In this document: one piece after another, positions 1 to 64,000 of the stretch
How the letters are laid out: each line of letters begins with the position of its first letter
How positions within the stretch are numbered: position 1 is the stretch's first letter
Source of the DNA: Costus lasius
Taxonomy: Eukaryota > Streptophyta > Magnoliopsida > Zingiberales > Costaceae
DNA length: 64,000 nucleotides
NCBI GenBank assembly: GCA_027563935.2
Contig: CM050454.1
Location: 26,533,501-26,597,500 of the forward strand
Direction: 5' to 3'
The notes under the pieces: generated by a model
Databases searched by the model: none
What the model was told of the DNA's origin: nothing
Seen by the model: the letters and a program-made list of their open reading frames with translations, nothing else
Made by a program: the position numbers and the translations under genes

Positions 1-1228
1 CTTGAATCATGTTAGGGCACTAGTGATAGACATAGGATTGCCGTCTCCTTGTTTAAGGAGTGTGATGTTCTAAAGGGCCCCCCTTATATGAGATGATTGA
101 GAAAGTGTATGGCCATACCCAGATGACTATGTTGATCTGATCTAATCATGCTCATTGTATTGGAGTAACAAGCTTGACTCGCTTGTCCAATAAGAACATC
201 CAGTGGAAAGGATGCTTGTATGCCTTGTGATGTTGATTCACCTTGTGCTGTGATTTGGGTGTAGTCTTAGAAGACTCTTTCCTTTATATCGGGAGACAGT
301 GATGTGTTGCTAGATACCCCTCACTGATTGTGATAACGAGAGTTATCGTTACCGACATTTAAAGGAAACCCTTAGGGTCGCACAATTTGGTGATATGGCT
401 TACTTGAGTCAGATCGTGTGGACTGGATTGTTTTGATTCAGTTTAAAGGAGTTTAAACTCTGATTGTAAGTGAGATCCAGTCTGATCATGTTTGATTGAT
501 TAGGGCTTGAGATCGGTAAGCTTCGATCGAGAGTGTGGATGCTAGATCGGTGAGATCAAGAGCATCATGAGATGTACGGTTAGATCTTGAATCTTCATGG
601 TTCATAGAGATTTAGACCATGGCTTGGGTTGGTTCTTTTGGTCTTTGGACCAATTGGAATTGAACCGAATTCAATTGATCCGGTTCACATTTGTGTTCGA
701 TTGGTTCAATTGAATTGGCGTTGGGGATAAGTTCACAAGACATGAACGCATGTCTTGATGACTTTCCTTAATGGGAAGTCTTGAAAACGCCTAACGCCAA
801 ATAACGCAAAAGCTTAATGTTCCTTGTGTCTTTCGAAGCTCTCTCTCGTGGGTGGTGTGTGGACGATCTTGGAGAAGAGCTCTCGGCGACAAGGAAGAAC
901 ATCTCATCTCCTCAACACCAAAGGGCACCTTGGCAATTGTTGCTAGCACATCAAGTTGCGCAAGAAGTAAGCCTTCATCCTTTGTGTGTGTCTTCTTTGG
1001 AGGAGAGCCCTCTTCGGCCTCTAGCTTCCAAGCCGCCACCCTTACATGGCTATGGTAAAAGATCTCAAACTTGATCTTTGGTTAATTATAAAGTTGATCA
1101 TTTACATGAGTTCATGCAAACGATTTTATTGAAACTCTAGAAGAATACATTTCTGCATGTTCTAGGGTTTGCCCCCCTCTTGAAAGGGGTTTTTCATGCT
1201 TGCGCTCCCCCTTGAAGGGGACCCTTCA
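1..1228 (+). repeat. 5' LTR of element A (3' part)
   Basis: Base 1 corresponds to 7384 in the 3' LTR of the same element, so about 487 bases lie outside the window. It ends in CTTCA at 1228, directly before the PBS. Contents include the palindrome AGTCTT(A/G)GAAGACT followed by TTTATATC near 265-290, the inverted repeat 760-780, and ATG GCT ATG at 1046-1054 followed by GT (see the intron entry). The end carries two C-run/G-run hairpins. This LTR has an extra roughly 30-base tail relative to the LTRs of I and H. Confidence 0.93.
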
Positions 1229-1230
1229 AT

Positions 1231-1242
1231 TGGTATCAGAGC
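1231..1242 (+). other. Primer-binding site of A
   Basis: TGGTATCAGAGC starts two bases after the LTR. It is complementary to the CCA end of plant initiator tRNA-Met, the usual primer for minus-strand synthesis in plant Ty1/copia elements. Confidence 0.93.
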
Positions 1243-2998
1243 AGGTTATGCATGAATCATGTGGTTGCTTTAAGTGATCCTTGTTTGCGCTTGCAATGTT
1301 TAGATCTATGTACATGCCGAATAAACTACATGCTAGTTTAAAACTCTTAGATGTAGGTTTATCTTTGAATTGCGCATGTATAATGTTATGGTAAGCGCTT
1401 GTTCATGTTTTGAAAAGGAAAAGCCTTATCTTGCGCACCCATTAGATCTAAAGCGTCTACTATAATCCCTTAGATGGGTTGGTAGGGTTGAAAGCATAAT
1501 CTAAATAGATCCAAGTCTGATCAGACCATCTGACAGCTCAGATGGGTTGACCTGATAGCACCTATGCGCATGCACTGGGTGGCTATAGGTTGACTTCATC
1601 AAGGGCGTGTAACGAGGTCTGGTTGAGACAACCAATGAACACTCTTGAGTTAGGCCCGGGGTCACACCCGCTTGCCAAAACTCTTGAAGGTGGTTCAGCC
1701 CTTGGCGGATGCATGGTTGACCATTAGGTCAACTCGGGTCAGTTAGGACTCGGTGCATGCAAGGGCAGTGGATCTGACTAGATGTATGAGTGGATCCCTA
1801 TCAATGGACCATTGTAAGGTTGTAGGACTGATAAGAAAATTAAAATTGATGCCAATGGGGTTTTTCAAAAATTTATTTTCTTTTAATTGGATCACATGTG
1901 GAATGTTTGATGCCATGTGCTTGTTTATTTATTCTTATGTGGGCCGCCCATGTTAATTGTGTGCTGTGCTGGGGCCTGCGAGCCTGGGATTATACTTGTA
2001 AGATAATATTATGGTGATCTGCGAATCACATTTTTTTTTAATCTATTGTATAATTGACCTGCGAGTCAAAGCTTGTCTAGATAGATCAAATTGTATTTGA
2101 TTAGACAAGAGCACAAATGCACACATCCCAAAGGGGCATTCAGCTGGTGGCGCACCTGAGGTGCTCTTGGCGCTAGGGCCCTGGGTTGGACCAGATGAGA
2201 TGCAAATGGAGCTCAAGTAAAGACTTAAGTAAAATTAAGGTCTTACTTAGGGTTCATGGGCATTTACCACATAAGATCAGCATGCTTTCTTTTATTGCTT
2301 ATTGCTTATATAAGTAGAATTGCATGTGTTTATCTTCTGCTATCACCATAGGACTTGCATGATAGTCAAGAAGATAAAAGACCGTTAAAATCCAACGCTA
2401 ACATATCAAGCTCGTAAGCCTTCTGACGCGAAACCTCACCGTTCTGACTATCGTTGGAGCCGTGTTGTACCCACTCAGTGGGCACGTCCATCTATCTTCA
2501 GACGGTGCTGGATTTCACCTGCGTGTTACAGAGTAGGGATTTATCCCTGCTCGTTGCTCAGCATAGCACGTGGTGGTCCAGGGAGTAGGTCGGGTCAGCT
2601 TGACCATGTAGGCTACATATGTGGCGCATATGGTAGCACATGGAGGCAGCCATCTGAGGGATCAGAGACTGTGTTGTACCAACTCAGTTGGCACAGTCTG
2701 CTGGATTGCCCAGATGAAGGGGAATCGCACGGGTTGGCGATTGGCTGGGACAGCCTACCAGAAATTAGTGCTTGTCATCTTTGTGCATCTTATCTCGCCT
2801 GAGCGGGACGCGAAGACCAAGTATGAAATCTGGATCCCATCTCACTAAAAGAGTGTTACTCTTTCGGACTGTTTACTGGATTTTTCAGTCAGACAAAATA
2901 GTGAGAAAAGAATCTTTCTTAAGTCCTGGATTGATTCTGAACATTGATACTGACCTTGCTGTTCTTGCTTGTTGTAGATTCCTGCAGCAACGAACACC
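1243..2998 (+). other. Leader (5' untranslated region) of A
   Basis: About 1.75 kb lies between PBS and gag with no long open frame. It holds two bulged hairpins (2461-2486 and 2667-2698) that recur in all leaders of the family. It lacks the tRNA-like segment found in B, C, F, H and I: at about 2117-2180 it reads from GAGCACAAATGC straight to the CTGGTGGCGCACC stretch. Short frames here, such as those near 2554-2848, exist only because the leader is conserved as DNA or RNA; they match no domain I know. Confidence 0.8.
2461..2698 (+). promoter_or_regulatory. Paired bulged hairpins in leader of A
   Basis: Hairpin 1 (2461-2486): CGTG / bulge TTGTA / CCCAC / loop TCA / GTGGG / CACG. Hairpin 2 (2667-2698): GACTGTG / bulge TTGTA / CCAAC / TCA / GTTGG / CACAGTC. 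The two share bulge and loop but differ by paired changes in the stem, which is what a conserved RNA fold would give. Copies: D 23344-23369 and 23550-23581; H 42036-42061 and 42242-42273; I 45333-45358 and 45539-45570; C (minus) 15539-15564 and 15336-15367; F (minus) 37740-37765 and 37529-37560. The function is unknown; packaging or dimerisation is one possibility. Confidence 0.6.
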
Positions 2999-5900
2999 AT
3001 GAACTTCAATGTGCGATCCCTACTGGAAAGGGAGAAGTTTGCTGGGCCGAACTTCTCTGACTGGTTCGGACACCTTAAGATTGTTCTTAAGGCAGAGAGG
3101 AAACTGTATGTCCTCGAGACGGCGATACCGCCGCAGCCCGCTCCGAACGCCGCAAGGGCGGTTCGGGATGCCTACGAAAAGCACGTCAATGATAGCATTG
3201 ATGTCGCTTGCCTGATGCTAGCGTCTATGACGCCACCGCTGCAGCATCAGCATGAGGATATGTCGGCTATAGAAATTATAGCGAACCTCAAGATGCTGTA
3301 TGCTGCACAGGCGAGGACAGAACGCTATAATCTGACGAAGCTCTTCTTTCAGAGCAAACTGGCTGAGGGGAGCCCAGTGGGAGCTCACGTGCTCAAGATG
3401 ATTGGGCACAAGGAGGCTCTAGAGAAACTGGGGCATACCGTCAACCAGGAGCTTGCTGTAGATATTATTCTACAGTCTCTTCCGCCTTCTTTCGATGCGT
3501 TCATTATTAATTTTAATATGAACAAAATCGATTGTACGCCGGCAGAGCTGCTGAATATGCTCTTGACTACTGAGGAAACTCTGAAGGGAAAGCCTTCAAC
3601 CTCTGTCTTAATGGTTCCTTCCAGGAACAAGAAGAAGGGGAAGAAGGGCAAGGCCCCTGTCAAGAACTACAGTAAGGCGCTGAAACAGAAGGTGAAGCGG
3701 TCGAAGGACAACAGGTGTTTCCACTGTGGCCAGCTAGGTCACTGGAAAAAGGACTGTAAAGCGCTCCAAGGAGATAAGAGGGGAAGCATCGCTTCTGGCT
3801 CAGGTATATATGTGACTGAGGTCATGTTATCTTCTTCTATCATTTCATGGGTGTTGGACACCGCATGTGGAGTTCACATTTGTTCAAATGTGCAGGAACT
3901 CAAGAGAAGAAGGCAGGTGGGACAGCATGAGGTAGACCTACGCGTTGGAAACGGGGCACGGGTTGCTGCTGTTGCTGTAGGAGACTATTTCATTTCTTTA
4001 CCATCTGGCATTGTATTAGAATTAAACAATTGTTATTTTGTACCCAGTATTACCAAGAATATTATCTCTATTCCTGCTCTTGTCAGGAAAGGATTTGCCT
4101 TTGAATGCAAGATTTCAAAGTGTGTTTTATCTTATGATAATATTGTGTATGCAACTGGTTCAATTAACAATGGGTTATTCATGTTGGACATGGAAAATTC
4201 TGTACAAAACATTGATAATAAGAAAGCCAAGTATGCTGATGACAGCACCTTGCTTTGGCATAGTCGTTTAGGCCATATAAACGAGAAGCGCATTAAGCGG
4301 TTTCATGATCATGGACTGCTAGGATCATTCTCCTACGAGGAGATTGATACATGCAAAGCTTGTTTGATGGGTAAAATGACGAAGTCACCTTTTCCTCACA
4401 AAGGTCAAAGGGCTTCAGGTTTACTGGACCTTATACACAGTGATGTGTGTGGGCCATTTAGTAAACATGCCAGAGGTGGCTATCTGTACTTCATTACCTT
4501 TACTGATGATTTCAGTAGGTATGGGTATGTCTATCTAATGAGACATAAAAGTGAATCTTTTGACAAGTTCAAAGAGTTCAAAAATGAAGTACAAAATCAG
4601 CTAGGCCGAAATATCAAGGCACTTCGTTCTGATCGAGGTGGTTGAATACCTAAGTCGAGAATTTACTGACTATCTAAAGGAGTATGGGATTATCTCACAG
4701 CTCACTCCGCCAGGAACACCGCAATGGAATGGTGTGTCCGAGAGGAGAAATAGAACGTTACTTGATATGGTTCGTTCTATGATGAGTCAGGCTACTCTTC
4801 CATATTCCTTTTGGGGTTTTGCACTGGAAACAGCTGCAAAGGTACTAAACCGAGTGCCATCCAAGGCAGTTTCAAAGACGCCATATGAGTTATGGTATGG
4901 GAAACAGCCTAGCTTGACATTTATCAGGATCTGGGGTTGCGAGGCTTATGTCAAAAAGCTCGCCTCTGGGAAACTGGAGAGCAGATCTGAGAAATGTATC
5001 TTTGTCGGTTACCCTAAGGAAACTAAGGGTTATTATTTCTACGATCCCAAAGAGAACAAGGTATTTGTTGCTCGGTACGGCCATATTTCTTGAGAAGGAG
5101 TTTCTTCTGCAAGAGGCCAGTGGGAGAGAAATAAAGCTGGATGAGAATCCAGAGGAAGGACAAAGTAGTCAAGCGCAGTTGGATGAGCCTGAGCCGGTTA
5201 TTGAACAACCTGAGGCTCAGATATCACGGGAACCGCGAAGATCGGGAAGGATCCGTCGACAGCCTGAGCGCTATGACGGAGTCTACATCATTAACAATGA
5301 TGAACCCCTTACTTATGCGGATGCGGTCAGTGGACCGGAGTCAGCTAGATGGCTTGAAGCTATGCGAGCCGAAATGGACTCCATGTCAGATAACCAAGTC
5401 TGGGATTTGGTTGATCCGCCTCCGGGAGTAATCCCTATAGGCTGTAAATGGATCTTCAAGAAGAAGATTGACATGGATGGTAACGTGGTTACCTATAAAG
5501 GCAGGCTAGTTGCGAAAGGTTTCAAACAAATCTACGGGATAGATTATGATGAAACTTTCTCTCCTGTAGCCATGTTTAAGTCTATTCGGATTCTTTTCGC
5601 GATAGCTGCATATTACGACTATGAGATCTGGCAGATGGATGTGAAGACAGCTTTCCTTAATGGAAATCTGGATGAGGATGTGTATATGACACAACCTGAG
5701 GGTTTCACTAATCCATCAGATCGTCATAAGATATGCAAGTTAAAGAAGTCCATTTATGGACTTAAGCAAGCATCAAGAAGCTGGAATATTTGTTTTGATG
5801 AATCAATCTCTGAGTTTGGTTTCATCAAGAACGAGGATGACCCGTGTGTATATAAGAGGTTTAGTGGGAGCGTGATTACATTCCTAATCCTCTACGTCGA

Positions 5901-6876
5901 TGATATCTTGATCATTGGAAATGATATTCCTGAACTGCATGCGGTTAAAGCATGGTTAGGAAAATGTTTCCAGATGAAAGATCTAGGAGAAGCAGCCTAT
6001 GTATTAGGTGTGAAGATCTACCGGGATAGATCTAAGAGGCTTCTCGGGCTATGCCAGAGTACTTACATCGATAAAGTCCTGGAGAGATTCCATTTAGAAA
6101 ATTCTAAACGTGGATATCTTCCAGTCAGACATGGTCTGAGTCTTTCAAAGAGTCAGTGTCCACAAACACAGACTGAGAAAGATGAAATGGACAATAGGCC
6201 TTATGCTTCGGCTATTGGGTCCATTATGTATGCGATGTTGTGTACTCGCCCAGACGTCGCTTACGGGTTAAGCGTGACCAGTCGGTTCCAAAGTAATCCA
6301 GGTGTGGCGCACTGGATTGCGGTCAAGAACATCTTAAAATATCTGCGGAGGACCAAAGATATGTTCTTGTTATATGGTGGTCAGGAAGAACTCAGTATAG
6401 AGGGATATACTGACGCTTCGTTCCAGTCGGACCAGGATGATTTCCGATCGCAATCAGGCTATATTTTTAGCTTGAATGGTGGAGCAGTGGTGTGGAAGAG
6501 TTTCAAACAGTCAACTGTTGCTGATTCCACAACAGAAGCCGAGTATGTTGCAGCCTCGGAAGCATCCAAGGAGGCAGTGTGGATTCGTAAGTTCGTGAGA
6601 GAACTTGGTGTCGTTCCTTCGAGTGCTGATCCTTTGGTTATCTTCTGTGATAACACTGGAGCCATCGCACAAGCAAAGGAACCACGGTCGCACCAGAAGT
6701 CCAAGCACATACAGAGACGGTTTCACTTGATCCGGGAGATCATTGATCGAGGCGAGATCAAAATTTGCAAGGTTCATACAGATGACAATCTGGCAGACCC
6801 GCTTACCAAGCCTCTGGCGCAGCAGAAGCATGAGAAGCACTGTAATAATATGGGTTTGAGATTTCTCAACCATTAG
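2999..6876 (+). pseudogene. gag-pol: Gag-Pol polyprotein of A, two frameshifts
   Basis: The polyprotein makes the capsid and the enzymes that copy and insert the element. The first frame (2999-4645) gives Gag, a CX2CX4HX4C knuckle (C240, C243, H248, C253), protease (Leu-Asp-Thr-Ala at D287), the integrase HHCC finger and the first two integrase acidic residues. A one-base gain near 4641, just after the second catalytic Asp, shifts the frame. A second gain near 5076 shifts it again. RT (YVDD) and RNase H are open from there to the stop at 6874-6876. Sister copies D and H lack both gains, so these are lesions and not programmed shifts. Polyprotein beyond integrase would not be made. Confidence 0.93.
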
Positions 6877-6885
6877 ATTAAGTGC

Positions 6886-6896
6886 AAGTGGGAGAT
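6886..6896 (+). other. Polypurine tract of A
   Basis: The sequence AAGTGGGAGAT abuts the 3' LTR. It is the expected primer site for plus-strand DNA synthesis and is the same in C, D, E, H, I and K. Confidence 0.85.
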
Positions 6897-8612
6897 TGTT
6901 GGGGTATGCCCTTAAGGCTAATGTTTGAGGCCTTTGGGATTGTATAAGTATCATGTAATAAACTTTTGTGTTTATAAAGGCATGGTTATTATTCAGGTTG
7001 TTACCTTGTCTGCTGTAATAAGTGTACTACTGAATAATGTCTCAAAGCTGTTCAGCTTGGCTGACATGCTCTATGTCCTTAGTCGAGATATCTTGGTGAA
7101 CATGAGACAGCCTTGATATGATTGAGACTAATATGAGTGCTAATCTTATAGGATGCTTCGAGCATGGAATAAGATGTAGACTCATGGGTACATTGGATGT
7201 ACTGGACAGACCCTACTAGGATATTCCATTGCTTGTCACAATGTGAATATTCCTTGTAAGCACTAAGTGGCACATGTCCTCTGACTTGAGATCATTTGTG
7301 TTTCTAAATGATGATTGTCATTGTCTTGAGGTAGTTTAATATCATTTGAAACATAATGATTATAGACTATCTTGGATGGTGAGCTTGAATCATGTTAGGG
7401 CACTAGTGATAGACATAGGATTGCCGTCTCCTTGTTTAAGGAGTGTGATGTTCTAAAGGGCCCCCCTTATATGAGATGATTGAGAAAGTGTATGGCCATA
7501 CCCAGATGACTATGTTGATCTGATCTAATCATGCTCATTGTATTGGAGTAACAAGCTTGACTCGCTTGTCCAATAAGAACATCCAGTGGCAAAGGATGCT
7601 TGTATGCCTTGTGATGTTGATTCACCTTGTGCTGTGATTTGGGTGTAGTCTTGGAAGACTCTTTCCTTTATATCGGGAGATAGTGATGTGTTGCTAGATA
7701 CCCCTCACTGATTGTGATAACGAGAGTTATCGTTACCGACATTTAAAGGAAACCCTTAGGGTCGCACAATTTGGTGATATGGCTTACTTGAGTCAGATCG
7801 TGTGGACTGGATTGTTTTGATTCAGTTTAAAGGAGTTTAAACTCTGATTGTAAGTGAGATCCAGTCTGATCATGTTTGATTGATTAGGGCTTGAGATCGG
7901 TAAGCTTCGATCGAGAGTGTGGATGCTAGATCGGTGAGATCAAGAGCATCATGAGATGTACGGTTAGATCTTGAATCTTCATGGTTCATAGAGATTTAGA
8001 CCATGGCTTGGGTTGGTTCTTTTGGTCTTTGGACCAATTGGAATTGAACCGAATTCAATTGATCCGGTTCACATTTGTGTTCGATTGGTTCAATTGAATT
8101 GGCGTTGGGGATAAGTTCACAAGACATGAACGCATGTCTTGATGACTTTCCTTAATGGGAAGTCTTGAAAATGCCTAACGCCAAATAACGCAAAAGCTTA
8201 ATGTTCCTTGTGTCTTTCGAAGCTCTCTCTCGTGGGTGGTGTGTGGACGATCTTGGAGAAGAGCTCTCGGCGACAAGGAAGAACATCTCATCTCCTCAAC
8301 ACCAAAGGGCACCTTGGCAATTGTTGCTAGCACATCAAGTTGCGCAAGAAGTAAGCCTTCATCCTTTGTGTGTGTCTTCTTTGGAGGAGAGCCCTCTTCG
8401 GCCTCTAGCTTCCAAGCCGCCACCCTTACATGGCTATGGTAAAAGATCTCAAACTTGATCTTTGGTTAATTATAAAGTTGATCATTTACATGAGTTCATG
8501 CAAACGATTTTATTGAAACTCTAGAAGAATACATTTCCGCATGTTCTAGGGTTTGCCCCCTTCTTGAAAGGGGTTTTTCATGCTTGCGCTCCCCCTTGAA
8601 GGGGACCCTTCA
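6897..8612 (+). repeat. 3' LTR of element A
   Basis: 1,716 bases from TGTTGGGGTATGCC to CCCTTCA. It aligns along its whole shared length with 1-1228, with about six differences by eye, one of them a single-base indel near 205/7589. U3 is taken to start with the family's TGTTGGGG terminus; no R/U5 boundary can be placed without RNA data. Confidence 0.95.
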
Positions 8613-8834
8613 AGCAGAAGATAAATTAAAACATGCTGTTCTACTTATATAAGCAATAAAAGAAAGCATGGATCTTATGTGGTAAAAGCCCATAGCCTAA
8701 GTAAGACCTTAACCTAACTTAAGTCTTCACTTGCTTTTGCTTCATGGGGCTTTTGCTGCTCATCTGGCCCAAACCAGGGCCCAAGCACCATTTGCAGCTC
8801 AGGTGCGCCCACCAGGTAAACGCGCCTGGTCCCA

Positions 8835-8891
8835 GAGTCGAACCCTGGACCTCCCACCTGGTCAAGCCACTGCTGCATGCGCCTCTGCCAA
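8835..8891 (-). promoter_or_regulatory. tRNA-like A-box/B-box segment in leader
   Basis: Minus-strand TTGGCAGAGGCG and GGTTCGACTC are spaced about as in a tRNA gene (47 bases start to start), and a T-arm-like stem-loop CCAGGG-TTCGA-CTCTGG surrounds the B-box. C and I have a compensated version, CTAGGG-TTCGA-CCCTAG. Copies: C 15900-15957 (minus), F 38109-38165 (minus), H 41638-41695, I 44934-44991. A and D lack it. It looks like the head of a tRNA-derived SINE carried in the leader; no acceptor stem can be drawn, so it is not called a tRNA gene. Confidence 0.5.
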
Positions 8892-9402
8892 GTGTGCTTT
8901 GTGCTCTTGTCTAATTAAATTACAAATTTAACTATCTAGACAAGATTGACACGTAGGTCAATTACATTTTATAAATTAAAAGCAATGTGATTCGCAGATC
9001 ACAATCTAAAATTAATTTACAAAATTAATACAGGCACGCAGGCCCCAGCACAGCACAGAATTAACATGGGCAGCCCGCATAAGAATAAATAGACAAACAC
9101 ATGGCATCAATCATCATGTGATCCAGTCATTAAAATAAAATTTTCGAAAAACCCCATGGGCATCAATTTTATTTTGCTTATATGCCCTACAACCTTACAA
9201 CGGTCCATTACTAGGGATCCACTCATCCAACCTAGTCAGATCCACTGCCCTTACATGCACCAAGTCCTAACTGACTTGAGTCGACCATAAGGTCAACCAT
9301 GCATGCACCAGGGCTGAACAACCACAATGAGGTCTGGCAAGCGGGTGTGAGCCCGGGCCTAACTCATGTGCGTTCATAGGTTGTCTCAATCAGACATCGC
9401 TA

Positions 9403-9407
9403 CACGC
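9403..9407. repeat. Target duplication of C, left copy (CACGC)
   Basis: CACGC precedes the LTR at 9408 and is repeated at 18564-18568, immediately after the other LTR. Removing C gives a continuous B leader (compare 41117 onward on the other strand in H). Confidence 0.95.
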
Positions 9408-11130
9408 TGAAGTTACCCCTTTAGCCTAAGGGGGGTCCCCTTCTAGGGGGAGCAAAAACCCTAAAGTGATGGCGCATAAAATTTTGACTTGCGGAAACTA
9501 GGGTTATAGAATCGACTTGCATGTTAAAAGATCAACTCGATATAAGATTATCAAAGATGATGCAAAACGATCATACCATCGCCATGGAGTAGGTGTTGCC
9601 TTGGAAGCTAAAGTCGCAAGTGCCACTTCTCCAAAGTCCCGCACACAAGAGGATGATGGCAAACTCTTTGTCGCTCCTTGTGCTAGCAAGGCTTCAAAGA
9701 ATCCTTGATCGAATGAGAAAGGGATGGAGATCTTTTCTCTTGGCCGAATCCTCCTCAAATCTTCAAGCGTCGCCACACTCACGAGAGTCGAGAGGAATAT
9801 GGGCGAGAGGAATAATTGTGTTGGCGAAAATAGGGTATATCCTATTTTGGATGAGCGCTCTCTCCAAATGGAGATCATGGTTACTAAAAATAGTAACCAC
9901 TCCTCACCCCAACGTTCACGCCAAGTGAACTTGTCGCCAACTCCTCTCCCCTTGAACCATGTGCTCATCAAGTGAGCCGGTTCACTTTGGTTCGGTTTAA
10001 GAACCAATCAAGCCAATGATCTAGTCTAGATCTTAAATAAACCCTAAGGTTCCCGATCTAACCGTCGATCTCCTCGATGCCCCTGATCTGACCGATCTGG
10101 CATCTATTCTCTCGATCGAAGCTTACCGATCTTAAGCCCTAATCAATCAAACATGATCAGACCAGATCTCACTCACAATCAGAGATTAAATCCCTTTAAA
10201 CTGAACCGAAACAATTCAGTCCACACGATCTGACTTAAGTAAGCCATATCATCAAATTGTGCGACCCTGAGGGTTTCCTTTAAATGTCGGTAACGATAAT
10301 TCTCATTATCACGATCAGTGAGGGGTATCTAGCAACACATCACTGTCTCCCGATAGAAAGGAAAGAGTCTTCCAAGACTACACCCAAACCACAGCACAAG
10401 TGTGAATCATTTCACAAGGCATGCATATTTCCTTTGCCACTGGATGTTCTTATTGGACAAGCCTGTCAAGCTCGTAACTCCAATATGATGAGCATGATTA
10501 GAACAGATGAACACTGTCACCTGGGTATGGCCATACACTTTCTCAATCATCTCATCCAGGGGGCCCCTTTAGAACATCACACTCCTTAAACAAGGAGACG
10601 GCAATCCTATGTCTATCACTAGTGCTCTAACCTGACTCAAGCTCACCATCCAAGATAGTCTATAATCATTATCTTTCAAATGATATTGAACCATCTCAAA
10701 ACAATGACAATCATCATTCAGAAAACACAAGTGATCTCAAGTCAGAGGAAATGTGCCACTTGTCTTAATCAAGGAATATTCACATTGTGACAAACAATTG
10801 AACATCCTAGTAGGGTCTGTCCAGTACATCCAATGTACCCATGAGTCTACATCTTATTCCATGCTCGAAGCATCCTATAAGATTAGAACACATATTAGTC
10901 TTAATCATATCAAGGCTGTCTCATGTTCACCAAGATATATCGACTAAGGACTTTATTGCCTGTCAGCCTAGCTGAACAGCTTTGAGACATTATTCAGAAG
11001 TACACTTATTACAGCAGACAAGGTAACAACCTGAATAACAACCATGCCTATATAAACATAAGAGTTTATTACATGATACTGTTACAATCCCATAGGCCTC
11101 AAACATTAGCCTTAAGGGCATACCCCAACA
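9408..11130 (-). repeat. 3' LTR of element C
   Basis: Read on the minus strand it runs from TGTTGGGG (11130) to the terminal CTTCA (9408). It carries the 20-base palindrome GGTTAC-TATTTTTA-GTAACC at 9879-9898. Its U3 start (10952-11130) is of the type found in B, D and A, unlike the partner LTR. Confidence 0.95.
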
Positions 11131-11150
11131 ATCTCCCACTTGCACTTAAT

Positions 11151-14100
11151 CTAATGGTTGAGAAATCTCAAACCTATATTATTACAGTGCTTCTCATGCT
11201 TCTGCTGCGCCAGAGGCTTGGTAAGCGGGTCTGCCAGATTGTCATCTGTATGAACCTTGCAGATTTTGATCTCGCCACGATCTATGATCTCCCTGATCAA
11301 GTGAAACCGTCTCTGTATGTGCTTGGACTTCTGGTGCGACTGTGGTTCCTTTGCTTGTGCGATTGCTCCAGTGTTATCACAGAAGATAACCAAAGGATCT
11401 GCACTCGAAGGAACAACACCAAGTTCTCTCACGAACTTACGAATCCAGACTGCCTCCTTGGATGCTTCCGAGGCTGCAACATACTCGGCTTCTGTTGTGG
11501 AATCAGCAACAGTTGACTGTTTGAAACTCTTCCACACCACTGCACCTCCATTCAAGCTAAAAACATAGCCTGATTGCGATCGGAAATCATCCTGGTCCGA
11601 CTGGAACGAAGCGTCAGTATATCCTTCAATACTGAGTTCTTCCTGACCACCATATATCAAGAACATATCTTTGGTCCTCCGCAGATATTTTAAAATGTTC
11701 TTGACTGCAATCCAGTGCGCCATACCTGGATTACTTTGGAAACGACTGGTTACGCTTAACCCGTAAGCGACGTCTGGGCGAGTACACAACATCGCATACA
11801 TAATGGAACCAATAGCCGAAGCATAAGGCGTATTGTCCATTTCATCTTTCTCAGTCTGTGTTTGTGGACACTGACTCTTCGAAAGACTCAGACCATGTCT
11901 GACTGGAAGATATCCACGTTTAGAATTCTCTAAATGAAATCTCTCCAGGACCTTATCGATGTAAGTACTCTGGCACAGCCCGAGAAGCCTCTTAGATCTA
12001 TCCCTGTAGATCTTCACACCTAACACATAGGCTGCTTCTCCTAGATCTTTCATCTGGAAACACTTCCTCAGCCATGCTTTAACAGCATGCATTTCAGGAA
12101 TGTCATTTCCAATGATCAAGATGTCATCGACGTAGAGGACTAGGAAAGTAATCACGCTCCCACTAAACCTCTTATATACACACGGGTCATCCTCGTTCTT
12201 GATGAAACCAAATTCAGTAACTGATTCATCAAAACGAATATTCCAGCTTCTAGATGCTTGCTTAAGTCCATAAATGGACTTCTTTAACTTGCATATCTTA
12301 TGACGATCTGCTGGATTAGTGAAACCCTCAGGTTGTGTCATATACACATCCTCATCCAGATTTCCATTAAGGAAAGCTGTTTTCACATCCATCTGCCAAA
12401 TCTCATAATCATAATATGCAGCTATCGCGAAAAGAATCCGAATAGACTTAAACATGGCTACAGGTGAGAAAGTTTCATCATAATCTATCCCGTAGATTTG
12501 TTTGAAACCTTTCGCAACTAGCCTGCCTTTATAGGTAACTACGTTACCATCCATGTCAATCTTCTTCTTGAAGATCCATTTACAGCCTATAGGGATAACT
12601 CCCGAAGGCGGATCAACCAAATCCCAAACTTGGTTATCTGACATGGAGTCCATCTCGGCGCGCATAGCTTCAAGCCATCTCGCTGACTCCGGTCCACTGA
12701 CCGCATCCGCATAAGTGAGGGGTTCATCATTGTCAATGATGTAGACTCCGTCATAGCGCTCAGGCTGTCGACGGATCCTTCCCGATCTTCGCGGTTCCCG
12801 TGATATCTGAGCCTCAGGTTGTTCAATAACCTGTTCTACCGGCTCAGGCTCATCCAACTGTGCTTGATCACTTTGTCCTTCCTCTGGATTCTCATCCAGT
12901 TTTATTTCTCTCCCACTGGCCTCTTGCAGAAGAAACTCCTTCTCAAGAAATATGGCCGTCCGAGCAACAAAAACCTTGTTCTCTTTGGGATCGTTGAAAT
13001 AATAACCCTTAGTTTCCTTAGGGTAACCGACAAAGATACATTTGTCAGATCTGCTCTCTAGTTTCCCAGAGGCGAGCTTTTTGACATAAGCCTCGCAGCC
13101 CCAGATCCTGATAAATGTCAAGCTCGGCTGTTTCCCATACCATAACTCATATGGCGTCTTTGAAACTGCCTTGGATGGCACTCGGTTTAGTACCTTTGCA
13201 GCTGTTTCCAGCGCAAAACCCCAAAAGGAGTATGGAAGAGTAGCCTGACTCATCATAGAACGAACCATATCAAGTAACGTTCTATTTCTCCTCTCGGACA
13301 CACCATTCCATTGCGGTGTTCCTGGCGGAGTGAGCTGTGAGATAATCCCACACTCCTTTAGATAGTCAGTAAACGTATGACTTAGGTATTCACCACCTCG
13401 ATCTGAGCGAAGTGCCTTGATATTTCGGCCTAGCTGATTTTGTACTTCATTCTTGAACTCTTTGAACTTGTCAAAAGATTCACTCTTATGTCTCATCAGA
13501 TAGACATACCCATACCTACTGAAATCATCAGTAAAGGTAATGAAGTACTGATAGCCACCTCTGGCATGTTTACCAAATGGCCCACACACATCACTGTGTA
13601 TAATGTCAAGTAAACCTGAAGCCCTTTGACCTTTGTGAGGAAAAGGTGACTTCGTCATTTTACCCATCAAACAAGCTTTGCATGTATCAATCTCCTTATA
13701 GGAGAATGATCCCAGCAGTCCATGATCATGCAACCGCTTAATGCGTTTCTCGTTAATATGGCCTAAACGACTATGCCATAGCAAGGTGCTGTCATCAGCA
13801 TACTTGGCTTTCTTAATATCAATTTGCTGTATCGAGCATTCCATGTCCAACATGTATAACCCATTGTTAATTGAACCAGTTGCATAAACAATATTATCAA
13901 AAGACAAAATACACTTTGAAATATTGCATTCAAAGGAAAATCCCTTCCTGACAAGAGCAGGAATGGAGATAATATTTTTAGTTATACTGGGAACAAAATA
14001 ACAATTGTCTAGTTCCAATACAAGTCCAGATGGTAAAGAAATGAAATAGTCTCCTACAGCAACAGCAGCAACCCGTGCCCCGTTTCCAACTCGTAGGTCC

Positions 14101-15032
14101 ACCTCATGCTGTCCCACCTGTCTTCTTCTCTTGAGTTCCTGTACATTTGAACAAATGTGAACTCCACATGCAGTGTCCAACACCCATGATATAGAAGAAG
14201 AGAACATGACCTCAGTCACGAATATACCTGAGCCAGAAGCGAAGCTTCCCCTCTTATCTCCTTGGAGCGCTTTACAGTCCTTTTTCTAGTGACCCAGCTG
14301 GCCACAGTGGAAACACCTGTATTCCTTGGACCGCTTCACCTTCTGCTTCAGAGCCTTGCTGTAATTCTTGACCGGGGCCTTGCCCTTCTTCCCCTTCTTC
14401 TTGTTCCTTGAAGGAACCATCAAGACAGAGGTCGAAGGCTTACCCTTCAGAGTCTCCTCAGTGGTCAAGAGCATATTCAGCAGCTCTGCCGGAGTACAAT
14501 CGATTTTGTTCATATTAAAATTAATAATGAACGCGTCGAATGATGGCGGGAGAGACTGCAGAATAATGTCCACAGCAAGCTCCTGGTTGATGGTGTGCCC
14601 CAGTTTCTCCAGAGCCTCCTTGTGCCCAATCATCTTGAGCACGTGAGCTCCCACTGGGCTCCCTTCAGCCAGTTTGCTCTGAAAGAAGAGCTTAGTCAAA
14701 TTATAGCGTTCAGTCCTCGCCTGTGCAGCATACAGCATCTTGAGGTTTGCTATAATCTGTATAGCTGACATATCCTCATGCTGACGCTGCAGCGGTGGCG
14801 TCATAGACGCTAGCATCAGGCAAGCGACATCAATGCTATCATTGACGTGCTTTTCATAGGCTTCCCGAACCGCCCTTGCGGCGTTCGGAGCGGGCTGCGG
14901 CGGTATCGCCGTCTCGAGGACATACAGTTTCCTCTCTGCCTTAAGAACGATCTTAAGGTGTCCAAACCAGTCAGAGAAGTTCGGCCCAGCAAACTTCTCC
15001 CTTTCCAGTAGGGATCGCACATTGAAGTTCAT
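11151..15032 (-). pseudogene. gag-pol: Gag-Pol of C, one nonsense codon in the zinc knuckle
   Basis: The frame from ATG at 15032 to the stop at 11151 would give 1,293 residues but is broken once. Codon 249 is TAG (14288-14286), where relatives have Trp right after the knuckle's His (GQLGH-stop). The downstream part is open in the same frame and includes protease, the integrase HHCC finger and D-D35-E residues, RT with YVDD, and RNase H. The change TGG to TAG is a G-to-A transition whose opposite strand reads CAG, a CHG methylation context. As it stands only a Gag lacking the end of its knuckle would be made. Otherwise it is close to H and I. Confidence 0.95.
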
Positions 15033-16826
15033 GGTGTTCGTTGCTGCAGGTATCTACAACAATGCAAGAACAGCAAGGTCAGTATCAATGTATAAGAATC
15101 GATCAGGACTTAAGAAAGATTCTTTTTCTCACTATTTTATCAGGCGTGAAAAATCCAGCAAAACAGCCCGAAAGAGTAGAACTCTTTTAGTGAGATGGGA
15201 TCCAGATTTCATACTTGGTCTCCGCGTCCCGCTCAGGCGAGATAAGATGCACAGAGAGTACAAGCACTAGTTTCTGGTAGGCATCCCAGCCAATCGCCAA
15301 CCCGTGCGATTCCCCTTCATCTGGGCAATCCAGCAGACTGTGCCAACTGAGTTGGTACAACACAGTCTCTGATCCCACAGATGGCTGCCTCCATGTGCTA
15401 CCATATGTGTAGCCTACACGGTCAAGCTGACCCGACCTACTCCCTGGACCACCACGTGCTATGCTGAGCAACGAGAAGGGATAAATCCCTACTCTGTAAC
15501 ACGCAGGTGTAATCCCGCACCGTCTGAAGATAGATGGACGTGCCCACTGAGTGGGTACAACACGGCTCCAACGATAATCAGAACAGTGAGGTTTCGCGTC
15601 AGAAGGCTTACGAGCTTGATATTTTAGCGTTGGATTTTAACGGTCTTTTATCTTCTTCACTATCATGCAATTCCTATGGTGATAGCAGAAGATAAACTTA
15701 AACATGCAATTCTAATATTATACAATAAAAGAAAGCATGTATCTTATGTGGTAAAAGCCCATAGCCCTAGAAAACCTTAACCTAACTTAAGTCTTCATTT
15801 GCTCTTCATGGGTCTTTTGCTGCTCATCTGGCCCAAACCTGGGCCCAAGCGCCATCTGCAGCACAGGTGCGCCCACCAGGGAAAATGCGCCTGGTCCTAG
15901 GGTCGAACCCTAGACCTCCCACCTGGTCCAGCCACTTGCTGCATGCGCCTCTGCCAAGTGTGCACTGTGCTCTTGTCTAATTAAATTACAAATTTAACTA
16001 TCTAGACAAGATTGACACGCAGGTCAATTACATTTTATAAATTAAAGCAATGTGATACGCAGATCACAATAATTAATTTACAATTTTTAAAATCCAGGCA
16101 CGCAGGCCCCAGCACAGCACACAATTAATATGGGCAGCCCACATAAGACTAAATAGACAAACATATGCATCAATCAACAACCATGTGATCCATCATAAAA
16201 ATTAAAATTTTCGAAAACCCCATGGGATCAATTTTAATTTTCCTTATTTGCCCTACAACCTTACAACGGTCCATTACTAGGGATCCACTCATCCAACCTA
16301 GTCAGATCCACTGCCCTTACATGCACCAAGTCCTAACTGACTTGAGTCGACCATAAGGTCAACCATGCATGCGTCAGGGCTGAACGACCACACTGAGGTC
16401 TGGCAAGCGGGCGTGACCCCGGGCCTAACTCAGGTGCGTTCATTAATCGTCTCAGTCAGACATCGCTACACACCTGTCTGCAGTCGACCTATAGCCACCA
16501 TAGGCTTGCGCCAAGGTGCTATCTGGTCGACCCATTCAGGCTGTCAGATAGTCTGATCAGACTGTTGGATCTAAACTAGGGGTGACTTCAACCCTAATAA
16601 CCCGTCTAAGGGTTTAATGCAAGGCCTTGATCTAATGATATACGCGCAAGTGTTAAGTTTTAAAGAAAACAAAACTACTAGAAGCGCATACTATTTATAC
16701 ATGCGTCAACTTGCAACAAATGTTCTAGCATGTAGTTACGCATGTCATGAATAAACATTAGATCAAATGAACTAGCACAATCATGGATCACGTAAAGCAT
16801 CAAGCAATCAAGATAACATACAGTAA
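15033..16826 (-). other. Leader of C
   Basis: Minus-strand leader with the proposed 3' splice site (AG at 15055-15054, 21-base exon 15053-15033), both bulged hairpins (15336-15367 and 15539-15564) and the tRNA-like segment (15900-15957). The matching proposed donor is in the 5' LTR: ATG GCG ATG at 17018-17010, then GT at 17009-17008. The intron would be 1,956 bases. Confidence 0.75.
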
Positions 16827-16838
16827 CCTCTGATACCA
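16827..16838 (-). other. Primer-binding site of C
   Basis: Minus strand TGGTATCAGAGG: the last base differs from the usual TGGTATCAGAGC. It is two bases from the 5' LTR at 16841. Confidence 0.85.
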
Positions 16839-16840
16839 AT

Positions 16841-18563
16841 TGAAGTTACCCCTTTAGCCTAAGGGGGGTCCCCTTCTAGGGGGAGCAAAAACCCTAAAGT
16901 GATGGCGCATAAAATTTTGACTTGCGGAAACTAGGGTTATAGAATCGACTTGCATGTTAAAAGATCAACTCGATATAAGATTATCAAAGATGATGCAAAA
17001 CGATCATACCATCGCCATGGAGTAGGTGTTGCCTTGGAAGCTAAAGTCGCAAGTGCCACTTCTCCAAAGTCCCGCACACAAGAGGATGATGGCAAACTCT
17101 TTGTCGCTCCTTGTGCTAGCAAGGCTTCAAAGAATCCTTGATCGAATGAGAAAGGGATGGAGATCTTTTCTCTTGGCCGAATCCTCCTCAAATCTTCAAG
17201 CGTCGCCACACTCACGAGAGTCGAGAGGAATATGGGCGAGAGGAATAATTGTGTTGGCGAAAATAGGGTATATCCTATTTTGGATGAGCGCTCTCTCCAA
17301 GTGGAGATCATGGTTACTAAAAATAGTAACCACTCCTCACCCCAACGTTCACGCCAAGTGAACTTGTCGCCAACTCCTCTCCCCTTGAACCATGTGCTCA
17401 TCAAGTGAGCCGGTTCACTTTGGTTCGGTTTAAGAACCAATCAAGCCAATGATCTAGTCTAGATCTTAAATAAACCCTAAGGTTCCCGATCTAACCGTCG
17501 ATCTCCTCGATGCCCCTGATCTGACCGATCTGGCATCTATTCTCTCGATCGAAGCTTACCGATCTTAAGCCCTAATCAATCAAACATGATCAGACCAGAT
17601 CTCACTCACAATCAGAGATTAAATCCCTTTAAACTGAACCGAAACAATTCAGTCCACACGATCTGACTTAAGTAAGCCATATCATCAAATTGTGCGACCC
17701 TGAGGGTTTCCTTTAAATGTCGGTAACGATAATTCTCATTATCACGATCAGTGAGGGGTATCTAGCAACACATCACTGTCTCCCGATAGAAAGGAAAGAG
17801 TCTTCCAAGACTACACCCAAACCACAGCACAAGTGTGAATCATTTCACAAGGCATGCATATTTCCTTTGCCACTGGATGTTCTTATTGGACAAGCCTGTC
17901 AAGCTCGTAACTCCAATATGATGAGCATGATTAGAACAGATGAACACTGTCACCTGGGTATGGCCATACACTTTCTCAATCATCTCATCCAGGGGGCCCC
18001 TTTAGAACATCACACTCCTTAAACAAGGAGACGGCAATCCTATGTCTATCACTAGTGCTCTAACCTGACTCAAGCTCACCATCCAAGATAGTCTATAATC
18101 ATTATCTTTCAAATGATATTGAACCATCTCAAAACAATGACAATCATCATTCAGAAAACACAAGTGATCTCAAGTCAGAGGAAATGTGCCACTTGTCTTA
18201 ATCAAGGAATATTCACATTGTGACAAACAATTGAACATCCTAGTAGGGTCTGTCCAGTACATCCAATGTACCCATGAGTCTACATCTTATTCCATGCTCG
18301 AAGCATCCTATAAGATTAGAACACATATTAGTCTTAATCATATCAAGGCTGTCTCATGTTCACCAAGATATATCGACTAAGGACATAATAGTATGTCAGC
18401 CGAGCTGAACAGCTTTGAGACATTATTCAGAAGAACATATATTGCAGCAGACAATGTAGCTAACTGAATAACAACCATGCCTTTATAAACATAACAGTTT
18501 ATTACATGATACAAATACATTCCCATAGGCCTCAAACATTAGCCTTAAGGGCATACCCCAACA
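16841..18563 (-). repeat. 5' LTR of element C
   Basis: 1,723 bases, the same length as its partner. Palindrome copy at 17312-17331. The U3 start (18385-18563) resembles G, H and I, not the partner LTR of this element. CACGC follows at 18564-18568. Confidence 0.95.
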
Positions 18564-18943
18564 CACGCCTGTCTGCAGCCGACCTGTAGCCACCACGTGC
18601 TTGCGCACAGGTGCTACCTGGTCAACCCATCAAGGCTGTCAGATGGTCTGATTAGACTTTTGGATCTAACCTAGGGGGTGACTTCAACCCTACTAACCCG
18701 TCTAAGGGTTTAATGCAAGGCCTTAGATCTAGTGAGTCGCGCATGTTATAATAGTTTTGATAAAACAACAACAATTAAAATGCGCCAACATACATGCGCC
18801 AATACAAACATACAAGTTTCGATTATGACAACTTAACATGTATTTGCGCATGTAATCAAGATCTAAGCGTTATTCACAAACAAGGATCACAAAAGGGCTT
18901 AAGCAATCATAAAACATGCGTTAACCATGGCTCTGATACCATT
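18564..18943 (-). other. B leader remainder and primer-binding site
   Basis: Continuation of B after C; the first five bases are the duplicated target. The PBS TGGTATCAGAGC is at 18941-18930 on the minus strand, followed by B's LTR at 18944. The reverse complement matches H 40746 onward almost base for base. Confidence 0.92.
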
Positions 18944-20344
18944 TGAAAGGTTCCCACAAGGGGGCGAAACCCTAAATCATAGGCGCATATGAAGAATGAA
19001 AGCAACGGAAAGGGGGTTTCTAGATCTTGCATGGTATTATGATTAACAAAACCAATTGTATAGTAGTGATAGAACCATACCATAGCCATTTCTAGATGGC
19101 GTCTTGGAAGCTAGAGAACAAGAGAGGTCTCCTCCAAATTGTCGCACACAAGATGAGGTATAGCTTCTTCTTGTCGTCCCTTGTGCTAGCAAGGATCGTC
19201 CAAGTATCCTTCTCGTATGGAAGGGATGAGATCTTCTTGGCTTGGCGAAAAACTTCCTTCTCCTTTCGTCAACACCACATGCACTCTCGAATGAGCAAGC
19301 GACGAGAGGAAGGAGCGACAATAGGCGTGAGAGAGGAGTAACGTGAGGCGATGTCACGTTTAGGAGTCATGGTTTCTAAAAATAGAAACACTCCCACGTT
19401 CATGCACTCATGCGACCATGGGTTTACCCCAAGCGCAAACTTCTCTTCACCCTTGAACCATGCGCTCATTCATGAGCCGGTTCACTTTGGTTCGGTTCAA
19501 TAACCAAATAAGCCAAGCATTCAGTCTAGACCATAATAAACACTTAGGTTCTTGATCTGACCGTCAATCTCTTGATGCTCCTGATCTGACCAATCTAGCA
19601 TCCAATCTCTCGATCGAAGCTTACCGATCTGAAGCCCTAATCAATCAAACATGATCAGACCAGATCTCACTCACAATCAGAGATTAAATCCCTTTAAACT
19701 GAACTCAAACAATTCAGTCCACACGATCTGACTTAAGTAAGCCATATCATCAAATTGTGCGACCCTGAGGGTTTCCTTTAAATGTCGGTAACGATAACTC
19801 ACGTCATCACGATCAGTGAGGGGTATCTAGCAACACATCACTGTCTCCCAATATAAAGGAAAGAGTCTTCCAAGACTACACCCAAAAACAACACAAGTGT
19901 GAATCAACTCACAAAGCATACATATTTCCTTTGCCACTGGATGTTCTTATTGGACAAGCGTGTCAAGCTTGTAACTCCAATATGATGAGCATGATTAGAT
20001 TAGATGAACATAGTCACCTGGGTATGGCCATACACTTTCTCAATCATCTCATCCAGGGGGCCCCTTTAGAAAATCACACTCCTTAAACAAGGAGACGGCA
20101 ATCCTATGTCTATCACTAGTGCCCTAACCTGACTCAAGCTCATCATCCAAGATAGTCTATAACCATTATGTTTCAAATGATATTGAACTACCTCAAAACA
20201 ATGACAATCATCATTTAGAAAACACAAGTGATCTCAAGTCAGAGGAAATGTGCCACTTGTTACATTCAAGGATTATTCACATTGTGACAAACAATTGAAT
20301 ATCCTAGTAGGGTCTGTCCAGTACATCCAATGTACCCATGAGTC
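18944..20344 (-). repeat. 5' LTR of B, first piece
   Basis: Starts TGAAAGG on the plus strand (LTR 3' end) and is nearly identical to the H LTRs. It holds ATG GCT ATG (19089-19081) followed by GT (19080-19079), and GTTTC-TATTTTTA-GAAAC (19372-19389). It is interrupted at 20344 by D and resumes at 29490. Confidence 0.93.
20340..20344. repeat. Target duplication of D, left copy (GAGTC)
   Basis: GAGTC sits before D's TGTTGGGG and again at 29490-29494, right after D's terminal CTTCA. Confidence 0.96.
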
Positions 20345-22047
20345 TGTTGGGGTATGCCCTTAAGGCTAATGTTTGAGGCCTTTGGGATTGTAAAAGTATC
20401 ATGTAATAAACTCTTGTGTTTATAAAGGCATGGTTGTTATTCAGATTGTTACCTTGTCTGCTGTAATAAGTGTACTTCTGAATAATGTCTCAAAGCTGTT
20501 CAGCTAGGCTGACAGGCTATAAGTCCTTAGTCGAGATATCTTGGTGAACTGAGACAGCCTTGATATGATTGAGACTAATATGAGTGCTAATCTTATAGGA
20601 TGCTTCGAGCATGGAATAAGATGTAGACTCATGGGTACATTGGATGTACTGGACAGACCCTACTGGGATATTCCATTGCTTGTCACGATGTGAATGATCC
20701 CTGTAAGCAGCAAGTGGCACATGTCCTCTGACTTGAGATCACTTGTGTTTCTAAATGATGATTGTCATTGTCTTGAGGTAGTTCAATATCATTTGAAACA
20801 TAATGATTATAGACTATCTTGGATGGTGAGCTTGAGTCAGGTTAGGGCACTTGTGATAGATAAAGGATTGCCGTCTCCTTGTTCAAGGAGTGTGATGTTC
20901 TAAGGGGCCCCCCTATATGAGATGATTGAGATAGTGTATGGCCATACCCAGATGACTATGTTCATCTGATCTAATCATGCTCATCGTATTGGAGTTACAG
21001 GCTTGACATGCTTGTCCAATAAGAACGTCCAGTGGCAAAGGATACATGTATGCCTTGTGAGTTTGATTCACACTTGTGCTATGGTTTGGGAGTAGTCTTG
21101 GAAGACTCTTTCCTTTATATCGGGAGACAGTGATGTGTTGCTAGATACCCCTCACTGATCGTGATAACGTAAGTTATCGTTACCGACATTTAGAGGAAAC
21201 CCTCAGGGTCGCACAATTTGGTGATATGGCTTACTTGAGTCAGATCGTATGGACTGAATTCTTTGAGTTCAGATTAGAGGGATTTAATCTCTGATTGTAA
21301 GTGAGATCTGGTCTGATCATGTTTGATTGATTAGGACTTGAGATCGGTAAGCTTCGATCGAGAGAGATGATGCTAGATCGAAGAGATCAGGGGCATCAGG
21401 AGATGAATGGTTAGATCATGAGCCTTGGGGTTCGATTTGGTCTAGACCAAGTGGCTTGAGCTATTTCGGTTTGGTTTGAAGAACCAAAGTCGATTTGACG
21501 TTATTGGATTGAACCGGTTCACAAAGGTGAACGCTTGGTTCAATGTCAATAGGCGTTTTAGGGTTGGCTTAAACGCATGGCTTGATTGTCTTCCATTTAT
21601 GGTAAGTAATCAAACCGGTTTTTGCTCCAACGCCAAAAACGGATATGCGTTTTGCTCTTTGCTTCAACGCCTAGCTCTTTGGTTGGGCGATCGGAAAAAA
21701 AAGAGAGAAGCTTTGGCAAGAGGAGCTCTCGGCCAAGGGGGAATCATCTCATCACCCCCTTTCCATTCGACAAAAGAAAAGCTTGGGTGTCTTGCTAGCA
21801 CAAGGGACCGCAAGGAGTAAGCATCTTCATCTTGTGTGTGAACTTGTGGAGGAGATCTAATTTGTTCTCTTCATCCAAGCCGACTTCCAAGCATATGGCG
21901 TTGGTATGAATTTCCCTCTCAATCTATTCAATCGGTTATAGTTGAACATATGGCATGCAAATGATCTTAAACCCTTGCTTCCGCTAGCATATTTTTCATT
22001 AGCGCCATGACTAGGGTTTTTGCCCCCCATTTTAAGGGGTTTCTTCA
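20345..22047 (+). repeat. 5' LTR of D
   Basis: TGTTGGGG to TTCTTCA. Candidate core promoter signals are TATAAA at 20421-20426, TTTATAT at 21114-21120 preceded by the palindrome AGTCTTGGAAGACT (21094-21107), and an imperfect inverted repeat 21584-21611. ATG GCG TTG at 21895-21903 is followed by GTATGA. Which TATA is used cannot be told from sequence. Confidence 0.95.
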
Positions 22048-23860
22048 ATTGGTATCAGAGCTTGGCTCTATGCATGCTATTATGTTTGCTGATGTGATCC
22101 ATACATGTTGCGCTTACTTGATGATTTTGCGCTTACTTGATGATTTGGTTACATGAACTTTGCGCTTGTATCATGGTTACCTAAAGTTTGCGCTCCCCCT
22201 TGAAGGGGACCCCCTAAAGTTTGCGCTCCCCCTTGAAGGGGACCCCCTTAGATCTAAGGGTTATCAACATAAATGAAGCATGTTGTTTGATTGTTTGCGC
22301 TTGATCTATATGTTTTATAAAACTTACATCTTGCGCGGCTGATTAGATCTAAGGTGCCCCTACCATAAATCCTTAGATGGGTTGATGGGGTTGAAAGCAT
22401 CTTCTAGGTTAGATCCAACTAGTCTGATCAGACCATCTGACAGCCTAGATGGGTTGACTAGATAGCACCTGTGCGCAAGCACGAGGTGGCTATAGGTCGA
22501 CTGCATCCAAGGCGTGTAGCGAGGTCTGGTTGAGACAACTTCTGAACACACTTGAGTTAGGCCCGGGGTCACACCCGCTTGCCAAAACTCATGATGGTGG
22601 TTCAGCCCTTGGCGCATGCATGGTTGACCATTAGGTCAACTCGGGTCAGTTAGGACTCGGTGCATGCAAGGGGAAAGGATCTAACTAGATGGATGAGTGG
22701 ATCCCCATCAATGGACCATTGTAAGGTTATAGGGCTCATAAGGAAATTAATATTGATGCCATGGGTTTTTTCAAAATTTTAATTTCATGAATGGATCACA
22801 TGTTGATTGATGCCTATGCTTGTTTATTTAATCTTATGTGGGTTGCCCTAATGTGTGCTGTGCTGGGGCCTGCGTGCCTGGTAAATTATAAGTTAATATT
22901 ATTGTGATCTGCGAATCACTTTTTCATTAATTTATTGTATAATTGACCTGCGAGTCAAAGCTTGTCTAGATAGATCAAATTGTGTTTGATTAGACAAGAG
23001 CACAAAGGCACACATCCAAGAGGGGCATTCACCTGGTGGTGCACCTAAGGTGCTCTTGGCGCTAGGGCACTGGGTTGGACCAGATGAGATGCAATGGAGC
23101 TCAAGTGAAGACTTAAGTAAAATTAAGGTCTTACTAGGGTTCATGGGCTTTTTACCACATAAGATCATGCTTTCTATTTATTATTTAAATAATTAGAATT
23201 GCATGTTTATGTTTATCTTCTGCTATAGCCATAGAATATGCCTGATAGTAAGAAGATTAAAAGACCGTTAAAATCCAACGCTAATATATCAAGCTCGTAA
23301 GCCTTCTGACGCGAAACCTCACCGTTCTGACTATCGTTGGAGCCGTGTTGAACCCACTCAGTGGGCACGTCCATCTATCTTCAGACGGTGCTGGATTACA
23401 CCTGCGTGTTACAGAGCAGGGATTTATCCCTTCTCGTTGCTCAGCATAGCACGTGGTGGTCCAGGGAGTAGGTCAGGTCAGCTTGACCATGTAGTCTACA
23501 TATGTGGCGCATATGGTAGCACATGGAGGCAGCCATCTGTGGGATCAGAGACTGTGTTGTACCAACTCAGTTGGCACAGTCTGCTGGATTGCCCAGATGA
23601 AGGGGAATCGCACGGGTTGGCGATTGGCTGGGACAGCCTACCAGAAATTAGTGCTTGTCATCTCTGTGCATCTTATCTCGCCTGAGCGGGACGCGGAGAC
23701 CAAGTATGAAATCTGGATCCCATCTCACTAAAAGAGTGTTACTCTTTCGGACTGTTTACTGGATTTTTCAGTCAGACAAAATAGTGAGAAAAGAATCTTT
23801 CTTAAGTCCTGGATTGATTCTGAACATTGATACTAACCTTGCTGTTCTTGCTTGTTGTAG
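21904..23860 (+). other. Proposed leader intron of D
   Basis: Donor GTATGA follows ATG GCG TTG. The branch-site match TACTAAC at 23831-23837 is perfect, its A lying 24 bases before the AG at 23859-23860, with a T-rich tract between. Exon 2 begins Ile-Pro-Ala-Ala-Thr-Asn-Thr (23861-23881), in frame both with the LTR ATG and with gag. Inferred length 1,957 bases. This is the best-supported example because the gag-pol frame is also open. Confidence 0.6.
22050..22061 (+). other. Primer-binding site of D
   Basis: TGGTATCAGAGC, two bases after the LTR; complementary to plant initiator tRNA-Met. Confidence 0.94.
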
Positions 23861-23881
23861 ATTCCTGCAGCAACGAACACC
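22062..23881 (+). other. Leader of D
   Basis: Non-coding. It has two local tandem repeats: TGCGCTTACTTGATGATT at 22108-22125 and 22128-22145, and a 33-base period unit containing GCGCTCCCCCTTGAAGGGG from about 22180 to 22247. The second unit resembles the extra tail of A's LTR end. Both bulged hairpins are present (23344-23369 and 23550-23581). The tRNA-like segment is absent. Confidence 0.8.
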
Positions 23882-26800
23882 ATGAGCTTCAATGTGCGAT
23901 CCCTACTGGAAAGGGAGAAGTTTGCTGGGCCGAACTTCTCTGACTGGTTTGGACACCTTAAGATCGTTCTTAAGGCAGAGAGGAAACTGTATGTCCTCGA
24001 GACGGCGATACCGCCGCAGCCCGCTCCGAACGCCGCAAGGGCGGTTCGGGATGCCTACGAAAAGCACGTCAATGATAGCATTGATGTCGCTTGCCTGATG
24101 CTAGCGTCTATGACGCCACCGCTGCAGCGTCAGCATGAGGATATGTCGGCTATAGAGATTATAGCGAACCTCAAGATGCTGTATGCTGCACAGGCGAGGA
24201 CTGAGCGCTATAATCTGACGAAGCTCTTCTTTCAGAGCAAACTGGCTGAAGGGAGCCCAGTGGGAGCTCACGTGCTCAAGATGATTGGGCACAAGGAGGC
24301 TCTAGAGAAACTGGGGCATACCATCAACCAGGAGCTTGCTGTGGATATTATTCTGCAGTCTCTCCCGCCTTCTTTCGATGCGTTCATCATTAACTTTAAT
24401 ATGAACAAAATCGATTGTACGCCGGCAGAGCTGCTGAATATGCTCTTGACTACTGAGGAAACTCTGAAGGGTAAGCCTTCAACCTCTGTCTTGATGGTTC
24501 CTTCTAGGAACAAGAAGAAGGGGAAGAAGGGCAAGGCCCCTGTCAAGAACTACAGTAAGGCTCTGAAACAGAAGGTGAAGCGGTCGAAGGATAACAGGTG
24601 TTTCCACTGTGGCCAGCTGGGTCACTGGAAAAAGGACTGCAAAGCGCTCCAAGGAGATAAGAGGGGAAGCATTGCTTCTGGCTCAGGTATATACGTGACG
24701 GAAGTCATGGTTTCATCCTCTTCTATATCATGGGTGTTGGACACTGCATGTGGAGTTCACATTTGTTCAAATGTGCAGGAACTCAAGAGAAGAAGGCAGG
24801 TGGGACAGCATGAGGTAGACCTACGAGTTGGAAACGGGGCACGGGTTGCTGCTGTTGCTGTAGGAGACTATTTCATTTCTTTACCATCTGGCATTGTATT
24901 GGAATTAAACAATTGTTATTTTGTACCCAGTATTACCAAGAATATTATCTCTATTCCTGCTCTTGTCAGGAAAGGATTTGCCTTTGAATGCAAGATTTCA
25001 AAGTGTGTTTTAACTTATGATAATATTGTGTATGCGACTGGTTCAATTAACAATGGGTTATTCATGTTGGACATGGAACATTCTATACAAAACATTGATA
25101 ACAAGAAAGCCAAGTATGCTGATCACAGCACCTTGCTATGGCATAGTCGTTTAGGCCATATTAACAAGAAACGCATTAAGCGGTTGCATGATCATGGACT
25201 GCTGGGATCATTCTCCTGTGAGGAGATTGATACATGCAAAGCTTGTTTGATGGGTAAAATGACGAAGTCACCTTTTCCTCATAAAGGTCAAAGGGCTTCA
25301 GGTTTACTTGACCTTATACACAGTGATGTGTGTGGGCCATTTAGTAAACATGCCAGAGGTGGCTATCAGTACTTCATTACCTTTACTGATGATTTCAGTA
25401 GGTATGGGTATGTCTATTTAATGAGACATAAAAGTGAATCTTTTGACAAGTTCAAAGAGTTCAAAAATGAAGTACAAAATCAGTTAGGCCGAAATATCAA
25501 GGCACTTCGTTCTGATCGAGGTGGAGAATACCTAAGTCATACGTTTACTGACTATCTGAAGGAGTGTGGGATTATCTCACAGCTCACTCCGCCAGGAACA
25601 CCGCAGTGGAATGGTGTGTCCGAGAGGAGAAATAGAACGTTACTTGATATGGTTCGTTCTATGATGAGTCAGGCTACTCTACCGTACTCCTTTTGGGGTT
25701 TTGCACTGGAAACAGCTGCAAAAGTACTAAACCGAGTGCCATCCAAGGCAGTTTCAAAGACGCCATATGAATTATGGTATGGGAAACAGCCTAGCTTGAC
25801 ATTTATCAGGATCTGGGGTTGCGAGGCTTATGTCAAAAAGCTCGCCTCTGGGAAACTAGAGAGCAGATCTGACAAATGCATCTTTGTCGGTTACCCTAAG
25901 GAAACTAAGGGTTATTATTTCTTCGATCCCAAGGAGAACAAGGTATTTGTTGCTCGGACGGCCATATTTCTTGAGAAGGAATTTCTTCTGCAAGAGGCCA
26001 GTGGGAGAGAAATAAAGCTGGATGAGATTCCAGAAGAAGGACAAAGTAGTCAAGCACAGATGGATGAGCCTGAGCCGGTAGATCAGGTTATTGAACAACC
26101 TGAGGCTCAAATATCACGGGAACCGCGAAGATCGGGAAGGATCCGTCGACAGCCTGAGCGCTATGACGGAGTCTACATCATTGATAATGATGAACCCCTC
26201 ACTTATGCAGATGCGGTCAGTGGACCGGAGTCAGCTAGATGGCTTGAAGCTATGCGAGCCGAAATGGACTCCATGTCTGATAACCAAGTCTGGGATTTGG
26301 TTGATCCGCCTCCGGGAGTAATCCCTATAGGCTGTAAATGGATCTTCAAGAAGAAGATTGACATGGATGGTAACGTGGTTACCTATAAAGGCAGGCTAGT
26401 TGCGAAAGGTTTCAAACAAATCTACGGGATAGATTATGATGAAACTTTCTCACCTGTAGCCATGTTTAAGTCTATTCGGATTCTTTTCGCGATAGCTGCA
26501 TATTATGATTTTGAGATCTGGCAGATGGATGTGAAGACAGCTTTCCTTAATGGAAATCTGGATGAGGATGTGTTTATGACACAACCTGAGGGTTTCACTA
26601 ATCCAGCAGATCGGCATAAAATATGCAAGTTAAAGAAGTCCATTTATGGACTGAAGCAAGCATCAAGAAGCTGGAATATTCGTTTTGATGAATCAATCTC
26701 TGAGTTTGGATTCATCAAGAACGAAGATGACCCGTGTGTTTATAAGAGGTTTAGTGGGAGCGTAATTACATTCCTAATCCTCTACGTCGATGATATCTTG

Positions 26801-27766
26801 ATCATTGGAAATGATATTCCTGAACTGCATGCGGTTAAAGCATGGTTAGGAAAATGTTTCCAGATGAAAGATCTAGGAGAAGCAGCCTATGTGTTAGGTG
26901 TGAAGATCTACCGGGATAGATCTAAGAGGCTTCTCGGGTTGTGCCAGAGTACTTACATCGATAAGGTCCTGGAGAGATTCCATTTAGAGAATTCTAAACG
27001 TGGATATCTTCCAGTCAGACATGGTCTGAATCTTTCGAAGAGTCAGTGTCCACAAACACAGACTGAGAAAGATGAAATGGACAATACGCCTTATGCTTCG
27101 GCTATTGGGTCCATCATGTATGCGATGTTGTGTACTCGCCCAGACGTCGCTTACGAGTTAAGCGTGACCAGTCGATTCCAAAGTAATCCAGGTTTGGCGC
27201 ACTGGATTGCGGTCAAGAACATTTTAAAATATCTGCGGAGGACCAAAGATATGTTCTTGATATATGGTGGTCAGGAAGAACTCAGTATAGAGGGATATAC
27301 TGACGCTTCGTTCCAGTCGGACCAGGATGATTTCCGATCGCAATCAGGCTATGTTTTTAGCTTGAATGGTGGAGCAGTGGTGTGGAAGAGTTTCAAACAG
27401 TCAACTGTTGCTGATTCCACAACAGAAGCCGAGTATGTTGCAGCCTCGGAAGCATCCAAGGAGGCAGTGTGGATTCGTAAGTTCGTGAGAGAACTTGGTG
27501 TCGTTCCTTCGAGTGCAGATCCTTTGGTTATCTTCTGTGATAACACTGGAGCAATCGCACAAGCAAAGGAACCACGGTCGCACCAGAAGTCCAAGCACAT
27601 ACAGAGACGGTTTCACTTGATCCGGGAGATCATTGATCGAGGCGAGATCAAAATATGCAAGGTTCATACAGATGACAATCTGGCAGACCCACTTACCAAG
27701 CCTCTGGCGCAGCAGAAGCATGAGAAGCACTGTAATAATATGGGTTTGAGATTTCTCAACCATTAG
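23882..27766 (+). CDS. gag-pol: Gag-Pol polyprotein of D, intact
   Basis: 1,294 residues in one frame, the usual size and order for Ty1/copia. Gag is followed by a Lys-rich stretch and a CX2CX4HX4C knuckle (C240, C243, H248, C253). The protease motif is Leu-Asp-Thr-Ala at D287, where most relatives have Asp-Ser/Thr-Gly. The integrase finger is H421, H426, C452, C455 and the catalytic set D482, D545, E581 with D35E spacing. RT has D883 (QMDVKTAF) and YVDD at 968-971. RNase H has D1141, E1182 and D1220. No stop or frameshift is seen. The ATG at 23882 is used as the start, but an upstream start in the LTR joined by splicing is proposed. The protein is expected to form cytoplasmic particles that reverse transcribe the RNA. 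The motifs are seen; activity is inference. Confidence 0.96.
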   Translation: MSFNVRSLLEREKFAGPNFSDWFGHLKIVLKAERKLYVLETAIPPQPAPNAARAVRDAYEKHVNDSIDVACLMLASMTPPLQRQHEDMSAIEIIANLKMLYAAQARTERYNLTKLFFQSKLAEGSPVGAHVLKMIGHKEALEKLGHTINQELAVDIILQSLPPSFDAFIINFNMNKIDCTPAELLNMLLTTEETLKGKPSTSVLMVPSRNKKKGKKGKAPVKNYSKALKQKVKRSKDNRCFHCGQLGHWKKDCKALQGDKRGSIASGSGIYVTEVMVSSSSISWVLDTACGVHICSNVQELKRRRQVGQHEVDLRVGNGARVAAVAVGDYFISLPSGIVLELNNCYFVPSITKNIISIPALVRKGFAFECKISKCVLTYDNIVYATGSINNGLFMLDMEHSIQNIDNKKAKYADHSTLLWHSRLGHINKKRIKRLHDHGLLGSFSCEEIDTCKACLMGKMTKSPFPHKGQRASGLLDLIHSDVCGPFSKHARGGYQYFITFTDDFSRYGYVYLMRHKSESFDKFKEFKNEVQNQLGRNIKALRSDRGGEYLSHTFTDYLKECGIISQLTPPGTPQWNGVSERRNRTLLDMVRSMMSQATLPYSFWGFALETAAKVLNRVPSKAVSKTPYELWYGKQPSLTFIRIWGCEAYVKKLASGKLESRSDKCIFVGYPKETKGYYFFDPKENKVFVARTAIFLEKEFLLQEASGREIKLDEIPEEGQSSQAQMDEPEPVDQVIEQPEAQISREPRRSGRIRRQPERYDGVYIIDNDEPLTYADAVSGPESARWLEAMRAEMDSMSDNQVWDLVDPPPGVIPIGCKWIFKKKIDMDGNVVTYKGRLVAKGFKQIYGIDYDETFSPVAMFKSIRILFAIAAYYDFEIWQMDVKTAFLNGNLDEDVFMTQPEGFTNPADRHKICKLKKSIYGLKQASRSWNIRFDESISEFGFIKNEDDPCVYKRFSGSVITFLILYVDDILIIGNDIPELHAVKAWLGKCFQMKDLGEAAYVLGVKIYRDRSKRLLGLCQSTYIDKVLERFHLENSKRGYLPVRHGLNLSKSQCPQTQTEKDEMDNTPYASAIGSIMYAMLCTRPDVAYELSVTSRFQSNPGLAHWIAVKNILKYLRRTKDMFLIYGGQEELSIEGYTDASFQSDQDDFRSQSGYVFSLNGGAVVWKSFKQSTVADSTTEAEYVAASEASKEAVWIRKFVRELGVVPSSADPLVIFCDNTGAIAQAKEPRSHQKSKHIQRRFHLIREIIDRGEIKICKVHTDDNLADPLTKPLAQQKHEKHCNNMGLRFLNH

Positions 27767-27775
27767 ATTAAGTGC

Positions 27776-27786
27776 AAGTGGGAGAT
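27776..27786 (+). other. Polypurine tract of D
   Basis: AAGTGGGAGAT directly before the 3' LTR. Confidence 0.85.
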
Positions 27787-29489
27787 TGTTGGGGTATGCC
27801 CTTAAGGCTAATGTTTGAGGCCTTTGGGATTGTAAAAGTATCATGTAATAAACTCTTGTGTTTATAAAGGCATGGTTGTTATTCAGATTGTTACCTTGTC
27901 TGCTGTAATAAGTGTACTTCTGAATAATGTCTCAAAGCTGTTCAGCTAGGCTGACAGGCTATAAGTCCTTAGTCGAGATATCTTGGTGAACTGAGACAGC
28001 CTTGATATGATTGAGACTAATATGAGTGCTAATCTTATAAGATGCTTCGAGCATGGAATAAGATGTAGACTCATGGGTACATTGGATGTACTGGACAGAC
28101 CCTACTGGGATATTCCATTGCTTGTCACGATGTGAATGATCCCTGTAAGCAGCAAGTGGCACATGTCCTCTGACTTGAGATCACTTGTGTTTCTAAATGA
28201 TGATTGTCATTGTCTTGAGGTAGTTCAATATCATTTGAAACATAATGATTATAGACTATCTTGGATGGTGAGCTTGAGTCAGGTTAGGGCACTTGTGATA
28301 GATAAAGGATTGCCGTCTCCTTGTTCAAGGAGTGTGATGTTCTAAGGGGCCCCCCTATATGAGATGATTGAGATAGTGTATGGCCATACCCAGATGACTA
28401 TGTTCATCTGATCTAATCATGCTCATCGTATTGGAGTTACAGGCTTGACATGCTTGTCCAATAAGAACGTCCAGTGGCAAAGGATACATGTATGCCTTGT
28501 GAGTTTGATTCACACTTGTGCTATGGTTTGGGAGTAGTCTTGGAAGACTCTTTCCTTTATATCGGGAGACAGTGATGTGTTGCTAGATACCCCTCACTGA
28601 TCGTGATAACGTAAGTTATCGTTACCGACATTTAGAGGAAACCCTCAGGGTCGCACAATTTGGTGATATGGCTTACTTGAGTCAGATCGTATGGACTGAA
28701 TTCTTTGAGTTCAGATTAGAGGGATTTAATCTCTGATTGTAAGTGAGATCTGGTCTGATCATGTTTGATTGATTAGGACTTGAGATCGGTAAGCTTCGAT
28801 CGAGAGAGATGATGCTAGATCGAAGAGATCAGGGGCATCAGGAGATGAATGGTTAGATCATGAGCCTTGGGGTTCGATTTGGTCTAGACCAAGTGGCTTG
28901 AGCTATTTCGGTTTGGTTTGAAGAACCAAAGTCGATTTGACGTTATTGGATTGAACCGGTTCACAAAGGTGAACGCTTGGTTCAATGTCAATAGGCGTTT
29001 TAGGGTTGGCTTAAACGCATGGCTTGATTGTCTTCCATTTATGGTAAGTAATCAAACCGGTTTTTGCTCCAACGCCAAAAACGGATATGCGTTTTGCTCT
29101 TTGCTTCAACGCCTAGCTCTTTGGTTGGGCGATCGAAAAAAAAAGAGAGAAGCTTTGGCAAGAGGAGCTCTCGGCCAAGGGGGAATCATCTCATCACCCC
29201 CTTTCCATTCGACAAAAGAAAAGCTTGGGTGTCTTGCTAGCACAAGGGACCGCAAGGAGTAAGCATCTTCATCTTGTGTGTGAACTTGTGGAGGAGATCT
29301 AATTTGTTCTCTTCATCCAAGCCGACTTCCAAGCATATGGCGTTGGTATGAATTTCCCTCTCAATCTATTCAATCGGTTATAGTTGAACATATGGCATGC
29401 AAATGATCTTAAACCCTTGCTTCCGCTAGCATATTTTTCATTAGCGCCATGACTAGGGTTTTTGCCCCCCATTTTAAGGGGTTTCTTCA
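27787..29489 (+). repeat. 3' LTR of D
   Basis: 1,703 bases, essentially identical to 20345-22047. Ends TTCTTCA, followed by the GAGTC duplication. Confidence 0.97.
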
Positions 29490-29776
29490 GAGTCTACATC
29501 TTATTTCATGCTCGAAGCATCCTATAAGATTAGAACACATATTAGTCTTAACCATATCAAGGCTGTCTCATGTTCACCAAGATATATCGACTAAGGACTT
29601 TATTGCCTGTCAGCCTAGCTGAACAGCTTTGAGACATTATTCAGAAGTACACTTATTACAGCAGACAAGGTAACAACCTGAATAACAACCATGCCTATAT
29701 AAACATAAGAGTTTATTACATGATACTGTTACAATCCCAAGGCCTCAAACATTAGCCTTAAGGGCATACCCCAACA
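29490..29776 (-). repeat. 5' LTR of B, second piece (U3 start)
   Basis: Continues B's LTR after D, starting with the duplicated GAGTC and ending CCCCAACA at 29776. Its last 180 bases are of the same type as C's 3' LTR, although the rest of B's LTR resembles H. Confidence 0.93.
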
Positions 29777-32416
29777 AGCACCTTGCTATGGCATAGTCGT
29801 TTAGGCCATATTAACAAGAAACGCATTAAGCGGTTGCATGATCATGGACTGCTGGGATCATTCTCCTGTGAGGAGATTGATACATGCAAGGCTTGTTTAA
29901 TGGGTAAAATGACGAAGTCACCTTTTTCTAACAAAGGTCAAAGGGCTTCAGGTTTACTTGACCTTATACACAGTGATGTGTGTGGGCCATTTAGTAAATA
30001 TGCCAGAGGTGGCTATCAGTACTTCATTACCTTTACTGATGATTTCAGTAGGTATGGGTATGTCTATCTAATGAGACATAAAAGTGAATCTTTTGACAAG
30101 TTCAAAGAGTTCAAGAATGAAGTACAAAATCAGCTAGGCCGAAATATCAAGGCACTTCGTTCTGATCGAGGTGGAGAATACCTAAGTCGAGAATTTACTG
30201 ACTATCTGAAGGAGTGTGGGATTATCTCACAGCTCACTCCGCCAGGACCACCGCAATGGAATGGTGTGTCCGAAAGGAGAAATAGAACGTTACTTGATAT
30301 GGTTCGTTCTATGATGAGTCAGGCTACTCTACCTTACTCCTTTTGGGGATTTGCACTGGAAACAGCTGCAAAGGTACTAAACCGAGTGCCATCCAAGGCA
30401 GTTTCTAAGACGCCATATGAGTTATGGTATGGGAAACAGCCGAGCTTGACATTTATCAGGATCTGGGGTTGCGAGGCTTATGTCAAAAAGCTCGCCTCTA
30501 GGAAACTAGAGAGCAGATCTGACAAATGTATCTTTGTCGGTTACCCTAAGGAAACTAAGGGTTATTATTTCTACGATCCCAAAGAGAACAAGGTATTTGT
30601 TGCTCGGACGGCTATATTTCTTGAGAAGGAGTTTCTTCTGCAAGAGGCCAGTGGGAGAGAAATAAAGCTGGATGAGAATCCAGAGGAAGGACAAAGTGCG
30701 CAAGCACAGTTGGATGAGCCTGAGCTGGTAGAATAGGTTATTGAACAACCTGAGGCTCAGATATCACGGGAACCGCGAAGATCGGGAAGGATCCGTCGAC
30801 AGCCTGAGCGCTATGACGGAGTCTACATCATTGATAATGATGAACCCCTCACTTATGCGGATGCGGTCAGTGGACCGGAGTCAGCGAGATGGCTTGAAGC
30901 TATGCGCGCCGAGATGGACTCCATGTCAGATAACCAAGTTTGGGATTTGGTTGATCCGCCTCCGGGAGTTATCCCTATAGGCTGTAAATGGATCTTCAAG
31001 AAGAAGATTGACATGGATGGTAACGTGGTTACCTATAAAGGCAGGCTAGTTGCGAAAGGTTTCAAACAAATCTACGGGATAGATTATGATGAAACTTTCT
31101 CACCTGTAGCTATGTTTAAGTCTATTCGGATTCTTTTCGCGATAGCTGCATATTATGATTATGAGATTTGGCAAATGGATGTGAAGACAGCTTTCCTTAA
31201 TGGAAATCTGGATGAGGATGTGTATATGACACAACTAGAAGGTTTCACTAATCCATCAGATCGTCATAAGATATGCAAGTTAAAGAAGTCTATTTATGGA
31301 CTTAAACAAGCATCTAGAAGCTGGAATATTCGTTTTGATGAATCAATCTCTGAGTTTGGTTTCATCAAGAACGAGGATGACCCGTGTGTATATAAGAGGT
31401 TTAGTGGGAGCGTGATTACTTTCCTAGTCCTCTACGTCGATGATATCTTGATCATTGGAAATGACATTCCTGAAATGCATGCCGTAAAGGCATGATTAAG
31501 GAAATGTTTCCAGATGAAAGATCTAGGAGAAGCAGCCTATGTGTTAGGTGTGAAGATCTACAGGGATAGATCTAAGAGGCTTCTCGGGCTGTGCCAGAGT
31601 ACTTACATCGATAAAGTCCTGGAGAGATTTCATTTAGAGAATTCTAAAAGAGGATATCTTCCAGTAAGACATGGTCTGAATCTTTCGAAGAGTCAGTGTC
31701 CACAAACACAGACTGAGAAAGATGAAATGGACAATACGCCTTATGCTTCGGCTATTGGATCCATTATGTATGCGATGTTGTGTACTCGCCCAGACGTTGC
31801 TTACGGGTTAAGCGTGACCAGTCGGTTCCAAAGTAATCCAGGTATGGCGCACAGGATTGCAGTCAAGAACATTTTAAAATATCTGCGGAGGACCAAAGAT
31901 ATGTTCTTGATATATGGTGGTCAGGAAGAACTCAGTATTGAAGGATATACTGACGCTTCGTTCCAGTCAGACCAGGATGATTTCCGATCGCAATCAGGCT
32001 ATGTTTTTAGCTTGAATGGAGGAGCAGTGGTGTGGAAGAGTTTCAAACAGTCAACTGTTGCTGATTCCACAACAGAAGCCGAGTATGTTGCAGGCTCGGA
32101 AGCATCCAAGGAGGCAGTGTGGATTCGTAAGTTCGTGAGAGAACTTGGTGTTGTTCCTTCGAGTGCAGATCCTTTGGTTATCTTCTGTGATAACACTGGA
32201 GCAATCGCACAAGCAAAGGAACCACGGTCGCACCAGAAGTCCAAGCACATACAGAGACGGTTTCACTTGATCAGGGAGATCATAGATCGTGGCGAGATCA
32301 AAGTCTGCAAGGTACATACAGATGACAATCTGGCAGACCCGCTTACCAAGCCTCTGGCGCAGCAGAAGCATGAGAAGCACTGTAATAATATGGGTTTGAG
32401 ATTTCTCAACCATTAG
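29777..32416 (+). pseudogene. pol: Pol of E: integrase to RNase H, two nonsense codons
   Basis: Homology starts at about residue 416 of the family polyprotein, just before the first His of the integrase finger. Integrase and the start of the linker are open to TAG at 30734-30736 (relatives have Gln). The same frame continues through RT to TGA at 31493-31495 (relatives have Trp), then to the natural stop at 32414-32416. YVDD is present near 31434. Both stops are C-to-T or G-to-A transitions. With its N-terminal half displaced by B, this copy cannot code for a whole polyprotein. Confidence 0.94.
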
Positions 32417-32436
32417 ATTAAGTGCAAGTGGGAGAT

Positions 32437-34107
32437 TGTTGGGGTATGCCCTTAAGACTAATGTTTGAGGCCTTGGGATTGTATCAGTATCATGTAATAA
32501 ACTCTTATGTTTATAAAGGCATGGTTGTTATTCAGGTTGTTATATTGTCTGCTGCAATAATTGTACTTCTGAATAATGTCTCAAAGCTGTTCAGCTAGGC
32601 TGACATGCTGTAATGTCCTTAGTCGATATATCTTGGTGAACATGAGACAGCCTTGATATGATTGAGACTAATATGTGTTCTAATCTTATAGGATGCTTCG
32701 AGCATGGAATAAGAGGTAGACTCATGGGTACATTGGATGTACTGGACAGACCCTACTAGGATATTCAATTGTTTGTCACAATGTGAATAATCCTTGATTG
32801 CGACAAGTGGCACATTTCCTCTGACTTGAGATCACTTGTGTTTTCTAAATGATGATTGTCATTATTTTGAGTTAGTTCAATATCATTTGAAACATAATGA
32901 TTATAGGCTATCTTGGATGGTGAGCTTGAGTCAGGTTAGGGCACTAGTGATAGACAAAGGATTGCCGTCTCCTTAATTGGAGTGTGATGTTCTAAAGGGG
33001 CCCCCTGGATGAGATGATTGAGAATAGTGTATGGCCATACCCAGGTGACTATGTTCATCTGATCTAATCATGCTCATCATATTGGAGTTACAAGCTTGAC
33101 ACGCTTGTCCAATAAGAACATCCAGTGGCAAAGGATTTATGCATGCCTTGTGAGTTGGTTCACACTTGTGCTGTTTTTGGGTGTAGTCTTGGAAGACTCT
33201 TTTCTTTATATCGGGAGACAGTGATGTGTTGCTAGATACCCCTCACTGATCGTGATAATGTGAGTTATCGTTACCGACATTTAAAGGAAACCCTCAGGGT
33301 CGCACAATTTGATGATATGGCTTACTTGAGTCAGATCGTGTGGACTAAATTGTTCAGGTTCAGTTTAAAGGGATTTAATCTCTGATTGTAAGTGAGATCT
33401 AGTCTGATCATGTTTGATTGATTAGGGCTTGAGATCGGTAAGCTTCGATTGAGAGAATGGATGCTGGATCGGTGAGATCAGGAGCATCGGGAGATGAACG
33501 GTCAGATCAAGTACCTTAGGGTTTTAATGTGATCTGGACTTATGGCTTGGTTTATTTGGTTATTGAACCAAATTCAAGTGAACCGGCTCATGAATGAGTG
33601 CATGGTTCAAGGGTGAAGTGGAGTTTGCGAATGGGTAAACCCATGATCGCATGAAGAGAAGTGGCATGCTATTTTTAGATAGCACTTCTCTTACGTGACC
33701 CTCTCTCACGTTCACACCTTTCCTCTTTTCGTTAGTCGCCTTGTCTCTTGCTCTTGACGAGAGAACATACGGTGGTGAAGAGCTCGACGAGGAGGAAGAA
33801 AAGAATCGCCAAGCCAAGACATCTCTTCCCTTCCACTCGACAAGGACATCTTTGGGCCTTGCTAGCACAAGGATCGCAAAGGGAGTAGGCGAGATCAACT
33901 GTGTGCGTCACCTCTGGAGAAGATCAAGTTTGATCTTTGCTTCCAAGGCGCCATCTAGAAATGGCTATGGTATGATCCTTTTCTATTTGCAATTGGGTCA
34001 TTTTTGTTAATCATACAGCATGCAAGATCTAGAAACCCCCTTTCCGCTGCTTTCATTCCCATATGCGCCTATGAGTTAGGGTTTCGCCCCCTTGTGGGGA
34101 CCTTTCA
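32437..34107 (+). repeat. 3' LTR of E
   Basis: 1,671 bases, TGTTGGGG to CCTTTCA. It carries the palindrome TGCTAT-TTTTAG-ATAGCA near 33668-33685, extended by GAAGTG (33658-33663) and CACTTC (33683-33688), and ATG GCT ATG at 33961-33969 followed by GT. A complete LTR by its ends; its partner is outside the window. Confidence 0.94.
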
Positions 34108-34832
34108 AAGTAAACCTGAAGCCCTTTGGCCTTTATGAGGAAAAGGTGACTTCGTCATTTTGCCCATTAAACAAGCTTTGCATGTATCAATCTCCTCATA
34201 GGAGAATGATCCCAGCAGTCCATAATCATGCAACCGCTTAATGCGTTTCTTGTTAATATGGCCTAAACGACTATGCCATAGCAAGGTGCTGTCATCAGCA
34301 TATTTGGCTTTCTTATTATCAATATTGTGTATAGAACATTCCATGTCCAACATGAATAACCCATTGTTAATTGAACCAGTAGCATAAACAATATTATCTA
34401 AAGTAAGAATACACTTTGAAATATTGCATTCAAAGGAAAACCCTTTCCTGACAAGAGCAGGAATAGAGATAATATTTTTAGTAATACTTGGAACAAAGTA
34501 ACAACTGTTTAATTCTAACACAAGTCCAGATGGTAAAGAGATGAAATAGTCTCCTACAGCAACAGCAGCAACCCGTGCCCCGTTTCCAACTCGTAGGTCC
34601 ACCTCATGCTGTCCCACCTGCCTTCTTCTCTTGAGTTCCTGTACATTTGAACAAATGTGAACTCCACATGCAGTGTCCAACACCCATGAAATAGAAGAAG
34701 ATGAAACCATGACTTCCGTCACGTAAATACCTGAGCCAGAAGCGATGCTTCCCCTCTTGTCTCCTTGGAGCGCTTTACAGTCCTTTTTCCAGTGACCCAG
34801 CTGGCCACAGTGGAAACATCTGTATTCCTTTG
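34108..34832 (-). pseudogene. pol: F pol fragment: knuckle, protease, integrase finger
   Basis: Minus-strand frame from the zinc-knuckle region (34832) through protease (Leu-Asp-Thr-Ala) and the HHCC finger to the point where E is inserted, just before the first integrase Asp. The Met at 34722 is internal, not a start. No internal stop is seen. It is severed from gag by G and from the rest of pol by E. Confidence 0.92.
34828..34832. repeat. Target duplication of G (CTTTG), left copy
   Basis: CTTTG precedes G's LTR and recurs at 36519-36523. Confidence 0.94.
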
Positions 34833-36518
34833 TGAAGAGTCCCCTTCAAGGGGGAGCAAAACCCTAAAGTGATTAGCGCATACTATATTCATCTTGCGGA
34901 AGCTAGGGTTATAGGATCAACTCGCATGTTAAATGATCAACTCGAAAAGGGGCTAGTAAAGATTAATGAAAAACATTCATACCATCGCAATAGCCTAGAT
35001 GTTGCCTTGGAAGCAAAGAGTCGATTGCCTCTTCTCCAAAGGGAATCGCACACAAGAGGATGATGGCAAACTCTTTGTCGCTCCTTGTGCTAGCAAGGGT
35101 CCAAAGTGTCTTTGATCGAATTGTGAGGGATGAAGACCTTGATCTCTCTTGGCCGAATCCTCCTCTAAACTCCAAGCGTCGCCGCACACCACAAGAGACT
35201 AGAGAGGAAGAGATGGATAGGCGAGAATAGAAAGCCCTATTCGAACGTGAGAGTGGTCTCCAAGTGGAGATCATGGTTACTAAAAATAGTCACCACTCTC
35301 GCTTCAATGTTCACGTCAAGTGAACAATTCGCCAAGCCTTGAACCATGCGCTCATTTCATGAGCCGGTTCACATTGGTTCGGTTTAAGAACCAATCAAGC
35401 CAATGATCTAGTCTAGATCTTAAATAAACCCTAAGGTTCCCGATCTAACCGTCGATCTCTTGGTGCTTCTGATCTGTCCGATCTAGCAACCATTCTCTCG
35501 ATCGAAGCTTACCGATCTCAAGCCCTAATCAATCAAACATGATCAGACTAGATCTCACTCACAATCAGAGATTAAATCCCATTAAACTGAACCCAAATAA
35601 TTCAGTCCACACGATCTGACTTAAGTAAGCCATATCATCAAATTGTGCGACCCTAAGGGTTTCCTTTAAATGTCGGTAACGATAACTGACGTCATCACGA
35701 TCAGTGAGGGGTATCTAGCAACACATCACTGTCTCCCGATATAAAGGAAAGAGTCTTCCAAGACTACACCCAAACCATAGCACAAGTGTGAATCAAATCA
35801 CAAAGCATACATATTTCCTTTGCCACTGGATGTTCTTATTGGACAAGCGTGTCAAGCTTGTAGCTCCAATATGATGAGCATGATTAGATCAGATGAACAT
35901 TGTCACCTGGGTATGGCCATACTCTTTTCTCAATCATCTCATCCAGGGGGGCCCCTTTTAGAACATCACACTCCTTAAACAAGGAGACGGCAATCCTATG
36001 TCTATCACTAGTGCCCTAACCTGATTCAAGTTCACCATCCAAGATAATCTATAATCATTATGTTTCAAATGATATTGAACTATCTCAAAACAATGACAAT
36101 CATCATTTAGAAAACACAAGTGATCTCAAGTCAGAGGAAATGTGCCACTTGTCATATTCAAGGAATATTCACATTGTGACAAACAATTGAACATCCTAGT
36201 AGGGTCTGTCCAGTACATCCAATGTACCCATGAGTCTACATCTTATTCCATGCTCGAAGCATCCTATAAGATTAGAACACATATTAGTCTTAACCATATC
36301 AAGGCTGTCTCATGTTCACCAAGATATATCGACTAAGGACATATAGCATGTCAGCCCAGCTGAACAGCTTTGAGACATTATTCAGAAGAACATATATTGC
36401 AGCAGACAATGTAAACAACTGAATAATAACCATGCCTTTATAAACATAACAATTTATTATATGATACAGATACATTCCCACAGGCCTCAAACATTAGCCT
36501 TAAGGGCATACCCCAACA
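34833..36518 (-). mobile_element. Element G: solo LTR in F gag
   Basis: 1,686 bases with TG...CA ends and perfect CTTTG duplications, but no internal region or second LTR. This is the product of recombination between the two LTRs of a former full element. Its Met codon before the conserved GT is lost: minus strand ATT GCG ATG near 34991-34983. Palindrome GGTTACTA/TAGTCACC at 35275-35294 has one mismatch. Confidence 0.95.
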
Positions 36519-37226
36519 CTTTGACCGCTTAACTTTTTGCTTCAGAGCCTTGCTGTAACTCTTGACAGGGGCCTTGCCCTTCTTCCCCTTCTTCTTGTTC
36601 CTAGAAGGAACCATTAAGACAGAGGTCGAAGGCTTTCCCTTCAGAGTCTCCTCAGTAGTCAAGAGCATATTCAGCAGCTCTGCCGGAGTACAGTCGATTT
36701 TGTTCATATTAAAGTTAATGATGAACGCATCGAAAGAGGGCGGGAGAGACTGCAGAATAATGTCTACAGCAAGCTCCTGATTGATGGTATGCCCCAGTTT
36801 CTCTAGAGCCTCCTTGTGCCCAATCATCTTGAGCACGTGAGCTCCCACTGGGCTCCCTTCAGCCAGTTTGCTCTGAAAGAACAGCTTTGTCAGATTATAG
36901 TGCTCAGTCCTCGCCTGCGCAGCATACAGCATCTTGAGGTTTGCTATCATTTCTATAGCAGACATATCCTCATGCTGACGCTGCAGCGGTGGCGTCATAG
37001 ACGCTAGCATCAGGCAAGCGACATCAATGCTATCATTGACATGCTTTTCATAGGCATCCCGAACCGCCCTTGCGGCGTTCGGAGCGGGCTGAGGCGGTAT
37101 AGCCGTCTCGAGGACATACAGTTTCCTCTCTGCCTTAAGAACAATCTTAAGGTGTCCGAACCAGTCTGAGAAGTTTGGCCCAGCAAACTTCTCTCTTTCC
37201 AGTAGGGATCGCACATTGAAGCTCAT
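36519..37226 (-). pseudogene. gag: F gag fragment
   Basis: From ATG at 37226 (MSFNVRSLLE) this runs 236 codons with no stop up to the G insertion, which replaces the knuckle end. The basic KKKGKKGK stretch is present. The reading continues 26 codons into G before a chance stop at 36438. Proposed splice acceptor AG at 37249-37248 and 21-base exon 37247-37227, as in the other copies. Confidence 0.92.
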
Positions 37227-39059
37227 GGTGTTCGTTGCTGCAGGTATCTACAACAATGCAAGAACAGCAAGGTCAGTATCAATGTTAAGAATCAATCAGG
37301 ACTTAAGAATGATTCTTTTTCTCACTATTTTATCTAGCTGAAAAATCCAGCAAAACAGCCCAAAAGAGTAGAACTCTTTTAGTGAGATGGGATCCAGATT
37401 TCATACTTGGTCTCCGCGTCCCGCTCAGGCGAGATAAGATGCACAGAGAGTACAAGCACTAATTTCTGGTAGGCAGTCCCTGCCAATCGCCAACCCGTGC
37501 GATTCCCCTTCATCTGGGCAATCCAGCAGACTGTGCCAACTGAGTTGGTACAACACAGTCTCTGATCCCACAGATGGCTGCCTCCATATAGCTAACATAT
37601 GCCCCATATGTAGCCTACATGGTCAAGCTGACCTGACCTACTCCCTGGACCACCACGTGCTATGCTGAGCAACGAGAAGCGATAAATCCCTTCCCTGTAA
37701 CACGCAGGTGTAATCCCGCACCGTCTGAAGATAGATGGACGTGCCCACTGAGTGGGTACAACACGGCTCCAACGATAGTCAGAACAGTGAGGTTTCGCGT
37801 CAGAAGGCTTACGAGCTTGATATTTTAGCGTTGGATTTTAACAGTCTTTTATCTTCTTGACTATCATGCAATTCCTATGGTGATAGCAGAAGATAAACTC
37901 ATGCAATTCTAATTATAAAAGCAATAAATAGAAAGCATGCTGATCTTATGTGGTAAAAGCCCATTAAGCCTAAGTTAGACCTTAAATTAAACTTAAGTCT
38001 TCACTTGCTTTTCTTCATGGGGCTTTTGCTTCTCATCTGGCCCAACCTAGGGCCTAAGCGCCATCTGCAGCTCAGGTGCGCCTACCAGGGAAAATGCGCC
38101 TGGTCCCAGAGTCGAACCCTGGACCTCCCACCTGGTCAAGCCTCTGCTGCAAGCGCCTCTGCCAAGTGTGCTCTGTGCTCTTGTCTGATTAATTTACAAA
38201 TTAATCTATCTAGACAAGATTGACTCGCAGGTCAATTACATTTTATAAATTAAATGCAATGTGATGCGCAGATCACAATAAAAATTAATTTACAAATTTT
38301 AACCAGGCACGCAGGCCCCAACACAGCACACATTAATTAGGCGTCCCACATAAGATTAAATAAACAAGCATATGCTTACAATCAACATGTGATCCATTCA
38401 TGAAAATAAAATTTTTCAAAAACCCATTGGCATCAATTTTATTTTCCTTATGTGCCCTACTACCTTACAACGGTCCATTAATAGGGATCCACTCAGCAGA
38501 CCTAGTCAGATCCACTGCCCTTGCATGCACCAAGTCCTAACTGACTTGAGTCGACCCAGTGGTCAACTATGCATGCGCTAGGGCTGAACAACCTACATGA
38601 GTTTTGGCAAGCGGGTGTGACCCCGGGCCTAACTCATGCGTGTTCACTAGTTGTCTCAACCAGACCTCGCTACACGCCTTTGATGCAGTCGACCTATAGC
38701 CACCTTATGCTTGCGCATAGGTGCCATCTGGTCGACCCATCTAGGCTGTCAGATGGTCTGATCAGACTAGTTGGATCTTAACTAGAGATGACTTCAACCC
38801 TACTAACCCGTCTAAGGGTTTAATGTAGGTGCGGCTTAGATCTAATGATAGTCGCGCATGTCATTAGGGTTTATAGAAAAACAACTACAACAACATGATA
38901 GATGCGCTATCAACACACATGCGCCAAGGAAACATACAAGTTTCGGCATGAATGAACAATGTACATGTAAGTCTCGCATGTAAGAAAGATCTAAGCATAC
39001 AAGGATCACAGCAGGATAGCAATCATATAAATCATGCATATAACCGCTCTGATACCAAT
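37227..39059 (-). other. Leader and PBS of F
   Basis: Minus-strand non-coding leader with both bulged hairpins (37529-37560 and 37740-37765) and the tRNA-like segment (38109-38165). The PBS TGGTATCAGAGC is at 39057-39046. F's LTR starts at 39060, but only four bases of it precede the H insertion. Confidence 0.88.
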
Positions 39060-39063
39060 TGAA
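39059..39063. repeat. Target duplication of H (TTGAA), left copy
   Basis: TTGAA is repeated at 57294-57298. The target straddles the PBS-to-LTR boundary of F. Confidence 0.94.
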
Positions 39064-40745
39064 TGTTGGGGTATGCCCTTAAGGCTAATGTTTGAGGCCT
39101 TGGGTTTGTATCGGTATCATGTAATAAACTGTTATGTTTATAAAGGCATGGTTATTATTCAGTTAGCTACATTGTCTGCTGCAATATATGTTCTTCTGAA
39201 TAATGTCTCAAAGCTGTTCAGCTAGGCTGACAGGCAATAAAGTCCTTAGTCGATATATCTTGGTGAACATGAGACAGCCTTGATATGGTTAAGACTAATA
39301 TGTGTTCTAATCTTATAGGATGCTTCGAGCATGAAATAAGATGTAGACTCATGGGTACATTGGATGTACTGGACAGACCCTACTAGGATATTCAATTGTT
39401 TGTCACAATGTGAATAATCCTTGAATGTAACAAGTGGCACATTTCCTCTGACTTGAGATCACTTGTGTTTTCTAAATGATGATTGTCATTGTTTTGAGGT
39501 AGTTCAATATCATTTGAAACATAATGGTTGTAGACTATCTTGGATGATGAGCTTGAGTCAGGTTAGGGCACTAGTGATAGACATAGGATTGCCGTCTCCT
39601 TGTTTAAGGAGTGTGATGTTCTAAAGGGACCCCTGGATGAGATGATTGAGAAAGTGTATGGCCATACCCAAGTGACTATGTTCATCTGATCTAATCATGC
39701 TCATCATATTGGAGTTACAAGCTTGACACGCTTGTCCAATAAGAACATCCAGTGGCAAAGGAAATATGTATGCTTTGTGAGTTGATTCACACTTGTGTTG
39801 TTTTTGGGTGTAGTCTTGGAAGACTCTTTCCTTTATATCGGGAGACAGTGATGTGTTGCTAGATACCCCTCACTGATCGTGATGACGTGAGTTATCGTTA
39901 CCGACATTCAAAGGAAACCCTCAGGGTCGCACAATTTGATGATATGGCTTACTTAAGTCAGATCGTGTGGACTGAATTGTTTGAGTTCAGTTTAAAGGGA
40001 TTTAATCTCTGATTGTGAGTGAGATCTGGTCTGATCATGTTTGATTGATTAGGGCTTCAGATCGGTAAGCTTCGATCGAGAGATTGGATGCTAGATTGGT
40101 CAGATCAGGAGCATCAAGAGATTGACGGTCAGATCAAGAACCTAAGTGTTTGTTATGGTCTGGACTGAATGCTTGGCTTATTTGGTTATTGAACCGAACC
40201 AAAGTGAACCGGCTCATGAATGAGCGCATGGTTCAAGGGTGAAGAGAAGTTTGCGCTTGGGGTAAACCCATGGTCGCATGAGTGCATGAACGTGGGAGTG
40301 TTTCTATTTTTAGAAACCATGACTCCTAAACGTGACATCGCCTCACGTTACTCCTCTCTCACGCCTATTGTCGCTCCTTCCTCTCGTCGCTTGCTCATTC
40401 GAGAGTGCATGTGGTGTTGACGAAAGGAGAAGGAAGTTTTTCGCCAAGCCAAGAAGATCTCATCCCTTCCATACGAGAAGGATACTTGGACGATCCTTGC
40501 TAGCACAAGGGACGACAAGAAGAAGCTATACCTCATCTTGTGTGCGACAATTTGGAGGAGACCTCTCTTGTTCTCTAGCTTCCAAGACGCCATCTAGAAA
40601 TGGCTATGGTATGGTTCTATCACTACTATACAATCGGTTTTGTTAATCATAATACCATGCAAGATCTAGAAACCCCCATTCCGTTGCTTTCATTCTTCAT
40701 ATGCGCCTATGATTTAGGGTTTCGCCCCCTTGTGGGGACCTTTCA
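39064..40745 (+). repeat. 5' LTR of H
   Basis: TGTTGGGG to CCTTTCA. Palindrome GTTTC-TATTTTTA-GAAAC at 40300-40317, with an outer GGAGT/ACTCC pairing. ATG GCT ATG (40600-40608) is followed by GTATGG. Near-identical to B's LTR except for the first 180 bases of U3. Confidence 0.96.
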
Positions 40746-40747
40746 AA

Positions 40748-40759
40748 TGGTATCAGAGC
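40748..40759 (+). other. Primer-binding site of H
   Basis: TGGTATCAGAGC two bases after the LTR; complementary to initiator tRNA-Met. Confidence 0.94.
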
Positions 40760-42338
40760 TATGGTTAACGCATGTTTTATGATTGCTTAAGCCCTTTTGT
40801 GATCCTTGTTTGTGAATAACGCTTAGATCTTGATTACATGCGCAAATACATGTTAAGTTGTCATAATCGAAACTTGTAAGTTTGTCTTGGCGCATGTATG
40901 TTGGCGCATTTTAATTGTTGTTGTTTTATCAAAACTATTATAACATGCGCGACTCACTAGATCTAAGGCCTTGCATTAAACCCTTAGACGGGTTATTAGG
41001 GTTGAAGTCACCCCCTAGGTTAGATCCAAAAGTCTAATCAGACCATCTGACAGCCTTGATGGGTTGACCAGGTAGCACCTGTGCGCAAGCATGTGGTGGC
41101 TACAGGTCGGCTGCAGACAGGCGTGTAGCGATGTCTGATTGAGACAACCTATGAACGCACATGAGTTAGGCCCGGGCTCACACCCGCTTGCCAGACCTCA
41201 TTGTGGTTGTTCAGCCCTGGCGCATGCATAGTTGACCTTATGGTCGACTCATGTCAGTTAGGACTTGGTGCATGTAAGGGCAGTGGATCTGACTAGGTTG
41301 GATGAGTGGATCCCTAGTAATGGACCGTTGTAAGGTTGTAGGGCATATAAGCAAAATAAAATTGATGCCCATGGGGTTTTTCAAAAATTTTATTTTAATG
41401 ATTGGATCACATGATGATTGATGCCATGTGTTTGTCTATTTATTCTTATGTGGGCTGCCCATGTTAATTCTATGCTGTGCTGGGGCCTGCGTGCCTGTAT
41501 TAATTTTGTAAATTAATTTTAGATTGTGATCTGCGAATCACATTGCTTTTAATTTATAAAATGTAATTGACCTGCGTGTCAATCTTGTCTAGGTAGTTAA
41601 ATTTGTAATTTAATTAGACAAGAGCACAGAGCACACTTGGCAGAGGCGCATGCAGCTTGAGGCTTGACCAGGTGGGAGGTCCAGGGTTCGACTCTGGGAC
41701 CAGGCGCGTTTACCTGGTGGGCGCACCTCAGCTGCAAATGGTGCTTGGGCCCTGGTTTGGGCCAGATGAGCAGCAAAAGCCCCATGAAGCAAAAGCAAGT
41801 GAAGACTTAAGTTAGGTTAAGGTCTTACTTAGGCTATGGGCTTTTACCACATAAGATCCATGCTTTCTTTTATTGCTTATATAAGTAGAACAGCATGTTT
41901 TAATTTATCTTCTGCTATCACCATAGGAATTGCATGATAGTGAGGAAGATAAAAGACCGTTAAAATCCAACGCTAAAATATCAAGCTCGTAAGCCTTCTG
42001 ACGCGAAACCTCACTGTTCTGACTATCGTTGGAGCCGTGTTGTACCCACTCAGTGGGCACGTCCATCTATCTTCAGACGGTGCAGGATTACACCTGCGTG
42101 TTACAGAGTAGGGATTTATCCCTTCTCGTTGCTCAGCATAGCACGTGGTGGTCCAGGGAGTAGGTCGGGTAAGCTTGACCATGTAGGCTACATATGTGGC
42201 GCATATGGTAGCACATGGGGGCAGCCATCTGTGGGGTCAGAGATTGTGTTGTACCAACTCAGTTGGCACAGTCTGCTGGACTGCCCAGATGAAGGGGAAT
42301 CGCACGGGTTGGCGATTGGCTGGGACAGCCTACCAGAG

Positions 42339-42343
42339 ATTAG
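42339..42343. repeat. Target duplication of I (ATTAG), left copy
   Basis: ATTAG recurs at 51472-51476, immediately after I. Joining the flanks restores the leader seen uninterrupted in A and D. Confidence 0.95.
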
Positions 42344-44038
42344 TGTTGGGGTATGCCCTTAAGGCTAATGTTTGAGGCCATGGGAATGTATCTGTATCAT
42401 GTAATAAACTGTTATGTTTATAAAGGCATGGTTGTTATTCAGTTAGCTACATTATCTGCTGCAATATATGTTCTTCTGAATAATGTCTCAAAGCTGTTCA
42501 GCTAGGCTGACATGCTATAAGTCCTTAGTCGAGATATCTTGGTGAACATGAGACAGCCTTGATATGTTTGAGACTAATATGTGTTCTGATCTTATAGGAT
42601 GCTTCGAGCATGGAATAAGATGTAGACTCATGGGTACATGGGATGTACTGGACAGACCCTACTAGGATGTTCAATTGTTTGTCACAATGTGAATATTCCT
42701 TGAATGTGACAAGTGGCACATTTCCTCTGACTTGAGATCACTTGTGTTTTCTAAATGATGATTGTCATTGTTTTGAGATAGTTCAATATCATTTGAAACA
42801 TAATGATTATAGACTATCTTGGATGGTGAGCTTGAATCAGGTTAGGGCACTAGTGATAGACATAGGATTGCCGTCTCCTTGTTTAAGGAGTGTGATGTTC
42901 TAAAGGGGCCCCCTGGATGAGATGATTGAGAGAGTGTATGGCCATACCCAGATGACTGTGTTCATCTGATCTAATCATGCTCATCATATTGGAGTTACAA
43001 GCTTGACAGGCTTGTCCAATAAGAACATCCAGTGGCAAAGGAAATTTGCATGCCTTGTGAATTGGATTCACACTTGTGCTGTATTTTGGGTGTAGTCTTG
43101 GAAGACTCTTTCCTTTATATCGGGAGACAGTGATGTGTTGCTAGATACCCCTCACTGATCGTGATAATGAGAATTATCGTTACCGACATTTAGAGGAAAC
43201 CCTCAGGGTCACACAATTTGATGATATGGCTTACTTAAGTCAGATCGTGTGGACTGAATTGTTTGGGTTCAGTTTAAAGGGATTTAATCTCTGATTGTAA
43301 GTGAGATCTGGTCTGATCATGTTTGATTGATTAGGGCTTGAGATCGGTAAGCTTCGATCGAGAGAATGGATGCTCGATCGGTGAGATCAGGAGCATCAGG
43401 AGATGAACGGTTAGATCTGGAGCCTTAGGGTTTAATTGAGATCTAGACCATATTGCTTGGGTTAATTGGTCTTGGACCAAACCGAAATGAACCAGCTCAT
43501 TGGTTGAGCGTGTGGTTCAATTTAAGAGAGGTTTGCGATTGGGGTAAACCCATGATCGCATATGGAAGAGTGGCTTTCTATTTTTAGAAAGCATGTCACT
43601 TACGTGACCACGATTCTTGTGGTCTCTCTTCACGCCTCCCTCTCGCTCTATTGTCGGCGCTTGACTTTGCTCTTGAGGCATTCTCTCGTGAAGAAGAAGT
43701 GGACGACATTGGGAGAGTTTTCGCCAAGCAAGAAATTTTTCTCTTTCCCTTTCCATTCGATCAAGGATACTTGGACGATCCTTGCTAGCACAAGGGACGA
43801 CAAGAAGAAGCGCATCTTCATCTTGTGTGTGACGATTTGGAGAAGATCTTCTTTGGTCTTTGCTTCCAAGGCGCCATCCAATCGATGGCCATGGTATGAA
43901 TCACATCCTATTTATTTAAGCTTTCAAAGTTGATCATCTTATACATGCTTTGCGATTCTTGAAACCCCCTTCCGCTGCTATATTCCCTTATATGCGCCAT
44001 GCTGGGTTTCGCCCCCCTCTTGAAAGGGGTCCCTTTCA
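42344..44038 (+). repeat. 5' LTR of I
   Basis: Carries a perfect palindrome with stem GCTTTCTA and TAGAAAGC around TTTT (43573-43592). ATG GCC ATG (43885-43893) is followed by GTATGA. Ends CCCTTTCA. Confidence 0.96.
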
Positions 44039-44040
44039 AT

Positions 44041-44052
44041 TGGTATCAGAGC
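44041..44052 (+). other. Primer-binding site of I
   Basis: TGGTATCAGAGC, two bases after the LTR. Confidence 0.94.
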
Positions 44053-45874
44053 GTGGTTAAACGCATGTTTATATGATTGCTTTGGTGTTGTGATCCATGA
44101 ATGCCGATATGTGCTTAGATCTATAACATGCGTAAATTCACATGTTAAATTATATCATGCCGAAACTTGTTTTTGTTTCATTTGCGCATGTATGTTGTAT
44201 GTTGGCGCATCTTACTTGGTTTGTACAAAACTTGAACACTTGCGCGATTAACACTAGATCTAAGACCTTGCTGTAAACCCTTAGACGGGTTACTAGGGTT
44301 GAAGTCATCCCCTAGGTTAGATCCAACAGTCTGATCAGACCATCTGACAGCCTGAATGGGTCGACCAGATAGCACCTTGGCGCAAGCCTATGGTGGCTAT
44401 AGGTCGACTGCAGACAGGTGTGTAGCGATGTCTGATTGAGACAACTAATGAACACACATGAGTTAGGCCCGGGGTCACACCCGCTTGCCAGACCTCATTG
44501 TGGTTGTTCAGCCCTGGCGCATGCATAGTTGACCTTATGGTCGACTCAAGTCAGTTAGGACTTGGTGCATGCAAGGGCAGTGGATCTGACTAGGTTGGAT
44601 GAGTGGATCCCTAGTAATGGACCGTTGTAAGGTAGTAAGGGCGAATAAGGAAATTAAAATTGATCCCATGGGGTTTTCGAAAATTTTAATTTATGTAATG
44701 GATCACATGATTGCTGATTGGATGCATATGTTTGTCTATTTAGTCTTATGTGGGCTGCTCATATTAATTGTGTGCTGTGCTGGGGCCTGCGTGCCTGGGA
44801 TTTAAAATTGTAAATTAATTATTGTGATCTGCGCATCACATTGCTTTAATTTATAAAATGTAATTGACCTGCGTGTCAATCTTGTCTAGATAGTTAAATT
44901 TGTAATTTAATTAGACAAGAGCACAGAGCACACTTGGCAGAGGCGCTTGCAGCTTGTGGCTAGACCAGGTGGGAGGTCTAGGGTTCGACCCTAGGACCTG
45001 GCGCATTTTCCCTGGTGGGCGCGCCTGTGCTGCAATTGGCGCTTGGGCCCTGGTTTGGGCCAGATGAGCAGCAAAAGACCCATGAAGAGCAAGTGAAGAC
45101 TTAAGTTAGGTTAAGGTCTCACTAGGGCTATGGGCTTTTACCACATAAGATTCATGCTTTCTTTTATTTATTGTTTAAATATTAGAATTGCATGATTAAG
45201 TTTATCTTCTGCTATCACCATAGGAATTGCATGATAGTGAAGAAGATAAAAGACCGTTAAAATCCAACGCTAAAATATCAAGCTCGTAAGCCTTCTGACG
45301 CGAAACCTCACTGTTCTGATTATCGTTGGAGCCGTGTTGTACCCACTCAGTGGGCACGTCCATCTATCTTCAGAGGGTGCGGGATTACACCTGTGTGTTA
45401 CAGAGTAGGGATTTATCCCTTCTCGTTGCTCAGCATAACACATGGTGGTCCAGGGAGTAGGTCGGGTCAGCTTGACCGTGTAGGCTACATATGTGGCGCA
45501 TATGGTAGCACATGGAGGCAGCCATCTGTGGGGTCAGAGACTGTGTTGTACCAACTCAGTTGGCACAGTCTGCTGGATTGCCCAGATGAAGGGGAATCGC
45601 ACGGGTTGGCGATCGGCAGGGACTGCCTACCGGAGATTAGTGCTTGTACTCTCTGTGCATCTTATCTCGCCTGAGCGGGACGCGGAGACCAAGTATGAAA
45701 TCCGGATCCCATCTCACTAAAAGAGTTCTACTCTTTCGGGCTGTTTTGTTGGATTTTTCAAGCCTGATAAAATAGTGAGAAAAAGAATCTTTCTTAAGTC
45801 CTGATTGATTCTTATACATTGATACTGACCTTGCTGTTCTTGCATTGTTGTAGATACCTGCAGCAACGAACACC
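44053..45874 (+). other. Leader of I
   Basis: Non-coding. tRNA-like segment at 44934-44991 with the compensated T-arm (CTAGGG/CCCTAG). Bulged hairpins 45333-45358 and 45539-45570. Proposed intron 43894-45853 (1,960 bases), then exon Ile-Pro-Ala-Ala-Thr-Asn-Thr 45854-45874. Confidence 0.8.
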
Positions 45875-48800
45875 ATGAACTTCAATGTGCGATCCCTACT
45901 GGAAAGGGAGAAGTTTGCTGGGCCGAACTTCTCTGACTGGTTTGGACACCTTAAGATTGTTCTTAAGGCAGAGAGGAAACTGTATGTCCTCGAGACGGCG
46001 ATACCGCCGCAGCCCGCTCCGAACGCCGCAAGGGCGGTTCGGGAAGCCTACGAAAAGCACGTCAATGATAGCATTGATGTCGCTTGCCTGATGCTAGCGT
46101 CTATGACGCCACCGCTGCAGCGTCAGCATGAGGATATGTCGGCTATAGAGATTATAGCGAACCTCAAGCTGCTGTATGCTGCACAGGCGAGGACAGAGCG
46201 CTACAATTTGACGAAGCTCTTCTTTCAGAGCAAACTGGCTGAAGGGAGCCCAGTGGGAGCTCACGTGCTCAAGATGATTGGGCACAAGGAAGCTCTGGAG
46301 AAACTGGGGCACACCATCAACCAGGAGCTTGCTGTGGACATTATTCTGCAGTCTCTCCCGCCTTCATTCGACGCGTTCATTATTAATTTTAATATGAACA
46401 AAATCGATTGTACTCCGGCTGAGCTGCTGAATATGCTCTTGACCACTGAGGAGACTCTGAAGGGTAAGCCTTCGACCTCTATCTTAATGGTTCCTTCGAG
46501 GAACAAGAAGAAGGGGAAGAAGGGCAAGGCCCCGGTCAAAAGCTACAGCAAGGCTTTGAAGCAAAAGGTCAAGCGGTCCAAGGAATACAGGTGTTTCCAC
46601 TGTGGCCAGCTGGGTCACTGGAAGAAGGACTGTAAAGCGCTCCAAGGAGATAAGAGGGGAAGCTTCGCTTCTGGCTCAGGTATATTCGTGACTGAGGTCA
46701 TGTTTTCTTCTTCTATATCATGGGTGTTGGACACTGCATGTGGAGTTCACATTTGTTCAAATGTACAGGAACTCAAGAGAAGAAGGCAGGTGGGACAGCA
46801 TGAGGTGGACCTACGCGTTGGAAACGGAGCACGGGTTGCTGCTGTTGCTGTAGGAGACTACTTCATTTCTTTACCATCTGGCATTGTATTGGAACTAGAC
46901 AATTGTTACTTTGTTCCCAGTATTACTAAAAATATTATCTCCATTCCTGCTCTTGTCAGGAAGGGATTTTCCTTTGAATGCAATATTTCAAAGTGTATTT
47001 TATCTTTAGATAATATTGTTTATGCAACTGGTTCAATTAACAATGGATTATTCATGTTGGACATGGAATGTTCAATACAGCAAATTGATATTAAGAAAGC
47101 CAAGTATGCTGATGACAGCACCTTGCTATGGCATAGTCGTTTAGGCCATATTAACGAGAAACGCATTAAGCGGTTGCATGATCATGGACTGCTGGGATCA
47201 TTCTCCTATAAGGAGATTGATACATGCAAAGCTTGTTTGATGGGTAAAATGACGAAGTCACCTTTTCCTCATAAAGGTCAAAGGGCTTCAGGTTTACTTG
47301 ACCTTATACACAGTGATGTGTGTGGGCCATTTAGTAAACATGCCAGAGGTGGCTATTAGTACTTCATTACCTTTACTGATGATTTCAGTAGGTATGGCTA
47401 TGTCTATCTGATGAGACATAAGAGTGAATCTTTTGACAAGTTCAAAGAGTTCAAAAATGAAGTACAAAATCAGCTAGGCCGAAATATCAAGGCACTTCGC
47501 TCAGATCGAGGTGGAGAATACCTAAGTCATACGTTTACTGACTATCAAAAGGAGTGTGGGATTATCTCACAGCTCACTCCGCCAGGAACACCGCAATGGA
47601 ATGGTGTGTCCGAAAGGAGAAATAGAACGTTACTTGACATGGTTCGTTCTATGATGAGTCAGGCTAATCTACCTTACTCCTTTTGGGGTTTTGCACTGGA
47701 AACAGCTGCAAAGGTACTAAACCGAGTGCCATCCAAGGCAGTTTCTAAGACTCCATATGAGTTATGGTATGGGAAACAGCCGAGCTTGACATTTATCAGG
47801 ATCTGGGGCTGCGATGCTTATGTTAAAAAGCTCGCCTCTGGGAAACTAGAGAGCAGATCTGACAAATGTATCTTTGTCGGTTACCCTAAGGAAACTAAGG
47901 GTTATTATTTCTACGATCCCAAGGAGAACAAGGTTTTTGTTGCTCGGACGGCCATATTTCTTGAGAAGGAGTTTCTTCTGCAAGAGGCCAGTGGGAGAGA
48001 AATAATGCTGGATGAGAATCCAGAAGAAGGACAAAGTAGTCAAGCACAGTTGGATGAGCCTGAGCCGGTAGAACAGGTTATTGAACAACCTGAGGCTCAA
48101 ATATCATGGGAACCGCGAAGATCGGGAAGGATTCGTCGACAGCCTGAGCGCTATGACGGAGTCTACATCATTGATAATGATGAACCCCTCACTTATGCGG
48201 ATGCGGTCAGTGGACCGGAGTCAGCGAGATGGCTTGAAGCTATGCGCGCCGAGATGGACTCCATGTCAGATAACCAAGTTTGGGATTTGGTTGATCCGCC
48301 TCCGGGAGTAATCCCTATAGGCTGTAAATGGATCTTCAAGAAGAAGATTGACATGGATGGTAACGTGGTTACCTATAAAGGCAGGCTAGTTGCGAAAGGT
48401 TTCAAACAAATCTACGGGATAGATTATGATGAAACTTTCTCACCTGTAGCCATGTTTAAGTCTATTCGGATTCTTTTCGCGATAGCTGCATACTATGATT
48501 ATGAGATCTGGCAGATGGATGTGAAAACAGCTTTCCTTAATGGAAATCTGGATGAGGATGTGTACATGACACAACCAGAAGGTTTCACTAATCCAGCAGA
48601 TCGTCATAAGATATGCAAGTTAAAGAAGTCCATTTATGGACTTAAGCAAGCATCTAGAAGCTGGAATATTCGTTTTGATGAATCAATCAGTGAATTTGGT
48701 TTCATCAAGAACGAGGATGACCCGTGTGTATATAAGAGGTTTAGTGGGGGCGTGATTACTTTTCTAGTCCTCTACGTCGATGACATCTTGATCATTGGAA

Positions 48801-49756
48801 ATGACATTCCTGAAATGCATGCTGTGAAAGCATGGCTGAGGAAATGTTTCCAGATGAAAGATTTAGGAGAAGCAGCCTATGTGTTAGGTGTGAAGATCTA
48901 CAGGGATAGATCTAAGAGGCTTCTCGGGCTGTGCCAGAGTACTTACATCGATAAAGTCCTGGAGAGATTTCATTTAGAGAATTCTAAACGAGGATATCTT
49001 CCAGTCAGACATGGTCTGAATCTTTCGAAGAGTCAGTGTCCACAAACACAAACTGAGAAAGATGAAATGGACAATACGCCTTCTGCTTCGGCTATTGGAT
49101 CCATTATGTATGCGATGTTGTGTACTCGCCCAGACGTTGCTTACGGGTTAAGCGTGACCAGTCGTTTCCAAGGTAATCCAGGTATGGCGCACTGGATTGC
49201 AGTCAAGAACATTTTAAAATATCTGCGGAGGACCAAAGATATGTTCTTGATATATGGTGGTCAGGAAGAACTCAGTATAGAGGGATATACTGACGCTTCG
49301 TTCCAGTCAGACCAGGATGATTTCCGATCGCAATCAGGCTATGTTTTTAGCTTGAATGGAGGTGCAGTGGTGTGGAAGAGTTTCAAACAGTCAACTGTTG
49401 CTGATTCCACAACAGAAGCCGAGTATGTTGCAGCCTCGGAAGCATCCAAGGAGGCAGTGTGGATTCGTAAGTTCGTGAGAGAACTTGGTGTCGTTCCTTC
49501 GAGTGCAGATCCTTTGGTTATCTTCTGTGATAACACTGGAGCAATCGCACAAGCAAAGGAACCACGGTCGCACCAGAAGTCCAAGCACATACAGAGACGG
49601 TTTCATTTGATCAGGGAGATCATAGATCGTGGCGAGATCAAAATCTGCAAGGTTCATACAGATGACAATCTGGCAGACCCGCTTACCAAGCCTCTGGCGC
49701 AGCAGAAGCATGAGAAGCACTGTAATAATATGGGTTTGAGATTTCTCAACCATTAG
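45875..49756 (+). pseudogene. gag-pol: Gag-Pol of I, one nonsense codon in integrase
   Basis: 1,293 sense codons with a single break: TAG at 47357-47359, codon 495, where relatives have Gln (GGYQYF), between the first and second integrase acidic residues. Gag, knuckle, protease and the integrase finger precede the stop. The same frame then reads on through integrase, RT (YVDD) and RNase H to 49756. The lesion is CAG to TAG, a transition in a CHG context. An Asp replaces Glu at WGCDAY compared with WGCEAY elsewhere. Confidence 0.95.
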
Positions 49757-49776
49757 ATTAAGTGCAAGTGGGAGAT

Positions 49777-51471
49777 TGTTGGGGTATGCCCTTAAGGCTA
49801 ATGTTTGAGGCCATGGGAATGTATCTGTATCATGTAATAAACTGTTATGTTTATAAAGGCATGGTTGTTATTCAGTTAGCTACATTATCTGCTGCAATAT
49901 ATGTTCTTCTGAATAATGTCTCAAAGCTGTTCAGCTAGGCTGACATGCTATAAGTCCTTAGTCGAGATATCTTGGTGAACATGAGACAGCCTTGATATGT
50001 TTGAGACTAATATGTGTTCTGATCTTATAGGATGCTTCGAGCATGGAATAAGATGTAGACTCATGGGTACATGGGATGTACTGGATAGACCCTACTAGGA
50101 TGTTCAATTGTTTGTCACAATGTGAATATTCCTTGAATGTGACAAGTGGCACATTTCCTCTGACTTGAGATCACTTGTGTTTTCTAAATGATGATTGTCA
50201 TTGTTTTGAGATAGTTCAATATCATTTGAAACATAATGATTATAGACTATCTTGGATGGTGAGCTTGAATCAGGTTAGGGCACTAGTGATAGACATAGGA
50301 TTGCCGTCTCCTTGTTTAAGGAGTGTGATGTTCTAAAGGGGCCCCCTGGATGAGATGATTGAGAGAGTGTATGGCCATACCCAGATGACTGTGTTCATCT
50401 GATCTAATCATGCTCATCATATTGGAGTTACAAGCTTGACAGGCTTGTCCAATAAGAACATCCAGTGGCAAAGGAAATTTGCATGCCTTGTGAATTGGAT
50501 TCACACTTGTGCTGTATTTTGGGTGTAGTCTTGGAAGACTCTTTCCTTTATATCGGGAGACAGTGATGTGTTGCTAGATACCCCTCACTGATCGTGATAA
50601 TGAGAATTATCGTTACCGACATTTAGAGGAAACCCTCAGGGTCACACAATTTGATGATATGGCTTACTTAAGTCAGATCGTGTGGACTGAATTGTTTGGG
50701 TTCAGTTTAAAGGGATTTAATCTCTGATTGTAAGTGAGATCTGGTCTGATCATGTTTGATTGATTAGGGCTTGAGATCGGTAAGCTTCGATCGAGAGAAT
50801 GGATGCTCGATCGGTGAGATCAGGAGCATCAGGAGATGAACGGTTAGATCTGGAGCCTTAGGGTTTAATTGAGATCTAGACCATATTGCTTGGGTTAATT
50901 GGTCTTGGACCAAACCGAAATGAACCAGCTCATTGGTTGAGCGTGTGGTTCAATTTAAGAGAGGTTTGCGATTGGGGTAAACCCATGATCGCATATGGAA
51001 GAGTGGCTTTCTATTTTTAGAAAGCATGTCACTTACGTGACCACGATTCTTGTGGTCTCTCTTCACGCCTCCCTCTCGCTCTATTGTCGGCGCTTGACTT
51101 TGCTCTTGAGGCATTCTCTCGTGAAGAAGAAGTGGACGACATTGGGAGAGTTTTCGCCAAGCAAGAAATTTTTCTCTTTCCCTTTCCATTCGATCAAGGA
51201 TACTTGGACGATCCTTGCTAGCACAAGGGACGACAAGAAGAAGCGCATCTTCATCTTGTGTGTGACGATTTGGAGAAGATCTTCTTTGGTCTTTGCTTCC
51301 AAGGCGCCATCCAATCGATGGCCATGGTATGAATCACATCCTATTTATTTAAGCTTTCAAAGTTGATCATCTTATACATGCTTTGCGATTCTTGAAACCC
51401 CCTTCCGCTGCTATATTCCCTTATATGCGCCATGCTGGGTTTCGCCCCCCTCTTGAAAGGAGTCCCTTACA
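49777..51471 (+). repeat. 3' LTR of I
   Basis: Same length as the 5' LTR. The terminal bases read AGTCCCTTACA, a small divergence at the integrase recognition end that must be post-insertion or a copying error. ATTAG follows. Confidence 0.96.
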
Positions 51472-51708
51472 ATTAGTGCTTGTACTCTCTGTGCATCTTA
51501 TCTCGCCTGAGCGGGACGCGGAGACCAAGTATGAAATCTGGATCCCATCTCACTAAAAGAGTGTTTACTCTTTCGGACTGTTTAATGGATTTTTCAGTCA
51601 GATAAAATAGTGAGAAAAAGAATCTTTCTTAAGTCCTGATTGATTCTTAACATTGATACTGACCTTGCTGTTCTTGCATTGTTGTAGATACCTGCAGCAA
51701 CGAACACC
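51472..51708 (+). other. Leader of H, part after I
   Basis: Begins with the ATTAG duplication. Includes the branch-like TACTGAC at about 51657, TTGTAG with AG at 51686-51687, and the 21-base exon start 51688-51708. Confidence 0.88.
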
Positions 51709-54700
51709 ATGAACTTCAATGTGCGATCCCTACTGGAAAGGGAGAAGTTTGCTGGGCCGAACTTCTCTGACTGGTTTGGACACCTTAAGATTATTCTTAA
51801 GGCAGAGAGGAAACTGTATGTCCTCGAGACGGCTATACCGCCTCAGCCCGCTCCGAACGCCGCAAGGGCGGTTCGGGAAGCCTATGAAAAGCACGTCAAT
51901 GATAGCATTGATGTCGCTTGCCTGATGTTAGCGTCTATGACGCCACCGCTGCAGCGTCAGCATGAGGATATGTCTGCAATAGACATGATAGCAAACCTCA
52001 AGATGCTGTATGCTGCACAGGCGAGGACAGAACGCTATAATTTGACAAAGCTGTTCTTTCAGAGCAAACTGGCTGAAGGGAGCCCAGTGGGAGCTCACGT
52101 GCCCAAGATGATTGGGCACAAGGAGGCTCTAGAGAAACTGGGGCATACCATCAATCAGGAGCTTGCTGTAGATATTATTCTGCAGTCTCTCCCGCCCTCT
52201 TTCGATGCGTTCATTATTAATTTTAATATGAACAAAATCGATTGTACTCCGGCAGAGCTGCTGAATATGCTCCTCACTACTGAGGAGACTCTGAAGGGAA
52301 AGCCTTCGACCTCTGTCTTAATGGTTCCTTCCAGGAACAAGAAGAAGGGGAAGAAGGGCAAAGCCCCTGTCAAGAGCTACAGCAAGGCTCTGAAGCAGAA
52401 GGTGAAGCGGTCCAAGGAATACAGGTGTTTCCATTGTGGCCAGCTGGGTCACTGGAAAAAGGACTGTAAAGCGCTCCAAGGAAATAAGAGGGGAAGCTTC
52501 GCTTCTGGCTCAGGTATTTATGTGACTGAGGTCATGTTTTCTTCTTCTATATCATGGGTGTTGGACACTGCATGTGGAGTTCACATTTGTTCAAATGTGC
52601 AGGAACTCAAGAGAAGAAGACAGGTGGGACAGCATGAGGTGGACCTACGCGTTGGAAACGGGGCACGGGTTGCTGCTGTTGCTGTAGGAGACTATTTCAT
52701 TTCTTTACCATCTAGAATTGTATTGGAACTAGACAATTGTTATTTTGTTCCCAGTATTACTAAAAATATTATCTCCATTCCTGCTCTTGTCAGGAAGGGA
52801 TTTTCCTTTGAATGCAACATTTCAAAGTGTGTTTTATCTTTTGATAATATTGTTTATGCAACTGGTTCAATTAACAATGGGTTATACATGTTGGACATGG
52901 AATGTTCTATACAAAATATTGATAATAAGAAAGCCAAGTATGCTGATGACAGCACCTTGCTATGGCATAGTCGTTTAGGCCATATTAACGAGAAACGCAT
53001 TAAGCGGTTGCATGATCATGGACTGCTGGGATCATTCTCCTATAAGGAGATTGATACATGCAAAGCTTGTTTGATGGGTAAAATGACGAAGTCACCTTTT
53101 CCTCACAAAGGTCAAAGGGCTTCAGGTTTACTTGACCTTATACACAGTGATGTGTGTGGGCCATTTAGTAAACATGCCAGAGGTGGCTATCAGTACTTCA
53201 TTACCTTTACTGATGATTTCAGTAGATATGGGTATGTCTATTTAATGAGACATAAAAGTGAATCTTTTGACAAGTTCAAAGAGTTCAAGAATGAAGTACA
53301 AAATCAGCTAGGCCGAAATATCAAGGCACTTCGCTCAGATCGAGGTGGAGAATACCTAAGTCATGCGTTTACTGACTATTTAAAGGAGTGTGGGATTATC
53401 TCACAGCTCACTCCGCCAGGAACACCGCAATGGAATGGTGTGTCCGAGAGGAGAAATAGAACGTTACTTGATATGGTTCGTTCTATGATGAGTCAGGCTA
53501 CTCTTCCATATTCCTTTTGGGGTTTTGCACTGGAAACAGCTGCAAAAGTACTAAACCGAGTGCCATCCAAGGCCGTTTCTAAGACGCCATATGAATTATG
53601 GTATGGGAAACAGCTGAGCTTGACATTTATCAGGATCTGGGGCTGCGAGGCTTATGTCAAAAAGCTCGCCTCTGGGAAACTAGAGAGCAGATCTGACAAA
53701 TGCATCTTTGTCGGTTACCCTAAGGAAACTAAGGGTTATTATTTCTACGATCCCAAAGAGAACAAGGTTTTTGTTGCTCGGACGGCCATATTTCTTGAGA
53801 AGGAGTTTCTTCTGCAAGAGGCTAGTGGGAGAGAAATAAAGCTGGATGAGAATCCAGAGGAAGGACAAAGTGATCAAGCAGAGTTGGATGAGCCTGAGCC
53901 GGTGGAACAGGTTATTGAACAACCTGAGGCTCAGATATCACGGGAACCGCGAAGATCGGGAAGGATCCGTCGACAGCCTGAGCGCTATGACGGAGTCTAC
54001 ATCATTGATAATGATGAACCCCTCACTTATGCGGATGCGGTCAGTGGACTGGAGTCAGCGAGATGGCTTGAAGCTATGCGCGCCGAGATGGACTCCATGT
54101 CAGATAACCAAGTTTGGGATTTGGTTGATCCGCCTCCGGGAGTAATCCCTATAGGCTGTAAATGGATCTTCAAGAAGAAGATTGACATGGATGGTAACGT
54201 AGTTACTTATAAAGGCAGGCTTGTTGCGAAAGGTTTCAAACAAATCTACGGGATAGATTATGATGAAACTTTCTCACCTGTAGCCATGTTTAAGTCTATT
54301 CGGATTCTTTTCGCGATAGCTGCATATTATGATTATGAGATCTGGCAAATGGATGTGAAAACAGCTTTCCTTAATGGAAACCTGGATGAGGATGTGTACA
54401 TGACACAACCTGAGGGTTTCACTGATCCATCAGATCGTCATAAGATATGCAAGTTAAAGAAGTCTATTTATGGACTTAAGCAGGCATCAAGAAGCTGGAA
54501 CATTCGTTTTGATGAATCAGTCACTGAATTTGGTTTCATCAAGAACGAGGATGACCCGTGTGTATATAAGAGGTTTAGTGGGAGCGTGATTACTTTCCTA
54601 GTCCTCTACGTCGATGATATCTTGATCATTGGAAATGACATTCCTGAAATGCATGCAGTTAAGGCATGGTTAAGGAAATGTTTCCAGATGAAAGATTTAG

Positions 54701-55590
54701 GAGAAGCAGCCTATATATTAGGTGTGAAGATCTACAGGGATAGATCTAAGAGGCTTCTCGGGCTGTGCCAGAGTACTTACATCGATAAAGTCCTGGAGAG
54801 ATTTCATTTAGAGAATTCTAAACGAGGATATCTTCCAGTCAGACATGGTCTGAATCTTTCGAAGAGTCAGTGTCCACAAACACAGACTGAGAAAGATGAA
54901 ATGGATAATACGCCTTATGCTTCGGCTATTGGTTCCATTATGTATGCGATGTTGTGTACTCGCCCAGACGTCGCTTACGGGTTAAGCGTGACCAGTCGGT
55001 TCCAAAGTAATCCAGGTCAGGCACACTGGATTGCAGTCAAGAATATCTTAAAATATCTTCGGAGGACCAAAGATATGTTCTTGATATATGGTGGTCAGGA
55101 AGAACTCAGTATTGAAGGATATACTGATGCTTCGTTCCAGTCTGACCAGGATGATTTCCGATCGCAATCAGGCTATGTTTTTAGCTTGAATGGAGGAGCA
55201 GTGGTGTGGAAGAGTTTCAAACAGTCAACTGTTGCTGATTCCACAACAGAAGCCGAGTATGTTGCAGCCTCGGAAGCATCCAAGGAGGCAGTGTGGATTC
55301 GTAAGTTCGTGAGAGAACTTGGTGTTGTTCCTTCGAGTGCAGATCCTTTGGTTATCTTCCGTGATAACACTGGAGCAATCGCACAAGCAAAGGAACCACG
55401 GTCGCACCAGAAGTCCAAGCACATACAGAGACGGTTTCACTTGATCAGGGAGATCATAGATCGTGGCGAGATCAAAATCTGCAAGGTTCATACAGATGAC
55501 AATCTGGCAGACCCGCTTACCAAGCCTCTGGCGCAGCAGAAGCATGAGAAGCACTGTAATAACATGGGTTTGAGATTTCTCAACCATTAG
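51709..55590 (+). CDS. gag-pol: Gag-Pol polyprotein of H, open frame
   Basis: 1,293 residues without stop or shift. Gag, knuckle CX2CX4HX4C near 240-253, protease D286 (Leu-Asp-Thr-Ala), integrase finger H420/H425/C451/C454 and D481-D544-E580, RT with YVDD at 967-970, RNase H D1140/E1181/D1219. Residue 1218, next to the last RNase H Asp, is Arg instead of the family's Cys (CGT at 55360-55362), which could matter for RNase H. The coding part is intact, but the leader is split by the 9.1-kb element I, so expression from the H promoter would need transcription through or splicing out of I. Function by family knowledge: capsid plus copying and insertion enzymes. Confidence 0.95.
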   Translation: MNFNVRSLLEREKFAGPNFSDWFGHLKIILKAERKLYVLETAIPPQPAPNAARAVREAYEKHVNDSIDVACLMLASMTPPLQRQHEDMSAIDMIANLKMLYAAQARTERYNLTKLFFQSKLAEGSPVGAHVPKMIGHKEALEKLGHTINQELAVDIILQSLPPSFDAFIINFNMNKIDCTPAELLNMLLTTEETLKGKPSTSVLMVPSRNKKKGKKGKAPVKSYSKALKQKVKRSKEYRCFHCGQLGHWKKDCKALQGNKRGSFASGSGIYVTEVMFSSSISWVLDTACGVHICSNVQELKRRRQVGQHEVDLRVGNGARVAAVAVGDYFISLPSRIVLELDNCYFVPSITKNIISIPALVRKGFSFECNISKCVLSFDNIVYATGSINNGLYMLDMECSIQNIDNKKAKYADDSTLLWHSRLGHINEKRIKRLHDHGLLGSFSYKEIDTCKACLMGKMTKSPFPHKGQRASGLLDLIHSDVCGPFSKHARGGYQYFITFTDDFSRYGYVYLMRHKSESFDKFKEFKNEVQNQLGRNIKALRSDRGGEYLSHAFTDYLKECGIISQLTPPGTPQWNGVSERRNRTLLDMVRSMMSQATLPYSFWGFALETAAKVLNRVPSKAVSKTPYELWYGKQLSLTFIRIWGCEAYVKKLASGKLESRSDKCIFVGYPKETKGYYFYDPKENKVFVARTAIFLEKEFLLQEASGREIKLDENPEEGQSDQAELDEPEPVEQVIEQPEAQISREPRRSGRIRRQPERYDGVYIIDNDEPLTYADAVSGLESARWLEAMRAEMDSMSDNQVWDLVDPPPGVIPIGCKWIFKKKIDMDGNVVTYKGRLVAKGFKQIYGIDYDETFSPVAMFKSIRILFAIAAYYDYEIWQMDVKTAFLNGNLDEDVYMTQPEGFTDPSDRHKICKLKKSIYGLKQASRSWNIRFDESVTEFGFIKNEDDPCVYKRFSGSVITFLVLYVDDILIIGNDIPEMHAVKAWLRKCFQMKDLGEAAYILGVKIYRDRSKRLLGLCQSTYIDKVLERFHLENSKRGYLPVRHGLNLSKSQCPQTQTEKDEMDNTPYASAIGSIMYAMLCTRPDVAYGLSVTSRFQSNPGQAHWIAVKNILKYLRRTKDMFLIYGGQEELSIEGYTDASFQSDQDDFRSQSGYVFSLNGGAVVWKSFKQSTVADSTTEAEYVAASEASKEAVWIRKFVRELGVVPSSADPLVIFRDNTGAIAQAKEPRSHQKSKHIQRRFHLIREIIDRGEIKICKVHTDDNLADPLTKPLAQQKHEKHCNNMGLRFLNH

Positions 55591-55610
55591 ATTAAGTGCA
55601 AGTGGGAGAT

Positions 55611-57293
55611 TGTTGGGGTATGCCCTTAAGGCTAATGTTTGAGGCCTTGGGTTTGTATCGGTATCATGTAATAAACTGTTATGTTTATAAAGGCATGGTT
55701 ATTATTCAGTTAGCTACATTGTCTGCTGCAATATATGTTCTTCTGAATAATGTCTCAAAGCTGTTCAGCTAGGCTGACAGGCAATAAACTCCTTAGTCGA
55801 TATATCTTGGTGAACATGAGACAGCCTTGATATGGTTAAGACTAATATGTGTTCTAATCTTATAGGATGCTTCGAGCATGAAATAAGATGTAGACTCATG
55901 GGTACATTGGATGTACTGGACAGACCCTACTAGGATATTCAATTGTTTGTCACAATGTGAATAATCCTTGAATGTAACAAGTGGCACATTTCCTCTAACT
56001 TGAGATCACTTGTGTTTTCTAAATGATGATTGTCATTGTTTTGAGGTAGTTCAATATCATTTGAAACATAATGGTTGTAGACTATCTTGGATGATGAGCT
56101 TGAGTCAGGTTAGGGCACTAGTGATAGACATAGGATTGCCGTCTCCTTGTTTAAGGAGTGTGATGTTCTAAAGGTGCCCCCTGGATGAGATGATTGAGAA
56201 AGTGTATGGCCATACCCAGGTGACTATGTTCATCTGATCTAATCATGCTCATCATATTGGAGTTACAAGCTTGACACGCTTGTCCAATAAGAACATCCAG
56301 TGGCAAAGGAAATATGTATGCTTTGTGAGTTGATTCACACTTGTGTTGTTTTTGGGTGTAGTCTTGGAAGACTCTTTCCTTTATATCGGGAGACAGTGAT
56401 GTGTTGCTAGATACCCCTCACTGATCGTGATGACGTGAGTTATCGTTACCGACATTCAAAGGAAACCCTCAGGGTCGCACAATTTGATGATATGGCTTAC
56501 TTAAGTTAGATCGTGTGGACTGAATTGTTTGAGTTCAGTTTAAAGGGATTTAATCTCTGATTGTGAGTGAGATCTGGTCTGATCATGTTTGATTGATTAG
56601 GGCTTCAGATCGGTAAGCTTCGATCGAGAGATTGGATGCTAGATTGGTCAGATCAGGAGCATCAAGAGATTGACGGTCAGATCAAGAACCTAAGTGTTTG
56701 TTATGGTCTGGACTGAATGCTTGGCTTATTTGGTTATTGAACCGAACCAAAGTGAACCGGCTCATGAATGAGCACATGGTTCAAGGGTGAAGAGAAGTTT
56801 GCGCTTGGGGTAAACCCATGGTCGCATGAGTGCATGAACGTGGGAGTGTTTCTATTTTTAGAAACCATGACTCCTAAACGTGACATCGCCTCACGTTACT
56901 CCTCTCTCACGCCTATTGTCGCTCCTTCCTCTCGTCGCTTGCTCATTCGAGAGTGCATGTGGTGTTGACGAAAGGAGAAGGAAGTTTTTCGCCAAGCCAA
57001 GAAGATCTCATCCCTTCCATACGAGAAGGATACTTGGACGATCCTTGCTAGCACAAGGGACGACAAGAAGAAGCTATACCTCATCTTGTGTGCGACAATT
57101 TGGAGGAGACCTCTCTTGTTCTCTAGCTTCCAAGACGCCATCTAGAAATGGCTATGGTATGGTTCTATCACTACTATACAATCGGTTTTGTTAATCATAA
57201 TACCATGCAAGATCTAGAAACCCCCATTCCGTTGCTTTCATTCTTCATATGCGCCTATGATTTAGGGTTTCGCCCCCTTGTGGGGACCTTTCA
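55611..57293 (+). repeat. 3' LTR of H
   Basis: TGTTGGGG to CCTTTCA, then TTGAA duplication. One base longer than the 5' LTR owing to an indel near 56172. Same palindrome and ATG GCT ATG-GT arrangement. Confidence 0.96.
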
Positions 57294-57504
57294 TTGAAGG
57301 TCCCCAGAAGGGGGCGAAACCCTAAAGCATGGCGCGTATAAAATTTTAAACAGCGGAAGAGGGTTTCTAGGGGATCGGATTCATGCATAACATATGATCA
57401 ACTTGTTAAACCCGATTGCAAACATAGAAGATGTCATACCGATGCCATTTCTAGATGGCGTCTTGGAAGCAGAGAGCGATAGGGATCTCCTCCAAAGGAT
57501 GCGC
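57294..57504 (-). repeat. 5' LTR stub of F
   Basis: Follows the H target duplication. It reads as the LTR 3' end on the minus strand (TGAAGGTCCCC on plus), with ATG GCA TCG at 57448-57440 followed by GT (57439-57438). Similarity stops near 57504, where plus-strand LTR sequence of J begins at GCGCATGGTTCAA. The exact breakpoint is uncertain by about 10 bases. Confidence 0.8.
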
Positions 57505-58047
57505 ATGGTTCAATTAAAGGGGGCGTTTTGATTGGTTCACTAAGCGTGAACGTATGAAGTCATGACTTACTATTTTTGGAAGCCATGACACTTCCCCACG
57601 AATTGAAAACGCCTCAACTCCTCTCTCGCCTTAAGCTCTCTCGTGTGTCTCGTCTCCACGAGGGTGAAAGAAGGTATTCGGCCAGCCAAGAAAACATCTG
57701 ATCTTCTCCACACGAAGAGAATACCTTGGATCTTTGCTAGCACAAAGAGGAAAAGGGAGTAGCTATTGTCACCTTGTGTGCGTTTCCTTTGGAGAAGAAG
57801 CACACGCCTCTTTCCTTCCAAGTCGCCTCCTTCCTCATGGCCATGGTAAAACATCTCTCTTGATCTTTGCAAGTTTTAAGTTGATCATATATTCATGCCA
57901 CATGCGATCCACATGAAACCTAAAGTTTCCGCCCATGCAAAATTTTAGAAGTGCATGCGTTTAGGGTTTCACCCCCACTTTCACGCCCAAGGCTTGATTT
58001 GGTAAGAGAGTCAAGGATTTATGAAGCCCCTTTAACTCAAGCCTTCA
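57505..58047 (+). repeat. LTR fragment of J (3' part)
   Basis: Diverged LTR with the conserved landmarks: TATTTTTGG inside a GTCATG/CATGAC inverted repeat near 57558-57588, the CTTTGCTAGCACAA stretch, and ATG GCC ATG at 57837-57845 followed by GTAAAA. It ends in CCTTCA at about 58047, before TGGTAATAG (58050-58058), which looks like a decayed PBS. It contains an insertion-like tail after CACTTTCA (57983) not seen in other LTRs, so the end could also be 57983. Confidence 0.65.
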
Positions 58048-58370
58048 AGTGGTAATAGTTGAACTGAGTTGAAGTTGAATTTCCTTCTTTGGAGCTCACT
58101 TAGGTGAGTGAGTGGTCAGGTGAATTTTGCCTATGTATTGTAGATGCATTACACGTGCTATGCTTCTATCCTATCATGATGCGACATTTTATTCAAACAG
58201 GAAAGTAAACCAACATGTAACTACATCTTTGATTGGGGGTGGATCTAACCTATCATGATGCGATGCAATGCAAAAAAAGGAAAGTAGGATCCTAGGAAGA
58301 AAACCCATACCTGAGAGGTTTCCTTTGGACCCTAGTGTACCTGCTTGGAGCTAGTCTTGGCCCCCCATCA
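58048..58370 (+). other. Remnant leader of J
   Basis: No gene. It includes an imperfect direct repeat around CTATCATGATGCGA (about 58171-58212 and 58250-58287). Gag, protease and integrase expected here are missing, so a large internal deletion lies between the leader and the RT-linker homology that begins near 58370. Confidence 0.6.
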
Positions 58371-59542
58371 GAAAGAAGTTAGTGGGAGAAAGTTTGACTT
58401 GGACGAGGTCCAACTGCAACCATAAAACACTAAGATGGAACCTTAGCCACCTGCAATGGTTGTTAGGCAACCAGAGGCTCAAACATAGGTTCCACATAGG
58501 TCTGGGAGGATTCGTCGTGCACCTGAGAGGTATGGGTCGCTGCTGACCGAACACAACGGGATCTTCATCATTGAGGATGAACCCTGGACTTATGATTACA
58601 CGGTCACTGGATCAGACTCTGAGAGATGGCTTCAGGCCATGCGATCCGAGATGGATTCCATGTCAGCTAACCAAGTCTGGGATTTGGTTGACCTGCCTGA
58701 TGGGGTAAAACCGATAGGCTGTAAATGGGTCTTCAAAAAGAAGACTGACATGGATGGCAACATAGTTACCCACAAGGGTAGAGTAGTGGCTAAAGAATTC
58801 AGACTGGTCCACGGGCTGGACTATGATGAAACCTTCTTGCCAGTTGCAATGATCAAATCCATTCGGATTTTGCTTGCTATAGCAGCATATCATGACTATG
58901 AGATATGATAGATGGATGTTAAGACAGCGTTCCTTAACGAGAAGCTGACAAAGGATATGTACATGACACAACCTAATGGCTTCATCCATCCTACAGATGC
59001 CAGTAAAGTCTGTAGGCTAAAGAAATCAATTTATGGATTAAAGCAAGCATGTCAAAGTTGGAATCTTTGATATGATGAAGCTATGAGAGATTATGGCCTT
59101 ATCAAAAGCGAAGATGATGCCTGTGTGTACAGAAAATTCAGTGGGAGCTTGGTGACTTTTCTGGTCTTATATGTCGATGACATACTACTCATCGGAAATG
59201 ACATCCCTTAGTCTTCAGTTTGTGAAGACATGGTTAGGGAAGTGTTTCAAGATGAAAGACTTAGGGGAGGCTGCCTATATCCTAGGAGTGAGGATCTACT
59301 AGGATAGATACAAGAGGCTCCTAGCCCTTTGTCAGAGTACCTACATTGATAAGGTCCTGGAGAGGTTCAACTTAGAGCAATCCAAGAAAAGATACCTTTC
59401 AGTGAGACATGACCTTACTCACTCTAAGAGCTAGTGTCCCACCACACAGGCTGAGAGGGATGACATGAGTCGAGTTCCCTATGCTTCGGCAATAGGATCA
59501 ATCATGTATGCAATGTTGTGTACTAGACCAAATGTGGCTTAT
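58370..59542 (+). pseudogene. Degenerate RT fragment of J
   Basis: Copia RT homology from the integrase/RT linker to the start of the RNase H region. An open stretch at 58639-58908 contains GCKWVFKKKTDMDGN and YDETF motifs; two adjacent stops follow at 58907-58912, where relatives have Trp-Gln. YVDDILLIGND is recognisable near 59170, and further stops and shifts follow. The sequence is clearly more diverged than all other copies and breaks off at 59542 against an AT-rich block. Long dead. Confidence 0.85.
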
Positions 59543-61236
59543 TGTAAGATCCAAGGATCTTAAGTCCTGGTAAGCATTATTTGGATTTAAATAAAATCAT
59601 TAGCTGTGATATTTTATTATGATTTAAATAAAATTATTGGATGCTAATTAACTGGCTTATTGATTGTTAATTTGTAATTATTTGATTTGAGTTTATTTGG
59701 TTGTTAATTTATTGTAAATTAATTAGAGATTATTTATTTGATTATTGGCTGTTAATTTATGATGAATTATTATTGGTTGTTCATAATAAATTAATTAGGA
59801 TTTATGGGTTGTAAATTGTAAGTTAATTAATTACAGTTTGTTGGTTAATTAATTAGACCTTATTGGTTAATTAATTAGACCTTATTGGTTAATTAAATCC
59901 TTATTGGATATTAATTAAATCCTTATTGGATTTCGGTTAAGTGATTGGTTATTTGTAAGTTAATTAAATTAATTGGTTAACTATGGGTTATTGGGTTTGA
60001 AAATTCGAAATTATGAATTATATGGGTTAAACCCTATTGGAATTAATTGGTTAATGGGTTTAAAATTTAAAAACCCAAAGTTTAAGTGGTAATATCGACT
60101 AGGGTGAGATTATTGGCGATTTTTTTGGAGTCTTGAGAAAAATTAGGGTGGCGGCTTGAAGAAGTGGCGATTATTGAAGAGTTTTGAGGCGATTTTTCTC
60201 CATCTTCTTCCCTTGGCGAATTTCCCTTGAGGTGAAACATTCTTGGCGATTTCTTGGAGATCCTTTGGGTGACTTCAAAGGCTTTGGACGATTTTTGTTG
60301 GGGAGATTTTTAACCTAAGTTTCAAGGTGAGTGGGTTGTCTTAATTGATTCCTAACAATTGGGTTGTGTTATTGATGCATGAGATTGATTAGAGATTTGC
60401 AATGTTAAAAAACCAAAAATTCAAGACTTCTTCTTGTGATAACCGAAAGTTATAATGGTATAATTGTCATGGAAACCGAATATTTATATATCCTTATTAT
60501 TCATGAAACCGAATTTAAGATCTTCTTGTATTTTCATGAAAACCGAAATTTTGTAAAAGGTATGTATCTCATGAAAACCGAAAATTGTGGCATGAAATTT
60601 AAGGTATTTTTATAGGGATTTTTGGTAGCTTTAGATCATTGAATTTTGAGCATGAAATTCTTGTTAACTAGGTATTTTATAGGGAATTTTGGTAACATTA
60701 GATCAATGATTTTTATAGCATGTATGAAAACCGATACCTTTATAATTGTAGTTAAACCGAAATTTTTATAGTTGTAGTTAACATGTTTACATGTAGTAAT
60801 TTGTGGTAATTTGTAAAGTGATTTATAAGAATACATGTTTTACAATTTATGTTGATTTTATGGATGCTTTATAAATGCTGTTAACGCTACCTTGGTTATT
60901 TCTTTATGTGTGTAACATATTATATGTTTATGGTCATGTATTTTGTTTGAGAAAATTTGGGTGATAACATAGCAAAATTTGATTAAACTAATCAGCATGA
61001 AATTTAAGGACTACACTATATTCGGTGATATTCGAATATAAAATATTATGTGTTATGTTATGTGAACTTTGAACAATATGTGTGATTATGTGAATTTGGA
61101 AAATTATGGGTTATGTAAATTTGGAAAATTATGTGATTATGTGATGGTTAGGACTAAGGCTAGGTGTAACTATGAACTCAAGGGGATAGTCCTTATGTGT
61201 TATGTTAAGGGTTTGAATTTCAGCCCTGTATTGTGA
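59543..61236 (+). other. AT-rich block of unknown origin, possibly part of another LTR
   Basis: Starts TGTAAGATCC with a perfect inverted repeat TAAGATCC-AA-GGATCTTA (59545-59562) directly at the break in J. It has TTGGTTAATTAA-type tandem repeats (about 59841-59935), six GGCGATT-like motifs (60110-60300), seven or so AAACCGAA motifs (60440-60775) and two copies of a 55-67-base unit (60602-60722). No convincing coding frame. A TGTAA start inside a retroelement would fit an LTR of a gypsy-type element, but no CA end, PBS or partner is visible; the right side is cut at K. Confidence 0.4.
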
Positions 61237-63043
61237 TACTCCTTTTGGGGTTTTGCACTGGAAACAGCTGCAAAGGTACTAAACCGAGTGCCATCCAAGG
61301 CAGTTTCAAAGACGCCATATGAGTTATGGTATGGGAAACAGCCAAGTTTGACATTTATCAGGATCTGGGGTTGCGAGGCTTATGTCAAAAAGCTCACCTC
61401 TGGGAAACTGGAGAGCAGATCTGAGAAATACATCTTTGTCGGTTACCCTAAGGAAACTAAGGGTTATTATTTCTACGATCCCAAGGAGAACAAAGTATTT
61501 GTTGCTCGGACGGCCATATTTCTTGAGAAGGAGTTTCTTCTGCAAGAGGCCAGTGGGAGAGAAATAAAGCTGGATGAGAATCCAGAGGAAGGGCAAAGTA
61601 GTCAAGCACAGTTGGATGAGTCTGAGCCGGTAGATCAGGTTGCTGAACAACCTGAGGCTCAGATATCACGGGAACCGCGAAGATCGGGAAGGATCCGTCG
61701 ACAGCCTGAGCGCTATGACGGAGTCTACATCATTGATAATGATGAACCCCTCACTTAGGCGGATGCGGTCAGTGGACCGGAGTCAGCTAGATGGCTTGAA
61801 GCTATGCGAGCCGAGATGGACTCCATGTCAGATAACCAAGTCTGGGATTTGGTTGATCCGCCTCCGGGAGTAATCCCTATAGGCTGTAAATGGATCTTCA
61901 AGAAGAAGATTGACATGGATGGTAACGTGGTTACCTATAAAGGCAGGCTAGTTGCGAAAGGTTTCAAACAAATCTACGGGATAGATTATGATGAAACTTT
62001 CTCACCTGTGGCCATGTTTAAGTCTATTCGGATTCTTTTCGCGATAGCTGCATATTATGATTATGAGATCTGGCAGATGGATGTGAAGACAGCTTTCCTT
62101 AATGGAAATCTGGACGAGGATGTGTATATGACACAACCTGAGGGTTTCACTAATCCATCAGATCGTCATAAAATATGCAAGTTAAAGAAGTCTATTTATG
62201 GACTTAAACAAGCATCAAGAAGCTGGAATATTCGTTTTGATGAATCAGTTACTGAATTTGGTTTCATCAAGAACGAGGATGACCCGTGTGTATAGAAGAG
62301 GTTTAGTGGGAGCGTAATTACATTCCTAGTCCTCTACGTCGATGATATCTTGATCATTGGAAATGACATTCCTGAAATGCATGCGGTTAAGGCATGGCTA
62401 TGGAAATGTTTCCAGATGAAAGATCTAGGAGAAGCAGCCTATGTATTAGGTGTGAAGATCTACAGGGATAGATCTAAGAGGCTTCTCGGGTTGTGCCAGA
62501 GTACTTACATCGATAAAGTCCTAGAGACATTTCATTTAGAGAATTCTAAACGAGGATATCTTCCAGTCAGACATGGTCTGAATCTTTCGAAGAGTCAGTG
62601 TCCGCAAACACAGATTGAGAAAGATGAAATGGTGGAGCAGTGGTGTGGAAGCAGTGGTGTGGAAGAGTTTCAAACAGTCAACTGTTGCTGATTCCACAAC
62701 AGAAGCCGAGTATGTTGCAGCCTCGGAAGCATCCAAGGAGGCAGTCTGGATTCGTAAGTTCTTACGGGAACTTGGTGTCGTTCCTTCGAGTGCAGATCCT
62801 TTGGTTATCTTCTGTGATAACACTGGAGCAATCGCACAAGCAAAGGAACCACGGTCGCACCAGAAGTCCAAGCACATACAGAGACGGTTTCATTTGATCC
62901 GGGAGATCATTGAACGTGGCGAGATCAAAATATGCAAGGTTCATACAGATGACAATCTGGCAGACCCGCTTACCAAGCCTCTGGCGCAGCAGAAGCATGA
63001 GAAGCACTGTAATAATATGGGTTTGAGATTTCTCAACCATTAG
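61237..63043 (+). pseudogene. pol: Pol of K: integrase end, RT, RNase H remnant
   Basis: Frame broken by TAG at 61756-61758 and TAG at 62293-62295; in both, relatives have Tyr, so both are T-to-G changes. After 62630 a deletion of 289 bases relative to D joins GAAATGG to TGGAGC through a shared ATGG, removing the part with DNTPYAS to the RNase H first Asp. A 14-base tandem duplication (GCAGTGGTGTGGAA) follows. The net effect shifts the frame, and RNase H end sequence is open again at 62615-63043. Nonfunctional. Confidence 0.93.
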
Positions 63044-63063
63044 ATTAAGTGCAAGTGGGAGAT

Positions 63064-63826
63064 TGTTGGGGTATGCCCTTAGGCTAATGTTTGAGGCCTT
63101 GGGATTGTAACAGTATCATGTAATAAACTCTTCTGTTTATAAAGGCAAGGTTGTTATTCAGTTTGTTACCTTGTCTGCTGTAATAAGTGTACTTCTGAAT
63201 AATGTCTCAAAGCTGTTCAGCTAGGCTGACAAGCTTTATGTCCTTAGTCGAGATATCTTGGTGAACATGAGACAGCCTTGATATGATTGAGACTAATATG
63301 TGTTCTAATCTTATAGGATGCTTCGAGCATGGAATAAGGTGTAGACTCATGGGTACATTGGATGTACTGGACAGACCCTACTAGGATATTCAGTTGTTTG
63401 TCACAATGTGAATATTCCTTGATTGCAACAAGTGGCACATTTCCTCTGACTTGAGATCACTTGTGTTTCTAAATGATGATTGTCATTGTTTTGAGGTAGT
63501 TCAATATCATTTGAAAGACAATGATTATAGACTATCTTGGATGGTGAGCTTGAATCAGGTTAGGGCACTAGTGATAGACATAGGATTGCCATCTCCTTGT
63601 TTAAGGAGTGTGATGTTCTACAGGGGCCCCCTGGATGAGATGATTGAGAAAGTGTATGGCCATACCCAGGTGACTGTGTTCATCTGATCTAATCATGCTT
63701 ATCATATTGGAGCTGCAAGCTTGACACGCTTGTCCAATAAGAACATCCAGTGGCAAAGGAAAGATGCATGCCTTGTGAGTTAGAGTCACACTTGTGCTGT
63801 GGTTTGGGTGAAGTCTTGGAAGACTC
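63064..63826 (+). repeat. 3' LTR of K, first part
   Basis: TGTTGGGG start, then 763 bases of LTR. A base is missing in CCCTTAGGCT compared with CCCTTAAGGCT. It stops within AGTCTTGGAAGACTC, where L begins. The remaining LTR should resume right of the window. Confidence 0.92.
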
Positions 63827-64000
63827 TGTTGGGGTATGCCCTTAAGGCTAATGTTTGAGGCCATGGGAATGTATCTGTATCATGTAATAAACTGTTATGT
63901 TTATAAAGGCATGGTTGTTATTCAGTTAGCTACATTGTCTGCTGCAATATATGTTCTTCTGAATAATGTCTCAAAGCTGTTCAGCTAGGCTGACATGCTA
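63827..64000 (+). mobile_element. Element L: start of a copia LTR
   Basis: TGTTGGGGTATGCC at 63827 begins a plus-strand LTR almost identical to the first 174 bases of I's LTR. It runs off the window. GACTC (63822-63826) should be its target duplication. Whether it is a full element or solo LTR cannot be seen. Confidence 0.9.

Follow-up and report, generated by a model that had tools for sequence, protein, structure and literature searches.

LTR retrotransposons use one transcript as both mRNA and genome. The gag start codon of yeast Ty1 lies inside the 5' LTR, as is proposed for the family described here, but Ty1 has no intron, its gag frame extending from the LTR across the primer binding site (PBS). 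Ogre elements splice elsewhere than at a leader intron carrying a start codon.

Several plant systems resemble parts of the arrangement reported here. Barley BARE1, which has been placed in the Angela lineage, is a Ty1/copia element that is alternatively spliced and whose translated RNA forms a pool apart from the packaged RNA (PMC3735527), a separation of which the present family would have a predicted counterpart. These distinct pools, cited as a precedent in the original prediction for this locus, are on record, but the intron described in the cited passages is a 104-nt segment at the gag/protease border, not in the leader; it yields a Gag-only RNA, and the leader is shown ending before the gag start codon (PMC3735527). 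In the Costus family, by contrast, the leader itself would be the intron, its removal would supply the start codon, and gag-pol would be retained after splicing. Splicing also sorts the RNAs of Arabidopsis EVD, which uses the shGAG strategy of Ty1-copia elements and whose RNA, when it retains the intron, stays largely in the nucleus and is translated less (PMC8892269). However, EVD splicing takes out the protease region in association with early polyadenylation (PMC8892269); it favours Gag over Pol and supplies no start codon. The P4 mRNA of rice tungro bacilliform virus joins a donor within a short leader ORF to a distant ORF (PMC5902531), but this virus is an LTR-less pararetrovirus and the splice serves the distal ORF IV, not the capsid-polymerase ORF. 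For the soybean Ty3/gypsy element Diaspora, a program predicted LTR donors together with acceptors on either side of the gag start; the relevance of this prediction was said to be unknown, and the passages describing it contain no test of conservation or of ATG-less copies (PMC1142308). A literature search of titles and abstract openings, with subscription papers largely outside its scope, returned no intron supplying a gag start codon.

Here we analyse 64,000 nt of Costus lasius DNA (the window) together with copies sampled from the genome. We estimate a probability of about 90% that this family has its gag-pol start codon in the 5' LTR and that removal of a leader intron of ~1.95 kb joins this codon to gag.

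The family and its candidate leader intron

The family is a very abundant plant Ty1/copia LTR retrotransposon. Its elements have an LTR pair, a PBS after the 5' LTR and 5-bp target duplications (GAGTC for element D, ATTAG for E, TTGAA for G), and their Pfam domains run in the order Retrotran_gag_2, zf-CCHC, gag_pre-integrs, rve, SH3_retrovirus and then RVT_2. The long LTR and leader are only suggestive of membership in the Angela/BARE lineage. As one would expect of an element from a plant, no relatives were confirmed in IMG/VR or among bacterial and archaeal genomes. A pol fragment, 74% identical, was also observed at 58473-59541. The features of the window elements are as follows.

20345..22047, + strand: 5' LTR of element D, TG...CA, target duplication GAGTC
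21895..21903, + strand: coding part of exon 1 of D, ATG GCG TTG (Met-Ala-Leu)
21904..21909, + strand: predicted 5' splice site of D, GTATGA
21904..23860, + strand: proposed leader intron of D, 1957 nt, containing the U5 end, PBS, leader and 51 ATGs
22050..22061, + strand: PBS of D, TGGTATCAGAGC, which we take to be of the initiator Met tRNA type
23831..23837, + strand: branch-point-like TACTAAC of D
23855..23860, + strand: predicted 3' splice site of D, TTGTAG, which doubles as an in-frame stop closing the gag frame if unspliced
23861..23881, + strand: start of exon 2 of D, Ile-Pro-Ala-Ala-Thr-Asn-Thr
23861..27766, + strand: gag-pol frame of D (gag, zinc knuckle, integrase, then RT)
23882..23884, + strand: internal gag ATG of D, whose homologue is missing in 10/28 donor-sampled copies
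27787..29489, + strand: 3' LTR of D, 99.9% match to the 5' LTR, with the same start-codon/donor block at 29337
1046..1054, + strand: exon 1 of element A, ATG GCT ATG, donor GTAAAA
2978..2998, + strand: start of exon 2 of A
43885..43893, + strand: exon 1 of element E, ATG GCC ATG, donor GTATGA
45854..45874, + strand: start of exon 2 of E
40600..40608, + strand: exon 1 of element G, ATG GCT ATG, donor GTATGG
51688..51708, + strand: start of exon 2 of G; E is nested in the G leader and the 40608/51688 pairing is probable
17010..17018, - strand: exon 1 of element C, ATG GCG ATG, donor GTATGA
15033..15053, - strand: start of exon 2 of C
57440..57448, - strand: exon 1 of element F, ATG GCA TCG, donor GTATGA
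37227..37247, - strand: start of exon 2 of F; nested G splits F and the 57440/37247 pairing is probable

The donor/acceptor pairings of G and F rest on nested insertions with target duplications. The parts of D named in the original prediction were all located: ATGGCGTTG at 21895-21903, GTATGA at 21904, the T-rich tract, TTGTAG ending at 23860, ATT CCT GCA GCA ACG AAC ACC at 23861-23881 and ATG at 23882. The junctions it had proposed at 1054/2978, 43893/45854 and 17010/15053 were likewise verified in the sequence. Its TACTAAC is present in D but is not general, as the other five window gag copies carry TACTGAC; both are CTRAC words. All six window gag starts have TTGTAG followed in frame by AT(T/A)-CCT-GCA-GCA-ACG-AAC-ACC, and the internal gag ATG is present in all six.

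Conservation of the start-codon/donor block

ATG-GCN-NNG followed by GTA was found at 15/15 LTR ends examined in the window, one of which, at 34991 on the minus strand, has ATT in place of the first ATG and ATG as its third codon. Thirteen of these ends continue LTRs found by similarity; two (F and 57837) were found via the motif itself. The LTRs fall into nine subfamilies whose identity around the LTR end is 50-77% (compared from 330 nt upstream of the ATG to 175 nt downstream, with F truncated), and the block is kept in all nine, one of them ATT-first. It is among the best-conserved blocks of the LTR end but not the top one; the TTGCTAGCACA, CTTCCAAG, TTGTGTG and GGGTTT-GCCCCC blocks have higher conservation scores.

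Forty further loci were sampled across the genome by the acceptor. They inform on the donor side only, because the selecting pattern contains the acceptor and the ATG, and two were dropped before counting (L064, no PBS found; L068, LTR cut by an insertion). Among the 39 loci with a PBS, ATGGC-NNN-GGT was exact in 36 and had one change in two, and one LTR was cut by the insertion. The block is thus kept in 38/38 scoreable copies, although flanking sequence is only ~70% identical. The LTR anchor CTTCCAAG, with one mismatch allowed, was found in 38/39 loci with a PBS, and ATG-N6-GTR followed within 34 nt in 37/38, as compared to 0/13 control anchors. The anchor test also admitted ATG-N3-GTRWG and the control only ATG-N6-GTR, but all 37 matches have ATG-N6-GTR. 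The exact anchored donor pattern occurs at 22,040 places in the genome (1.28 Gb), and the reversed control at none.

Gag copies lacking the internal ATG

A second set of 29 loci on contig C1 was sampled by the donor, from LTR pairs 7-9 kb apart picked by eye among the matches listed. L031, L048 and L050, which were in the first sample and all have the ATG, and one pair 4.6 kb apart were omitted. The acceptor was found in 28/29 loci, as TTGTAG followed by AT each time; the remaining locus, L115, has no acceptor in its stretch and an ATG-less motif ~3.6 kb on at C1:30926829, and was dropped from the counts. The internal gag ATG is present in 18/28 copies and missing in 10/28. In nine of the ten ATG-less copies the first Met is codon 80, which falls within the gag domain (in D, residues 36-204), and in the tenth (L099) it is codon 38. 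Gag is open across all codons fetched (351-420) in 8/10; stops in gag were seen in 2/10 ATG-less copies and in 2/7 ATG-bearing donor-sampled copies checked. Genome-wide, the ATG-less start motif was counted 5,083 times (control, 0), and four such elements have LTR pairs 99.3-99.8% identical over ~600 aligned nt (24, 0, 0 and 4 gap columns). In ATG-less copies the spliced LTR ATG would be the only plausible start.

It could be argued that the ATG-less elements are non-autonomous parasites, and therefore uninformative on the Gag start. In barley BARE2 a conserved 8-bp deletion has eliminated the gag ATG, and the element relies on the particles of BARE1 (PMC3735527). The gag stops in two of the ten fit this explanation, as does pN/pS over codons 9-79, which is 0.31 in eight ATG-less copies compared to 0.11 in the six window copies (L099, which has a stop in gag, and L117 were left out; counted more crudely, with codons unaligned, the value was 0.39). 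The higher value allows some relaxation. However, the eight open copies remain constrained, pN/pS falling to 0.16 past codon 80, and the ATG-less copies retain exon 2, acceptor and donor. Parasites without Gag are not expected to maintain the gag frame, and we consider this explanation unlikely.

Even less probable is that the leader contains no functional intron and that Gag is initiated at the internal Met (23882 in D), either through internal entry or by bypassing the leader in another way. This ATG is present in most copies, as counted above, and its position agrees with the start drawn for BARE1 (PMC3735527). However, ten of the 28 donor-sampled copies lack it, eight of them with gag open across the codons fetched, and an internal start leaves the donor-like LTR variation and the ATG-poor exon 1, both described below, unexplained. 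Gag starting solely at Met 23882, the outcome against which the original prediction was set, cannot hold family-wide because the ATG-less motif occurs in the thousands.

Donor variation, upstream AUGs and splice-site scores

In the first sample the distance from ATG to donor in exon 1 is 9 nt in 38/38 copies, none having been excluded for failing this, and the joined exon 1-exon 2 frame is stop-free over 23 codons in 38/38. The third base of the Ala codon varies freely (T13, A12, C7, G6; n=38), with the preceding ATG-GC and the following G and GT fixed or nearly so. The introns start with GTATGA in 21 copies, GTAAGA in 5, GTATGG in 4, GTGAGA in 4, GTAACG in 2, and GTAATA and GTAAAA in 1 each; position +3, left free in the search, is A in 33/36 and G in 3/36. 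Judged by these changes, the GT site in the LTR varies across copies as a splice donor would and not as a short ORF would.

The same counts bear on a proposal that ATG-GCN-NTG-GTA-TGA is a conserved four-codon uORF driving caulimovirus-like ribosome shunting, with the GT incidental. Short uORFs do drive shunting in pararetroviruses (PMC5902531), and the exact four-codon ORF is found in 21/38 copies. The stop is kept in just those 21, and a four-codon uORF with a conserved stop was rejected; the other 17 have ORFs of 6 to 42 codons, and their introns start with GTAAGA, GTGAGA, GTATGG, GTAACG, GTAATA or GTAAAA, all donor-like and without TGA. A shunt would still require a gag start codon, which ATG-less copies lack, and we regard this proposal as very improbable. 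A uORF and splicing are compatible in principle, as the rice tungro virus donor sits inside a leader uORF (PMC5902531).

As in a 5' UTR, ATGs are all but missing from exon 1 ahead of the start codon. In the 100 nt before the LTR start codon there are no ATGs in 38/38 copies, where shuffling expects 1.5; from -200 to 0 there are 0.16 per copy vs 2.92 expected, and the depletion stops near -250. The proposed leader intron (~1.95 kb) holds a mean of 50 ATGs, as compared to 30 at 1 in 64. U makes up 27.5% of exon 1, 34.7% of one intron end and 41.9% of the other, and 24.0% of the gag start. Initiation on unspliced RNA at a non-AUG codon of exon 2 has ATT and ACG available among the first seven codons but is the least credible alternative, with ~50 AUGs upstream and the acceptor TAG shutting the frame immediately upstream in 38/38.

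The plant splice-site scoring suggested in the original prediction, done here with a hand-written plant weight matrix, gave a strong donor but a middling acceptor. With this matrix the donor is the best-scoring GT within 200 nt in 32/38 copies and has a median rank of 2 of 131 GTs across the whole leader, whereas the acceptor has a median rank of 6.5 of 132.5 AGs and is first in 2/38. Acceptor conservation by itself is weak evidence because copies share 95% identity over the whole final 600 nt of the leader. The exon-exon junction was not found in genomic DNA among the matches listed from 21,926 places within 3 mismatches, the best being acceptor-like at 2 mismatches; thus no fossil of a spliced RNA was seen among them.

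A probable spliced start codon and its possible implications

A conserved donor, an acceptor, a branch-like site and a shared frame are all present, and a start codon supplied by splicing is the sole reading that covers all of the sequence evidence, namely the donor-like site, the ATG-free exon 1, the frame and the 10/28 copies without the internal ATG. From this evidence we infer splicing in the plant, its efficiency and a division into two RNA pools. Transcription would start ~250 nt upstream of the LTR ATG, and the first AUG met by a scanning ribosome would be that of ATG-GCN-NNG in most copies. Splicing from the GTR following the last G of this block to the TAG before exon 2 would yield Met-Ala-X-Ile-Pro/Thr-Ala-Ala-Thr-Asn-Thr-Gag-Pol, with ATGGCNNNG joined to AT(T/A)CCTGCAGC at the predicted junction. 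Because the intron would carry the U5 end, the PBS and the whole leader, the spliced RNA would be translatable but not reverse transcribable. The unspliced RNA would retain the PBS and, meeting a short ORF and ~50 AUGs before gag, would be poorly translated and would serve as template.

It is somewhat probable that splicing is the master switch between expression and replication, with the replication signals (U5 end, PBS, packaging leader) intronic and all proteins made from spliced RNA. Placing the PBS and leader within an intron that separates the start codon from gag would resolve the mRNA/genome conflict by one splicing event, and would account for the very long, ATG-rich leader. Annotating gag from its first in-frame ATG can give the wrong start, and elements called dead for a missing gag ATG may therefore not be dead. 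If the LTR start codon is used by splicing, every LTR, solo and 3' LTRs included, would form a mobile first exon that brings its own promoter, start codon and donor. The exact block matches counted above could then trap downstream host exons and supply their start codon, so that tens of thousands of LTRs would be potential first exons of host genes.

Six gag starts and their candidate donors

The window (26533501-26597500 of the contig, in a 1.28 Gb host genome) is occupied by nested copies of a single Ty1/copia family and contains six gag starts. Pfam places copia-type gag, zinc knuckle, integrase and RT in this order in the reference element, D, and the other five long gag copies are 94–97% identical to it. 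E appears to lie in the leader of G, and G in the 5' LTR of F, in a three-deep nesting at 39064-57293.

20345-22047 and 27787-29489: LTRs of element D, 99.9% identical to each other
GAGTC: target duplication of element D
ATTAG: target duplication of nested element E
TTGAA: target duplication of nested element G

A more divergent relative is represented within 57507-59541 by an LTR end, with ATG GCC ATG/GTAAAA at 57837 (slash, exon 1 boundary), and by a pol fragment that is decayed and shares 74% identity with D; the two may belong to one element.

The original prediction placed the gag start codon in the LTR, to be joined to gag by splicing, and all of its coordinates were correct when the window sequence was re-inspected. 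An LTR donor could be assigned to each of the six gag starts, the pairs of G and F apparently being joined through nested insertions. The putative intron spans 1923–1960 nt in the uninterrupted pairs (A, C, D and E) and holds 45 to 51 ATGs (counted in A, D and E). The family is enormous by genome-wide counts of the exon-2 start motif and of anchored LTR donors; 21,926 places in 1.28 Gb lie within three mismatches of the former.

The donor block is conserved in a variable LTR

LTR 3' ends are hypervariable, the nine window subfamilies being 50–77% identical. Despite this background, ATG-GCN-NNG/GTA is fixed in 14 of 15 window LTR copies; the fifteenth has ATT as its first codon and ATG as its third. 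Sequence upstream of an acceptor was then taken from 40 genome copies (the acceptor-sampled set), 39 with a PBS. ATGGC-NNN-GGT is exact in 36 of these 39 and has one change in two, and the remaining LTR is cut by an insertion. Across 38 genome copies the Ala wobble position holds 0.08 bit (T13 A12 C7 G6), the C preceding it 2.0 bits, and the following codon 0.8, 1.7 and 2.0 bits. The putative intron begins with GTATGA, GTAAGA, GTATGG, GTGAGA, GTAACG, GTAATA or GTAAAA, and at the sequence level the variation of these six bases is that of a splice donor. The four-codon ORF that unspliced D RNA would carry is kept in only 21/38 copies. Scored with a hand-written plant weight matrix, which was used for both splice sites, the donor is the best GT within 200 nt in 32/38 copies. 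The exact anchored donor has 22,040 genome matches, against 0 for the control.

Counting against the proposal, four blocks of the window LTRs are slightly better conserved than the donor block: TTGCTAGCACA, CTTCCAAG, TTGTGTG and GGGTTT-GCCCCC. CTTCCAAG lies ~20 nt upstream of the LTR ATG. TTGCTAGCACA, found at ≤2 mismatches in 38/38 scoreable genome copies, is the core of CTTGCTAGCACAAGG, which lies at 21791-21805 and in homologues, with ~104 nt between it and the start codon that follows. Median identity of the LTR 3' part (e.g. 21460-22047; loci L031-L070) was 67–70% in 100 random pairs, whereas the gag start and leader end are 95–96% identical between copies. The promoter/R/U5 module thus looks as if it were exchanged or evolving very fast.

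Exon 1 resembles a 5' UTR

No ATG occurs in the 100 nt preceding the start in 38/38 genome copies, and the preceding 200 nt hold 0.16 per copy versus 2.92 expected. This depletion stops ~250 nt upstream, which suggests a cap site near -250; TATTTTTA or a TATA-like word stands 280–316 nt upstream of the start in 10/38 copies. ATGs 3' of the donor are over-represented (~50 vs 30 expected), chiefly in the first 1 kb. In its sequence, exon 1 therefore looks like a 5' UTR.

The acceptor and the joined frame

A TACTRAC branch-like site followed by TTGTAG/AT is present in 6/6 window copies. The acceptor TAG doubles as a stop closing the gag frame of the unspliced RNA (38/38 genome copies). So that copies would not be picked by their acceptor, 29 further elements were chosen by donor only; 28 of them have the acceptor, as TTGTAG/AT every time. 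In the acceptor-sampled copies the span from the exon 1 ATG to the donor is 9 nt, and the joined frame is stop-free over 23 codons (38/38 for each). Two points about the acceptor count against the proposal: it scores only middling, with a median rank of 6.5 of 132.5, and its surroundings are well conserved anyway (95% identity across the final 600 nt of the leader). A spliced exon-exon junction was looked for in genomic DNA and not found, as would be predicted by loss of the PBS and equally by a lack of splicing.

Gag without an internal ATG

The internal gag ATG is replaced by ACA or ACG in 10/28 donor-sampled elements. The gag frame is open across all fetched codons (351–420) in eight of these ten; in the remaining pair it is interrupted, at codon 202 and codon 166 respectively, and ATG-bearing copies contain stops too (2/7 in one donor-sampled batch). 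Nine ATG-less elements have no in-frame Met before codon 80, where the first one stands, and L099 has its first at codon 38; the gag domain covers residues 36–204 of D. Four ATG-less elements have LTR pairs 99.3–99.8% identical over ~600 aligned nt, indicating that they moved recently. In eight ATG-less copies pN/pS is 0.31 for codons 9–79 and 0.16 for codons 80–300, and in six window copies it is 0.11 for both. A cruder estimate from seven copies, made without codon alignment, gave 0.39 (codons 1–79) and 0.51 (codons 80–250), the latter probably inflated by indels. Genome-wide, 5,083 matches lack the ATG in an otherwise exact motif, gag openness having been checked only in the ten sampled elements. 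Judged by these sequences, the internal gag ATG is dispensable, and the only plausible start codon of the ATG-less elements would be the LTR ATG supplied by splicing.

An ATG-less subfamily (L091-L101) has its own gag residues, FSDWY for FSDWF and TPE/TPQ for TPP, and coexists with the ATG-bearing subfamily in one genome.

Comparison with known systems and proposed mechanism

Introns are reported to be generally absent from plant LTR elements, with Ogre and EVADE as exceptions (2025 review, PMC12786077). The 104-nt BARE1 intron lies at gag/protease (PMC3735527), EVD splicing is in the protease region (PMC12786077, PMC8892269) and Ogre splicing is between gag-prot and RT (PMC6317226), whereas the intron proposed in Costus lasius is in the leader. 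Two expressed sunflower elements are described as spliced, with short isoforms carrying truncated GAG (PMC7730604). No report of a leader intron supplying the gag start codon was found in the literature searched, outside of which most subscription papers fall. In rice tungro virus, a short ORF of the leader is linked to an ORF lying far from it (PMC5902531).

In the proposed mechanism, spliced RNA would be without the U5 end, PBS and leader and would retain gag-pol; it could therefore serve as mRNA for all proteins and could not be copied. Unspliced RNA would retain all replication signals, with ~50 AUGs preceding gag. The balance of expression versus replication would then be set by splicing efficiency. 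In Arabidopsis, EVD RNA retaining its intron is reported to be mostly nuclear (PMC8892269), and such a bias would fit a division into two RNA roles.
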